Assembly: GCA_030789695.1 (NCBI GenBank)
Contig: JAULAV010003348.1
Location: 173,962 to 237,961, forward strand
Direction of reading: 5' to 3'
Source of the DNA: Scilla litardierei
Taxonomy: Eukaryota > Streptophyta > Magnoliopsida > Asparagales > Asparagaceae
DNA: 64,000 bases
Shown: positions 1 through 64,000 of the stretch, one piece after another
Layout of the letters: every line of letters begins with the position of its first letter
How positions within the stretch are numbered: position 1 is the first letter of the stretch
Program-made: the position numbers and the translations under genes
Notes under the pieces: model-generated
What the model was told of the DNA's origin: nothing
What the model saw: the letters and a program-made list of their open reading frames with translations, nothing else
Database searches by the model: none

Positions 1-539
1 AAAATGGGGTTTAAAGGCATCATGTTACGTTTAGTAATACCCAATAACTGTTGGCATGCAGCACAAGTCTTGCAATAATGAAATGTATCTTTAAACATAG
101 TTGGCCAATAAAAGCCACATTGCGAGATTTTTGCCACAGTTTTGTTCGCTGAAAAGTGTCCATCACATACTCCATAGTGACAAAATTGTATCACACTGGT
201 TATTTCATGATCAGGAATGCATCTCCTAACAATTTGGTCACTACAATATTTATATAAGTACGGATCATCAAAGAAGAAATATTTTACCTCGTACTTGAAC
301 CGTTTAAAGTCTTGAAGAGACCAAGTGTCAGGGGTCTTACCAGTTACCAGATAATTAACGATATCAGCATACCATGGAGAGGTGGAAACGCTAAAAAGAT
401 GCTCGTCGGTAAAGGAGTCCTTCAAAGGCACATCTGCTGAATCAAGGCCTACTGTCAATCGTGATAAGTGGTCAGTTACTAGATTCTCCACGCCTTTCTT
501 GTCCTTGATTGTGACATTGAACTCCTGCAACAATAAAAT
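1..539 (-). pseudogene. G1 integrase N-terminus (zinc-binding domain), partial
   Basis: Continues from RNase H in the same minus-strand frame. The linker contains the gypsy-typical stretch FNVTIKDKKGVENLVTDHLS. It is followed by the HHCC zinc finger, seen as H-X3-H around GVCDGHFSANK and CKTCAACQQ near positions 45-80. The D,D,E catalytic core lies to the left of the window. An in-frame TAG near 538-540, where the family normally has Trp, separates this part from RNase H. Integrase would insert the cDNA copy into nuclear DNA; this copy is not expected to be functional. Confidence 0.8.
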
Positions 540-2256
540 CTATCGTATCAATCGAGGCTTAGCATCTTTTTTAGACAATAAATATTTTAAAGCAGAGTGA
601 TCAATATATATCAAAATTGGTGATCCCAAAATATAGCTCCTGAATTTTTCCAACGCGAATACTACAGCCAGCAACTCCTTCTCTGTGGTTGTATAATTCC
701 TCTGAGCATCATTTAGTGTCTTGCTAGCGTAGTAAATCACTACTGGAACTTTGTCTTTTCTTTGGCCTAGGACTGCACCAACTACGTAATTGCTTGCGTC
801 ACACATTATTTCAAATGGTAGGGACCAGTCTGGCACCTGCAAAATGGGAGCAGAAATCAGCAACTTCTTTAAAGTTTCAAAAGAAAGTTGACACTCAGGT
901 GTCCAAATAAAATCCACATTTAAAGTAAGTAAGTTGCAAAGAGGGCGAGATATAGCGCTAAAATCTTTGATGAACCGCCTATAAAATCCTGCATGTCCCA
1001 AAAATGATCGATGTCCTTCACGCATTTAGGACTTGGTAGCTTCTCAATTACTGCTACCTTGGCTCTGTCTACCTGTATACCATCTTTAGAAACCAGGTGA
1101 CCTAGGACAAGTCCCTCTGTGGTCATAAAATGACACTTCTCCCAATTCAATAGGAGGTTCTTTTCAATGCACCTGTCAAGAACAAGAGCCAAGTTAGCTA
1201 AACAATCATGAAAAGAGCTACCATATACTGAAAAATCATCCATAAATACCTCAGCAATTTTCTCAACCATATCATCAAAAATACTGAGCATGCATCGCTG
1301 AAAAGTAGCTGGAGCATTACATAAACAAACGGCATTCTTTTAAATGCAAAAGTACTAAAGGGACAGGTAAAAGTAGTCTTTTCCTGGTCCTCAGGTGCAA
1401 TCTCAATTTGATAATAACCTGAATAACCGTCTAGAAAGCAATAGTACTCATGTCCAGCTACCCTCTCTAAAATTTGGTCAAGAAATGGAAGAGGGAAATG
1501 ATCTTTTCTAGTTCGGGAATTCAACTTTCTATAGTCTATGCACATCCTCCAACCTGTGGTGGCTCTAACTGGGATAAGTTCATTATTCTCATTTTTAACC
1601 ACAGTGAGGCCAGACTTTTTAGGAACAACCTGTGTAGGGCTAATCCACTTGCTGTCAGAAATAGGATATATAATGCCTGCATCCAATAATTTTAGTACCT
1701 CGCCTTTAACCACTTCTTTTAATGTTAGATTTAACCTACGTTGCATTTCTCTAGTGGGTTTGGCGTCATCCTCCAAATAAATGTGATGCATGCATACAAT
1801 AGGGCTTATACCTTTTATGTCAGCAATGGACCAACCAATAGCACCTCTATGTTTTCTCAGCACATCAAGTAAATAGCTTTCCTGTTCTAAAGAGAGTTTA
1901 GAAGATATTACCACAGGGAAGCTGTTTTCATTTCCTAGGAAGGCATACTTGAGATATTCAGGGAGTGGCTTTAATTCGGGCTTTGGATCCTCCACCTCTG
2001 ATGAAATTTGAATTGATGCATTAGGTGGCAAGGCCTCGAACCTAGGCTCCCATACCGCGTTAAGCTCCTTCACGTTCTCCTGCACAAAAGATATGTCATC
2101 AGAATCACCAATAAAAGTCTCAACAATAGAAGCATCATCACAAAATTCAGAACAAATATAATCATCCACCAACGAATCAATCATATGCACCCTCTCAATC
2201 TCATCATCCACATGTGGCAACTTGCAAGTATTAAAAATATTCAAGTCCAAAGTCAT
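540..2256 (-). pseudogene. G1 reverse transcriptase and RNase H (pol), broken
   Basis: The first part (2256-1340) has a spacer, then RT blocks such as WRMCIDYRKLNSRTRKDHFP and FLDGYSGYYQIEIAPEDQ. The frame shifts near 1340, just before the palm motif. The next frame (1291 leftwards) holds the catalytic FMDD box in AEVFMDDFSVYGSSF and VLGHLVSKDGIQVD. A second frameshift near 1015 leads into the RNase H part, with FEIMCDASNYVVGAVLGQ and TTTEKELLAVVFALEKFRSY. The order and motifs are those of Athila/Tat pol. Two frameshifts and a terminal nonsense codon make it a pseudogene. Confidence 0.9.
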
Positions 2257-3186
2257 ATTGCCAAAAGTAATTTTCAGTTGACCATCCCTGCAATTTATTA
2301 AAGCATTGCATGTCGCTAGGAATGGTCTACCTAGAATGATGGGAGTAGCATTGGCAATTTGGGGTCATTGGATGTCTAGAACTATAAAGTCCGCGGGGTA
2401 GTAAAATTTGTCCACCTGAACGAGGACATCCTCAATGCATCCCTTTGGAACTTTAATAGATTTATCAGCTAGTTGCAATATAACAGATGTAGGCTTTAGC
2501 TGTCCTAACCCAAGCTGCACAAAAATAGGATATGGCAATATTTTGACACTAGAACCTAAATCCAATAAAGCATTTCCAATCTTTTTAGTGCCAATGGTGC
2601 AAGTGATGGTGGGTGATCCAGGGTCTCTAAATTTAGGTGGTGTATTTTGTTGCACAATAGAGCTAACCTGTTCAGTCAAGAATGCTTTCTTTTTCACATT
2701 TAGTTTTCTTTTAACAGTGCACAAATCTTTCAGAAATTTAGCATAGGCAGGTATTTGATTAATAGCATCAAGCAAAGGAATATTGATCTGGCACTTCTGA
2801 AAAATTTCACGAATCTCAGTTTGATACTTATCTTTGTTCTTCTGAAGTAGCCGATGAGGGTAGGGTGCTGCAGGTACATATGCTGCGGGTTTCTTCTCTT
2901 TAATGACGCTTTTGCTCACACCCACGTCCGTGCTCTCTTCCTGCACCTCCTCTTGTTCTTTAATTCCCTCTTCTTGGATCTGAATTCCATCTTCTTGCTC
3001 AGCTTCTCTGCTCGGTGGGTCAGGCTTCTGAATCTCTTTTCCACTCCTCAAAGTGGACACCGCTTGGAAAGGCTTCATATTATTTCCTGCAGAAGACGAT
3101 GAGCCCATATTAGGATTTGGAATTGACTGAGATGGAAGCTTACCTTTTTCTAATGTCGCTGTAAGCCTCGCCAAGCTCTCGCTCAT
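2257..3186 (-). pseudogene. G1 aspartic protease region
   Basis: Starts directly after the gag stop codon, in the same frame. The N-terminal half is a charged linker rich in Glu and Gln, then the Athila-type segment DAINQIPAYAKFLKDL. The protease active-site loop reads ALLDLGSSVKILP, with Asp-Leu-Gly in place of the retroviral Asp-Thr-Gly, as is common in Athila. An in-frame TGA at 2365-2367 interrupts the protein; the conserved IILGRPFLAT flap-side motif follows it in the same frame near 2320. The enzyme would cleave the Gag-Pol precursor. Confidence 0.85.
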
Positions 3187-4478
3187 CTACTGATTCTGAA
3201 TCTGCTGAGCCTGAAATTGAGCCTGCTGCTGCTGCATCTGAGCTTGTTGCAATTGGATAAGCTGCTGAAGCGCATCGCCAAATGGTTGCATCTGCTGTTG
3301 TTGCATCGGTTCATGGTCCCTCCTTTGGTTCCCACCTTGATAGTTGTTGCTGTTGTATTGAGGTTGTCGGAACTGAGGGGGAGCCTGCTGCTGCTGAGTC
3401 TGCATATTGGGGCCCCAGTTTAAGTTTGGATTGTTGCGCCACCCCTTGTTGAAGTTCTGGTAATTCGAAGACACTTGATTCACCCCCGTAGGATTTCCAA
3501 GCATGCTCTTCAAGGCTGGAAGTGTGGGGCATGCACTGGTGTCGTGGCCACTAACGTCGCAAAGTGCGCAAGTCTGCTCTATCTCAACCGCCTTGCCTCT
3601 TTCAAATTCATGGCATGAAGCTTGTTTGAGATCATGGCCTCCATCTTTGCCTCCAACACATCCTCTTGCTTCAAATTGAATACCACTCCTCGTGTGGGCT
3701 GGGATGGTGCAGAGTGGCCTCCTCTCTCGTAGTCTGAAGTAGTGTCCCATGTCTGCGCATTTTCTGCTATCTCCTCCAGGTACATCCAAGCTTCGTCTGG
3801 CTCTTTATCAAAGAATCCTCCATTGCACATCATCTCTACAAATTGCTTCATTTGCGGCTGCAGTCCATCGTAGAAGAAGCCAATAATCCTGCTTTTGTCG
3901 AAGCCATTGTGCGGACATGCGAGCAGCAACTCATTGAACCTTTCAAATGCCTGATAGAATGTTTCCTCGCTTTTCTGGGCAAAGTTCATAATCTGCCGCT
4001 TCAGTCCCTGTGTCTTGTGAATAGGAAAAAACTTCTTTAGAAATTCAGCCTGCAAATCAATCCATGTAGTAATAGAGCGTGATGGCAATGCATTCAACCA
4101 ATTTTTAGCTTTGTCTTTTAATGAAAATGGGAACAGTTTAAGATATATCGTGTCCTCTCTAGTTTTCCCATCAAAGCATGTCAAGCAAACCTCCTCAAAT
4201 CCTTTAATATGGAGATATGGATTTTCCTTGTCTAACCCATGAAAGGTGGGTAAGAGTTGGATCACCACAGGTTTAAAATTGAAAGAATTTGCATCGGCAG
4301 GTAAAACAAAGCATGAAGCAGTGCTAGTCCTAGTGGGTCGAAGTAAATCTTTTAAAGTTCTAGGCACTCCAGGTTGCACATTATTTTCGTTGTTGTTGCT
4401 AAAATTTTCATCCATATTATTATTAGCCATATCAAAACGTCGAGTCAACCTATGTGTCCTAGGAGTCCTATGACACAT
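3187..4478 (-). pseudogene. G1 gag (capsid and nucleocapsid), frameshifted
   Basis: The capsid region matches the plant retrotransposon gag fold, with AKNWLNALPSRSITTWIDLQ and FLKKFFPIHKTQGLKRQI at roughly residues 130-170. The frame shifts near 3590; the new frame carries the zinc knuckle CALCDVSGHDTSAC (CX2CX4HX4C), followed by Gln-rich low complexity. An in-frame TAG at 3187-3189 separates it from the protease part and probably replaced a Gln codon of the poly-Gln tract. Gag would form the virus-like particle in the cytoplasm. The start at 4478 is the first Met of the frame; a Met at about 4430 (MANNNMDENF) is an equally good start. Confidence 0.88.
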
Positions 4479-4591
4479 AAACTAGCACAAATATTTTTTA
4501 TATAAAAGCAAACAAAAGTTTATATACAATAAAGTGGAAAGATCTCACCGAAGGTCTTCTGAATGAAATAAACCGCAGTAACAAACTGTTC

Positions 4592-4609
4592 TCCCCGGCA
4601 ACGGTGCCA
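4592..4609 (-). other. G1 primer binding site, Asp-tRNA type
   Basis: On the minus strand the sequence is TGGCACCGTTGCCGGGGA. It matches the 3' end of plant tRNA-Asp with one change (TGGCGCC expected). This is the site used by Athila-type elements. It fixes the LTR edge at 4616, after a short AGTTTT-type spacer. Confidence 0.85.
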
Positions 4610-4929
4610 AAAACTTGGTGGGCTCCGAAAGGTGCTTCTCTCAAGCGCAAGAGTCCGTTCAAGTAGTAAAATCTGGGAGTCCAGATGTCAAATCCTCGGG
4701 AGAAATCTGTTGAAACCACAAGCTTAAATCAAATAGAAAGTCTACGTAGAGAAACTAAACACGTTAATAATGAAAGTGATGATGGTGTGAAAGTGTGTCG
4801 TGAATACGTAATCAAAGCGAACAACGAAAGAGTCGTGTATGAAAATATATGAGAAACATGCACATGATATGGGTTCGTTAGGATCAGTGATTCGTGTATT
4901 TTGGTTGGTTAAATATAACTCAACAAATC

Positions 4930-5100
4930 CTCCTTTTGGGAGCGATTCATCGGAAAATACCCTTTTGGGGGTTCAAGCACAATTTGAATAAAAACGTCGC
5001 TAAAACTATAGTTCTACGAATATGGTATGAAGCTCTCTTTTGGAGAGATCAAATCTCACCCTTTTGGGGTGATCATCAACGTATTCGCTTCTTTTGGAAG
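4930..5100. repeat. Five hairpins with a constant TTTTG loop
   Basis: Five short perfect hairpins lie in series, each with loop TTTTG on the plus strand (CAAAA in the minus-strand transcript). Stems are CTCC/GGAG at 4930, ACCC/GGGT at 4959 (loop TTTTGG), CTCTC/GAGAG at 5033, TCACCC/GGGTGA at 5056 and CTTC/GAAG at 5088. The stems differ in sequence while pairing is kept. The block lies downstream of the presumed TATA box, so it would be in the element's RNA. Confidence 0.75.
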
Positions 5101-5539
5101 ACGAAAAGAGGATTAAATAGCAAAAACATACAATTTTAGCGACTTTTACGATGAAGAACAACAATGTTCAACCTAAATAACACGAATCACATCCCCTAAC
5201 TACTCCATATCATGCACAACAGAGATTTAGCTACGCATCATGCAAAAATAAACAACTTTCATAGCAAAATACATCAAGTTTATAGCAAAATACGCTAGAA
5301 AGCACCAAAATACGGGGTTTGAGTTAAAGGAAATATCACCAAATCTCCAAGTTTCGACTTCAAACTCTCTGGAAATAATAATAAAAGCCTCTGGAATTTT
5401 ACAGAATTTTTCAGGAAGAAGATACGGCTCCTAAGTGCTCCAATACGCCAATTATATGCCCAAAACCCTAGAAATACGCTTAAATAATAGCATTGCGGGT
5501 TTATTGGGCTTAACGGGTTCAAAATCTGCACCCGCTTCA

Positions 5540-6070
5540 CGCCCGAACGCATCTGAGCCGCACATCTCAACCGGATCAAACCACGGCCGCTCGATCAAGC
5601 GGGATTTAACACGGAGCTGCTACGTGTTCTTTAATGTTCGTGCCAAACCCGCATCCGCATCCGAACCAAACTCGGAGTTTATTTCGACCGTTCGATCACG
5701 CATCAAGGCCACACAACGGGCCACGTCACCTGCTCTGCGAGTTTGAATGCGAGAGATCTCGCGGCCGTAGGATCTTCATCCGTCGGTCACGATCTGGCCA
5801 CGTCGCCCAGACATGATGCGCTCGTTGAGTTCGAGCGGGTGAAGTAGTGGCCGTTGGATCTTGCAACGACGATCACGATCTCTCCGCGTCTTCGTAATCT
5901 GATGGCCAATCGTGGCCGTTCGATCTGTGATCGATGGCCACGATCTCTGCTGCCCGCTCGCGTACGCGTACGGTCTTGAATCGATAGCAGCCGTTGGATG
6001 GAGCAGCGGTCGGCGTAGATGCAGCCATGTGTCGAGCGCTGATTGGTCGGCGACCGTATTTCTCGTATTT
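5540..6070 (-). repeat. G1 U3 motif cluster, GGCCGTTNGATC-like
   Basis: Upstream (on the minus strand) of the TATA-like box the LTR is GC-rich. It holds many variants of GGCCGTTSGATC and its complement, for example GGCCGCTCGATC near 5585, GGCCGTAGGATC near 5763, GGCCGTTGGATC near 5850 and GGCCGTTCGATC near 5914, with CACGATCT copies in between. It is looser than the palindrome arrays of the other elements. Confidence 0.5.
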
Positions 6071-6182
6071 TGAGCGTATTTCTCCAATTAATTGGTATTC
6101 TGCATTCAAAAATTCATAGTAATTAGTACAGATCTCAGAAAAATACAAATAAATAGTCGTTGGAGTCGTGAGATCGAGACCA

Positions 6183-6519
6183 AGCTAGGAAAAATATAAA
6201 AAGTGCAGAAATGTGTCATTAAATGCTGTTTTGTGCTCAAATAGTGTGTTTTCTCTAATAAATAAATGTGTAGAAAATACGTATGAATTAGAGAACAATG
6301 TAGCATCACATGAGCACAAAATAGGGCTAAATGGGGGGTTAAATATGTAATATTGAACCCAAATCAAAGGGGCTCCTGCTGGGCACCATCGGGCTCGAGT
6401 ACATAGGTAGTTGGAAAGATGAGATCCATCTCTGGTCTCCACGCCCCACATGCAGGTCCAATGTGGGTCCGAGCAGGGCTCGAAAGCACCATGTCATCAG
6501 CTGAAAATGCACCCGGTAG
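6183..6519. other. Non-coding stretch between G1 LTR and G2 accessory ORF
   Basis: AT-rich sequence with short open frames only. On the minus strand a TTTAACCCCCC tract and TAGCCCTATTTTGTGCTC near 6310-6345 resemble the start of Athila-type LTRs, so the true outer edge of the G1 LTR may lie here. No gene is supported. Confidence 0.4.
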
Positions 6520-7558
6520 CTAACCCCAGTGGCACTGTTCGTGAGGACGCAGCATTCTTATACGGGCCATAACATCTATAGATAATGAGGTGGGGCCCGT
6601 AGAATGAAGCAAGCTAGCAGGAAGCTCAGTCCCGCACATGGGAGCTAGCAAATTGATCAGACTGCCACAATAGATCACCGTCCTGGCGGTGACAGATGAA
6701 ACAATGCGATCGAGATACCAGCTAGCTATATCAATAGAAATGATAGGGACTAAGATGTCCACGGTGCCCTCAAATGCTCTCTCTCTCTCACGTCATCGTG
6801 TAGAGCATGTAAATCTCAGGTGTAGACATCGTCCTAGACTCATACCTCGTCAGAATGGTGGTCACCAAAAGGCGCTGAGCAATCCGTAGGCAAGGGTGGA
6901 CGATAGAGGAGGCATTGGCCCGGCTAGGGTCAAAGGAAAGAGGGGATCCAGTGATCAAGGTCCAGAATGTGTGGATATCAAAGGAAGCAGGGGTGTGGTG
7001 CATGTGACCATATGCTCGGTTGGGGTCGGGGACAGGGGGCCAATGGAAGTAGGCACAGAGCATATCGAGAGTGATCTCACACTCCTGATCCATCAAGCAA
7101 AAGATGCACCCCCTAGGAGTCATACGAATAGAACTCATGACCTCTAGGGTCGGTCGGACATAGGTGTCCATCGACACCGACAGAAAGTCACGCCACCCCA
7201 CATTGTCGTACAACTGGAGTAGCCCCTGAAGTACCCCTAGGCACTCAAGGTCATCTATATGTGCGAACCTAGAGGGTACGATCGAACGCTGGGAGAGCCT
7301 CTCAAATTTGACGCGGTGTGCGTCATCTCTGAAGGTGATCCTAAACGTGTCGATCATCGTGGCGGGCTGTGCTGGTGGGGCTGGAATGGGTGAAGTGGGT
7401 GTCGGGAGTATGGCAGGTGGATCGCTAGGAGGCGGGGAGTCCGCTCTAGAGGAAGAGGGACCGGGTTCGTCGGACCGCTTCTGCTTAGAAGCGGGCTGCC
7501 GCACACGAGACCTAGTGCGTGGGGGCATCGTGGTGCCGTGAAACGTGCAGATAATCAT
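6520..7558 (-). pseudogene. G2 accessory ORF, ATHILA ORF-1 / plant transposon protein-like, frameshifted
   Basis: The main frame runs from 7558 to 6788 (256 codons). After a Pro/Ser-rich N-terminus with basic residues (RTRSRVRQPASKQKR) comes a globular domain: RSIVPSRFAHIDDLECLGVL, GWRDFLSVSMDTYVRPTLEV and FCLMDQECEITLDMLCAYFH. This order (RF...L..LG, GW..., Y..LTLEF-like, then a beta segment and LTL-like helix) is that of ATHILA ORF-1 and related plant-transposon proteins. The frame breaks in a (GA)n tract at 6778-6790 and continues in another frame to 6520 (ASWYLDRIVSSVTARTVIYC). No signal peptide or clear membrane segment is seen, so an envelope role is not supported. Upstream are an intron-like leader, a TATA box and a palindrome array. 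Confidence 0.65.
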
Positions 7559-8048
7559 AATGTTCTCAAAATAAAATAGGGAACGAGTGTACCATGCCCG
7601 ATGCGACTCCTCGTAAGCAACCTGAACGAGAGACGTCTCCCCTGCAGTTCCAAATCAACGAAGGATCTCCCCCATTCTACCCTTAAGTACACAAACAATA
7701 GATTAGCAATGAATATCACAAAATCGAGGGGTTGATCAAGAGAAATAGGCGTAAATAGGGTTCAATTTGGAATTGGGGTTGGGTTGGGCTTACGAAATGG
7801 GAAGAAGGAGAAAAGGTCGATTTTCGTCTTGGAGAACCGGCGATCGCTGGCGGGCGACGAGAGGTGCGGCGGCGGAGGGTGCTCCGGTGATGGGGGTGGT
7901 TGCGCCACTCGAGCGAGTCGCCGGTGGATCAGTCGAGTGGAGGAGAGCTTCGGACGAGTCAGGGGAGAGAGGGGGGGATTTGGGAGATTTGGGGATTTTA
8001 ATCCCGAGCTGTCGATTTTGAATTTTATAGTGTTAAGTCAGTTTGAGT
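7559..8048 (-). promoter_or_regulatory. Leader of the G2 accessory ORF with TATA box and possible intron
   Basis: On the minus strand TATAAAA occurs at 8023-8029, just downstream of the palindrome array and about 470 bases before the accessory ORF. Between them a possible leader intron runs from a GTAAGC donor (7793) to a CTGCAG acceptor (7642). No primer binding site is present near 7560-7640, so this is not a 5' LTR. It reads as an internal promoter and 5' leader. The intron is inferred from splice-site resemblance only. Confidence 0.45.
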
Positions 8049-8352
8049 CACTCGGCCGAGTGACAATTATCACTCAGCCGAGTCGCAATTAAAAACAGAG
8101 TTGGGTTTTTTTGATTATCTGTTACAGGCTCCTACTCGACCGAGTAGGAATAGTCGGTCGAGTGAGCTAAGCTGCTCGGCCGAGTGAACAGGCCACACCG
8201 AGCAATTAAAGAGCTTATAGTGTCAAATTCACTCGGCCGAGTGACAAATATAATTTCCAGAGAGGGGGTTTCGAGACTTTCTTGTACATTACCCTACTCG
8301 GCCAAGTAGGGTCTTCACTCGGCCGAGTGAACAAAGGTACTCGACCGAGTGG
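8049..8352. repeat. G2 internal palindrome array, core ACTCGGCCGAGT
   Basis: At least eight copies or variants of the self-complementary motif CACTCGGCCGAGTG are seen, for example at 8050, 8190, 8230 and 8318. Variants include ACTCGACCGAGT, ACTCAGCCGAGT and ACTCGGCCAAGT, plus half sites. The same core fills the 5' LTR of G2 at 51689-51966, which ties this internal region to the same element. Confidence 0.85.
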
Positions 8353-8777
8353 GCTGCTCTTATCAGCTCCAGACTCTCTGTTTTGTGACGCTTTCTGTTT
8401 CTTCTTCTCCCGTCAGTTTCTTCATTCCTTTGGCAGTTAAGCGCATCCCTGGAGTCCTCTCCGTTGCCATGGTTATCCTCCATTCATGTGGACTAATATC
8501 ATCTTCTTCCTGAAATGAAAAACGTAGCCCGTTGTCAGATTCTTCCTAGACTCTTGACTCTATAAAATAATAAAGAACTAAAACAAAAATGAAAGTAAAA
8601 TTCAACTAAAAACTTAGATAGAACCGTCGGGTTGCCTCCCAACAAGTGCTCGTTTAAGGTCTTGAGCTCGACCCCTTAAGATTTAGCGTTTAACACATGA
8701 TGTTCGGTGCATAGGAGATGCGCATGTCAAATTTTGTGGGACGGCCTTGAGGGTTCAGATGTAGCACTAGCTCTTAG
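8353..8777 (-). other. G2 non-coding segment downstream of gag-protease
   Basis: No coding potential was found apart from small chance frames. CGGGTTGCCTCCCAACAAG at 8628-8646 (minus strand CTTGTTGGGAGGCAACCCG) is a sequence typically found after the last large ORF of Athila/Tat elements. The segment ends at the C1 insertion; its last bases CTTAG (8773-8777) are the left copy of the C1 target site. Confidence 0.6.
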
Positions 8778-9201
8778 TGTTGAATATTGGACTCCCCGGA
8801 TTTGGTTTTGGATGATGAGCAAACATAAATAATTCATGAACTAACATTTGTGAGCGCAGTATTGGAGATCGTCGCCAAATTCACGAGAACAATCAAAGCG
8901 ACATCTCAACACTTCTCAAAGCTCGTATTCATGCCTAAAGCTTCGCTGAAGCTCTTGCGCCGTTTTGGAAGTTATGAAGAATTAATCGAAGCTCTCGACG
9001 ACCGTTCTTTAAGGTTTTATTTATAGTCTTTTAGCTTCGATCTATAGAATGTTAAGCCTTGAGTATATCTTACGATTCTATCTTCATAACGCTCATATCG
9101 TAGCTCTGGGATCTTAGTATAAGTTCATTCTAACTTCCTCGAAGCGTCGCGCTTCGATTCGGACTTGTTTATGCATGTTAGTTGGTACAAGAAGAAGTAC
9201 T

Positions 9202-9716
9202 GACCGACTAGATGGTGATCTAGTCGGTCAGCAACTCTTCTTGGACCGACTAGTTTGCTTCCTTAGTTTCTTGCACTTTACTGTTTACAGTTAGTCGGTC
9301 TACGTTGACTCACCGACCGACTAGTTTGTGAACTAGTCGGTCAGTGATGCTTCTTTGACCGACTAGTTATGACTTACTGTTCATACTAAATTTCTCCTAA
9401 GCTACTGTTTATCGTTAGTCGGTCTAAGAACGTTTGGTGACCGACTAGTTGACAATCTAGTCGGTCAACTTTTGTTCTTGGACCGACTAAGTCAATTTGT
9501 ATTCAGACTATTTCACTTTGCCTCTTAGTCGGTCTACGTTCACTGACTGACCGACTAGTTGTGAAACTAGTCGGTCAGAATGTCTTCTTGGACCGACTAG
9601 ATTTCTAGGTCTGAATTTCTATCTCTTCTCAGTTCCTCACTTAGTCGGTCCATGTTGTTTGACTGACCGACTAGTTGATGAACTAGTCGGTCAGTGGTTG
9701 TTCTCTGACCGACTAG
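9202..9716. repeat. C1 5' LTR palindrome array, TAGTCGGTC in alternating orientation
   Basis: The 9-mer TAGTCGGTC and its complement GACCGACTA alternate strictly along the block. Four full units of four sites are seen, plus a partial one at the start. In each unit an inner hairpin (GACCGACTAG, 8-9 base loop, CTAGTCGGTC) is enclosed by an outer pair, making an imperfect inverted repeat of about 75 bp. Spacers also pair partly. The block ends 55 bases before the TATA box. Confidence 0.93.
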
Positions 9717-9770
9717 TTTCCTCAGTTTTCTATCCGTTGGGAATTGACCTAACTTGTTTTTATGGGACCC

Positions 9771-9778
9771 TATAAATA
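9771..9778 (+). promoter_or_regulatory. C1 5' LTR TATA box
   Basis: TATAAATA follows the palindrome array. It would drive the gag-pol transcript from the LTR. The right LTR has the same box at 20526-20533. Confidence 0.8.
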
Positions 9779-10530
9779 CGAACCTAGGTCATTACTTTCT
9801 AGGTTAGAGCTGCCATTAAGAGATTCATTGAGATAGAAAGAGATAGCCATTCTCACTCATTTCCAAAGCTCTCTTCCTCACAAGAAACCCATTCTCTCAC
9901 TTTCTAGATCTAGAATCCATATTGAGGGAAGCTTGTTCTTGGTGAGCTCTTCAAGCTCTAGCTTGAATCAAGTCTCCAAATCTCTCCTAGGCACCTATTG
10001 CTGGTCATTTCCTTGGTGCTAGGTCTTGGTGACTTCATCTTCCTCAAATCCTTCCTTTCACCTATTTGGTAAGAAAAACTCAAGGTATAGGATTTTGTGG
10101 TAAGATTGTTTATTTCATTATAAACTTATTTATCTTGTTTATTGATTCTCTCGGTTGTGAGAGAAGGTTGTGATCCCGGGTTGTGGGATTCACTATTGCC
10201 ATTGCATGTATGATTTGATCTTGTGAAGGTTTTTCACAAGATATCATAGTGGAAATCTTGGGTTAGGGTTTCTAACCTAAGTATCCGTAGGGGATCCGGG
10301 TGGTTGGGACGTAGGATCACCGGGAACAAGTCGGGGAGACTTGGGTGGATCCGAACCCATTAACATCTCTTGTTAGCATTGTTAATTTTGTTGTTGTCAT
10401 TCAATTTAAGCTTCCGAAAATTGTTTTGGTAGTTGTTTGCACTATAATTTGGAATTATACTCCTTGTTATTTTTAAAGTACTATTCACCCCCCTCTAGTA
10501 CTTGTGCAGTAGCTTGTAGGGAATTACATT

Positions 10531-10542
10531 TGGTATCAGAGC
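10531..10542 (+). other. C1 primer binding site, initiator-Met tRNA
   Basis: TGGTATCAGAGC, the standard plant copia primer site, two bases after the LTR end. Confidence 0.95.
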
Positions 10543-10555
10543 CAGATACTTAGCT

Positions 10556-12796
10556 ATGTCTGCCAACGACAACAAGACCGTGCGTCCACCTTCCAACTAT
10601 GACACCTTCAGGTACCAAGAAGGAGCATCTTCGGTGATGGAAGGACATTCCTCTACGAGGCCTCCATTCTTCAACGGTACCAACTACGGGTACTGGAAAT
10701 GCCGGATGGAAACCTTCCTCTGGAGTGCGTCTCTATGGAGGACCACAATGAAGGAATACATCGAGCCCGAAGAAGAAGACTTTGAGAAATGGACTACCGC
10801 GGAGATCGCCGCGGAGGTAAGCAATGCCAAGGCAATGAACGCCTTGCAATGCGCATTGGAGCCCGAGGACTTCAATAAGATATGCACATGTAAGAGTGCA
10901 TATCAAATTTGAAACTCCCTCCTCATTCTTCATGAAGGGACGAGTAGGGTAAGAGACTCTAAACTCGTAGTCGTAAACAAAGATTACGAAATGTTTCATA
11001 TGCAACAGGGCGAGAAGATGAAGGAATATTACGCTCGCTTCGTTGACATAATAAACGAGTTAGAGGCCCTCGGCAAGTCCTACACTCAAAAGGAGAATTG
11101 CTCAAAGCTTATCGAAGGACTTCCTTCTTCTTGGGAGAAACGTACCTTCGCCATCGAGGAAGGTAATGCCATGAATAAGTATACCGTAGTTCAATTGATG
11201 GGTACTTTGATGTCATACGAGGTACGCAAAGATAGCAAGGTGAAGTTACAAGAAAAGATGAAGTCCTATTTGAACCAAGACGTGCCTAAGAAAAAGGCGA
11301 TTGCATTCAAGGCGGCTTCATCCACCTCTACCGATGATGAGGACTCGGAAGAAGAAATGGACATGGAATCCATTGCACTCATGGCAAAGAAGTTCAATCG
11401 CTTCTTCCGAAAGGGTAACTTCAAACAAAAATCTAAATTTACTTCTACTAACGCCTCTCCACCTTTGTGCTTTAAATGCAATAAGCCAGGACACATCAAA
11501 GCGGATTGTCCTCAAAACAAGCAAAAGGAGAAGTGGAAGGCGCCGAAGTTCGACAAGTCGAAGAAGTACAAAAAGGGGTACAAAAAGGGACTTGTCGGAG
11601 CAACATTCACCGACTCCGAGGATTCCTCAAGCGGAGAGTAGGACGATGAGAAAGTGGAGCAAGCGCACATGTGCTTCATGGCAAGAAAGGAGCATGATCA
11701 AGGATCTTCCTCCTCCGATGATAGTGATGACGAAAGCGATGAGGTAACTATGGATGACCTTAGGAATGCTAACTCTCAATTATGGTCTAAGTATACTAAA
11801 TTAGTAAATAGGTATACTAAAGTAAAAGATGACCTAGCTAGCATTCAAACCTCACCTAAGACTATCATCACCAACAACGACACCGTTGTTGAAGAGTTAA
11901 GAAATGAGATTATTAATCTCAAATCTAAACTTGAACATGTTAGCATAGATGATCCGGAGGAACATAAGATAGCGGATTTAACATCTCAAAACTCGACTTT
12001 GAGTATTGAGAACGAGAATCTTAAATCTCGTGTTTATGTGCTCACATCGCAAGTATCCAACTTGGATACTTCTATGCGTTCTCTCAAAGAGAAATATGAG
12101 AACACATTAGGCCGAATTAATAGATTCAATAAGGGTAAGGACCATTTGGATAAAATCCTAAGTGACTTACTTCCGGCCAATCACCACATTGGTTTGGGGT
12201 ATACGATGGGATGTTCATCCAAATTGGCCACTACTTTTGTTAGGCCAACTTCCGGTGACTCTACGAGTGGTAGCAAACACTCTATTGGTAGTTCATCTAC
12301 CAATGGTGCTTCCACCTCGTCCACACCCTCTTTCGGAAAGAAACCCACTTTGGGTGGACCTCCAAAGAAGGGACATGCTTATATGTACACAAATACCATG
12401 CCACGTAGGAACACACGTCCTACTCCACCGGCTCACACATATGATGATTTTTATGCAACACATTCTCGGGCACGTGCACACAATGTGAGACACCCTCACA
12501 CACGTGTTCCCACACATGCATATGTTCACCCACCTCATCATATGAATAATTCTCATCGTGCACCATTCCATCATGTTCCTTATGCCTATCCACGACATGC
12601 ATCACGTAGAAACCAACAACGCATGCATGCACCCAATAGGATGCGGGCTCCCAAAATTTTCACTATTTGGAGCCCAAAGGACACAAGCATGGATGAAAAA
12701 CAAGTGTATATGAATGCTTATTTTTCGGATGTTGTGCATAGTAGAAATTATGTGGGGAAGTCTAAGTCCAATTGGACTTGGCTTCCAAAGGTCTAA
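10556..12796 (+). pseudogene. C1 gag with three in-frame stops
   Basis: A single frame opens at ATG 10556 with FNGTNYGYWKCRMETFLWS, the usual copia gag start. Stops interrupt it at 10910-10912 (TGA where Trp is expected after SAYQI), 11639-11641 (TAG) and 12794-12796 (TAA). The frame itself never shifts. The middle part has the gag helices (CSKLIEGLPSSWEKRTFAIE) and the zinc knuckle CFKCNKPGHIKADC near 11467-11508. The C-terminal part has a coiled coil (about 11750-12150), the SIRE-type LDKILSDLLPANHHIGLGY, and an unusual His/Arg/Pro-rich stretch (12420-12650). Gag would form the particle. The third stop might mark the natural gag end, but this cannot be shown here. Confidence 0.88.
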
Positions 12797-15700
12797 TCTC
12801 TTGGACCCAATGACCTTGGGTACCATGATATGAATGTTTCTATCTTTAGGTACTCAAGGAAAAGAAAAAAGAAAAGGAGCAACAAATTTAAATTTAGCTC
12901 CAAAGGGAATTGGATACTCGATAGCGGGTGTTCAAAACACATGACGGGTGACGCTCAATTGCTCTCCGGAGTGGTTCCCATTGCAAATGGAAATCGCGTC
13001 GTATTTGGAGGCAACGAGAGCGGAACCATCGTCGGTGTTGGTAAAGTGGGTAACCCGTCTAAACCCTTAATTAGTGATGTTTATCTAGTTGATGGTTTGA
13101 ATCATAATCTTATTTCAATAAGCCAACTTTGTGACAAAGGTTACAAAGTTAGCTTTGCGAAAGGATTGTGTCATATTTCAAATGATAATAATAAATTATT
13201 ATTTTCCGGCACACGCCATAAAGATATTTATATTTTGGATCTTCCTAAGTCATATGAACAATGTCTCGTTGCCAACACAAGTGAACAACACTTATGGCAT
13301 CGACGCTTTGGACATGTGAACTTTGGAACACTTTATAAGCTTTTGAAATTAAATTCCATTAAAGGTTTTCCGAAACTCGTTTTTGAAAAGAAACGTTTTT
13401 GTGATTCTTGTCAACGTGGCAAGCTTCCTAAATCTTCATTTAAACCTAAGAAAAGCATTTCTACGAAACGGCCACTAGAGCTATTACATCTAGATTTATT
13501 TGGGCCAACTAGAGTTGCTTCCTTAGGAAATGCAAGATATGGACTTGTCATCGTCGATGATTATTCTAGATTTACATGTGTATTTTTCTTATGTAATAAA
13601 AATGAAGCTTTTGAAAACTTCACAATATTTGTGAAGAAAGTACAAAATCTCATCGGAACCACCGTTGTCACTATTCGTAGTGATCATGGGGGTGAATTTG
13701 AGAATGAGTCTTTCTCAAATTTTTGTGATGATCTTGGAATTACTCACACGTTTTCTTTCCCTCGCGCACCTCCTCAAAATGGTGTTGTTGAGAGGAAGAA
13801 TAGAACGCTTGTGGAGTGTGCTCGCACTATTCTCTAAGATAGTCAACTTGGTTATCAATTTTGGGCGGAAGCGGTACACACCGCTTCCTATGTGTTTAAT
13901 AGAATACTTTTGAGGCCTGGCACCAAACAAACTTGCTATGAATTGTTGTTTGGTAGATTGCCTCAAGTTAAACATTTTCGTGTTTTCGGCGCAAAATGTT
14001 TTATTAAAAACACATATGATAATTTGGACAAGTTTGATCCGAGATCGGATGAGGGGATATTTGTTGGGTATTCCTCACGTAGCAAAGCCTACCGGATATA
14101 CAACAAAAGATCCTCTACGATCGAGGAATCACTTCATGTCTCTTTTAATGAGAATTTTACTACTCCTAGAATTTCAAATGATGATGACTCTATGGATGTT
14201 TTATGTGATTCGTTTGAAAATTCTAAGTCTATTGATTCAATTGATTCTATTGATACTAACCCGACTAATGAAGTTGTTGAGAATGTACCTAGTGATCAAG
14301 GTATTCCCAAGCGGCTTCATACCGTTTGCGACCATCCCCATGAGCAAGTCATTGGCAATATTCAAGATAGTGTCAAGACGAGATCGCAAGTCCACCACTT
14401 CGCCAATTGTGCCTTTGCCTCATCGATAGAGCCAAAGAATATAGTTGAAGCGTGTGAAGATAGTGCTTGGATCCTTGCCATGGAGGAGGAACTCATTCAA
14501 TTCGAGAGGAATGAGGTATGGGAGCTTGTTCCTTTGCCATCGAAGAACCACACCATCATAGGGACAAAGTGGATCTTCAAGAACAAAACCGACGAAAACC
14601 AAGTCGTCGTCCGGAACAAAGCTCGGTTAGTTGCTCAAGGCTATCGCCAAGAGGAAGGTATCGATTTCGAAGAATCCTTCGCTCCGGTAGCTAGATTAGA
14701 ATCAATTAGACTATTATTGTCTTATGCATGCCATAAAAATTTTAAGTTATTTCAAATGGATGTTAAAAGTGCATTTTTAAACGGAGATGTTGAGGAAGTT
14801 TACGTTTCTCAACCTCCGGGCTTCATAAATGAAAAATTTCCAAATCATGTTTTTAAACTAAAGAAAGCTCTTTATGGGTTGAGACAAGCTCCTCGAGCTT
14901 GGTATGATCGCCTAAAGAATTTTCTTTTGGATTTGAATTTTAAAATGGGCGAAGCCGATTCTACACTTTTTGTTAAGCATGTGAATAATGATATTTTATT
15001 AGTTCAAATTTATGTTGACGATATCATTTTCGGTGCTACTAACTTCACTCTTTGCGAAGAGTTTTCTAATGTTATGAAGGAACAATTTGAGATGAGCCAC
15101 ATGGGCGAACTCAAATATTTCTTAGGTCTCCAAATTCGCCAATTGAACGATGCAATCTTCATCCACCAAACGAAGTATACGGTGGAGTTGCTTAAGCGAT
15201 TTGGAATGGAGAGTGCTTCCGGGAAAAAGACTCCAATGAGCACGACTACGCATCTTGACAAGGATGCAGGCGGTAAGGATGTAGACATTCGTCTATATCG
15301 AGGTATGATAGGTAGTTTACTTTATCTCACCGCAAGTAGGCCCGATATTATGTTTGCCGTATGCATATGTGCTCGTTATCAGTCTCAACCTAAGGAGTCT
15401 CACTTAGTAGCGGTAAAACGTATTTTCCGTTATCTAAGTTATACACTTGATTTTGGATTACTTTATCCAAAATCTAGCACGTATGAGTTAGTCTCATATA
15501 GTGATGCCGATTATGCGGGATGCAAATCCGACAGGAAAAGTACTAGTGGCACTTGCCATTTTCTAGGAAATTCTCTTGTCTCTTGGTTTTCCAAGAAGCA
15601 AAATTCCGTATCACTTTCAACCACCGAGGCGGAATATATTGCCGTCGGTGCCGCTTGTGCCCAGGTTCTTTGGATGAGACACACACTGAAGGATTTTGGT

Positions 15701-15961
15701 ATTCATTGTGATACTAGCCCTATCATGGTGGATAACCAAAGTGCTATCTGTCTTTCAAAGAATCCGGTGCACCATTCCCGATCAAAACACATAGATGTTC
15801 GATACCATTTTTTAGATGATCATGTTGCTAAAAAGGACATCATTTTAGTGTACGTTGAAACCCAAAAGCAAATCGACGATATTTTCACGAAACCACTAAA
15901 GGAGGACTCCTTAGTGCGGTTGCGTCGAGAATTGGGGATTATGGGTGAATCCGAGATATAG
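12797..15961 (+). pseudogene. C1 pol: protease, integrase, RT, RNase H; one internal stop
   Basis: The frame continues from gag. The protease active site is WILDSGCSKHMTGD (Asp codon 12920). Then come the integrase zinc finger (HLWHRRFGHVN, CDSCQRGK) and core with D,D,E in LDLFGPTRV, IRSDHGGEF and GVVERKNRTL. A TAA at 13835-13837 breaks the integrase; the same frame continues to 15961. RT shows [32 protein letters not shown] and the [10 protein letters not shown] palm. RNase H shows [28 protein letters not shown] and [20 protein letters not shown]. All catalytic motifs are kept, so decay is recent. Confidence 0.93.
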
Positions 15962-16205
15962 GATTCATATTTCATTCAATTATCTTGCATGCTATTATAT
16001 TTCGCGATATTTCGTTCATGCTAGATTTATTGAATTTTTGGGGATTTTATATGATTTGTTTGAATTTTTGCTCGAATTCTTATTTGAATGTCGTATTTAA
16101 GATTTCGACGTTTTGTGGGGTAGTTTAGATGACTAATGAGAGAGTTAAGATGTTTCATCCAAGTGGTTTATGAAGAGAACTCATTTATCAACTTTTGGAC
16201 TCTTC
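15962..16205 (+). other. C1 spacer after pol
   Basis: Short AT-rich spacer between the pol stop and the internal palindrome array. No gene or clear motif. Confidence 0.6.
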
Positions 16206-16590
16206 TAGTCGGTTTCAGTTCATTAGTCAACCGACTAGATGCTCATCTAGTCGGTCAGCTAGTGAACTCAGACCGACTAGTTCACGCTTTAATCTTCCTT
16301 TTGTCATTAACTTTCTTTAGTCGGTCACAGTACTCTTACCGACCGACTAGATTGAAAACTAGTCGGTCTGTGAGTATACTGCGACCGACTAACTCTAGCC
16401 CTAAAAATTTCTGTTGGCATCTGTTTCGACTTAGTCGGTTCTAGCTCATTGACCGACCGACTAGATCGTAATCTAGTCGGTCAGTGCTTGAACTGTGACC
16501 GACTAAGTGCGTTAGGGCAAACGCGTCTTTTCGCATTCTCGACCGACTTACATCACTTTCTAACCGGCTACTCTTCATTTTAGTCGGTCT
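16206..16590. repeat. C1 internal palindrome array, same core as its LTR
   Basis: Three units of the alternating TAGTCGGTC / GACCGACTA motif, laid out as in the LTR: outer site, inner hairpin with 8-9 base loop, outer site. The unit at 16318-16390 has partly complementary spacers too. A few loose half sites follow (16540-16590). Flanking sequence is not LTR sequence, so this is not a stray LTR fragment. It lies about 315 bases upstream of the accessory ORF. Confidence 0.9.
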
Positions 16591-16904
16591 ATTCTCAACT
16601 CCAGCTCGAAAACTCCAAAACCCCGATCGAACCCCTTCATCTTCCCGTCGTCTCCGGCCAGTTTTCAGGCCATCCCCGCCGTCCGTCACCGTCGACCCTC
16701 TCTCCTAGGTAAAACCCCTCTCCTAGCTCTCTTTTTCCAACCTAGGGTTTGATCTTGATCTTCATTTCAACTTCTAGGTGAACTAGGGTTTCGAATTTAA
16801 TCCTAGGGCTTGTCGACTTTGCATCTAGGGCTTGATTATTTCGATTTCTTTTCAGCTCTAGGGTTTGTGTAGCTTCGCTTGCTTGTTCTCGTCGTGCCAC
16901 GATC
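16591..16904 (+). promoter_or_regulatory. Leader of the C1 accessory ORF, with possible intron and telo-box-like motifs
   Basis: The leader is pyrimidine-rich. A possible intron runs from CTAG/GTAAAA (donor 16709) to TTTTCAG (acceptor 16855). CTAGGGTTT or CTAGGGCTT, resembling the plant telo-box found in leaders of highly expressed genes, recurs at about 16742, 16793, 16803, 16826 and 16859. No clear TATA box is seen. Function is inferred. Confidence 0.4.
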
Positions 16905-18563
16905 ATGGCAAAGACGAGGATCCCTATCACTTCATCTGGGGCTTCCCCCATGACTGTAGAGCCTTCTAACCCTAGGAATCCGTCTAAGCCCAAGCGCCGT
17001 GCTAAATCTACCCAAGCTTCTCCGTCTTCGCCTCCTCTGAAGAAGCAGAGGACGGCGACGGTCAAACCCAGAAAACTATCTAAGTCTAGAAAGCCCATAC
17101 TCCACACTCCCACTACTCCTCCTGATTCCGATACTGAGTTTATACCTGAGGATGAGTCTGGCCATAGGGAACCTACTCCTTCACTTCGTCCTAGGACTCG
17201 CCAGCCTAAGGGAAAGGGCCCAATGCCAGCGGGTGGTGTTGACATATCGTTATGTCGCGACGACCCTCTGTGTCTAGCGGCCTACAACCGTATTGAACAC
17301 TGCCCGATGCTATTGGAGCACTATGTTCAGTTTTCAGATTTCCTTGGCTTAGCTGACCTCCTCTCCTATAGTGGGCTCCTTGACTACCTTCGCTTCGACC
17401 CTAAGGCGAACCCTAGACCATATCCTCACCTGGTCAAATTATTCTATGCCAATCATGTCCGAGGCCACTACGATGAGAGTCACTCCATCGAGACTACTGT
17501 CTTGGGAACTCCTATAGTTCTCACGGCAGAAATCTTGGGGGAGGTACTTAGTTGTTCGTCGTCTGGTCTCCTTCCGTCGGATATTTCTGTTGATGATATC
17601 TCTTCCTTGGATCAGTCCGTTCTTTCTGATATCTTCCATGTGATCCCTCCTGCCTTCATTGGTGTTCCATCGAAGTCGTTCAAACCTAATGCATGGGTGC
17701 TAAATCTCATTCTGAAGTCGTGCTTGCTTCCCAAGTACGGCTCATCTTCTCTGCCATCCCAGCCGTTTCTCAAGCTGATTTACGCTCTTTTCTTGGGTTG
17801 CGAGATTAATTGGGCTCGCGTTATACTCGATAAGATGGACTCTTTCGAGTGTATTCGCAAGACCAATAAATCTGCGCATATCCCTTACCCGTGTCTGTTG
17901 ACCCTGGTTTTCCGTCATTTCCATGTCCCTCTCCCTCCTGACGATGAGCGTCCTTTGGGTCCTCCTCTGAACGCGACGGCCGTTAAGAAATCTCTTGCGG
18001 CGCTTCGTCACGTGCAGAGGTCGACCACATCTGCTTCCCAGGCCACTCCCTCAGCTGCTGCAGCCCCCACTCCTTCTGCCACATTAGATGATGTCGTACG
18101 CCTTCTTCGTCGGCACGAGTCGCGCTTGGCTCGTACCGAGGAGGTAGTTTGCCGTATGGCTCGTTTGATGGGCATTGAGCTTCCTCCTTCCGTTTCTGAG
18201 GATGAGGAGATGGACGATGAGGATATTGATGATCTTGTCACTTCCTTGGCTCGTGGCGATGAGGCCACTGCTGCTGCTGCTGCTACCACATCTTCTCCTG
18301 GTGTTGGCACCACTTCCGGTGCTCCAGAGACTTCTGCACCAGTAGTCCAGACTTCTGAGGCTGCTGCTACTCCTGCTGACGAGCCTGCTCCTGTCTTACC
18401 TGCTGATACTCCTGTTGAGACCCCTGCCGTTGAGCCAGTCGTTGATGTCTCCACACCTGCCCCGACGATCCCGTCTGTTGACACGCCTCTCCTCCCTGCA
18501 GAGCCTGAGTCCACTCCGTCGATTGGACCCACGGAGACTGCAGATCCAGCCACTTCCTCGTGA
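16905..18563 (+). CDS. C1 accessory protein, putative plant transposon protein-like
   Basis: An intact 552-codon ORF lies between pol and the 3' LTR, the place where SIRE elements carry an envelope-like gene. Residues 1-110 are Pro/Ser-rich and basic, with nuclear-signal-like clusters KPKRRAK and KKQR. Residues 115-370 form a globular domain: NRIEHCPMLLEHYVQFSDFL, LVKLFYANHVRGHY, then TPIVLTAEILGEVL. The LV-(x)-FYAN...VRG pattern is that of the 'putative plant transposon protein' family (related to ATHILA ORF-1 by layout). A short coiled coil (394-423) and an acidic patch follow; residues 450-552 are Ala/Pro/Thr-rich. No signal peptide or membrane segment is visible, so it is not an obvious envelope. 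It is unbroken although gag-pol has four stops. Start: first ATG after the possible leader intron. Confidence 0.8.
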   Translation: MAKTRIPITSSGASPMTVEPSNPRNPSKPKRRAKSTQASPSSPPLKKQRTATVKPRKLSKSRKPILHTPTTPPDSDTEFIPEDESGHREPTPSLRPRTRQPKGKGPMPAGGVDISLCRDDPLCLAAYNRIEHCPMLLEHYVQFSDFLGLADLLSYSGLLDYLRFDPKANPRPYPHLVKLFYANHVRGHYDESHSIETTVLGTPIVLTAEILGEVLSCSSSGLLPSDISVDDISSLDQSVLSDIFHVIPPAFIGVPSKSFKPNAWVLNLILKSCLLPKYGSSSLPSQPFLKLIYALFLGCEINWARVILDKMDSFECIRKTNKSAHIPYPCLLTLVFRHFHVPLPPDDERPLGPPLNATAVKKSLAALRHVQRSTTSASQATPSAAAAPTPSATLDDVVRLLRRHESRLARTEEVVCRMARLMGIELPPSVSEDEEMDDEDIDDLVTSLARGDEATAAAAATTSSPGVGTTSGAPETSAPVVQTSEAAATPADEPAPVLPADTPVETPAVEPVVDVSTPAPTIPSVDTPLLPAEPESTPSIGPTETADPATSS

Positions 18564-19532
18564 TCGTCTGTTTCGAGGACTCTCCACTGCTCATTGGATG
18601 ATATACCTGTTTGAGAGTGTTTTGGGTTAGGATGGGATGGATTTTGGGTGTTGATTTGTTGTATTTTGATATGTTGGATGTCGGTGTATGTGTTGTATTT
18701 TTTGTTGGATGTTGATGATGGTGTTCTGATGATGATGATGTATCGATGATGTATGATGTATTTCTTTTTGATGGGTATGTTGCATTTGATGTAGTCGATA
18801 TCTTTTTGGATGTACTCCTGATGTTTTTATATATATACATCGATCTTCTCTTTGTATTATTTCGTCGTGCACATTTTAATTCTCATTCAATGTCCATGAT
18901 ATGTGAAATCGTCGCTCGACGATTGAAAAGCTTGGTTAAATAGATTGAAATTCTATAATTGTATAGAATTGTTTTCCATGCACCAATTTAACCAGGAATA
19001 TTGAATATTGAAGAGTATGTTTCTTTATTCAAGAAATGAATAAAATTTTTTTTGGTATTTTTGATGCTTTTAATTATCGTTTTTTTATAATGGATAATTT
19101 GGCACACCCTGATTTGATTTCCACACTTTTCCCTTGGTGTCAATTAGGTCCATCGTCATTGTCTACGACTCCCGATGTTGGATTTTCCATTTCCTAGTTG
19201 TTGTCGTTGTATGCCCCCCATTTTTGGGATAATGCCAAAGGGGGAGAGATAATGATAATAAATAGGTCAAATGAAAATTTAACTCATTTTCCAAGAATCT
19301 AATTTGATGTGGTAGATTCATAGGGAGTTAAGATATATATAAGGATTTTCAAAATCCGATATTTCAAAAATCGATTCTCATTATATATCTTACTCGTCTG
19401 ATTGATGCAATTTATAAATATTCATTTTGAAATTAACGTGTCATCAATGCAGGGGGAGTAAGTATTTTACATTTGAATCATTATTTTTGATTATTATTTA
19501 TGTTGGTTTGTCATCACCAAAAAGGGGGAGAA
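18564..19532 (+). other. C1 3' region with two polypurine tracts
   Basis: Non-coding, AT-rich, with a TTG/GATG-rich simple stretch (18640-18760). CCAAAGGGGGAGAGA near 19235-19248 is an internal polypurine tract. AAAAAGGGGGAGAA at 19519-19532 abuts the 3' LTR and would prime plus-strand synthesis. Two such tracts are usual in SIRE-like elements. Confidence 0.7.
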
Positions 19533-21284
19533 TGTTGAATATTGGACTCCCCGGATTTGGTTTTGGATGATGAGCAAACATAAATAATTCATGAACTAAC
19601 ATTTGTGAGCGCAGTATTGGAGATCGTCGCCAAATTCACGAGAACAATCAAAGCGACATCTCAACACTTCTCAAAGCTCGTATTCATGCCTAAAGCTTCG
19701 TTGAAGCTCTTGCGCCGTTTTGGAAGTTATGAAGAATTAATCGAAGCTCTCGACGACCGTTCTTTAAGGTTTTATTTATAGTCTTTTAGCTTCGATATAT
19801 AGAATGTTAAGCCTTGAGTATATCTTACGATTCTATCTTCATAACGCTCATATCGTAGCTCTAGGATCTTAGTACAAGTTCATTCTAACTTCCTCGAAGC
19901 GTCGCGCTTCGATTCGGACTTGTTTATGCATGTTAGTTGGTACAAGAAGAAGTACTGACCGACTAGATGGTGATCTAGTCGGTCAGCAACTCTTCTTGGA
20001 CCGACTAGTTTGCTTCCTTAGTTTCTTGCACTTTACTGTTTACAGTTAGTCGGTCTACGTTGACTCACCGACTGACTAGTTTGTGAACTAGTCGGTCAGT
20101 GATGCTTCTTTGACCGACTAGTTGTGACTTACTGTTCATACTAAATTTCTCCTAAGCTACTGTTTATCGTTAGTCGGTCTAAGAACGTTTGGTGACCGAC
20201 TAGTTGACAATCTAGTCGGTCAACTTTTGTTCTTGGACCGACTAAGTCAATTTATATTCAGACTATTTCACTTTGCCTCTTAGTCGGTCTACGTTCACTG
20301 ATTGACCGACTAGTTGTGAAACTAGTCGGTCAGAATGTCTTCTTGGACCGACTAGATTTCTAGGTCTGAATTTCTATCTCTTCTCAGTTCCTCACTTAGT
20401 CGGTCCATGTTGTTTGACTGACCGACTAGTTGATGAACTAGTCGGTCAGTGGTTGTTCTCTGACCGACTAGTTTCCTCAGTTTTCTATCCGTTGGGAATT
20501 GACCTAACTTGTTTTTATGGGACCCTATAAATACGAACCTAGGTCATTTCTTTCTAGGTTAGAGCTGCCATTAAGAGATTCATTGAGATAGAAAGAGATA
20601 GCCATTCTCACTCATTTCCAAAGCTCTCTTCCTCACAAGAAACCCATTCTCTCACTTTCTAAATCTAGAATCCATATTGAGAGAAGCTTGTTCTTGGTGA
20701 GCTCTTCAAGCTCTAGCTTGAATCAAGTCTCCAAATCTCTCCTAGGCACCTATTGCTGGTCATTTCCTTGGTGCTAGGTCTTGGTGACTTCATCTTCCTC
20801 AAATCCTTCCTTTCACCTATTTGGTAAGAAAAACTCAAGGTATAGGATTTTGTGGTAAGATTGTTTATTTCATTATAAACTTATTTATCTTGTTTATTGA
20901 TTCTCTCGGTTGTGAGAGAAGGTTGTGATCCCGGGTTGTGGGATTCACTATTGCCATTGCATGTATGATTTGATCTTGTGAAGGTTTTTCACAAGATATC
21001 ATAGTGGAAATCTTGGGTTAGGGTTTCTAACCTAAGTATCCGGAGGGGATCCGGGTGGTTGGGACGTAGGATCACCGGGAACAAGTCGGGGAGACTTGGG
21101 TGGATCCGAACCCATTAACATCTCTTGTTAGCATTGTTAATTTTGTTGTTGTCATTCAATTTAAGCTTCCGCAAATTGTTTTGGTAGTTGTTTGCACTAT
21201 AATTTGGAATTATACTCCTTGTTATTTTTAAAGTACTATTCACCCCCCCTCTAGTACTTGTGCAGTAGCTTGTAGGGCATTACA
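19533..21284 (+). repeat. C1 3' LTR
   Basis: Starts TGTTGAATATTGG and ends GGCATTACA. It is nearly identical to the left LTR, with scattered single changes. The palindrome array (19957-20472) and TATAAATA (20526-20533) are kept. Confidence 0.95.
19957..20472. repeat. C1 3' LTR palindrome array
   Basis: Same units as at 9202-9716, with a handful of substitutions. Examples are ACCGACTGACTAG for ACCGACCGACTAG near 20069 and GATTGACCG for GACTGACCG near 20300. Confidence 0.93.
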
Positions 21285-21285
21285 C

Positions 21286-22239
21286 TTATTTGGCCTCCCT
21301 AATGTATGTCTCCTCTCTAATGTTGTTGAGGGATGACACCCTCAAGCTTGTGTTCTTGGTATCCTTCTTCTTTCCTGGCAGTGGAGATGTGTTTGCCGGT
21401 GATGCTTTCTCCCTATGCTTCACCATAGAGAGCTTGCAGATCTCTCTAATCCTCATGAAATCAGCATCGTCCTTCTTTTCATCGGTGAACGTGATCACTT
21501 CCTCAATTAGAGGATCCGATGGTTCTCCATTTAGGATGCCGTCCTCGGTATTTGGGGCTCCATCAAGGTTCTCCATGTGCAAGGCTCCAACGGCATAAGG
21601 CATGGCTTCATCTATTACCTCATCAAGGAGGTCCACGTAGTCTGCTTCTTCTGGCCAAGGTCTTTGCTTCATTATCTTGGAAAGATGAAATTCAGCTGCG
21701 ATGTTGCCAACTTTGAGAGACAACGTTCCTTCTCTCACATCCACTATGACTCCGGTGGTGGCTAAGAAGGGGCGTCCAAGTATAAGCGATGTATCGCCCT
21801 CCTCTTTTATGTCCATGATGACGAAGTCGCATGGTGCACAAAGACCTCCCGGTATTTGAAGTGGCACGTTCTCGGCAATCTCCATCGGCCTAGTAATTCG
21901 CACGTCGGCAAGTTGGATTTTCATATCAGTGGCTTTGAGGTCGGTCTTCGTGTTGAGCTTCTTAAACATAGTGAGCGACATGAGGCTTACGCTCGCTCCC
22001 AAGTCTACCAAAGCTTTTTGGAGGGGAACTCTGCCAAGGATGCATGGAATCCGAAAAATTCCGGGGTCTTTCATTTTCTTTGGCATCTTCTCCTTGTTGA
22101 TGAACCAAGTTCCTTTCTCGGCTAACATGATCTTCTCCGTTTGTTTCTTCCTCGTGATTAAATCCTTGAGAAACTTTGCATACGTCGGAATTTCAATAAT
22201 CGCATCCAAGAACGGGATGTTTAGGCTAATCACTCGCAA
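21286..22239 (-). CDS. G2 aspartic protease part, ending in a stop before any RT
   Basis: An open frame of 317 codons. It starts inside the conserved linker FLDAIIEIPTYAKFLKDLI and holds the protease loop ALVDLGASVSLM (Asp-Leu-Gly, as in Athila) and LILGRPFLATTGVIVDVREG. The frame then runs through an acidic tail to TAA at 21286-21288, one base inside the C1 junction. In G1 the matching position leads on into RT; here it stops and is followed by 3' non-coding sequence. The true N-terminus lies in the degraded gag frame upstream. It would process Gag. Confidence 0.85.
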   Translation of the reverse strand: MRVISLNIPFLDAIIEIPTYAKFLKDLITRKKQTEKIMLAEKGTWFINKEKMPKKMKDPGIFRIPCILGRVPLQKALVDLGASVSLMSLTMFKKLNTKTDLKATDMKIQLADVRITRPMEIAENVPLQIPGGLCAPCDFVIMDIKEEGDTSLILGRPFLATTGVIVDVREGTLSLKVGNIAAEFHLSKIMKQRPWPEEADYVDLLDEVIDEAMPYAVGALHMENLDGAPNTEDGILNGEPSDPLIEEVITFTDEKKDDADFMRIREICKLSMVKHREKASPANTSPLPGKKKDTKNTSLRVSSLNNIREETYIREAK

Positions 22240-23118
22240 GTACTCTAGAAATTCGGCTAACTTATTTTACATCTTGGCCTTCGTCAACCGTTGCAGAAAC
22301 GTTACGGGTGGCATGTAGGTTCACTCCTTTTGAGGTTCATCCGCTTCAGATTTTTCTTCGTTAGTTGCCGTCTTTGGGCTATCTTCTTCATTGATTTGCT
22401 CCTTTTCAACCGTAATTTCCTCCCTTGGGCTTTTGGCTTGAACTATAGCGGGAGTGGTATCCTTCCCGCCTTTCATAGTCACCGCCACTACCACATTAAT
22501 GTGGCCGGTGTTGCTCCTCAGGTTTTGCTCCGGTTGAGTTTGTAATTATTGTTGAGCCTTGTTGAGCAAAGTGATTTTCTCCGCCAGTTGTGCCACAATA
22601 GTATTGAGAGAATATTGGCCCGCCGTCAGTTTCGCATTGATCTTCTTTTGCTTGGACATGAACTCCTCAACTCTAGCTTCATGCTCGGATCTTAGAGATG
22701 CCGGCGGTGGGATTTGTGGTCTCCATCCTTGGTTATATCTGGGGTCTATAAGGCCCTGCTTGTTGCCTTTGTTGATATTGTTGTTGTTGGGGTGGCCTTT
22801 GTTGATACGATTATTGTTGTGGAAGGGGCCGGGCTTGTTGTTATTGAGGTGGTGGTTGTTGATGAGGGGGAGTCAAGGCTCCCTCATTACTGGCATAAGA
22901 AAATCCGGGGTGACCCTTGGTAGCCGGATTCACCCAATAACCGTTGTTCCCCCCACCGGCAACGTATTGCACTTTCTCCATGGCTCCTTCATTTTGCTCG
23001 CTCCCAACAAACATAACTTGGCCTTGGTCTAGCCAATCACTCATGCTCCCTCCAGATATTGGCATGTTAGGAACTCCATAAGAACTTTGTGGTCAACTCC
23101 GCCACTGCATTTGCTTCA
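22240..23118 (-). pseudogene. G2 gag, second half, degraded
   Basis: Minus-strand gag C-terminal sequence lies directly right of the protease. The stretch QYVAGGGNNGYWVNPATKGH (in 23065-22841) and the following Pro/Gln-rich repeat are typical of Athila gag after the capsid. Several frame breaks occur between 22840 and 22240. It ends at the G3 insertion; the other half resumes at 49579. Confidence 0.7.
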
Positions 23119-23123
23119 TAGAT
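23119..23123 (+). repeat. G3 target site duplication TAGAT (left)
   Basis: TAGAT here and at 49574-49578 flank G3 exactly at the TG and CA ends of its LTRs. Confidence 0.95.
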
Positions 23124-26100
23124 TGTAACGGTCGGTACTCGCTATTTGTCATACGGCTGTGCGTATAGCAATTTCGAGTACCTGATTGGTTTTGTGCTTG
23201 GTATGTGAGTCGTGTCGTTGAGTCGATAGGGCCGTAGCACCTTGGTTGCATCCTTAGCAAGCCAACCCCGACGTGTGCCTAACTTAGAATTAAGGTCGCC
23301 TTTGGACCCCGTAGCCTTATACGCTTTACGTGCACGTAGTCTTGTCCGTGCACGTATTTATTTTAGACTTTGTCTATATCCGAACCCTATGGTGTGATAT
23401 GTCGTTGTGACTCTCTCGGAGAATATTAAATTGTGGAATTCTTTTGGAATGACATTTCACGGGTCGTTCTTCCACGATTTGACCTTCTTAGAAGAGACGT
23501 CACGATTTTCACTTTTGTCGTAAGGCCTTTCTATTTTTAATTTCGTTTCTCGTCGTCGAAATTGTGATCCGTCTTTCCGTCTTCCTTCTCTCATCGTTCC
23601 GGTCACCCCAGTATTTATTTCACAATTTTTGGGCACCGTTTGACCCAATTTCACTTTTGCCCAATCTAATATTGACGTAACCCCAAGTTTAATGGCTCCT
23701 ATTTCCTAATGTAATCCTTATTAATATTAATCATCCATAATATGTTGACCCAACCCATTTTACTTTTCTTGGCCGTATGTACCCTGGTGGAGAGAGAGGG
23801 GTTTCAAACTTAGGCTTTTTAAATACTTATTATATCATTCTTTAACCTAAAAAGGCTACCCACGTTTTGCACAGGCCCAAACAGCTGTCCTAGCCTATTT
23901 AGATTAGACCCAGGGCTCTACCTTCCCCCATCAGCAGCAAACGTAGCCTCTCTCAACCCTATTTAATGTATCCTGGCCCGATAACATGTGACCTAGGTAT
24001 TTTCTCCCCCAGCAAAACAAAACGACGCCGACCCTACACTTTTTCACGCATCCACAGCAAACCCCGAGATCACTGACCCCCCTTGCAAACTCCGGCCAAG
24101 CAGCGGCCGCTGTGACGCCACTGAGCCGCCATAGCCACCGGAATCCCGTCGCTTTCCGCTGCGCTTCTGCACCCAGTGCACACCGCCGCATCACCCTTTG
24201 GCCGGATCTCCGGCCATCTCCATTGCTGAGGGCCTCATCACGAAGCTGCCCCAACAATCGCCACGGCCATCTCGCCTGAACCCAGTCGTAAACCGCCGCC
24301 TCCCGTTCTCTTTCTCTCACAGTTTCCGCCGCGCCACCGTGGGAGTCGCTGCACTGTCGCCAGGCTCTCGCACACCACCGGATCTTCAGCCTAGACAAGC
24401 TGCAGCGCCCCGAGCGCTGTCACGGCGACAGCGCTACCCTGGAGCTCCGCAACGCCGCTCGACCCTCACCGGAGATCACCCCTTCCGCCGGAAGCATGCG
24501 CTGCAGGCATGTGTTGCCGCAACAGCCCGCATCAACAGTTGCAGCCTCCGACCGCCATCGTCGCCGCCACCTGTCGCGAAGCCTTGTCCTTTGCCTCCAC
24601 CTGCAACTGAGAATGGAGGAAGGAGCTTGAGGTTAGCCTTGTTTTATTGATTAGGGTTAGCGTTAGTTCTGTGTTAAACAATATATAGGTTAGTTATTAA
24701 ATGGTAGCAGTAAGATAACCTCTATAACATAATTTGTATATATATATCAATGAGTGTACTAGTGTTAATGGCAGATGGTTGGATATGGATGGAAATGGTA
24801 TACAAATTTAATTAATCACAACTATTCAAACGAATGTTGGTACATTATTGAATAAACACCTGTATACTTGTAATATTAAGTTGTTAGTAATCAATACAAC
24901 ATGACTTTATATCTGGGATACTCATTGAACTCTTAATCCAGCTACACTTATGTGAGCTTACATGATGTCATTACATTAGTTAGTTTATTATTATATCAAT
25001 GTATAATGAGATTAAGATGTATATGTATATCTGGGGGTTAGTGTTCATACATGCCATTACCAGCGAGTTAATAGCAGGTTAGGTGTAGTTTTATTTTAAT
25101 TGGTTAATAGTTCCTTGGCTTAATGTTAATCCAATGTCGCAGATATAATACGTTTTTCTTCGCGACTCGTTACCTCTCCCGAGCCTACGCCGTTACCTTA
25201 TAGGCTACGGGAATCCAACCCCTGACGTCGCTACCCGACGTCAGAGTAGCTCTCTCGTCATGTTGAGGTTCAGTAGATCCGTTGGTTGACCCAGACCTTG
25301 CTGGACTACATCCTTGCCGGAATCTTTCAGGCAAGGAATGAGACCTTAGTTACTGCTTTTATACTTTTCTAGAATTGATGTTAGAACTGCTAGATTTATT
25401 TCTGCAAAATACTTGAAAATGACCACATGTTACTTTCTGCTCGAACCCACCTTTAAAATGCAACTTAAACCTCGCATGCTAATTAATAAGCCAGACATTT
25501 TGATTGTGTGGATCTTCGTAGAATATCACAGGCGTGGGCCTCTCATATACGGAGGTTGGCAATACTCTTGTGGAGCGTCTGCTGGCTAGCCCAGAGATGG
25601 CTCGCTTACGGACTTGTGGAGCGTTGCTGGCTCGTCCAGGAATGTCTCTCTTACGGATAGTTAATCGATGACGGGGGTGACCATTGAGAACTGGTGCTCC
25701 CCAGCTTTGGCTCACCCATGACTGGTGCGCTCCGGTATGATACGTAGTATCATTCATGATTAATGATTTGTTTCGGATCGACGACGGGGGTGACCATTGA
25801 GAACTGGTGCTCCCCAGCTTTGGCTCACCCGTGACTGGTGCGCTCCGGTATGATACGCCGTATCATTCGTGATCCTTGTCTTGTCTCGTGTCTAGATGGA
25901 GCGTTTGTTGGCTCGTGTCCATAACACAAACGACTCGCGTGTGGGGTAGGACAAAAGAGTCTAGCTGGGCCTGGGGGTAGCTCCCCTCCGCCTACGCAGC
26001 TTGAGTCCTTAGGCTTTATCTTTGTATCGCAGTTGGTGCACTCTTGTTTGCTTCACATGGATGCATTCCGGTCGTTTGACCTTTTTCTAGACTTGGACAA

Positions 26101-26632
26101 TCTGACCAGATGGACACCCCTGGCAGATTGACAGAACTACATGAACAACTCTTAGACGATCTGACTAGATGGACACCCCTAGCAGATCGATTATAATAAC
26201 CATTACTTATTTCCTGCTTACTAGGACTGCCTGTGTAGTTGTCTTTTAAATTCCATTTAGAACTGCTAGAATTGTATAACTGCTTTAACTTATAGTCTCA
26301 TTAGTTCGTTGCTGACATGTGTTTTGCACATGTCACAGACTTGACAGAGCTGCCACAACCTGAGGATCCCCCGCAGACTCTTACCTCTTTAGTTGCATCT
26401 GGTACGTACAGTTTTAGTCTTTAAGTTAAACTCTTTGTTGGTTACCTTCTGCGTTTGAATAATATCTTTTTACTGCTATTTCTATTGTTTCATGCTAAAT
26501 CATTTGACCGGACCTTCCCCTCCGCATCTTAACTTGCCATGGATGCTTATTGGACCCCGAGCCTCAATGGCTCTAGTCCATGCGGGCTGGCCATGCCTCG
26601 CTGCTCAATCGTTTGGGAAGCTGGGCGTGATA
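23124..26632 (+). repeat. G3 5' LTR (3.5 kb)
   Basis: TGTAACGGTCGG start; the right end reads GTGATA where the other LTR has GTGACA. TATA-like TATTTAA lies near 23961. It is followed by a GC-rich leader (24050-24620), a low-complexity AT-rich stretch (24650-25140) and a tandem repeat (25666-25873). A second small direct repeat, CTGAC(C/T)AGATGGACACCCCT, occurs near 26101 and 26161. Open frames in the leader are not conserved between the two LTRs. Confidence 0.92.
25666..25873 (+). repeat. Tandem 113-bp repeat with a palindrome in each unit
   Basis: Two units of about 113 and 95 bp start at 25666 and 25779. Each ends in a perfect hairpin with stem ATGATAC/GTATCAT. The 3-base loop is GTA in unit 1 (25737-25753) and GCC in unit 2 (25850-25866). 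The right LTR repeats this at 48606-48814 with the same loops. Confidence 0.85.
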
Positions 26633-28659
26633 GTTTTTGTGGTGGCCCATGCAGTTCATTGATCGAATGATTTATCGAAACAATAGTGTTGCAGTAACTA
26701 TTCAAACAACCAACAATATTCGAGTCTGACATAAGTTAGTTAGGTTTAGACTAGTTCCTTGGCCCCTCTAGTTTGGATTTGAGTGAGAATACATGAATAA
26801 GATGAAGTTTTAAGAGATGTATTTCTAACACATTGGATAGTTATAAGGTTGGATTCTCGACTTGACAAGGAACCATGGAAGTGAGAACATTGAATCGAGG
26901 GAATGAGATCGACTATTAGTATGTTGCTCGTGATAGAAGTGTGGTGATTAGAAGTCTTGTCTTAACGACTAAATGCGTAGACCTACGTCGATCAAGTGAA
27001 ATGTTATGCATCGGATATTATGAGCATATATATATAAGCCGAGTAGCAACAGTATAACCTGGGTTTTGGAGTGACGTGGTTGAAGTAAATAATATAATCA
27101 TTAGAGATGAACGGAAGAGATTCAGAGTGATAATGTGATGACAAGATTGATCTAATGATGGATTGTATAAGATCGACAACATGATCTGTTTCGGACACAG
27201 TGATTTAAAGGAATTAAGGATCTTGGGAATGTCATGGGAGTTTCAAAGTCGACTGTTCGGATACGCATCGAGTGCGTACTGATCTCTGGATTCCAGGTAC
27301 ATTTTACGAAATGGTGAAAGGCGATGACTTCTCCAGATCATGTGGATGGATTATAGTCAACGGTGACTAGCAGTTTAAGTGCCAATGAAAATTCTGGATC
27401 AAGTCAAGTGAGCATATTTGGTTTTACGAGTGCTCAATGATCAGGAACTATGGGAAAAGAGTTAGTAGATTGCCTTGGTTGTTTGGATTGAAAAGGAAAT
27501 CGTAAGAAAGTCTGACGCCCAAAAATCTAGAATTGATTGGTAGTTTCACTTTAGAGATTCCTAAAGGCAGCTGAGCCAAGAACCAAATTGAGGCGGAGAA
27601 CAACAGGATCATTATAACAGGTTCTCATGAACGGGCTTTTAAGTGGAAATTTTATTGGTGCTTATAATGATTGGGACCAGCCAATTAGGGCTGGTTAGTT
27701 GGAGGTTGTTTAACCACCCTAGATGTCAAATATTGGAAGTGTCTGTACATTAGAGCCTTGTGTTTGTTCTTCCTTCCCCGTAGATCCATGAGGAGGATTA
27801 CCCGGCTCGTGTGAATATATACCATTGTCGGACATGCTTAGTATTATTACGTAGGTATATGTGAGCTTATGGATGAATAACGGAATATGTGTATTGCGAT
27901 GAATGTAATGATTATGTGTATATAGTACATGAATAGGAATAGATACCTATGTAAGATAATAGGTGTGAATATATAATGCCTGTGAATACATATAAGTCTT
28001 AGTGTTCCCTCTAGTACGAGTGGACATGCTTATAGATACTAGGATAAGAATGCGTTGCGTGATTGTATATACGTATATAGGAGATAAGTATGAATTACAT
28101 GTTCTGATGTGTGAATGATTGTAAAGTGATGTCTAGCTATTTACTAAGGCTACATATGATAAGTCGTGTCATATAGATATATAGGAGTGTGTGTATAAGT
28201 ACATAGATTGTATATTGTTTGGTATGTATCTTGGAGTCTCACTCAAGAGCGAGTGAGTATGCTCAGTAAGTATTTTATAATGTGGTTGTGGTTTGCGAAT
28301 GTGAGTATATTGTTATATATATCTGTGCATGATAGGATATGGTGAAGGTAGTTATATAGGTGTTTGTGCTGGGTTACGCTACGCACCTGGACGTGCGTAG
28401 CTACACCATATATAGATGTAGGTTTATACTATAGTTATGACTGAAGGGTTTACATGTTTGAATGAGTATGTGTTAGTTAAACTAGGAGTGAAATGTGCTA
28501 TATGTATAGTTATTAGGCTGGATGCATTGTGTTTGTAGGAATAGATTAACATGATAGTGTGATTATGTATTGCTTGTAATAAGAAATTGTTTGTCATTTG
28601 GTGTTGTGGCGAATAGTTATAATATAGCTAAGTATTATTGTTATGATTGATGTGTTGAA
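26633..28659 (+). other. G3 internal region, left part, non-coding
   Basis: About 2 kb with no open frame of note and no gag or pol motif. No standard primer site is recognised right after the LTR (TGTGGTGGCCCATGCAG lies there). From 27840 on it is TA- and GTAT-rich. I see no gene. Confidence 0.6.
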
Positions 28660-28910
28660 TGTATTGACGTGCGTTTATATTTCATATATTTGCGCGCGTT
28701 TTCTTCCGTGTTTCTCCGTATTTTCCGCCGTCTTTTATTTGTTTTCTTGTATTTTCTTGTTTTCTTTCACTTTTCCGTGTTTTTGGTATTTTGCAGGAAT
28801 TTCTAGCATTTTGGACATAAAAACGACGATATCACAAGTCCCCGGCGCAACGGGAGGAGTCACGCGTGACCCAGGGGGTCAAACGACGATGATTGCATCA
28901 TTCAGCCCCT

Positions 28911-29278
28911 CACCCCATCGGTTGAACAAAGTCAACCGATCGGGTGATGCACGCGTGCACCACCCGGTCTCAGCTAGAGCTCAAGCGGATGTCACCCGAC
29001 CGGTTCTCAGGCCGGTTCATTTCGGCCGTTTCTCTGTCTTTTCGAGCCAAATGCCAACTGATCGGGTGACTCTCACCCGATCGGTTCATCTGTAGCTGAT
29101 TCTGAGGAGCCAAGACACGGGCATCCAACCGACCTCTTCACCCGATGGCGCCATGATCCAACCGGTCACCCCAAGAACTCAACCGACCGGTTCATCTGAC
29201 CGGGTGAAGCTCCGCCGTTTTCTGTTTATTATTTGTAACAGATCACCCGATCGGTTGACTTGTCAACCGATCGGGTGG
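28911..29278. repeat. S1 palindrome array, core CACCCGATCGGTTGA
   Basis: Copies of CACCCGATCGGTT and its complement AACCGATCGGGTG recur in opposite orientations through the block. A clean pair is at 29244-29278 (ATCACCCGATCGGTTGAC and GTCAACCGATCGGGTG). Variants have GACCGG or GATGG in the centre. The block ends about 50 bases before the TATA box. Confidence 0.88.
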
Positions 29279-29328
29279 CGTTTTTCCTGTGGTTTTGGAC
29301 CCGATCCGTTAGGGCTCGGAATGGGGGC

Positions 29329-29336
29329 TATAAATA
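29329..29336 (+). promoter_or_regulatory. S1 TATA box
   Basis: TATAAATA directly after the palindrome array, in the context GGGGGCTATAAATACCC. Confidence 0.75.
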
Positions 29337-30412
29337 CCCAATGCTGGCCGACTTTTAGGGAATCTTCTTCTTGTTCTTCTTCAGTTTTTAGGGCTTTTTG
29401 CCCCTTCTCTTGTGAAGCTTAGGGTAGTTTAGATTAGGTCTTTGCTCAATAAATCTTGTACCGGATTGTTGGATTCGAATCAAGATGAGTATTTTTCTTC
29501 TCTCATTTTCTATTGTATTGTGTTGTTTTCATTTTGCTCAATGGTGAATGTTTGTATGTTATTTGTTTCGCTTGTCTTTATGTTTCTCACCATGGAGTAG
29601 TGTTGATGAACCCTAATACGGGTTAGGGTAGGATTGATGCTTGGGTTGTTTCATTTGACTTGGTTGCATGGCATGTGTTCGATGAAATGCGTCAATGGGG
29701 ATTTCTAGCAATCTGGGTCCAATTCGTACGACGACACACAAGTTGTGTTGGGGGTTGGGGTCCGGTGCTTGTCCAGTCAAGATCTGCTTCGATGTATTGC
29801 TAGAAATAACATTTGACCTATATGGCCATTAGGGTTACGCGGGGGTGTTTTATTGTCATCGGCGGGAGAAAGACCGCCTTTGACCGTCGGGCCAAGGGGG
29901 AATAAACTTGGCGGTTGACCCCCTAGCCACAGCTTACGCCCCTTGTGTAGACATCGAGTCCTCGCGCGTGGGAACGGCTTGGACGAAGTGTTGGGAGTTA
30001 TCATTGTGCCCTTAATGCTCCCGGTTGCGGAAGGTGTTAATGGACATGGGAATGCCCACCGTCCGGAACCGGGTATGCCTAGCGTGATTGGCACCGACCG
30101 GAATATCGGGCCATGGACGCTAGGTACCACCTTTTGGGGCAATGTCTCACCCTGGGTCAAGTCAAATGCCAAGTGTCATGAGTGCTCTAGCCCGTGTTAG
30201 CGGGGATTCATTTTGTGTCATTTTCATTTCTTTCTTTTATTTCTACACTTCACCCATATTATCCGCGTAGCTAGCACACAACCTAGGCGAGGCTAGTAGC
30301 CATTCAAGCCAACCACCTCCCTGAGTTCGATAAACCCGCACCCTACACTAACCGTGCACTTGCGGTAAAACGACACCGCGCCCATACCGTAAACGGGGCG
30401 CCGGTCATGTAT

Positions 30413-30847
30413 ACTAGGGGATATACCTTTTGTAGGTTATATTGAGTAGATATATGTACTTTCGGTTTTAAATTCGTGATGAATTTAAATACCCTGGTTA
30501 GTATATGTGTACTATATGTATAATACAATGGTTGTATATGATGGGGTGATTATTGAATGTTGGAATATGATTGTGTGTAGGTATGAATGTGCGGAGGCAC
30601 TTCCATGAGTTAGAAATGTATGCGTGAATAATATTAACTTAGCTATAAGTACAAGATAAAATGGTTGGAAAATAATTGATGTATATTATTACTGAGCATG
30701 TATATAGATAGATGTATTAGGTTATATGTTGGTTGAAGTACTGTGCTAGGAATGATCGGGGTAGTTACTATAGTTAACTATGAGGAGTCCAACCATGCCT
30801 GAAATTAAGAAAGTCCGAGGACGGACTTTATTCTAAGGTGGGTAGGA
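30413..30847 (+). other. G3 internal region, right end with polypurine tract
   Basis: Non-coding TA-rich sequence. It ends in GAGGACGGACTTTATTC followed by AAGGTGGGTAGGA (30835-30847), a chromovirus-type polypurine tract that abuts the right LTR. Confidence 0.75.
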
Positions 30848-31541
30848 TGTAACGGCCGGTACTCGCTATTTGTCATACGGCTGTGCGTATAGCAATTTCT
30901 AGTACCTGATTGGTTTTGTGCTAGGTATGTGAGTCGTGTCGCTGTTGGGGTTTTGGCGGACCCCCAGAGCTCGGACCGTATCCGTCCTAAGTCGGACGGA
31001 CCACGGAGGCACAAAAGCGCAGCGGAAAACCAGAAATCAAAATTTCTACACTAGCTAAACAATTTAGCTAGGCTCTGGGGAGCCAAAACCTAGCCCGATC
31101 TATGCCAACTTGGAGTGGGTCTGACCACCCCAAGAAGGATCTACACTAAAGCGACTAATTAAAACTACACTAGAAAACGCTTAACCACATACCCGGAATC
31201 TTGGCCCTGGAGCAGGCAAGATGTACAGCACCGTCTTGAGAAGCTCCTCGTAGCCGAGCCGCGTTGACCCGATCTCCCTGAGCCGCCACGCACCCTCGCA
31301 CCGATCCGCCCGAGCTGCTTTCGCCTCCGAGCCGATCACACGCGGTAGAAAGTTTCACTTGAGAAGAACCCGCGGCTTAGACGTCTGGATCAGATCCAAA
31401 CCCCCTTCGTAGTCGTGCTAGGACTACTCCGGAGAATAGGAAAATAGAGAGAGAGATGTAGTCGCCGATCGAGCTTGCTCTAAAAATCTGGAGCTACTCG
31501 ATCGTTGACTGGTGTGTGTTTCAACGAGGAGAGTACACCCC

Positions 31542-31549
31542 TATTTATA
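31542..31549 (-). promoter_or_regulatory. C2 LTR TATA boxes
   Basis: TATAAATA on the minus strand. Copies at 37959-37966 and 44400-44407 occupy the same place in the other two LTRs. Confidence 0.78.
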
Positions 31550-31876
31550 TAGGGAGTGAGCACTCATCCTCTCGTTGCGGGCAATGTGGGACAATCCCTA
31601 TGAAGAGAAAATTCAATTAAGCCATTTGGCTTAATTTCAACTTTAAAGTTAGCCTTTCACAAAGCCAAACTTTAACTAATTAATTCTCCTCGTATACTAA
31701 ACTTCAGACACCAAACAAGCTATCAATCAGAAGAGCTTGGAATGGTGAACGCGTAGGAACTGACGGCGACGAATTTCGACTTCGTTTGACCCCTCAAACA
31801 ATTGCTCAAATTTTAGCAATTTCTCAAAATTCGTAGCCTTCATTAGGGGTTTCAAAAACCCTAATTTGACTTAAGT

Positions 31877-32060
31877 TGCGGGCGCGCCCGCTAGGCTTAG
31901 CGGGCGCGCCCGCCCAAGGGAGCTAGGGCGGGCCGCCCGCCGGCTGCCGCAGCGGGCGGGCGCCCGCTGCCGCAGCGGGCGCGGGCCCGCTGCTGCAGCG
32001 GGCGTGCGCCCGTTGCAGCCAGCGGGCGTGCGCCCGTTGCAGCCAGCGGGCGGCGCCCGT
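31877..32060. repeat. C2 LTR 1 GC palindrome array (184 bp)
   Basis: GCGGGC and GCCCGC alternate in strongly self-complementary blocks, such as GCGGGCGCGCCCGC at 31877 and again near 31899. CAGCGGGCG(T/C)GCGCCCG(C/T)TG units follow. Copy number differs among the three LTRs. Confidence 0.9.
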
Positions 32061-33369
32061 TTTGCCTTTGCACATGGGCCTTTTGGCCTAGTGGGTCTAA
32101 CCCACTTCTCCTTGAACTCTTTCTGCGTTTCTGGACTCGTTTGAGCTCCGATTTGGACGTGGTTTGAACCTGTGTTTAGACCGGGACGATCCCGTCATCC
32201 AGGTAACCCTTTCCAACAGGTTTGTTCCTACTAAATTCGTCGTAACTAATTTACAACACGTTTAGTCAAAGTTAGCATCTAATGCAACGTTGTGTCCCTA
32301 TTGCTAATGCGACTAATATTCACAACCGTTTTGTGAATGTTTAATATCATCAAATGGTATTTCTCTCTTTTCTATATTCCTATTACTAAGACACGAACAC
32401 TACTCGGTGTGAGACCCTACAGCCTGACCTTACTACAGGTTGGAGCTCGAAACCCCTAGACGACGGTCACTACGAGCAGTAGCTGTCGTCCCTGTTTCAG
32501 AGTCATCATAACGTGATCGACCCTTGACAAAAGTATCAAAGGGTTTGCATTGGCTGTGTCAGTGATGAATTCCGTTAGCTAAAATCCCTTCGTCAAGACT
32601 GTGTTTATTGTGGACCTAGGGTATGGTTTTCTGTCAACCCTATTAGACAACATTGGTCAGTATACGGCGGTCTTTATTGTATACATGTTGTACTACTTGC
32701 AACGTACCCCGGCCGAGGATTAACATAAAGACCGTACTGAGCCTATAACACTAACTTCCCTTTAATGGAAGTGACGAATCCCATCTTAGTCACTTACTCA
32801 CCTTGGGAGCTTCAGGTGCAGCCCAACCTAAGATCTTTCATCAGGACTGGTCCTCGAAGCTAGATCATGGGTCTAAGCTATACCGTCCGCTCACAGGTTT
32901 ATACAGATGACTTCAGGTCTTAAGGATCAACTAACCTATCATCACCTTAGAGTTATTAAAGACAGATCATTAAAGTTAACCATTTAATAACTCTAACTTG
33001 GTCGTTCAGTGAACTCATTCCCCAATGAGCACCTGTGTCTCGTCTCCGACTTCAGCAAGTCGAATGACTATGAGATCACCATTACCCTAAGGTAAGACGA
33101 AGACACAGTGATCTATCCGATGTGTCGATATCCAGTTCTCGACACATCTATGATCACGAACCGTTTAAGACTTACGTTTCTATTCGGTCGCTTACTTACT
33201 CATAATCGAGATCTCATCTAGATATGTAAGGACCTAACTATAAGTCTATGGATATTATCTAAGTATATTAATACAAATGATTTTATACTTAGAATAATAC
33301 GTACCATATACGGTAGGAACAAGACGTATAATCAAGATAAATTGCCTTATGGGCATATATCTTCCTACA

Positions 33370-34538
33370 TCTCCCACTTGCACTTAGGCTATTTATCTCG
33401 GTATCTCATACCGGTATAGCATATCAGTCATTTTGACATTTGATATGGCAAACCTAAGAATGGTTCTACTAATAAGTATCTACAACGAATTTTAATGGAT
33501 TGAAATTACATCTCTTGATCACCCAGGGTTGATCCTTTGGAAAAATGATCTGGATCAATTTTCCTAACTTCGTATAGCTAACAGTTAGCTTATACGATTT
33601 AGATGTGGGGTCTAACATTTCTGTAAGTCAGTTCTAGCTCACTACACTTTATTGTGTCAATATGTCAAGTACATATTTGACACCCTAAGTCTCTATATAT
33701 ATACGATTAAATCAAAACAATTTTGACTTAATGATTTATATAGAAGATTCATTAGAGTGAAAAATCCTTTTTACTTAGTCCGAAAAACGGAACTAAGTAT
33801 ATGAGCTCGCTCCCACTGACTTTAAGAATTACCTGGTCAAATTTCTTCAACATAATATCTAAATCATCTTTAGATTTATGTGCAAAAATAACCATTTGGT
33901 AAGTGCCTCAGATGGAATGTACAAGTGTCAGATTCGGTTTGACGAATGAGTCAAGTCAAGATCGTTTTAAGGAATCTTGACATTGACTCGTTCAATCAAA
34001 ACGTCATGTACTGTACTTATTCCTTTAACCACATTTAGTATTAAATCTTTTAATAACTAAATGCAGATAATCAAGAATTAATCTTGATATGCGTATTATT
34101 GTGATCGCATACAATTTATACGCCCCCTGGAACCTACACTTAACTACTGATTGACTTCTAACATTTAGTCAGCTCCAAAATCAATATTATCGAAGCTATA
34201 CACCATTATTCGAAAATATACTCAACCATAACAGAAAAGCCACATCCACAGAATTTAAGCCGATTCAATCTCAATTGCAACAAACGAGACATCCATTCCA
34301 AAACAACGGGTTCATGAAAAGAACCTTAACTTGTTTATCAAAAATAAACCTTGAGTGCAAAGCACTCATTCATTGTTTTCGATCCTTAAAGATGATACAT
34401 TTTATTCAAATAAGAAAAATATCATCTCCATCACGATCATCGTCTCCAGAAGTCTTTGAGCGGTCCCAGCAGCAACTACTGTTGCTTTGATTGCCGACCG
34501 ATCTCCGTACTTCTACAATCTCCGGTTCTTATCAGCCA
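33370..34538 (-). other. C2 internal 1, 3' non-coding region
   Basis: AT-rich, without supported gene. AAGTGGGAGA (minus strand, 33370-33379) is the polypurine tract next to the LTR. The right end holds the predicted last gag codons after the possible intron. Confidence 0.7.
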
Positions 34539-35436
34539 CCTGTATACAGTACACAGATGTCTATAAGTATCTCATACTATATGAATGGAAATAATTGCAT
34601 TTAATTGAATTTTAATTTGTACCTGAGGTAGAGGCATCAGTATGCCCCTTCTTCTTCTCTGCAAGATAGATCTTGCAGTTCCTCTTCCAGTGGCCAATCT
34701 TGTGGCAATGGAAGCACTGAGATTTCGACGGGGCCCCTTTGTTCTTCTTCTTCACATTCTTAGCCTTCGCAGGTTGTGGGACCGGCCTCTTCTTCCATTT
34801 GCCTTTCGGCTGGTCGGAAGTAGCAGAGCCAACAACCAGTGCAGTCGGCTTCTTCTCAATCTCCTCAAATTACCGGAGCATATTGAGGAGACCGGGAAGA
34901 TCCGTCTCAAGGCTGTTCATTATAAAGCCAGTTATAAAGGGCTTGAACTCGGGAGTTAAAGACTTTAGGATAATGTCCGTGGACATCTCATTGTCTAGGA
35001 CAAATCCTAACTGGGCGACGTCCTCTACGTACCCGATCATCTTGATAACATGATCTTGTACGGGCCCTGTCGTCATCTTTGTGCCCCAGAGGTTGCTAGT
35101 AGCTTCGAACTTGGCAGCTCTGGATCGCTTGCCATACAACTCTTGTGCATTAAGGAGTATGCTCTGAATATCCATATGTTCATGCTTCCTTTGCAGTTCG
35201 TTGGTCATCGAAGCTAGAGCAAGGCACCTTGCCTTCTCTGCATCCCTCTGGTACAACTTAAAGGCTTCTTTCTCTTTGTGGGTCGAATCCTCATCGGGCT
35301 TATCCGGAGCGTCCTCGAACAATATGTATCCAATCCCAGCTAGGGAAAGGACCAACTTAATGTTCCTAAGCCAGTCTTTGTAGTTGGTTCCATCCAGCAC
35401 GTTCTTTTCTACCATGTATTTTAGACCTGAGTCCAT
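34539..35436 (-). pseudogene. C2 gag copy 1, one nonsense codon
   Basis: ATG at 35436 opens a copia gag with DGTNYKDWLRNIKLVLSLAG and helices through KSLTPEFKPFITGFIMNSLE. TAA near 34870 replaces the CAA (Gln) found at the same place in copy 2. Past it the frame continues to the zinc knuckle CFHCHKIGHWKRNC near 34665-34705. After the TST-SG sequence a possible intron runs from GTAC (34622) to a TATACAG acceptor (34540), after which the frame ends in TGA within two codons. Other copias continue into protease at this point, so Gag is the only product. Confidence 0.85.
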
Positions 35437-37340
35437 TCTGCATTTTATAGATACTTTAGTTAGTATATGTTCGTAGTATAGTTTTAATGGTTTTAATAAA
35501 ACTATATTCTCCCACTAAATTTATTTAAAGTCATAATAATAAACAATTTATTATAAAATAACATTTGTGAGAGAGGGATCATACTACCCTGAGTCTGACA
35601 ACCTTGAGTGTATCTCAACAAGTTGTCCGACTCTGCAGTCGGCAGACGAACTTGTCGTCAATCATATTATCTATGATTCCCTATCGATTTTTACCCCTAG
35701 TCATTTGTGATCATGAGTGTGCTCAACCGGATCACAATGGCTAGCCTAGTCGGACCCTTGTTTTCGTGTCTAGCCTGACTTGCCCCTTTGCTCGGTGTAT
35801 GCACGACGCGCCGGTTTGGGTCAGGTCTTAGACTACATTCTTGGTTAGACTTACGCCGAAGCTCGAGGGATGAGTCAACGGTTTCAGTCAGGTTAAGATG
35901 TCAATCAAGAAATCGGTTTCTATAAGATTGACATGTCACGGCTTGAGTGTAGCTCAACAACCGGAACATGTTTCTTACAGTTGCCAACTCCTAAAACAAG
36001 GAGGGCTACGATTTATCTTGAACAAGATTATTATCGTATTGACTTAGGTATAGTCGATGGACTTACATAGTCATGAATCGACTCCTTGCGGTCCAGCGGA
36101 CGCGTCCAGGGAATTGACCAAGCCAGGACCACTTGTTACCCAGTCTAGCTAGGTTGGTCCAAAAACTTTAGCCAAGCACATTTACCGACATCATGATCCA
36201 TTGAAGGAGTTGTCATCAATCTTATGTTTTCCAAACAACTAAATGGCTTTTAATTAAGAGAACTAGTTAATCCTTATCAACTAGTTGGTCCTAAAAATTC
36301 AAAATTTTTCAGATTGGTTGAACATCTTTTATTAAGTCCTTATCAACTATAAGGTTCTTCGTTCAACTTACTACCCCAATCTAATTAGGATTTTAATAAA
36401 ACAATTCAACTTTGTCTTTTTATGAAAATCATTTAATTGAATGTTTTAAAGAAATGATTTACAAAACAAAAGGACTACCCTAATCTGGTATTAGGTTCGA
36501 TGTTGTTTTGTTTTATCAAACATATCATGTCACTATCATGTTTTAATGGTTAACCTAACAAGGTTTGTGAATACATTATTCAACATGAAATGAAGCAACT
36601 AACTTTATCCGCATAAAAGAAAGTTTTATTTTTAGTGACATATAAAATGTATTTGCAAGTTTAAAAAAAATTATCTATATAATATAAACATGCAAATCTA
36701 AATTTTAACACTTAAAATTAAAGATTAAAAAAAAATTTAAAGCCTTCATAAAAATTTTATCGCATAAAACTAGGTCGTACAAAATTATCTACTAATTTTA
36801 AACCTAGGCCTTTAAAATTTTTAATCTTATTTCTAAAATTAAAATATCACATAAAAATTTTAGAAACATCTATGTAATAAAAAGAAATTAATTTATGTTT
36901 CATCTCATGAAATAAAACATTTCTATTTCTTACATAATTTAAAATAATTTTAAAACTCTTTTAAAACTTTTAGAAATCTTTTTAGAAGCTTTCAAATAAA
37001 GTTTTAAAGATCTCTAACTTTTATGTAACTAAAGAAAAATTCTTAAATTTCGAAAATAAAATTTTTCTATAAAGTTTACATAAACTTTAAACACTCCTTT
37101 AAAAATTTTAATGTCTCATAAAAATTTTATAAAGTATTTAAAACAAAGGAGACTACTTTTAGATTTATCGCATAAAAATAATTTGTCCCAAAATTAAAAT
37201 AAATTTCCGTGTTGCAAAATTAATTTTTGAAACACAAAAATATTTTCAAAACTAATTTAACATAAAGCTAAAAAGTTTTGCACATGGAAGCTAAGCATTT
37301 TTAACGATTAAAAAGTCGCTATAGTAGATCTATAGCATAA
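35437..37340 (-). other. C2 internal 1, long AT-rich 5' leader
   Basis: About 1.9 kb between primer site and gag. The part 36560-37320 is made of AATTTTAAA-like low-complexity sequence. A TGCAG acceptor-like site abuts the gag ATG on the minus strand, so a leader intron is possible. No gene. Confidence 0.6.
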
Positions 37341-37357
37341 CCGTGGCTCTGATACCA
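37341..37357 (-). other. C2 primer binding site, internal 1
   Basis: Minus strand TGGTATCAGAGCCACGG, complementary to initiator-Met tRNA, one base from the LTR end. The second copy is at 43782-43798. Confidence 0.93.
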
Positions 37358-37358
37358 C

Positions 37359-39818
37359 TGTTGGGGTTTTGGCGGACCCCCAGAGCTCGGATCCGTATCC
37401 GTCCTAAGTCGGACGGACCACGGAGGCACAAAAGCGCAGCGGAAAACCAGAAATCAAAATTTCTACACTAGCTAAACAATTTAGCTAGGCTCTGGGGAGC
37501 CAGAACCTAGCCCGATCTATGCCAACTTGGAGTGGGTCTGACCACCCCAAGAAGGATCTACACTAAAGCGACTAATTAAAACTACACTAGAAAACGCTTA
37601 ACCACATACCCGGAATCTTGGCCCTGGAGCAGGCAAGATGTACCGCACCGTCTTGAGAAGCTCCTCGTAGCCGAGCCACATTGACCCGATCTCCCTGAGC
37701 CGCCACGCACCCTCGCACCGATCCGCCCGAGCTGCTTTCGCCTCCGAGCCGATCACACGCGGTAGAAAGTTTCACTTGATAAGAACCCGCGGCTTAGACG
37801 TCCGGATCAGATCCAAACCCCCTTCGTAGTCGTGCTAGGACTACTCCGGAGAATAGGAAAATAGAGAGAGAGATTTAGTCGCCGATCGAGCTTGCTCTAA
37901 AAATCTGGAGCTACTCGATCGTTGACTGGTGTGTGTTTCAACGAGGAGAGTGCACCCCTATTTATATAGGGAGTGAGCACTCATCCTCTCGTTGCGGGCA
38001 ATGTGGGACAATCCCTATGAAGAGAAAATTCAATTAAGCCATTTGGCTTAATTTCAACTTTAAAGTTAGCCTTTCACAAAGCCAAACTTTAACTAATTAA
38101 TTCTCCTCGTATACTAAACTTCAGACACCAAACAAGCTATTAATCAGAAGAGCTTGGAATGGTGAACGCGTAGGAACTGACGGCGACGAATTTCGACTTC
38201 GTTTGACCCCTCAAACAATTGCTCAAATTTTAGCAATTTCTCAAAATTCGTAGCCGTCATTAGGGGTTTCAAAAACCCTAATTTGACTTAAGTTGCGGGC
38301 GCGCCCGCTAGGCTTAGCGGGCGCGCCCGCCCAAGGGAGCTAGGGCGGGCCGCCCGGCTGCCGCAGCGGGCGGGCGCCCGCTGCCGCAGCGGGCGCTGGC
38401 CCGCTGCAAGCAGCGGGCCGTGCCCGTTGCAACAGCGGGCGTGTGCAGCGGGCCGCGCCCGCTGCTGCAGAGGGCGTGCGCCCGTTGCAGCCAGCGGGCG
38501 GCGCCCGTTTTGCCTTTGCACATGGGCCTTTTGGCCTAGTGGGTCTAACCCACTTCTCCTTGAACTCTTTCTGCGTTTCTGGACTCGTTTGAGCTCCGAT
38601 TTGGACGTGGTTTGAACCTGTGTTTAGACCGGGACGATCCCGTCATCCAGGTAACCCTTTCCAACAAGTTTGTTCCTACTAAATTCGTCGTAACTAATTT
38701 ACAACACGTTTAGTCAAAGTTAGCATCTAATGCAACGTTGTGTCCCTATTGCTAATGCGACTAATATTCACAACCGTTTTGTGAATGTTTAATATCATCA
38801 AATGGTATTTCTCTCTTTTCTATATTCCTATTACTAAGACACGAACACTACTCGGTGTGAGACCCTACAGCCTGACCTTACTACAGGTTGGAACTCGAAA
38901 CCCCTAGACGACGGTCACTACGAGCAGTAGCTGTCGTCCCTGTTTCAGAGTCATCATAACGTGATCGACCCTTGACAAAAGTATCAAAGGGTTTGCATTG
39001 GCTGTGTCAGTGATGAATTCCGTTAGCTAAAATCCCTTCGTCAAGACTGTGTTTATTGTTGACCTAGGGTATGGTTTTCTGTCAACCTTATTAGACAACA
39101 TTGGTCAGTATACGGCGGTCTTTATTGTATACACGTTGTACTACTAGCAACGTACCCCGGCCGAGGATTAACATAAAGACCGTACTGAGCCTATAACACT
39201 AACTTCCCTTTAATGGAAGTGACGAATCCCATCTTAGTCACTTACTCACCTTGGGAGCTTCAGGTGCAGCCCAACCTAAGATCTTTCATCAGGACTGGTC
39301 CTCGAAGCTAGATCATGGGTCTAAGCTATACCGTCCGCTCACAGGTTTGTACAGATGACTTCAGGTCTTAAGGATCAACTAACCTATCATCACCCTAGAG
39401 TTATTAAAGACAGATCATTAAAGTTAACCATTTAATAACTCTAACTTGGTCGTTCAATGAACTCATTCCCCCAATGAGCACCTGTGTCTCGTCTCCGACT
39501 TCACCAAGTCGAATGACTATGAGATCACCATTACCCTAAGGTAAGACGAAGACATAGTGATCTATCCGATGTGTCGATATCCAGTTCTCGACACATCTAT
39601 GATCACGAACCGTTTAAGACTTACGTTTCTATTCGGTCGCTTACTTACTCATAATCGAGATCTCATCTAGATATGTAAGGACCTAACTATAAGTCTATGG
39701 ATATTATCTAAGTATATTAATACAAATGATTTTATACTTAGAATAATACGTACCATATACGGTATGAACAAGACGTATAATCAAGATAAATTACCTTATG
39801 GGCATATATCTTCCTACA
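37359..39818 (-). repeat. C2 LTR copy 2 (shared middle LTR)
   Basis: Serves as 5' LTR of internal 1 and 3' LTR of internal 2. It is the longest of the three (2460 bp), mainly because its GC array is longest. Confidence 0.95.
38294..38508. repeat. C2 LTR 2 GC palindrome array (215 bp)
   Basis: Same motif as copy 1 with extra GCAGCGGGC and CCCGCTGC units. Confidence 0.9.
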
Positions 39819-40979
39819 TCTCCCACTTGCACTTAGGCTATTTATCTCGGTATCTCATACCGTTATAGCATATCAGTCATTTTGACATTTGATATGGCAA
39901 ACCTAAGAATGGTTCTACTAATAAGTATCTACAACGAATTTTAATGGATTGAAATTACATCTCTTGATCACCCAGGGTTGATCCTTTGGAAAAATGATCT
40001 GGATCAATTTTCCTAACTCCGTATAGCTAACAGTTAGCTTATACGATTTAGATGTGGGGTCTAACATTTCTGTAAGTCAGTTCTAGCTCACTCCACTTTA
40101 TTGTGTCAATATGTCAAGTACATATTTGACACCCTAAGTCTCTATATATATACGATTAAATCAAAACAATTTTGACTTAATGATTTATATAGAAGATTCA
40201 TTAAAGTGAAAAATCCTTTTTACTTAGTCCGAAAAACGGAACTAAGTATATGAGCTCGCTCCCACTGACTTTAAGAATTACCTGGTCAAATTTCTTCAAC
40301 ATAATATCTAAATCATATTTAGATTTATGTGCAAAAATAACCATTTGGTAAGTGCCTCATATGGAATGTACAAGTGTCAGATTCGGTTTGACGAATGAGT
40401 CAAGTCAAGATCGTTTTAAGGAATCTTGACATTGACTCATTCAATCAAAACGTCATGTACTGTACTTATTCCTTTAACCACATTTAGTATTAACTCTTTT
40501 AATAACTAAATGCAGATAATCAAGAATTAATCTTGATATGCGTATTATTGTGATCGCACACAATTTATACGCCCCCTGGAACCTACACTTAACTACTGAT
40601 TGACTTCTAACATTTAGTCAGCTCCAAAATCAATATTATCGAAGCTATACACCATTATTCGAAAATATACGCAACCATCACAGAAAAGCCACATCCACAG
40701 AATTTAAGCCGATTCAATGTCAATTGCAACAAACGAGACATCCATTCCAAAACAACGGGTTCATGAAAAGAACCATAACTTGTTTATCAAAAATAAACCT
40801 TGAGTGCAAAGCACTCATTCATTGTTTTCGATCCTTAAAGATGATACATTTTATTCAAATAAGAAAAATATCATCTCCATCACGATCATCGTCTCTAGAA
40901 GTCTTTGAGCGGTCCCAGCAGCAACTGTTGCTTTGATTGTCGACCGATCTCCGTACTTCTCCAATCTCCGGTTCTTATC
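39819..40979 (-). other. C2 internal 2, 3' non-coding region
   Basis: Nearly identical to 33370-34538, including the polypurine tract at 39819-39828. No gene. Confidence 0.7.
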
Positions 40980-41882
40980 AGCCACCTGTATACAGTACAC
41001 AGATGTCTATAAGTATCTCATACTATATGAATGGAAATAATTGCATTTAATTGAATTTTAATTTGTACCTGAGGTAGAGGCATCAGTATGCCCCTTCTTC
41101 TTCTCTGCAAGATAGATCTTGCAGTTCCTCTTCCAGTGGCCAATCTTGTGGCAATGGAAGCACACAGATTTCGACGGGGCCCCTTTGTTCTTCTTCTTCC
41201 CATTCTTAGCCTTCGCAGGTTATGGGACCGGCCTCTTCTTCCATTTGCCTTTCGGCTGGTCGGAAGTAGCAGAGCCAACAACCAGTGCAGTCGGCTTCTT
41301 CTCAATCTCCTCAAATTGTCGGAGCATATTGAGGAGACCGGGAAGATCCGTCTCAAGGCTGTTCATTATAAAGCCAGTTATAAAGGGCTTGAACTCGGGA
41401 GTTAAAGACTTTAGGATAATGTCCGTGGACATCTCATTGTCTAGGACAAATCCTAACTGGGCGGCGTCCTCTACGTACCCGATCATCTTGATAACATGAT
41501 CTTGTACGGGCCCTGTCGTCATCTTTGTGCCCCAGAGGTTGCTAGTAGCTTCAAACTTGGCAGCTCTGGATCGCTTGCCATACAACTCTTGTGCATTAAG
41601 GAGTATGATCTGAATATCCATATGTTCATGCTTCCTTTGCAGTTCGTTGGTCATCGAAGCTAGAGCAAGGCACCTTGCCTTCTCTGCATCCCTCTGGTAC
41701 AACTTAAAGGCTTCTTTCTCTTCGTGGGTCGAATCCTCATCGGGCTTATCCGGAGCGTCCTCGAACAATATGTATCCAATCCCAGCTAGGGAAAGGACCA
41801 ACTTAATGTTCCTAAGCCAGTCTTTGTAGTTGGTTCCATCCAGCACGTTCTTTTCTACCATGTATTTTAGACCTGAGTCCAT
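40980..41882 (-). pseudogene. C2 gag copy 2, one nonsense codon
   Basis: Same gag as copy 1, open from 41882 through the position of the copy 1 stop. A different TAA near 41221 (CAA in copy 1) stops it after KGKWKKRPVP, before the zinc knuckle CFHCHKIGHWKRNC near 41110-41150. Both stops are C-to-T changes of a Gln codon. So neither of the two gag copies is complete, and each is intact where the other is broken. Confidence 0.87.
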
Positions 41883-43781
41883 TCTGCATTTTATAGATAC
41901 TTTAGTTAGTATATGTTCGTAGTATAGTTTTAATGGTTTTAATAAAACTATATTCTCCCACTAAATTTATTTAAAGTCATAATAATAAACAATTTATTAT
42001 AAAATAACATTTGTGAGAGAGGGATCATACTACCCTGAGTCTGACAACCTTGAGTGTATCTCAACAAGTTGTCCGACTCTGCAGTCGGCAGACGAACTTG
42101 TCGTCAATCATATTATCTATGATTCCCTATCGATTTTTACCCCTGGTCATTTGTGATCATGAGTGTGCTCAACCGGATCACAATGGCTAGCCTAGTCGGA
42201 CCCTTGTTTTCGTGTCTAGCCTGACTTGCCCCTTTGCTCGGTGTATGCACGACGCGCCGGTTTTGGTCAGGTCTTAGACTACATTCTTGGTTAGACTTAC
42301 GCCGAAGCTCGAGGGATGAGTCAACGGTTTCAGTCAGGTTAAGATGTCAATCAAGAAATCGGTTTCTATAAGATTGACATGTCACGGCTTGAGTGTAGCT
42401 CAACAACCGGAACATGTTTCTTACAGTTGCCAACTCCTAAAACAAGGAGGGCTACGATTTATCTTGAACAAGATTATTATCGTATTGACTTAGGTATAGT
42501 CGATGGACTTACATAGTCATGAATCGACTCCTTGCGGTCCAGCGGACGCGTCCAGGGAATTGACCAAGCCAGGACCACTTGTTACCCAGTCTAGCTAGGT
42601 TGGTCCAAAAACTTTAGCCAAGCACATTGACCGACATCATGATCCATTGAAGGAGTTGTCATCAATCTTATGTTTTCCAGACAACTAAATGGCTTTTAAT
42701 TAAGAGAACTAGTTAATCCTTATCAACTAGTTGGTCCTAAAAATTCAAAATTTTTCAGATTGGTTGAACATCTTTTATTAAGTCCTTATCAACTATAAGG
42801 TTCTTCGTTCAACTTACTACCCCAATCTAATTAGGATTTTAATAAAACAATTCAACTTTGTCTTTTTATGAAAATCATTTAATTGAATGTTTTAATGAAA
42901 TGATTTACAAAACAAAAGGACTACCCTAATCTGGTATTAGGTTCGATGTTGTTTTGTTTTATCAAACATATCATGTCACTATCATGTTTTAATGGTTAAC
43001 CTAACAAGGTTTGTGAATACATTATTCAACATGAAATGAAGCAACTAACTTTATCCGCATAAAAGAAAGTTTCATTTTTAGTGACATATAAAATGTATTT
43101 GCAAGTTTAAAAAAAAATTATCTATATAATATAAACATGCAAATCTAAATTTTAACACTTAAAATTAAAGATTAAAAAAAATTTAAAGCCTTCATAAAAA
43201 TTTTATCGCATAAAACTAGGTCGTACAAAATTATCTAATAATTTTAAACCTAGGCCTTTAAAATTTTTAATCTTATTTCTAAAATTAAAATATCACATAA
43301 AAATTTTAGAAACATCTATGTAATAAAAAGAAATTAATTTATGTTTCATCTCATGAAATAAAACATTTCTATTTCTTACATATTTTAAAATAATTTTAAA
43401 ACTCTTTTAAAACTTTTAGAAATCTTTTTAGAAGCTTTCAAATAAAGTTTTAAAGATCTCTAACTTTTATGTAACTAAAGAAAAATTCTTAAATTTCGAA
43501 AATAAAATTTTTCAATAAAGTTTACATAAACTTTAAACACTCCTTTAAAAATTTTAACGTCTCATAAAAATTTTATAAAGTATTTAAAACAAAGGAGACT
43601 ACTTTTAGATTTATCGCATAAAAATAATTTGTCCCAAAATTAAAATAAATTTCCGTGTTGCAAAATTAATTTTTGAAACACAAAAATATTTTCAAAACTA
43701 ATTTAACATAAAGCTAAAAAGTTTTGCACATGGAAGCTAAGCATTTTTAACGATTAAAAAGTCGCTATAGTAGATCTATAA
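41883..43781 (-). other. C2 internal 2, AT-rich 5' leader
   Basis: Nearly identical to 35437-37340, with small indels in A-runs. No gene. Confidence 0.65.
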
Positions 43782-43799
43782 CCGTGGCTCTGATACCAC

Positions 43800-46155
43800 T
43801 GTTGGGGTTTTGGCGGACCCCCAGAGCTCGGATCCGTATCCGTCCTAAGTCGGACGGACCACGGAGGCACAAAAGCGCAGCGGAAAACCAGAAATCAAAA
43901 TTTCTACACTAGCTAAACAATTTAGCTAGGCTCTGGGGAGCCAGAACCTAGCCCGATCTATGCCAACTTGGAGTGGGTCTGACCACCCCAAGAAGGATCT
44001 ACACTAAAGCGACTAATTAAAACTACACTAGAAAACGCTTAACCACATACCCGGAATCTTGGCCCTGGAGCAGGCAAGATGTACCGCACCGTCTTGAGAA
44101 GCTCCTCGTAGCCGAGCCGCATTGACCCGATCTCCCTGAGCCGCCACGCACCCTCGCACCGATCCGCCCGAGCTGCTTTCGCCTCCGAGCCGATCACACG
44201 CGGTAGAAAGTTTCACTTGATAAGAACCCGCGGCTTAGACGTCCGGATCAGATCCAAACCCCCTTCGTAGTCGTGCTAGGACTACTCCGGAGAATAGGAA
44301 AATAGAGAGAGAGATTTAGTCGCCGATCGAGCTTGCTCTAAAAATCTGGAGCTACTCGATCGTTGACTGGTGTGTGTTTCAACGAGGAGAGTGCACCCCT
44401 ATTTATATAGGGAGTGAGCACTCATCCTCTCGTTGCGGGCAATGTGGGACAATCCCTATGAAGAGAAAATTCAATTAAGCCATTTGGCTTAATTTCAACT
44501 TTAAAGTTAGCCTTTCACAAAGCCAAACTTTAACTAATTAATTATCCTCGTATACTAAACTTCAGACACCAAACAAGCTATCAATCAGAAGAGCTTGGAA
44601 TGGTGAACGTGTAGGAACTGACGGTGACGAATTTCGACTTCGTTTGACCCCTCAAACAATTGCTCAAATTTTAGCAATTTCTCAAAATTCGTAGCCGTCA
44701 TTAGGGGTTTCAAAAACCCTAATTTGACTTAAGTTGCGGGCGCGCCCGCTAGGCTTAGCGGGCGCGCCCGCCCAAGGGAGCTAGGGCGGGCCGCCCGCCC
44801 GCTAGCAGCGGGCGTGCGCCCGCTGCGTGCAGCGGGCGGCGCCCGTTTTGCCTTTGCACATGGGCCTTTTGGCCCAGTGGGTCTAACCCACTTCTCCTTG
44901 AACTCTTTCTGCGTTTCTGGACTCGTTTGAGCTCCGATTTGGACGCGGTTTGAACCTGTGTTTAGACCGAGACGATCCCGTCATCCAGGTAACCCTTTCC
45001 AACAAGTTTGTTCCTACTAAATTCGTCGTAACTAATTTACAACACGTTTAGTCAAAGTTAGCATCTAATGCAACGTTGTGTCCCTATTGCTAATGCGACT
45101 TATATTCCCAACCGTTTTGTGAATGTTTAATATCATCAAATGGTATTTCTCTCTTTTCTATATTCCTATTACTAAGACACGAACACTACTCAGTGTGAGA
45201 CCCTACAGCCTGACCTTACTACAGGTTGGAGCTCGAAACCCCTAGACGACGGTCACTACGAGCAGTAGCTATCGTCCCTGTTTCAGAGTCATCATAACGT
45301 GATCGACCCTTGACAAAAGTATCAAAGGGTTTGTATTGGCTGTGTTAGTGATGAATTCCGTTAGCTAAAATCCCTTCGTCAAGACTGTGTTTATTGTTGA
45401 CCTAGGGTATGGTTTTCTGTCAACCCTATTAGACAACATTGGTCAGTATACGGCGGTCTTTATTGTATACACGTTGTACTACTTGCAACGTACCCCGGTC
45501 GAGGATTAACATAAAGACCGTACTGAGCCTATAACACTAACTTCCCTTTAATGGAAGTGACGAATCCCATCTTAGTCACTTACTCACCTTGGGAGCTTCA
45601 GGTGCAGCCCAACCTAAGATCTTTCATCAGGACTGGTCCTCGAAGCTAGATCATGGGTCTAAGCTATACCGTCCGCTCACAGGTTTGTACAGATGACTTC
45701 AGGTCTTAAGGATCAACTAACCTATCATCACCCTAGAGTTATTAAAAACAGATCATTAAAGTTAACCATTTAATAACTCTAACTTGGTCGTTCAGTGAAC
45801 TCATTCCCCAATGAGCACCTGTGTCTCGTCTCCGACTTCACCAAGTCGAATGACTATGAGATCACCATTACCCTAAAGTAAGACGAAGACACAGTGATCT
45901 ATCCGATGTGTCGATATCCAGTTCTCGACACATCTATGATCACGAACCGTTTAAGACTTACGTTTCTATTCGGTCGCTTACTTACTCATAATCGAGATCT
46001 CATCTAGATATGTAAGGACCTAACTATAAGTCTATGGATATTATCTAAGTATATTAATACAAATGATTTTATACTTAGAATAATACGTACCATATACGGT
46101 ATGAACAAGACGTATAATCAAGATAAATTGCCTTATGGGCATATATCTTCCTACA
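43800..46155 (-). repeat. C2 LTR copy 3 (5' LTR of internal 2)
   Basis: 2356 bp, shortest of the three because of a short GC array (44736-44846). The TGTTGGGG and CTTCCTACA ends are intact. Confidence 0.95.
44736..44846. repeat. C2 LTR 3 GC palindrome array (111 bp)
   Basis: Same start block as in the other LTRs, GCGGGCGCGCCCGC twice, then only a few of the CAGCGGGC units. Confidence 0.9.
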
Positions 46156-48605
46156 GTTGAGTCGATAGGGCCGTAGCACCTTGATTGCATCCTTAGCAAG
46201 CCAACCCCGACGTGTGCCTAACTTAGAATTAAGGTCGCCTTTGGACCCCGTAGCCCTATACGCTTTACGTGCACGTAGTCTTGTCCGTGCACGTATTTAT
46301 TTTAGACTTTGTCTGTATCCGAACCCTATGGTGTGATATGTCGTTGTGACTCTCTCGGAGAATATTAAATTGTGGAATTCTTTTTGAACGACATTTCACG
46401 GGTCGTTCTTCCACGATTTGACATTGTTAGAAGAGACGTCACGATTTTCACTTTTGTCGTAAGGCCTTTCTATTTTTAATTTCGTTTCTCGTCGTCGAAA
46501 TTGTGATCCGTCTTCCCCGTCTTCCTTCTCTCATCGTTCCGGTCACCCCAGTATTTATTTCACAATTTTCGGGCACCGTTTGACCCAATTTCACTTTTGC
46601 CCAATCTAATATTGACGTAACCCCAAGTTTAATGGCTCCTATTTCCTAATGTAATCCTTATTAATATTAATCATCCATAATATGTTGACCCAACCCATTT
46701 TACTTTTCTTGGCCGTATGTACCCTGGTGGAGAGAGAGGGGTTTCAAACTTGGGCTTTTTAAATACTTATTATATCATTCTTTAACCTAAAAAGGCTACC
46801 CACGTTTTGCACAGGCCCAAACAGCTGTCCTAGCCTATTTAGATTAGACCTAGGGCTCTACCTTCTCCCATCAGCAATAAACGTAACCTCTCTCACCCCT
46901 ATTTAATGTATCCTGGCCCTATAACATGTGACCTAGGTATTTTCTCCCCCAGCAAAACAAAACGCCGCCGACCCTACACTTTTTCACGCATCCACAGCAA
47001 ACCCCGAGATCGCCGATCCCCCTTGCGAACTCCGGCCAAGCAGCGGCCGCTGTGATGCCACTGAGCTGCCATAGCCACCGGAATCCCGCTGCTTTCCGTT
47101 GCGCTTCTGCACCCAGTGCTTACCGCCGCATCACCCTTTGGCCGGATCTCCGGCCATCTCCATTGCTGAGGGCCTCATCACGAAGCTGCCCCAACCATCG
47201 CCGCGGCCATCTCGCCTGAACCCAGTCGTAAACCGCCGCCTCCCGTTCTCTCTCTCTCACAGTTTCCGCCGCGCCGCCGTGGGAGTCGCTGCACCGCCGC
47301 CAGGCTCTCGCACACCGCCGGATCTTCAACCTAGACAAGCTGCAGCGCCCCGAGCGCTGTCACGGTGACAGCGCCACCCCGGAGCTCCGCAACGCCGATC
47401 GACCCTCACCGGAGATCGCCCCTTCCGCCGGAAGCATGCGCTGCAGGCATGTGTTGCCGCAACAGCCCGCATCAATAGTTGCATCCTCCGACCGCCATCG
47501 TCGCCGCCACCTGTCGCGAAGCCTTGTCCTTCGCCTCCACATGCAACTGAGAATGGAGGAAGGAGCTTGAGGTTAGCCTTGTTTTATTGATTAGGGTTAG
47601 CGTTAGTTCTGTGTTAAACAATATATAGGTTAGTTATTAAATGGTAGCAGTAAGATAACCTCTATAACATAATTTGTATATATATATCAATGAGTGTACT
47701 GGTGTTAATGGCAGATGGTTGGATATGGATGGAAATGGTATACAAATTTAATTAATCATAACTATTCAAACGAATGTTGGTACATTATTGAATAAACACC
47801 TGTATACTTGTAATATTAAGTTGTTAGTAATCAATACAACATGACTTTATATCTGGGATACTCATTGAACTCTTAATCCAGCTACACTTATGTGAGCTTA
47901 CATGATGTCATTACATTAGTTAGTTTATTATTATATCAATGTATAATGAGATTAAGATGTATATGTATATCTGGGGGTTAGTGTTCATACATGCCATTAC
48001 CAGCGAGTTAATAGCAGGTTAGGTGTAGTTTTATTTTAATTGGTTAATAGTTCCTTGGCTTAATGTTAATCCAATGTCGCAGATATAATACGTTTTTCTT
48101 CGCGACTCGTTACCTCTCCCGAGCCTACGCCGTTACCTTATAGGCTACCGGAATCCAACCCCGGACGTCGCTACCCGACGTCAGAGTAGCTCTCCCGTCG
48201 TGTTGAGGTTCAGTAGATCCGTTGGTTAACCCAGACCCTGCTGGACTACATCCTTGCCAGAATCTTTCAGGCAAGGAATGAGACCTTAGTTACTGCTTTT
48301 ATACTTTTCTAGAATTGATGTTAGAACTGCTAGATTTATTTCTGCAAAATACTTGAAAATGACCACATGTTACTTTCTGCTCGAACCCACCTTTAAAATG
48401 CAACTTAAACCTCGCATGCTAATTAATAAGCCAGACATTTTGATTGTGTGGATCTTCGTAGAATATCACAGGCGTGGGCCTCTCCTATACGGAGGTTGGA
48501 ACTACTCTTGTGGAGCGTCTGCTGGCAAGCCCAGAGATGGCTCGCTTACGTACTTGTGGAGCGTTGCTGGCTCGTCCAGGAATGTCTCGCTTACAGATAG
48601 TTAAT

Positions 48606-48814
48606 CGATGACGGGGGTGACCATTGAGAACTGGTGCTCCCCAGCTTTGGCTCACCCGTGACTGGTGCGCTCCGGTATGATACGTAGTATCATTCATGAT
48701 TAATGATTTGTTTCGGATCGACGACGAGGGTGACCATTGAGAACTGGTGCTCCCCAGCTTTGGCTCACCCGTGACTGGTGCGCTCCGGTATGATACGCCG
48801 TATCATTCGTGATC
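48606..48814 (+). repeat. G3 3' LTR tandem repeat with palindromes
   Basis: Counterpart of 25666-25873. Both hairpins are kept, with loops GTA and GCC as in the left LTR. Confidence 0.85.
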
Positions 48815-49573
48815 CTTGTCTTGTCTCGTGTCTAGATGGAGCGTTTGTTGGCTCGTGTCCATAACACAAACGACTCGCGAGGGGGGTAGGACAAAAGAGT
48901 CTAGCTGGGCCTGGGGGGTAGCTCCCCTCCGCCTACGCAGCTTGAGTCCTTAGGCTTTATCTTTGTATCGCAGTTGGTGCACTCCTGTTTGCTTCACATG
49001 GATGCATTCCGGTCGTTTGACCTTTTTCTAGACTTGGACAATCTGACCAGATGGACACCCCTGGCAGATTGACAGAACTACATGAACAACTCTTAGACGA
49101 TCTGACTAGATGGACACCCCTAGCAGATCGATTATAATAACCATTACTTATTTCCTGCTTACTAGGACTGCCTGTGTAGTTTTCTTTTACATTCTATTTA
49201 GAATTGCTAGAATTGTATAACTGCTTTAACTTATAGTCTCATTAGTTCGTTGCTGACATGTGTTTTGCACATGTCACAGACTTGACAGAGCTGCCACAAC
49301 CTGAGGATCCCCCGCAGACTCTTACCTCTTTAGGTGCCTCCGGTACATACAGTTTTAGTCTTTATGTTAAACTCTTTGTTGGTTACCTTCTACGTTTGAA
49401 TAATATCTTTTTACTGCTATTTCTATTGTTTCATGCTAAATCATTTGACCGGACCTTCCCCTCCGCATCATAACTTGCCATGGACGCTTATTGGACCCCG
49501 AGCCTCAACGGCTCTAGTCCATGCGGGCTGGCCATGCCTCGCTGCTCAATCGTTTGGGAAGCGGGGCGTGACA

Positions 49574-49578
49574 TAGAT
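49574..49578 (+). repeat. G3 target site duplication TAGAT (right)
   Basis: Right copy of the duplication that flanks G3; G2 gag sequence resumes after it. Confidence 0.95.
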
Positions 49579-50407
49579 ACTTGCCGGCATCGAAGATGAT
49601 GATGACTGGCCTCTCTCGTCAGCCCATTGTTGATTGTTGGAGGCCATCTCCTCTAGCAATTGCGTGACATCCTCTGGTGTTTTTAATAGAATAGCTCCGT
49701 TGGTTGTGGCGTCAATTATCATCTTTGTGTCCGACCGCAATCCATTGTAGAAACTGTGCACAAGCTCCCAATCGTCTATGCTATGATGTGGGCATTGATG
49801 TTAGAGATCTTTAAACCGCTCACATGCTTCATAAAGAGACTCTTGGGACCCTTGTTTGAAAGACATCAAAGAGTTTCTTATCTTTACGGTCTTGGATGGC
49901 GGGTAAAATTTGTTGACGAACGCACTTGCTAGATCGTCCCAAGAAGTAATGTCCCATGAGCTTACGTCCTTAGCCAATATAAAGCTTTGCCACGAAGAGT
50001 GAAAAAGAAGAGATGCAACCGAAAAGCATCCTCCGGTATATTCGGCATCTAAAATCTGGCGCACTTCACCAAGAATATTTGTAGGTGATAATGCTGGTTC
50101 TCTTGAGAATTCCTAAGGAAGGGGTCTTGTTACATAAGTACAATTAGTCCCGTCTTCAGTTCAAAGTTCTTATCGGCTGCCAACTCCAGCATAAGTATGG
50201 AAGATGTAGTAGCCGAATTATTCGGGGTAAGCCTATCCGGGATGGAGACAAGCCTAGTCGTCCGTTGCAATCGCTCATCTCTATTTTCCTCCGCATTTGG
50301 CTCTCCTCTAGAATTGATCTCTTTTCTGCTCTCAGTTTCCTTGTCGTGCACTCGATCTCAGGATCAAATAGTATGTCTTCTTCGAAAGCCTTCGACCTTG
50401 TGTACAT
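49579..50407 (-). pseudogene. G2 gag, first half, broken
   Basis: Begins with MYTRSKAFEEDILFDPEIE at 50407, a plausible Athila gag start after the primer site. A frameshift near 50270 moves to a second frame (LTPNNSATTSSILMLELAAD). The capsid core is in a third stretch: SSWDITSWDDLASAFVNKFY and ESLYEACERFKDL. A TAA at 49801-49803 follows, and the same frame then continues with HSFYNGLRSDTKMIIDATTN and LLEEMASNNQQW. It ends at the G3 insertion and resumes at 23118. Confidence 0.8.
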
Positions 50408-50521
50408 GCACAGAAAAAGAGAAACTAGACAGATTCGTTAGCAAAATAGAGGAATAAAAGAAAATAAAAATAAAATAAAGAAAGAAAAATAGCCAAGTAA
50501 GGAAACTAAAATGACGTCGCC

Positions 50522-50539
50522 TCCCCGTCAACAGTGCCA
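50522..50539 (-). other. G2 primer binding site, Asp-tRNA type (mutated)
   Basis: Minus strand TGGCACTGTTGACGGGGA, three differences from the TGGCGCCGTTGCCGGGGA typical of Athila, at the usual distance from the LTR. Confidence 0.75.
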
Positions 50540-50901
50540 AAAACTTGATCGCTCCCAGATATACACCTGGAAAACAATGTAGCTTTACCGCACGTGCACG
50601 GTTAAGTGGCAAGTGGGTATCGAATCACAGGGTGGACGAATGACGGTACTCTATTTCAATTACTAAGCTATTGGGTGGAAAATTGTTTGAGAATGGATGG
50701 TGTAACGATCGTTCGAGTATTAATGCAAATTCAATATAATAAGGTTGTCTAGGACTAGGGAATCCCCACTATAGATTTTTAAGTTATCAACGTGAGTTAT
50801 GAACAACTATGCAATCAAACTTTGTTAAAGGTGAACTTGCTGTAACTCTATGAAGAACCGAATCACGCTGTCATGCTTTTGTAGGTCTATAGCAATCTAA
50901 A

Positions 50902-51051
50902 TTAGAGCTCGCTATCGTACAAGCCTAACTCAAACCACTATCATTAAGATCGAAAATTATGTACAATCCCAACTCAAGCTTGCTATCACACAACTTGAGT
51001 TCAGATCTAGATCGGGATAGTTCGTACTCGTTCACCGTCGTGCAACGAGTA
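50902..51051. repeat. Three hairpins with related loops in the G2 LTR
   Basis: Stems are TTAGAGCT/AGCCTAA with one bulge (50902-50928), AACTCAAG/CTTGAGTT (50971-51001) and TACTCGTT/AACGAGTA (51025-51051). The first two loops share GCTATC(G/A)(T/C)ACA; the third has CACCGTCGTGC. The stems are unrelated in sequence but each pairs. The block is in the transcribed part of the LTR. Confidence 0.7.
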
Positions 51052-51688
51052 TGAGTATAGGAGAACAATAAATATGCTAGCTTTGGTCAATGTCGTGCAC
51101 CAAATCTAGGAAATTTCAATTGTAATTCTAAATCGAATATCTAGGGCTTTCCTTGGATCAAGATCCTTTGTCGAGCTCACGAGATCCAAGAGAAATCCTT
51201 ATCTATCCGTAGTAAATCAATCAAGATCTAACCTTTCTAACAGGACTACTATCATGGCAATTCAATAGATATCATTATTCAAACATTAAATCCATAGGGT
51301 TCATCCCTTTGCCCAAGAGCAATGAAACTACTCCTAAATCATATTAGAAATCGATAGGAAAGCAAGATCAACAATAGAATTCATCATGCAATCAAGATTC
51401 AATAAGAGGTATAGCATAAAAATCACAACTTGCAAGGGATCAAGACAAACAAATGTCGCCACGAAGCTTCAAATAGAAAATTAAGATCCAATCTTCAATC
51501 TTTAGCCAATACAAAATCTTAACTATAACTAAAAATTCAAAATAAATTATTCTAAGAAGTCTATCTGGTCTCCCCTAGGGCTGGAGACAAAACTGGGCTT
51601 AAATACATGCCCAAAAGAACCAAAAAACGCAGAGCAAACTGCCCCTGCGCCGCCAGAAACCCTAGTTTTCCCGACTGGGCGTCTGCGC

Positions 51689-51966
51689 TACTCGGCCGAG
51701 TGGGAATCTTACTCGGTCGAGTGAGAATTCTACTCGGCCGAGTATGACAGTCTGCAGATCATCCCAAAAAACAGAGAAGTCGGCATTGCTTTCTTCAAAA
51801 TCTTGGCCTCCACTCTGGCGAGTGGAGTTCATACTCTGTCGAGTGGAAGTCACCACTCGGCCGAGTACATTGTGGTACTCAGGCTGGCAGATGTCATCGT
51901 TTCAGCTTTGCTCGACCGAGTAAGCTGCCTCACTCGGGCGTGTGAACTGCCTCACTCGGCCGAGTG
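51689..51966. repeat. G2 5' LTR palindrome array, core ACTCGGCCGAGT
   Basis: About nine copies and variants of ACTCGGCCGAGT (for example 51690, 51731, 51872, 51955), including ACTCGGTCGAGT, CTCGACCGAGT and ACTCTGTCGAGT. The nearest downstream TATA-like box is about 85 bases away on the minus strand. It shares the core with the internal array at 8049-8352. Confidence 0.88.
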
Positions 51967-52269
51967 GCCTGTTTCAGAGCTGCTATCTTCTCCTCCTTGC
52001 TTCCTCGTCGATTCCTTCGAGTCCTTCTTTTTCCACTCATCCTCCAGCACTGTTAACTCTTCGATATGATCATGGGCGATGCTCTGACATGCGTGTAAGT
52101 CCTCTATGCTCCAAATCACTTCCGATTGCTCCATATCTCCTGAAATCAGACAAAAACAAGAAATAGTGAAAAGTGTCAAAATGTCGTCAAAAAATCGTGA
52201 AAATCGCGATATGAGCAATCGAATGGCATGCAAAAATGCAGAAATAAAGTGTAAAATATGAGCCTATCA

Positions 52270-52455
52270 CTAGCCTCGAACGATCGATGCAACTACCGCT
52301 CGAAGGCCGATCAAGCGTCACACCATCTCGACTACCATCACTCGACCCTGGTTCTTCCAACCAAGGGTCGCACTCCAACTGCTGACCAGGCTCCGACTCA
52401 GCATCTCGAGCCTACGTCAGTTTGACAACTGTCTCGGTCAATTTTAGCCTTAACA
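52270..52455 (+). repeat. G4 5' LTR, 3' end only
   Basis: Matches the last 180 bases of the 3' LTR (CCTCGAACGATCGAYGCAAC to GCCTTAACA). A Tat-type primer region, TTTGGCATCATATATGGGA, follows at 52457; it looks like a mutated TTTGGCGCCGTCTGTGGGA. Confidence 0.8.
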
Positions 52456-53174
52456 GTTTGGCATCATATATGGGATACCACGAGTCGACATCTCGATCGA
52501 CGAACCACTCGACAATGTCAACCCGCCCAACCACATCCTCCGAGGTTGCCACGAGACCTCCCAGCATCGGACTGATCAGCATGATAATGGGAGGTCGCCC
52601 ACACCCGGAGTTATGGACCTCTCTCCAGAGCTCCTACGCCAGAAGGTTGATGACAGTATCCGTAGGGCGAAAGCGCCCCAGAGATTCCACACCACCTATC
52701 TCCTTCTCGGATGAAGATCTAGAAGGTGTGGAACTACCGCACGATGATGTCGTCGTCATCACAGCCACAATCAAAAAGATCGTCGTAAAAAGGTTGCTTG
52801 TCGACACCGAAAGCTCGTGCGACATACTATTCTTCACTACGCTGGAGATGATGAAAATGGCATCCGTGGAGTCGACGCCTTGTACGGGACCCCTGGTGGG
52901 ATTCACTGGGCATTCTACCCCGATAGTGGGCATCATCACCTTATCGATGACCCACGGTACGTATCCTCGACAAATCACTCGCCTAACCAATTTCATGGTG
53001 GTGAAGATCAACTCGGCGTATAATGTGATCATCGGAAGACCACTACTGAACGCCAAAGAAGCGGTGGTCTCGACCTTCCATCAGATGATCAAATTCCAGA
53101 CCCCCGAAGGGTCGAAAAAGCAAAAGGGAATCAGAAACAGGCACGGTCATGCTATACGATGCCCACCGCCCTGA
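52422..53174 (+). pseudogene. G4 aspartic protease remnant
   Basis: An open frame of 250 codons that starts inside the LTR end. The protease loop reads RLLVDTESSCDILF, where Tat elements have DTGSSCDILY; the catalytic Gly is Glu. HSTPIVGIITLSMTHGTYPR and AYNVIIGRPLLNAKEAVVST are the following conserved segments. No gag is seen before it. The changed active-site residue suggests it is inactive. Confidence 0.82.
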
Positions 53175-53217
53175 GGATGATCGAGCAGGCGGATCCAGTC
53201 GACACACGAATTGAAGA

Positions 53218-53640
53218 TTGACGGCCTGCCACGGTCGAATAAACGGAGACATCCGAATCTCCCAAGAGGAAGGAAACACTGTCTCTATTGGGTCGCTGCT
53301 CTCTTTCGACATGAAGGAACAGTTAATCCCCCTCCTAAGAGAGCATGCCGACATCTTCGCCTGGACCCCGAAGGATATGCCTGGCATCGACCCTGAGGTA
53401 GCATCCCACAAGCTGGAGGTCGACCCGACCTCTAGACCCATGAAGCAAAAGAAGAGAAACATGGGAGGCAAAAAAATGAAAGCTGCGATTGAAGAAGTGG
53501 ATCGACTTTTAGAAGATGGCTTCATTCGGAAAGTCAAGTACCCCGAATGGCTCTCAAATGTTGTGATGGTCAAGAAGGCGAACAGTAAATGACGAATGTG
53601 CGTCGACTTCACTGACCTCAACAAAGCGTGCCCGAAGGCG
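53218..53640 (+). pseudogene. G4 RT N-terminal fragment
   Basis: HADIFAWTPKDMPGIDPEVA, DRLLEDGFIRKVKYPEWLSN and MCVDFTDLNKACPK are Tat RT N-terminal blocks in one frame. A TGA at 53590-53592 replaces Trp. Directly after CPK the sequence returns to AAGGCGAACGGCAAATGG, a copy of AAGGCGAACAGTAAATGA at 53577, so a duplication or repair junction replaced the palm domain. Confidence 0.8.
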
Positions 53641-54578
53641 AACGGCAAATGGAAATGTGCGAAGGCTTTCTTCTCCTCGATAGTCACCAGCTTATCCTCG
53701 ACAGGCCCCAAATTAGGGACGCCCCAACCAGTGCAGAAGCTTGCCTTCCCTTGGAAAATCACAAACATAAACCCGTCTTTCTATTTGGGATTGGAGGTGG
53801 GAAGATCTTCCAGCAGCTTTCTGCCACGATGGGCCATTATCGTGTACCACCACATGGTCTTAAGGGGAGGGATCGAGAAGAAGTGGTTGAACAAATACAG
53901 GGATGGCTCGATTCCCTTCGTCACACACATAACTATGAAGCCCATCAACATGCCGATAATGTTTGGCATCAGCTGGCAGAGGGAAATGTTTAAGGTACAC
54001 AAGAAGTACCTCAGGAAAGGATGCATGGAAAATCGAAGGCCCTGTTCGAAGGCTTTGACATAGACCCCCATTTCCCGATCGTCAGGACGATGTGCCCTCT
54101 CATCCCTCCCATGCAGTCTGATTTGATAATCAAGACGAACATAGTTCCTCTGAAGTGCGTCGATTTGGCCGGCTTTGACTTTCGACATCACATTCACCAG
54201 CAAGCTCGGTTCCATGACCCCTTCCCAATTCTTCTGAATGGCGATGACCACATTTCTTCCGGAGGCAGAGGACGAAGCCATTGCTTTCGAGAGAAGAAAA
54301 ATCTGAATCGAGAGAATGAAGACAGTACTCCTGCACTCCATCGCTAGAACCGTCATATATGGGCAAGGCACCAACCGCATGATTGAACATGTGTCAAGGA
54401 TCCAAGAACCCAGAATGTCTTGGATTTCGAACTGACAAATCATCTGAATCGACGAAGCGGGCATTTTGGTGCCTAGAACTCAAGTGCTATTTTCTCGACT
54501 ACTGGGCCCCATTAAATGTGATGTAACGTTGCTTGACTTTAGCAGATGGATCCTTCAAGGTCATGCGACGGGGGCCAG
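53641..54578 (+). other. G4 internal remainder, no recognised gene
   Basis: Open frames occur on both strands, the longest a 227-codon minus frame (54464-53781), but none shows a known motif. The polypurine-like GCGACGGGGGCCAG (54565-54578) abuts the 3' LTR. Confidence 0.5.
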
Positions 54579-55317
54579 TGTTGAGTCATTGGGCCGGCAT
54601 TCAAGAGAACTCGATCGATAGTTGACTAGGGCCCACCCGGTCCATCAAAGGAGCCTGATGTCGACTCAGTCAAAGCTCAAATGGCCAGTCGACCATTGGA
54701 TCCACATCACTCGAACGTGGGATTAAAGGTGGTCGCGGGAATCTTGGGGACGTGTGCAACATTTATTCCTATTAATGAGGGAAGATCGTAGCCCCATTAT
54801 GGGTGGTAGTTATCTCTCCAACGTATCCAAAGGGACCCTGAACGTCTATAAATAGAGAAAAGGATCTCATCTTCAAGGTACGAGGTCTAAGACAAAGAAC
54901 TCTATCTTCTCACTTTTACCATTCTTATATTCGAGCTTGTGCCGTCAGTCTTGAGATGAACCTCCGTGGGTCGATCTCTGCTGCACCAAGGTCCATCTCT
55001 TCCTTAAGTTTCACACTAACTTAAGCATCGGAAGGGATTTGAGTCAGAACCCAAATCCGACCCCCCTAACAAGTCCTTGTGGTGCAGATCAACGGTTGCT
55101 AGCCAACATCGAAGGTCGACGTCGAGCTCTCCAACCTCGAACGATCGACGCAACAGCCACCCGAAGGTTGGTCAAAGGTCACATCACCTCCAACTACCAT
55201 CATTCGACCATGGTTCCTCCAACCAAGGGTCTCACTCTAGCTGTTGATGAGGCTCCAACTCAGCACTTCGAGTTTACGTCAGCTTGACAACTATCTCGGT
55301 CAATTTTGGCCTTAACA
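54579..55317 (+). repeat. G4 3' LTR
   Basis: 739 bp, TGTTGAGTCATTGGG to GGCCTTAACA. TATAAATA is at 54847-54854. No palindrome array is seen upstream of this TATA box. Confidence 0.85.
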
Positions 55318-55629
55318 CTATCGAAATCCAAAGTAAACATCCAATAGTCAGTTCCGAGACACCCTCTTCAACGAGCTCCCCCTCCCTTCAATGAACTCTA
55401 AGAATGTGAATGTGTTTTGTTTTATGAGTGTTACGTCCTAAAGGCCGGCCCATGAAGCTAAGGCCCATATCCACTGGGGGCCCAAACAGACACCTCACCG
55501 ACTCTCCTGATGGGACATTTGTCGGACCGGAGATCACCTCGACTCAGAGAAGCTCGCCTCACCCCCGTCGTAAGCCCACCTTCAAGGCCAACTAAGAAGC
55601 CCGTTGGTGCGACCTATAAGCTCTTCTAC
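55318..55629. other. Intergenic stretch between G4 and G5
   Basis: No open frame or element was recognised. TGTTACGTCCTAAAGGCCGG at 55429 could be the start of another LTR fragment, but nothing confirms it. Confidence 0.4.
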
Positions 55630-56290
55630 TGTCACGCCCCGCTTCCCAAAACTACGGAGGCGAAGCGTGACTAAGGCCCGCTTAGGCCGGAGCTGTGAGG
55701 CTCAGGCCCAATAATCGTCTGTGTGGTACTCTAAGACGAAGGAACAGGTCCCTGCAGAAAAGTACGGAACAAAAAAAGTACTAAAGAGACAAGCATTCAT
55801 TTTATTCCAAACAGATACCACAGTCTAAGCAAAAGCCCAACACGGCTACAACAGCTGAAAACAAACTGCTGGTGCAAGCACCCAACCTAGAAAGAAAAGT
55901 AAACGGTGCTACGGACCCAACCTAGAAAGCAGGAGAACTCTGAATCAGCAACAGTGAGGAACCTCTAGCTCTGGTCCTCCTCAGGCACGTACTCTGGGTC
56001 GACGTCCTCGGGCTCCACGTACTCTGGTAAGTCTGCCTCGTCCACAAACTCCGGCTCGACACCTGACGTACATCACCCAAGAAAAAAGGAACTGTACGTC
56101 AGGTAAAGTGTACAAAGGAGGGTTAGACTCTACTGCAAGTGTACTGTAATTTAAAGCAACAATTTACTGGTTGATTAACATGCTGGGGTTATAACATGGC
56201 AGTTAAGAAAGTAAAACGGTGCAGGAAAAGTAAACATGACGAACAGTAGCCGTAGCGTGTGCTACCGAATACGGGACTAACCTAAACAGG

Positions 56291-56332
56291 ACACGACAAG
56301 ATAAGACAAGACAAGACAAGACAAGACAAGAC
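56291..56332 (+). repeat. (ACAAG)n microsatellite
   Basis: Imperfect ACAAG pentamer run of about eight units in the G5 LTR. Confidence 0.85.
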
Positions 56333-56434
56333 ACGTGTGACTCGAAGGGTTCATGCCTTATGGTTCGAGGTGGATCAAACCCTCTCCCCGTGCGCACGCT
56401 CAACCCTACCCCACCCAAGTGCACAAGACAAGTC

Positions 56435-56676
56435 TGTACAAGGGATCACTCAACCTTCTAGGTGAGTGCCCTATTGCCCGCAGGCTGTGTATCCGTACAA
56501 GGGATCACTCACTCTGCTAAGTGAGTGCCCTATTGTCCGCAGGCTGTGTATCCGTACAAGGGATCACTCTCTCTGGCTTGGAGAGTGCCCTATTCGCCCG
56601 CAGGCTTAACCATTTCCAATCGTGACAAGGGATCACTCTCTCTAGCTTGGAGAGTGCCCTATTCGCCCGCAGGCTT
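56435..56676. repeat. Four tandem units with covarying hairpins in the G5 LTR
   Basis: Units of about 62-72 bp share CAAGGGATCACTC, then GAGTGCCCTATT and CCCGCAGGCT. Between them is a stem: CACTCAACC/GGTGAGTG in unit 1, CACTCACT/AGTGAGTG in unit 2, CACTCTC/GAGAGTG in units 3 and 4. Both arms change together from CA to CT type, so pairing is kept. Confidence 0.8.
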
Positions 56677-58585
56677 TTGTAACATGACACGACTTGACAA
56701 GTGAAAGGGATAGTTCTTTCTAGGGGGTCCACACGCATGCACACACAGAATAGCCCTAAGGTATCAGTTGTTGTTGTTGTTACGCTTAAACTTCATCGTC
56801 AAGTCTAAGCTGTCAAGGGGGGTCCCAGGCGCTATCATTTCACATCCGGCTCTCTTTGTTTACGTTTTAACAGTTCTAAGAGTCTATGCCCTTGACATGG
56901 CCGAAAGTACAAGTGTATACACTTATCTACAGTGGCGAGTGCGTCGTCTGTCCGGAGCGTCCCGTCGAAGCATCGCGTCGGCGATGGTCCCTCTGAAACA
57001 AGATAACGGCGATGTCAGGTCGTGCTTTCCGTTAGTCCTATTGCGGGTTGTTTCTAAATTTGGTGGGACTATCCTAACAGCCAAAAAGTCACGTCTTTTG
57101 ATGATTTTGTTCAGTCTAGATCGACATCTACCCTATGTGCATAGAAATTCAGTTCGTTCGTTGATTTTCTACGGTGGACAACATTTTAAAGATGCAGAAA
57201 AATAACTTTAGTTCACGTTGACAAATTTTAGATTAGGTTTTACATTTTGCTACGTGTGGGTTCTACTACATGTTAGGGGAACCAACCTCTTCGGCGTTTG
57301 ATATAGAACGGAAGTAGAGTCTGAACGGTGGAAGCTCCCTATCGTCTACGGTGTTTTGGCTACGATTGACGTAGTAAGATACATTCTGACAGTGAACGGA
57401 AGGTGAGAGCAGTGAGCAAGGCGCTGGACAGTGAGCGTGATGCAGATCTGCGAGCGAGGGGCGTCGTGAAAGGCACCTAATGGCTACGGAAAGAGCGGAC
57501 AGTGATCGGGAAGGCAAAACAGCGAGCGAGGGGCTGCCGAGTCGCTGATCGATGATGGCTGTGGTTGCAAGCGGCACAGGGGGTCTGGGGAGGGCTGGTG
57601 CGGTGGCTCGGCAGTCGGAACCGTCGCAGCTGCTGTTTTCGATCTGCGCATGCTGCTGCGGGGAAAAACAGTTGTGTGAGGGCTTCCACGATGTAGCAGA
57701 CCAGAAGAAGAGCTCTCGCGATCTGAGGCGGCAGTGGCCTTCGCCGGCGGTCGGACGGCGCCTGGATGTCGGGCAGCGGCCGAAAAATAAGCAGCATCTT
57801 GGGCTGCTACTGTTCTTCACACAAGAAGGCAGCCGACGGCTGTCTTTACCGACGGTGGGAGCAGACCGAGGAGGCTGGCCGGAGCTGCTTGCCGGCGACG
57901 AGGGGGGTGCCATGGAGGGGGCTGGCGGTGACGGGAAGAGGCTAGGGTTGAGATTTGCAAGTGGCGGCTGGAAAGTTTCGTGCCCTAGGGGTTGTGCACG
58001 GTTGGGTTAAAAAGATATCATATTGCTAAACTCCTATAGGATTTTGGGTTAATGCGGGAGAGAGATAGAGATAGGGCGAGTAGAGTTAGGGAAAAGGGAA
58101 GTGACAATAGTGGCTGATGCATGATTCCTTGATACGTTGGAGATATTAGGGGATTTGATTAAGATTCCAATTAAATTTGAATTTCAAATTGATTAAGGGT
58201 AAATTAAGGAAGGAAAAGGATTAAGGGATAAGTCCCACTACGGGCAGCAGAAAAATAATCCGAAAATACCGGGACGGTCACAGAAACAAGAAGTACGGGT
58301 CTACGGGGTCTGGCCGTGTGCTAATCCTGCCGAGAATTATTATAAAATCGAGAACTGAGCGTTGAAGCCAAAAGACCAAAACGCCCTTCCATTCAAAGCT
58401 GTTCTGCGAAAGAACGAGCCGTGAAATGACGTTCCCAAAAATTATTATAAAAATCTACACTTCTATACGGTCTCAACAGCATATCACATCGTATATACCG
58501 AATCCAAGAAAGAGTCAAATAAAATACGAGTATGAAAAATGTACGTACATGTTGAAAAGCATAAGGTTGGAAAGCGACCGTTACA

Positions 58586-58789
58586 TTCTACCCCACTAAA
58601 AGAAAGATTCCGTTCTCGGAATCAACAACATCACTAATCAGAAAACAAAAATGGGAAACACTCTCGCATCTCCTCATCATGCTCCCAGGTGGACTCTCCA
58701 GGTGATCCGTGACGCCACATCACTCATACCAGGTCGACTACATTATTCCTCAAGTGCTTCTGTCGACGGTCCAAAATCTACACAGGCTG
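58586..58789 (-). other. G5 region between integrase and LTR
   Basis: Short pol 3' end and polypurine tract. Minus-strand GTCGACAGAAGCACTTGAGG is degraded pol C-terminal sequence. No separate gene. Confidence 0.5.
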
Positions 58790-59885
58790 CTAGTCATAAG
58801 TCAGGTTCGAACGGACCGTGATCTCAGAGAAATCAACAGTGTGCGATGGATCACTGACGTATCGACGTAGCTGAGATACGTGGAAAACGTCGTGAACTCC
58901 CTCCAAAGAGGGTGGCAGAGCAAGGCGGTAGGCCAATGCTCCCACACGCTCCAGCACATCGAATGGTCCAATATACCTCGGACTCAGCTTTCCCTTCTTC
59001 CCGAAACGAATGACTCCGCGGTTCGAAGAAATCTTCAAGAAGACGTGATCTCTAGGCTGGAACTCCAAAGGTCTCCTCTTGGCATCTGCCCAATGCTTGA
59101 AGCGGTCCTGCACAATCCTGAGCTTCTCCATGATGTCTCTCACGACATCCACAGCTTCCACTATCATCTCTGGACCCAACAGCTCCCGATCTCCGATGTC
59201 ATCCCAGCTCAGTGGCGATCGACATTTCCTCCCATACAAGGCAGCAAACGACGCCATGCCAATGCTCGCCTGGTAGCTGTTGTTATATGAAAACTCCACC
59301 AAGTGAAGATGGTCCTCCCATGAACCCTTCAGATCGAGCGTACAAGCTCGCAGCATATCCTCCATGATCTGAATAGTCCTTTCGGACTGGCCATCGTCTG
59401 CGGGTGGTACGTCGTGCTGAAACTCAGACTCGTACCCAAATTCTCCTGCAGACTTCTCCAGAACTGAGATGTGAACCTCGAGTCTCTGTCAGACATGATA
59501 CTCACCGGGACTCCATGTAAGCGTACAATCTCCTGCACGTACACGGTCTTCATCACAGCTAACTCAAAGAGGAACTATAAAGAGAAGTAAAATAAAATTT
59601 ACCTCTAGATATTTCCTCGCCAAGACTTCCGTAGACTGTCCCACTCAGAATGGAATGAAGTGCGCAGACTTGGTCAATCGGTCAATGATCACCCAGACTA
59701 CGTCGTTCGGTTTCGGGCTCCGAGGTAAACCAGTCACGAAATCCATCGTGATATGTTGCCACTTCCACTACGGGATAGGAAGTGGTTGTAGCAAACCAGC
59801 TGTACAATTGTGCTCAGCCTTCACCTGTTGGCATATCAAACACTTGGCAATGCTCCGTGCCACACTCCTCTTCATGCCAATCTAT
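58790..59885 (-). pseudogene. G5 integrase, broken
   Basis: From right: zinc-finger end (CLICQQVKAEHN), then a TAG where Trp is expected, the core start [20 protein letters not shown] (first catalytic Asp), and [19 protein letters not shown] (second Asp). A 1-base deletion near 59395 shifts the frame just before the catalytic Glu segment. The next frame holds [40 protein letters not shown] and the C-terminal SPRYIGPFDVLERVGALAYR. The DVFHVSQLRRYVSD end is typical of Tekay-type pol. Inactive. Confidence 0.9.
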
Positions 59886-60880
59886 TATACATTTGACAGT
59901 GATTTTTGAATCTTAGGGCTGACTAGGACAAGATAAAAGACGGCTAGGATTTGATCTAGGAAAATCAACGGTTGAGATGAATGAAAATTTTGGGAGGAAG
60001 GGTTTTGATTTTGAATGGAACCATATGGGGAAACCCAATTCATGCTTAGGGAAATGAACAGCCAAACTATTTCCAACGCTCTCTTTCCTCTTTTCCAATG
60101 CTTAGGGAAACTCAACAGTCTTTATTGTTCCACAACAAAAATTAGACTGCTGAGTTCAAATTAGACAGCTAAAAAAATTGAGATTCGACACAATGACCAG
60201 GAAAAATTTGACAACGTATTGCAACTTCTTAAAAGGTTATCTTTAACGAGTGTAAGATATAACATGCACCTTGCTAGCAGTTCTTGGAGCATATTCAGGC
60301 CATCCGCTGGGAGCTGAGGAGAGATATGCTTCAAAGATTGTTACATTCAGAATCCCATGAAGCAAAGATTGATAGTAAAAAATTTGACAACGTATTGCAA
60401 CTTCTTAAAAGGTTATCTTTAACGAGTTTAAGATATAACATGCATCTTGCTAGCAGTTCTTGGAGCATATTCAGGCCATCCGCTGGGAGCTGAGGAGAGA
60501 TATGCTTCAAAGATTGTTACCCTTCATCTCTTTCCCCTAATTTGGGTTAAGATTTAGAAATATGTGTAAATCCCCACTTTATTTCTCTCTGTATTTTTAT
60601 ATTTTAACTGGTTTTATCTTTGATTTAGGTTTGTGACTTCAGCATCTAGATCTTTTCCCATGGGGCTTTAGCATCCAGCATCCAGAAAATTTTGGATTCT
60701 TCAGCATCCATATTTGTGACTTCAGCATCAAAACTTTCGGTCAAGATTTAGAAAGATGCTTGCTTACAAGATTAGTTCGGGCAACTTGGTTAGTTTCAAA
60801 GTTCTATCTATCTCACCGGCTCTTCCCCCAGAAGTCAAGTTCTTTTTAGTTTCTTCATTTGTCTTTTTATCTGATCTTCA
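59886..60880 (+). other. Host-like region with a tandem duplication
   Basis: No recognised gene. A 142-bp block at 60203-60344 is repeated at 60379-60520 with few changes, 34 bp apart; a 69-codon frame crosses it (KKFDNVLQLLKRLSLTSLRY) but I do not recognise it. TTTGTGACTTCAGCATC occurs twice (60631 and 60713). The right part may be the leader of the next gene fragment. Confidence 0.5.
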
Positions 60881-61105
60881 ATGGCGACTCGCACGTCGGA
60901 GCTCCACGGCGGAGTGGCCCCCGCTCAGCGATTCGACGAGGCGGCGCAGCTCCGTTACGCACAGGCCCACGTGGAGGGCTTCACCGTCACTCCAGCCAGG
61001 TTCGCCGTCTCGCAGTTCGACGGGGCGGTCAAGCTATACGTGCTGAGGAAGAAGCCCTCTGGGGTCATTCTCCAATCCGCCCACGCCGTCGAGAGAGAAT
61101 TCAAG
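60881..61105 (+). pseudogene. IBR3-like: IBR3-like acyl-CoA dehydrogenase, first exon with internal deletion
   Basis: ATG 60881 opens 75 codons ending at a consensus donor (AAG/GTATGC). RFDEAAQLRYAQAHVEGFTV, then FAVSQF, then KLYVLRKKPSGVILQSAHAV with EREFK match the N-terminal kinase-like (APH) domain of plant IBR3, a peroxisomal acyl-CoA dehydrogenase (ACAD10-like) in indole-3-butyric acid metabolism. Between VSQF and KLYVLRKKP about 20 residues of the ATP-binding region expected in the family are missing. None of the later exons (rest of kinase-like domain, dehydrogenase) is seen before 61700, so it is a fragment. Confidence 0.72.
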
Positions 61106-61307
61106 GTATGCGAGTTGTTTCAAAAACTGTGTACAATTCTGCAATACGATGCGATTTTGTTCCTGATATGTATGTTTATGTACTTGGTAGTATTTAATTA
61201 TTGAGAAAGATCGGATTTTTTTGGCATGCTGGTTGTTTTTCAAAATGCTTGCTTCAAAGCGTCAGTTTAGAGTTGATTTAATGTACTGTGAGAAGTTTTT
61301 TTGAAGT

Positions 61308-61598
61308 ATGTTATTCTTCATCAGTTTTTTGAAGCATGTTATTCTTCATCAGTGTGTTTGGAGGATGTCGCGAGGAGACCGGGTGTCTGATGCAGCAGCA
61401 GAGCGTGAATGCCGAAGGCCTCTGGTTGAGGCGGTTATCACGGCGCCGGTGACGGATGTATGGGGTTTGTTGCTAGGTTTTGGGTATTTGAATAATCTTG
61501 ATGTCAAGAAATATATGGTGAATGTGTTGAAAGGAAGTATGTTTGAGAAATTTAGGATGTTTATGTGTTTTAGAATGTTGTGCATGTTTGATTTCTAA
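61308..61598 (+). other. Open frame of unknown origin between two gene fragments
   Basis: A 96-codon open frame on the plus strand. The part VEAVITAPVTDVWGLLLGFG and YLNNLDVKKYMVNVLKG looks protein-like in composition, but I do not recognise it. It lies between the IBR3-like exon and the FHA-like exons on the same strand and could be an exon of either or a third fragment. Confidence 0.3.
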
Positions 61599-61721
61599 AT
61601 TTCTGAATAAATAAATGAAATGTCCTTTTTCTTTCTCATTTTGCTTGAGGTGTGATTTCCAATTATGTTAATTGTGCTAATGTTTTTTGTTTGTCCTAAT
61701 GTTGCCTAATGTTGCTGTTAG

Positions 61722-62872
61722 TCTCAAGGAAGGCGATACTGTGAGGCTCGGAGCATCGACGAGGATCTATAAGCTACACTGGGTGCCTTTGAGTGGTGCT
61801 TTTGAGATGGATAATCCGCTGCCCGTGTTGATCGAAGCGAACGAGGAGACACATCAGGTGAGAGTTTGGAATCTTGAAGCCCTCGAGCAGTATAATTGTT
61901 TCTATTGAGGGTAAAGTTCTGTACAGAGACTAGAAATTTAGCAATTTTGTAACTGAGATAGCCTCATTTCAAGAACCGATGGGCTAACAGAGTTTAGGTC
62001 ACATTTTGTATTATTATCTCGATTTATACATGCTAAAATTTTCACTTTTCTTCTAGATTGAAAATAGAGAACATTGAGAATTTAGATCTTAAGCTAAAAA
62101 ATCAATATCAAATTGAACTATAGCAGATCCATAGGGTTCTATAAACAAATTTCCGGTCCGCAGTGTAATAAGAAATCCAAATTGGACTGTAACATTGGAT
62201 TGTTTGTGAACACTTCTTTGAAATTTTCAGCTGGAGAACCTAAACGAGGTTTGGCTCGAAGAGATCCCTTCGGCGCTGCCAATTCCAGAATCATTTTCGC
62301 TACCACTGGAGGGTGAGAATCAGTGCCCAAAGTTCTGTTCGGTTGCTTTAATGTAAGAATCCATTGGCTCTTCAGTATTTGAGGAGGAAGAGAACAGGAA
62401 CCCAGAAGAGCATGAAAATGCTAATGAAGCGAAATCTAAAAGAGACTACAAGAGCCCTTTGATGGCATCAGGCAAAAAGGGCAAATCTTTGAGCATATTG
62501 TCGAGGAGGAGCAAGTCTAAATCAATTAGCTCTCTACGAGTCCATACGGGGAGAAATAAAGAGAACAAGGACGATGCAGTTGTTGAAGAATGCAAGAGAG
62601 AGGAAACACTATGCAGAGTTTTGTTTGAGAATGAGAACGAGAACGAAGAGGAAGATATGAGCCCCTTGAGTTCAATGTATCAGAGAAGCCACACGAGGGC
62701 ACGGAAAATTCTATCGAATACTTCTGCAATCTTAACCATGAGAGAAGAGTCAACCATGTCTCCTGAGCCTCCGAATAGCATGAAACAAACTAGACCAATC
62801 TCAGCAAATTATGTTAATGAAGAAAGAAGCTTTTTTTTATTTTATTTGAGAAATATTTATTTGAAGGCATGA
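61722..62872 (+). pseudogene. PS1-like FHA protein fragment, three exons
   Basis: Exon A (61722-61857, after GCTGTTAG, before GTGAGA) encodes LKEGDTVRLGASTRIYKLHW, the C-terminal half of an FHA domain with the VPLS tail typical of plant PS1-type proteins. Exon B is 62231-62312. Exon C starts at 62376 and runs to the stop at 62870-62872. Reading frame is kept across both predicted junctions. Exon C encodes a charged region (SILSRRSKSKSISSLRVHTG, VLFENENENEEEDMSP). PS1 proteins act in meiotic spindle orientation through FHA and PINc domains. Here the N-terminal half of FHA and any PINc domain are absent, so I call it a fragment. A truncated but expressed gene remains possible. Confidence 0.62.
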
Positions 62873-63121
62873 CAATAGATGAGGTAATAAAATGAGAAAT
62901 TGGATGATTTGTTGCATCTTGAATTTTAGATTCCTGAACATTAAAATATGTGAGCAATAAAAGTATATACAAGTTTTCATGTTAGTATACTAGGTATATC
63001 CATTAAAAGGCTCTTTCTGTTCAAAAGCATATTTATGAAAGATAACATATATCTCGAGGATTTCAATTTAAAAAATATATATATAAGATGATACTTTCAA
63101 AATGTTGCAAAAAGCACAGGT
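62873..63121. other. AT-rich intergenic sequence
   Basis: No open frame or repeat of note up to the C3 LTR. Confidence 0.6.
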
Positions 63122-63309
63122 TGTTGTGAGTTGAGGGAGGCTTTTGGCCTCCCTCCCCTCATCATCTCACCATTACTCCCCACTAAGTTAGTGGGGAGTC
63201 CCTTGGACTCCAAATCCCATGATGAAGTGAATATATTGAGAGCCATGGCATAAGCCATGGCTACTCTGTATGGAGAGATTATTTTACTCTTTTTCTGTCT
63301 CTCTCAACA
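63122..63309 (+). repeat. C3: 188-bp LTR of a short-LTR copia element
   Basis: TGTTGTGAGTTGAGGG to CTCTCTCAACA, with TGTTG/CAACA ends, followed by CGTTATCAGCAC, a sequence I associate with the region just inside short copia LTRs. The second LTR is not in the window, so the edges are not confirmed. Almost the whole LTR between 63133 and 63262 is hairpin sequence. Confidence 0.6.
63133..63262. repeat. Chain of four perfect hairpins in the C3 LTR
   Basis: Stems in order: GAGGGAGGC/GCCTCCCTC, loop TTTTG (63133-63155); ACTCCCCACTA/TAGTGGGGAGT, loop AGT (63175-63199); GGAGTCC/GGACTCC, loop CTT (63195-63211), which overlaps the previous right arm; and AGCCATGGC/GCCATGGCT, loop ATAA (63241-63262). 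Each GCCATGGC is itself a palindrome. Confidence 0.85.
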
Positions 63310-64000
63310 CGTTATCAGCACCGAAGCTCTCATTCTTTTGAGCTTTTTCTCCCGTATCCCCTCAAAATTAATCTCCTACTAGCGAAGGAATCTTGTTTGT
63401 TGTGGCAAAGTTGCGACGACAATCGATTGATTACGTGCAAGGCGTTGCATGAGCGGAGATATTATTTTTCTATCTACGGATTCTATTGGTTCTTACCTAG
63501 ATCATTGATCTAGAGGTATATTCCTTGGCTCGTAGATATGGATTATGCATAATATATATCCAATTTTGATAAATATCAAATACATACACCTCTTGAGGTG
63601 AGAAACAATCTAAAACAACATGTTTTATCCCCAAATTTCCACGCCTGATGAACATGCTGAACCTCAGATAACCATTTAAAATTCTATCGGAATTTGGGTG
63701 GGGGTTTTAAGAATTGCGTCAAAAAAATTGGGTGGGTTTAGAAACACCTTTTATCCACCCAAGCCTAAACTCATCTGCATCTAAAACAAACATGCTGGAA
63801 GGTACAAAAGTATCTAAAAATTCTGAAGGGTCTCGTAATAGAGAAATATCATATGAAAATACTCATGGGATATCATTTCTATCGGGGATTTTAGTGAGAA
63901 TTGACGGGGTACTGAACCCCCCCAGTCGGGGGCATCCTCTGACGTGCCACCCCCCAGTCGGGGGTGGTTATCTGCCGTGCCCCCCCTTTAAGGGGGGCCT
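63310..64000 (+). other. C3 leader or internal region, no gene seen
   Basis: No gag motif is recognised up to the window end. Three GC hairpins are packed at the end: CCCCC/GGGGG around AGTC (63919-63932), CCACCCCC/GGGGGTGG around CAGTC (63947-63967), and GCCCCCC/GGGGGGC (63979-63998). It may be a second element starting near 63900. Confidence 0.45.

Follow-up and report, generated by a model that had tools for sequence, protein, structure and literature searches.

Two LTR retrotransposons of different superfamilies carry the same kind of short-site array twice, once in the LTR and once upstream of an accessory ORF, in the 64-kb window, i.e. the whole stretch of DNA analysed. One, G2, reads as an Athila-like Ty3/gypsy element; the other, C1, is a Sirevirus (Ty1/copia) inserted into G2. 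Within each element, the LTR array and the internal array are built on the same CGG-CCG core and on a spacing of ~21 bp, and the core differs between the two elements. We suggest, giving the proposal slightly better than an even chance, that a single DNA-binding factor, acting cooperatively, recognises the array at the genomic (LTR) promoter as well as at the accessory promoter and switches both. The evidence base is two elements with one copy each, and the features concerned are listed in Table 1.

Table 1. Location of the elements, arrays, putative promoter boxes and accessory ORFs in the window.
Feature	Position	Strand	Description
G2 5' LTR	50546..52269 (about)	-	starts TGATAGGCTC, ends GATCA, then PBS-like TTGGCACTGTTGACGGGG
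G2 LTR array	51690..51965	.	9 cores ACTCGGCCGAGT (≤2 mismatches), three triplets, 21-22 bp spacing
TATA-like TATTTAA, G2 LTR	51599..51605	-	~85 bp downstream of LTR array
G2 protease (PR) region	21286..22266	-	weak PF13650 match, collinear with G1 PR
G2 internal array	8050..8350	.	9 cores: pair, triplet, single, triplet; 4/8 gaps 21-22 bp
TATAAAA, G2 internal	8023..8029	-	~20 bp downstream of internal array
G2 leader intron-like stretch	7642..7793	-	GTAAGC...CTGCAG, T-rich, after C-rich leader; splice signals by eye
G2 accessory ORF (P0002), stop to stop	6788..7654	-	partial PF03078 (ATHILA ORF-1) match; candidate ATG 7558 or 7528
C1, Sirevirus inside G2	8778..21284	+	LTRs 8778-10527 and 19533-21284, 99.1% identical; PBS TGGTATCAGAGC
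C1 5' LTR array	9179..9715	.	20 half-sites TAGTCGGT/ACCGACTA (≤1 mismatch), five groups of four on alternating strands, 21 bp within group
C1 internal array	16206..16588	.	15 half-sites: 3 groups of 4, same geometry as 5' LTR array, plus 3 trailing sites
C1 leader intron candidate	16709..16855	+	GTAAAA...TTTTCAG; splice signals by eye
C1 accessory ORF (P0003), stop to stop	16836..18563	+	575 open codons, PF20167 Transposase_32, candidate ATG 16905, basic patches
Element B, Sirevirus-like tandem	30942..46155	-	GC-rich palindrome array in each of 3 LTRs; in-window control
Element A (holds B)	23124..49573	.	inserted in G2 gag, TAGAT at both flanks
G1, second Athila-like element	1..6361	-	5' LTR about 6361-4616, gag, RT, RNaseH; cut by window edge; downstream of G2 accessory ORF

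The 64 kb read as plant DNA made up of nested LTR retrotransposons, in which two nested insertions interrupt G2 and a third element cuts it. The flanks of the C1 insertion are CTTAG/CTTAT, with four of five bases alike, and the LTR copies of element A are 97.6% alike over 3416 bases. G1 appears to have inserted into G2, with one G1 end lying in the window; because G1 begins downstream of the G2 accessory ORF, the 3' LTR of G2 is not seen in the window.

Judged from its sequence, G2, which runs on the minus strand, is a Ty3/gypsy element of Athila-like type. Its gag-PR is identified as Ty3/gypsy-type through alignment to G1, in which Pfam profiles match gag (PF03732), RT (PF00078) and RNaseH (PF17919/PF17917). 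When translated frames, with X in place of stops, were compared by BLASTP, the first G2 gag piece matched G1 twice, at 38% identity (E 4e-26) and at 29% (E 4e-06), each time in a different frame; the second gag piece matched once (22%, E 5e-05), as did PR (34%, E 6e-36). The gag pieces on either side of element A, together with PR, are collinear with the gag-PR of G1. An Athila accessory ORF (PF03078) follows after pol, and the assignment is further supported by PBS and post-pol motifs that we take to be those of Athila. The PR ORF reaches the flank of C1, and beyond C1 the sequence resembles the post-pol region. A complete pol in G2 was considered and rejected: no RT, RNaseH or INT lies between PR and the post-pol region or array, and because these are missing, this pol-deleted copy is defective. 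The G2 LTR and the internal array are assigned to one element by strand, order and insertion flanks, in place of an intact element.

The preliminary description of this DNA had claimed that the internal array of G2 shares its core with the LTR of the same element, and the counts bear this out. With at most two mismatches, ACTCGGCCGAGT has 19 matches in the 64 kb compared to a mean of 1.30 and a maximum of 5 in 100 shuffles. Nine of the matches are at 8050-8350, nine at 51690-51965 and one at 7907 in the G2 leader; the last was excluded from the spacing counts. The window holds 25 different perfect palindromes of 12 bp; of these, ACTCGGCCGAGT is the commonest at ≤1 mismatch, and the 13 copies found at this threshold are confined to the two G2 arrays. 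The three triplets of the LTR array have gaps of 21,21 / 21,22 / 22,22, and its 6 of 8 gaps of 21-22 bp were equalled by random placement in 0 of 200,000 trials. The internal array is less regular, with one gap of 18 and one lone core (pair, 22; triplet, 18,22; single; triplet, 21,22), and its 4 of 8 gaps of 21-22 bp were equalled in 0.03% of 200,000 trials. For both arrays together, at least 10 of 16 gaps in any 2-bp class occurred in 0 of 100,000 random trials.

The C1 element has the copia order of gag, integrase and RVT_2, the PBS TGGTATCAGAGC and an ENV-like ORF between pol and the 3' LTR, as expected for a Sirevirus. The CGG centres of its half-sites are 21 bp apart, in groups of four on alternating strands. 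Gaps of exactly 21 bp account for 15 of 19 in the 5' LTR, for 14 of 20 in the 3' LTR, where an extra near-match divides one 21-bp gap, and for 11 of 14 in the internal array, the last three sites of which (-,-,+; two with one mismatch) break the alternating pattern. Within a C1 unit, the first and third spacers have an identity of 0.244 versus 0.263 shuffled; being unlike each other, they speak against short tandem duplication as the cause of the 21 bp. Over 1751 positions, 14 base differences and one gap separate the two C1 LTRs, and the gag-pol region (10913-15961) has at least three in-frame stops, while the accessory ORF is open throughout.

An internal array resembling that in the LTR could simply be a displaced LTR piece without function, generated by template switching or recombination. 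In C1, the LTR and internal spacers have an identity of 0.497 compared to 0.272 when shuffled, and because the spacers are still alike, the two C1 arrays share an origin, which favours such a displacement. The G2 arrays also match each other by BLASTN, triplet on triplet, over at most 58 bases with the cores included (best E 7e-10). However, once the G2 cores are masked, nothing better than E 0.35 remains, and the G2 internal array is therefore unlikely to be a displaced LTR piece; a nested LTR fragment, the outcome that the preliminary description had set against its own reading, is disfavoured for G2. Moreover, the cores have outlasted the spacers in both elements. In C1, core columns (≤4 bases from the CGG centre) hold 1.80 bits versus 0.99 for spacer columns in eight groups. 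In G2, the identity over the 9 bases beside the core is 0.307 versus 0.253 shuffled (sd 0.007), with 0.379 versus 0.254 for the three bases adjoining the core and 0.272 versus 0.254 for bases 4-9 (17 of 500 shuffles as high). What the two G2 arrays have in common is the core, the nearest bases and the spacing. Finally, the same position before the accessory gene is printed for nine Sireviruses in the accessible text of PMC2829016. A displaced and functionless LTR piece is, in our view, very unlikely. The 18 G2 core copies hold 16 deviations; 8 of them are changes of C>T or G>A that fall on CG or CHG positions and could be methylation decay. As a point against our reading, gene conversion between the arrays could also be what keeps the cores alike.

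A TATA-like box follows three of the four arrays (C1 LTR, at 9771; G2 LTR; G2 internal), and none was seen by eye near the C1 internal array. Because TATAAAA has 26 copies in the window, counting both strands, the chance of meeting one on a particular strand in a 60-bp stretch is ~1%. In G2, the array is followed at ~20 bp by TATAAAA, a C-rich leader, a 152-nt intron candidate and the ORF; in C1, the array is followed by a C-rich leader, a 147-nt intron candidate and the ORF. The first part of the leader is 45% C in G2 and 44% C in C1, and the intron candidates are 34% T in G2 (counted on 7645-7793) and 40% T in C1; between the two leaders, there is no match better than E 0.23. The minus-strand order of TATAAAA, intron candidate and ATHILA ORF-1-like ORF that the preliminary description had given for G2, and, TATA box apart, the same order with a different core in C1, are as it stated, and the profile search that it had proposed for both accessory ORFs identifies PF03078 in G2 (E=1.3e-9, covering model positions 55-225 of 458) and PF20167 in C1 (E=7.4e-17).

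No relationship between the two accessory proteins was detected: BLASTP of P0002 against P0003 gave E 0.33 and no alignment, and in Pfam, even at E 10, neither protein hit the family of its counterpart. With a simple pattern, basic patches were found in P0003 (residues 53, 69, 79 and 341) and none in P0002. A transmembrane segment is expected to reach a hydropathy of 1.6 over 19 residues, and the highest values are 1.16 for P0002, which is incomplete, and 1.55 for P0003. Structure models had a mean pLDDT of 31.8 and 39.3, and because this is too low for use, they yield no DNA-binding fold. Searches gave no homologue of P0002 at E 0.001 among 719 candidates and none of P0003 at E 10 among 7992 candidates; in the PDB, P0003 had no match and P0002 one insignificant match (E 0.85). 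In viral_contigs, there was no homologue of the C1 accessory ORF, the C1 RT or the G1 RNaseH, and CACTCGGCCGAGTG had hits in 67 stretches, with a single exact site listed for every one of them.

In the model that we favour, one element-specific cis array would underlie two putative promoters in G2, and likewise in C1. Of the two, the LTR promoter would give rise to the genomic RNA, and the internal promoter would drive a separately transcribed accessory gene with a leader intron. The factor would be sequence-specific and probably dimeric or oligomeric, and it would recognise the CGG-CCG half-sites; cooperative binding is proposed because the sites recur at ~21 bp, i.e. after two helical turns on the same face. 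The lead candidate for this factor, and a lead only, would be the accessory protein itself, acting in a VANC/Tas-like manner and giving rise to a self-reinforcing circuit. We infer promoter activity, splicing, binding and co-regulation in both elements, and the LTR and accessory promoter may be under one element-specific control, as the preliminary description had it.

Several known systems share parts of this design. In foamy viruses, a single factor, Tas, switches the LTR promoter together with an internal promoter that precedes the accessory genes. The dual-promoter plan is like that of G2 and C1; however, foamy viruses are animal retroviruses, and the likeness drawn here is in layout. According to the accessible text of PMC5735166, VANC anti-silencing proteins bind motifs repeated in their own VANDAL transposons, and coevolution of motif and protein has been proposed; the word stem palindrom- is absent from the main text. 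As in our model, a protein encoded by a transposable element is paired with a short motif repeated in the element's own non-coding parts. By contrast, VANDAL elements are DNA transposons rather than LTR elements, and binding has been demonstrated for VANC, while here the case is made from sequence. Grande gene23 (Gomez-Orte 2013, as described in the accessible part of PMC7264820) is an accessory gene of a plant LTR element with its own promoter and a nuclear product. It differs in being antisense to gag-pol, and the same part of that text makes no mention of an array common to gene23 and the LTR. The function of ‘env-like’ genes in plant retrotransposons is called ‘rather speculative’ in the accessible text of PMC6317226 and unclear in that of PMC7264820.

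The closest precedent is the Sirevirus system itself. In the accessible text of PMC2829016, Bousios et al. (2010) describe palindromic CGG-CCG RM boxes in the Sirevirus LTR upstream of the TATA box and, in nine ENV-containing Sireviruses, boxes of the same consensus again mostly upstream of ENV. Among box-bearing Sireviruses, linker boxes are present in 9/9 with ENV and in 0/4 without ENV, and the text supports the idea of an internal promoter. It also lists multiple PPTs and an inverted repeat round the 3' PPT as Sirevirus traits. Six further ENV-containing Sireviruses wholly lack boxes; therefore, the boxes are dispensable for some accessory genes and the link between boxes and ENV is not universal. 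C1 has CGG-CCG boxes in the LTR before the TATA-like box and before the ENV-like ORF, i.e. the layout of the RM-box system, built on a core of its own and coupled to a PF20167 ORF. G2, too, has CGG-CCG boxes before its LTR TATA-like box and before its accessory ORF; however, it reads as a Ty3/gypsy element and not as a Sirevirus, and because of this it resembles the RM-box system without being a member. The accessible text of PMC2829016 makes no mention of a 21-bp spacing, and no Athila counterpart of the RM boxes was found in the open-licence literature. Thus, the Sirevirus layout has been in print since 2010, and we did not find the Athila-like case and the common ~21-bp spacing in print. 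That text calls the boxes Sirevirus-specific, with Ty1/copia elements as its comparison set, and the Ty3/gypsy case counters this statement.

The arrays might instead have captured a transcription factor of the host, one that binds half-sites of the CGG or ACCGAC type, such that both promoters come under stress or tissue control and the accessory protein does something else. LBD and DREB proteins are host factor classes with such half-sites. The C1 half-sites contain ACCGAC, which we take to be a DREB-type site, and the cores of the two elements differ yet keep CGG-CCG. Moreover, according to the accessible text of PMC2829016, the PLACE entries matched by RM boxes were mostly stress-related sites. 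On the other hand, a host factor alone leaves the association between boxes and ENV reported there (9/9 versus 0/4) unexplained, unless the gene simply needs a promoter. This explanation, which overlaps with that of a single factor reading both arrays, is in our estimation a real possibility that falls somewhat short of probable.

The palindromes could also act at the RNA level, as hairpins or as sources of small RNAs in silencing, rather than as protein sites. The length of 21 is also that of a plant siRNA class. Palindrome clusters of maize Sireviruses attract an excess of small RNAs (Bousios 2016, as described in the accessible part of PMC10760457); however, a role as small-RNA source may be a side effect. 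A hairpin fits poorly with the G2 arrays: across the 18 copies, not one of the 16 departures from the core is accompanied by a compensating change in the mirror arm, and a 12-bp gapless palindrome is poorly suited to form one. Also, the 5' LTR copies lie upstream of the TATA-like box and hence outside a transcript starting there. We consider an RNA-level or silencing feature very unlikely.

The preliminary description had gone on to read G2 and C1 as two superfamilies converging independently on the same system. The layout of array and accessory ORF does occur in one Ty3/gypsy and in one Ty1/copia element; by contrast, ‘independently’ and ‘converging’ lack support in that form. The Sirevirus half was already published (PMC2829016, accessible text), a sunflower Athila ORF carries PF20167 (PMC11728184, accessible text) and the CGG-CCG signature and the ~21-bp spacing are common to both elements. 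Because these last two are shared, transfer between elements or descent from a common origin stands on an equal footing with convergence. In the accessible text of PMC11728184, PF20167 is called related to PF03078 and nuclear localisation is predicted for the sunflower ORF; a second Athila ORF described there is antisense and has a transmembrane helix. In the accessible text of PMC6317226, PF03078 is recorded for 16% of Athila elements, and 74% of SIRE elements are said to carry 3' sense ORFs, which fall into 19 groups that resemble one another little or not at all. We speculate, with considerable doubt, that the products of the ‘env-like’ genes in Athila and Sirevirus elements are nuclear activators or anti-silencers with sequence specificity. 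These would bind CGG-CCG arrays phased at 21 bp, both in the LTR of their own element and in the promoter of their own gene, as a self-reinforcing switch; gene and array would have moved together, as a cassette, between elements of Ty1/copia and Ty3/gypsy, with each family drifting to its own core. The Ty3/gypsy case raises the possibility of regulatory cassettes common to retroelement superfamilies. An LTR-matched, two-turn-spaced array before ‘env-like’ genes turns the question of their function into a binding test with a 12-bp probe.

Other elements in the window serve as comparisons. Element B is a tandem of the form LTR-int-LTR-int-LTR, in which the middle of the three LTRs is common to both internal regions, and it has the PBS TGGTATCAGAGC and a copia gag match. 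In the LTR copy at 31.9 kb, its palindromes, of which GCGGGCGCGCCCGC is an example, recur at intervals of ~23-24 bp. Neither internal region contains GCGGGC/GCCCGC, a Pfam search of one of the two internal regions (up to 35630) gave no accessory-gene match, and the ORFs of ≥120 aa in both regions are of 214, 246 and 127 aa. B was rejected as a third full case, its arrays being in the LTRs only. With LTR arrays, none internally and no accessory match in the part scanned, it agrees with the rule printed in the accessible text of PMC2829016. Element A was likewise rejected, its LTR copies having no CGG-CCG palindrome cluster; at E 0.01, a Pfam search of the six frames of 26631-31130 gave nothing. 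Both of its LTR copies contain a tandem repeat of 113 bp (1.9 copies), at 25664-25873 and 48604-48813.

The accessory region of G1 lies outside the window. On the minus strand at 5585-5925, its LTR has five near-copies of GATCNAACGGCC, which are CGG-bearing and direct rather than palindromic, with gaps of 65-101 bp and without 21-bp spacing; they lie upstream of a TATTTAAG box, and a further match is at 30846. About 1.5 kb beyond the G2 LTR, a minus-strand ORF at 53781-54479 matches PF04195 (Transposase_28), a family reported in antisense accessory genes of Retand elements in the accessible text of PMC11963269. At 56436-56606, there is a 59-bp tandem repeat (2.9 copies) with an imperfect CTCAC/GTGAG palindrome.
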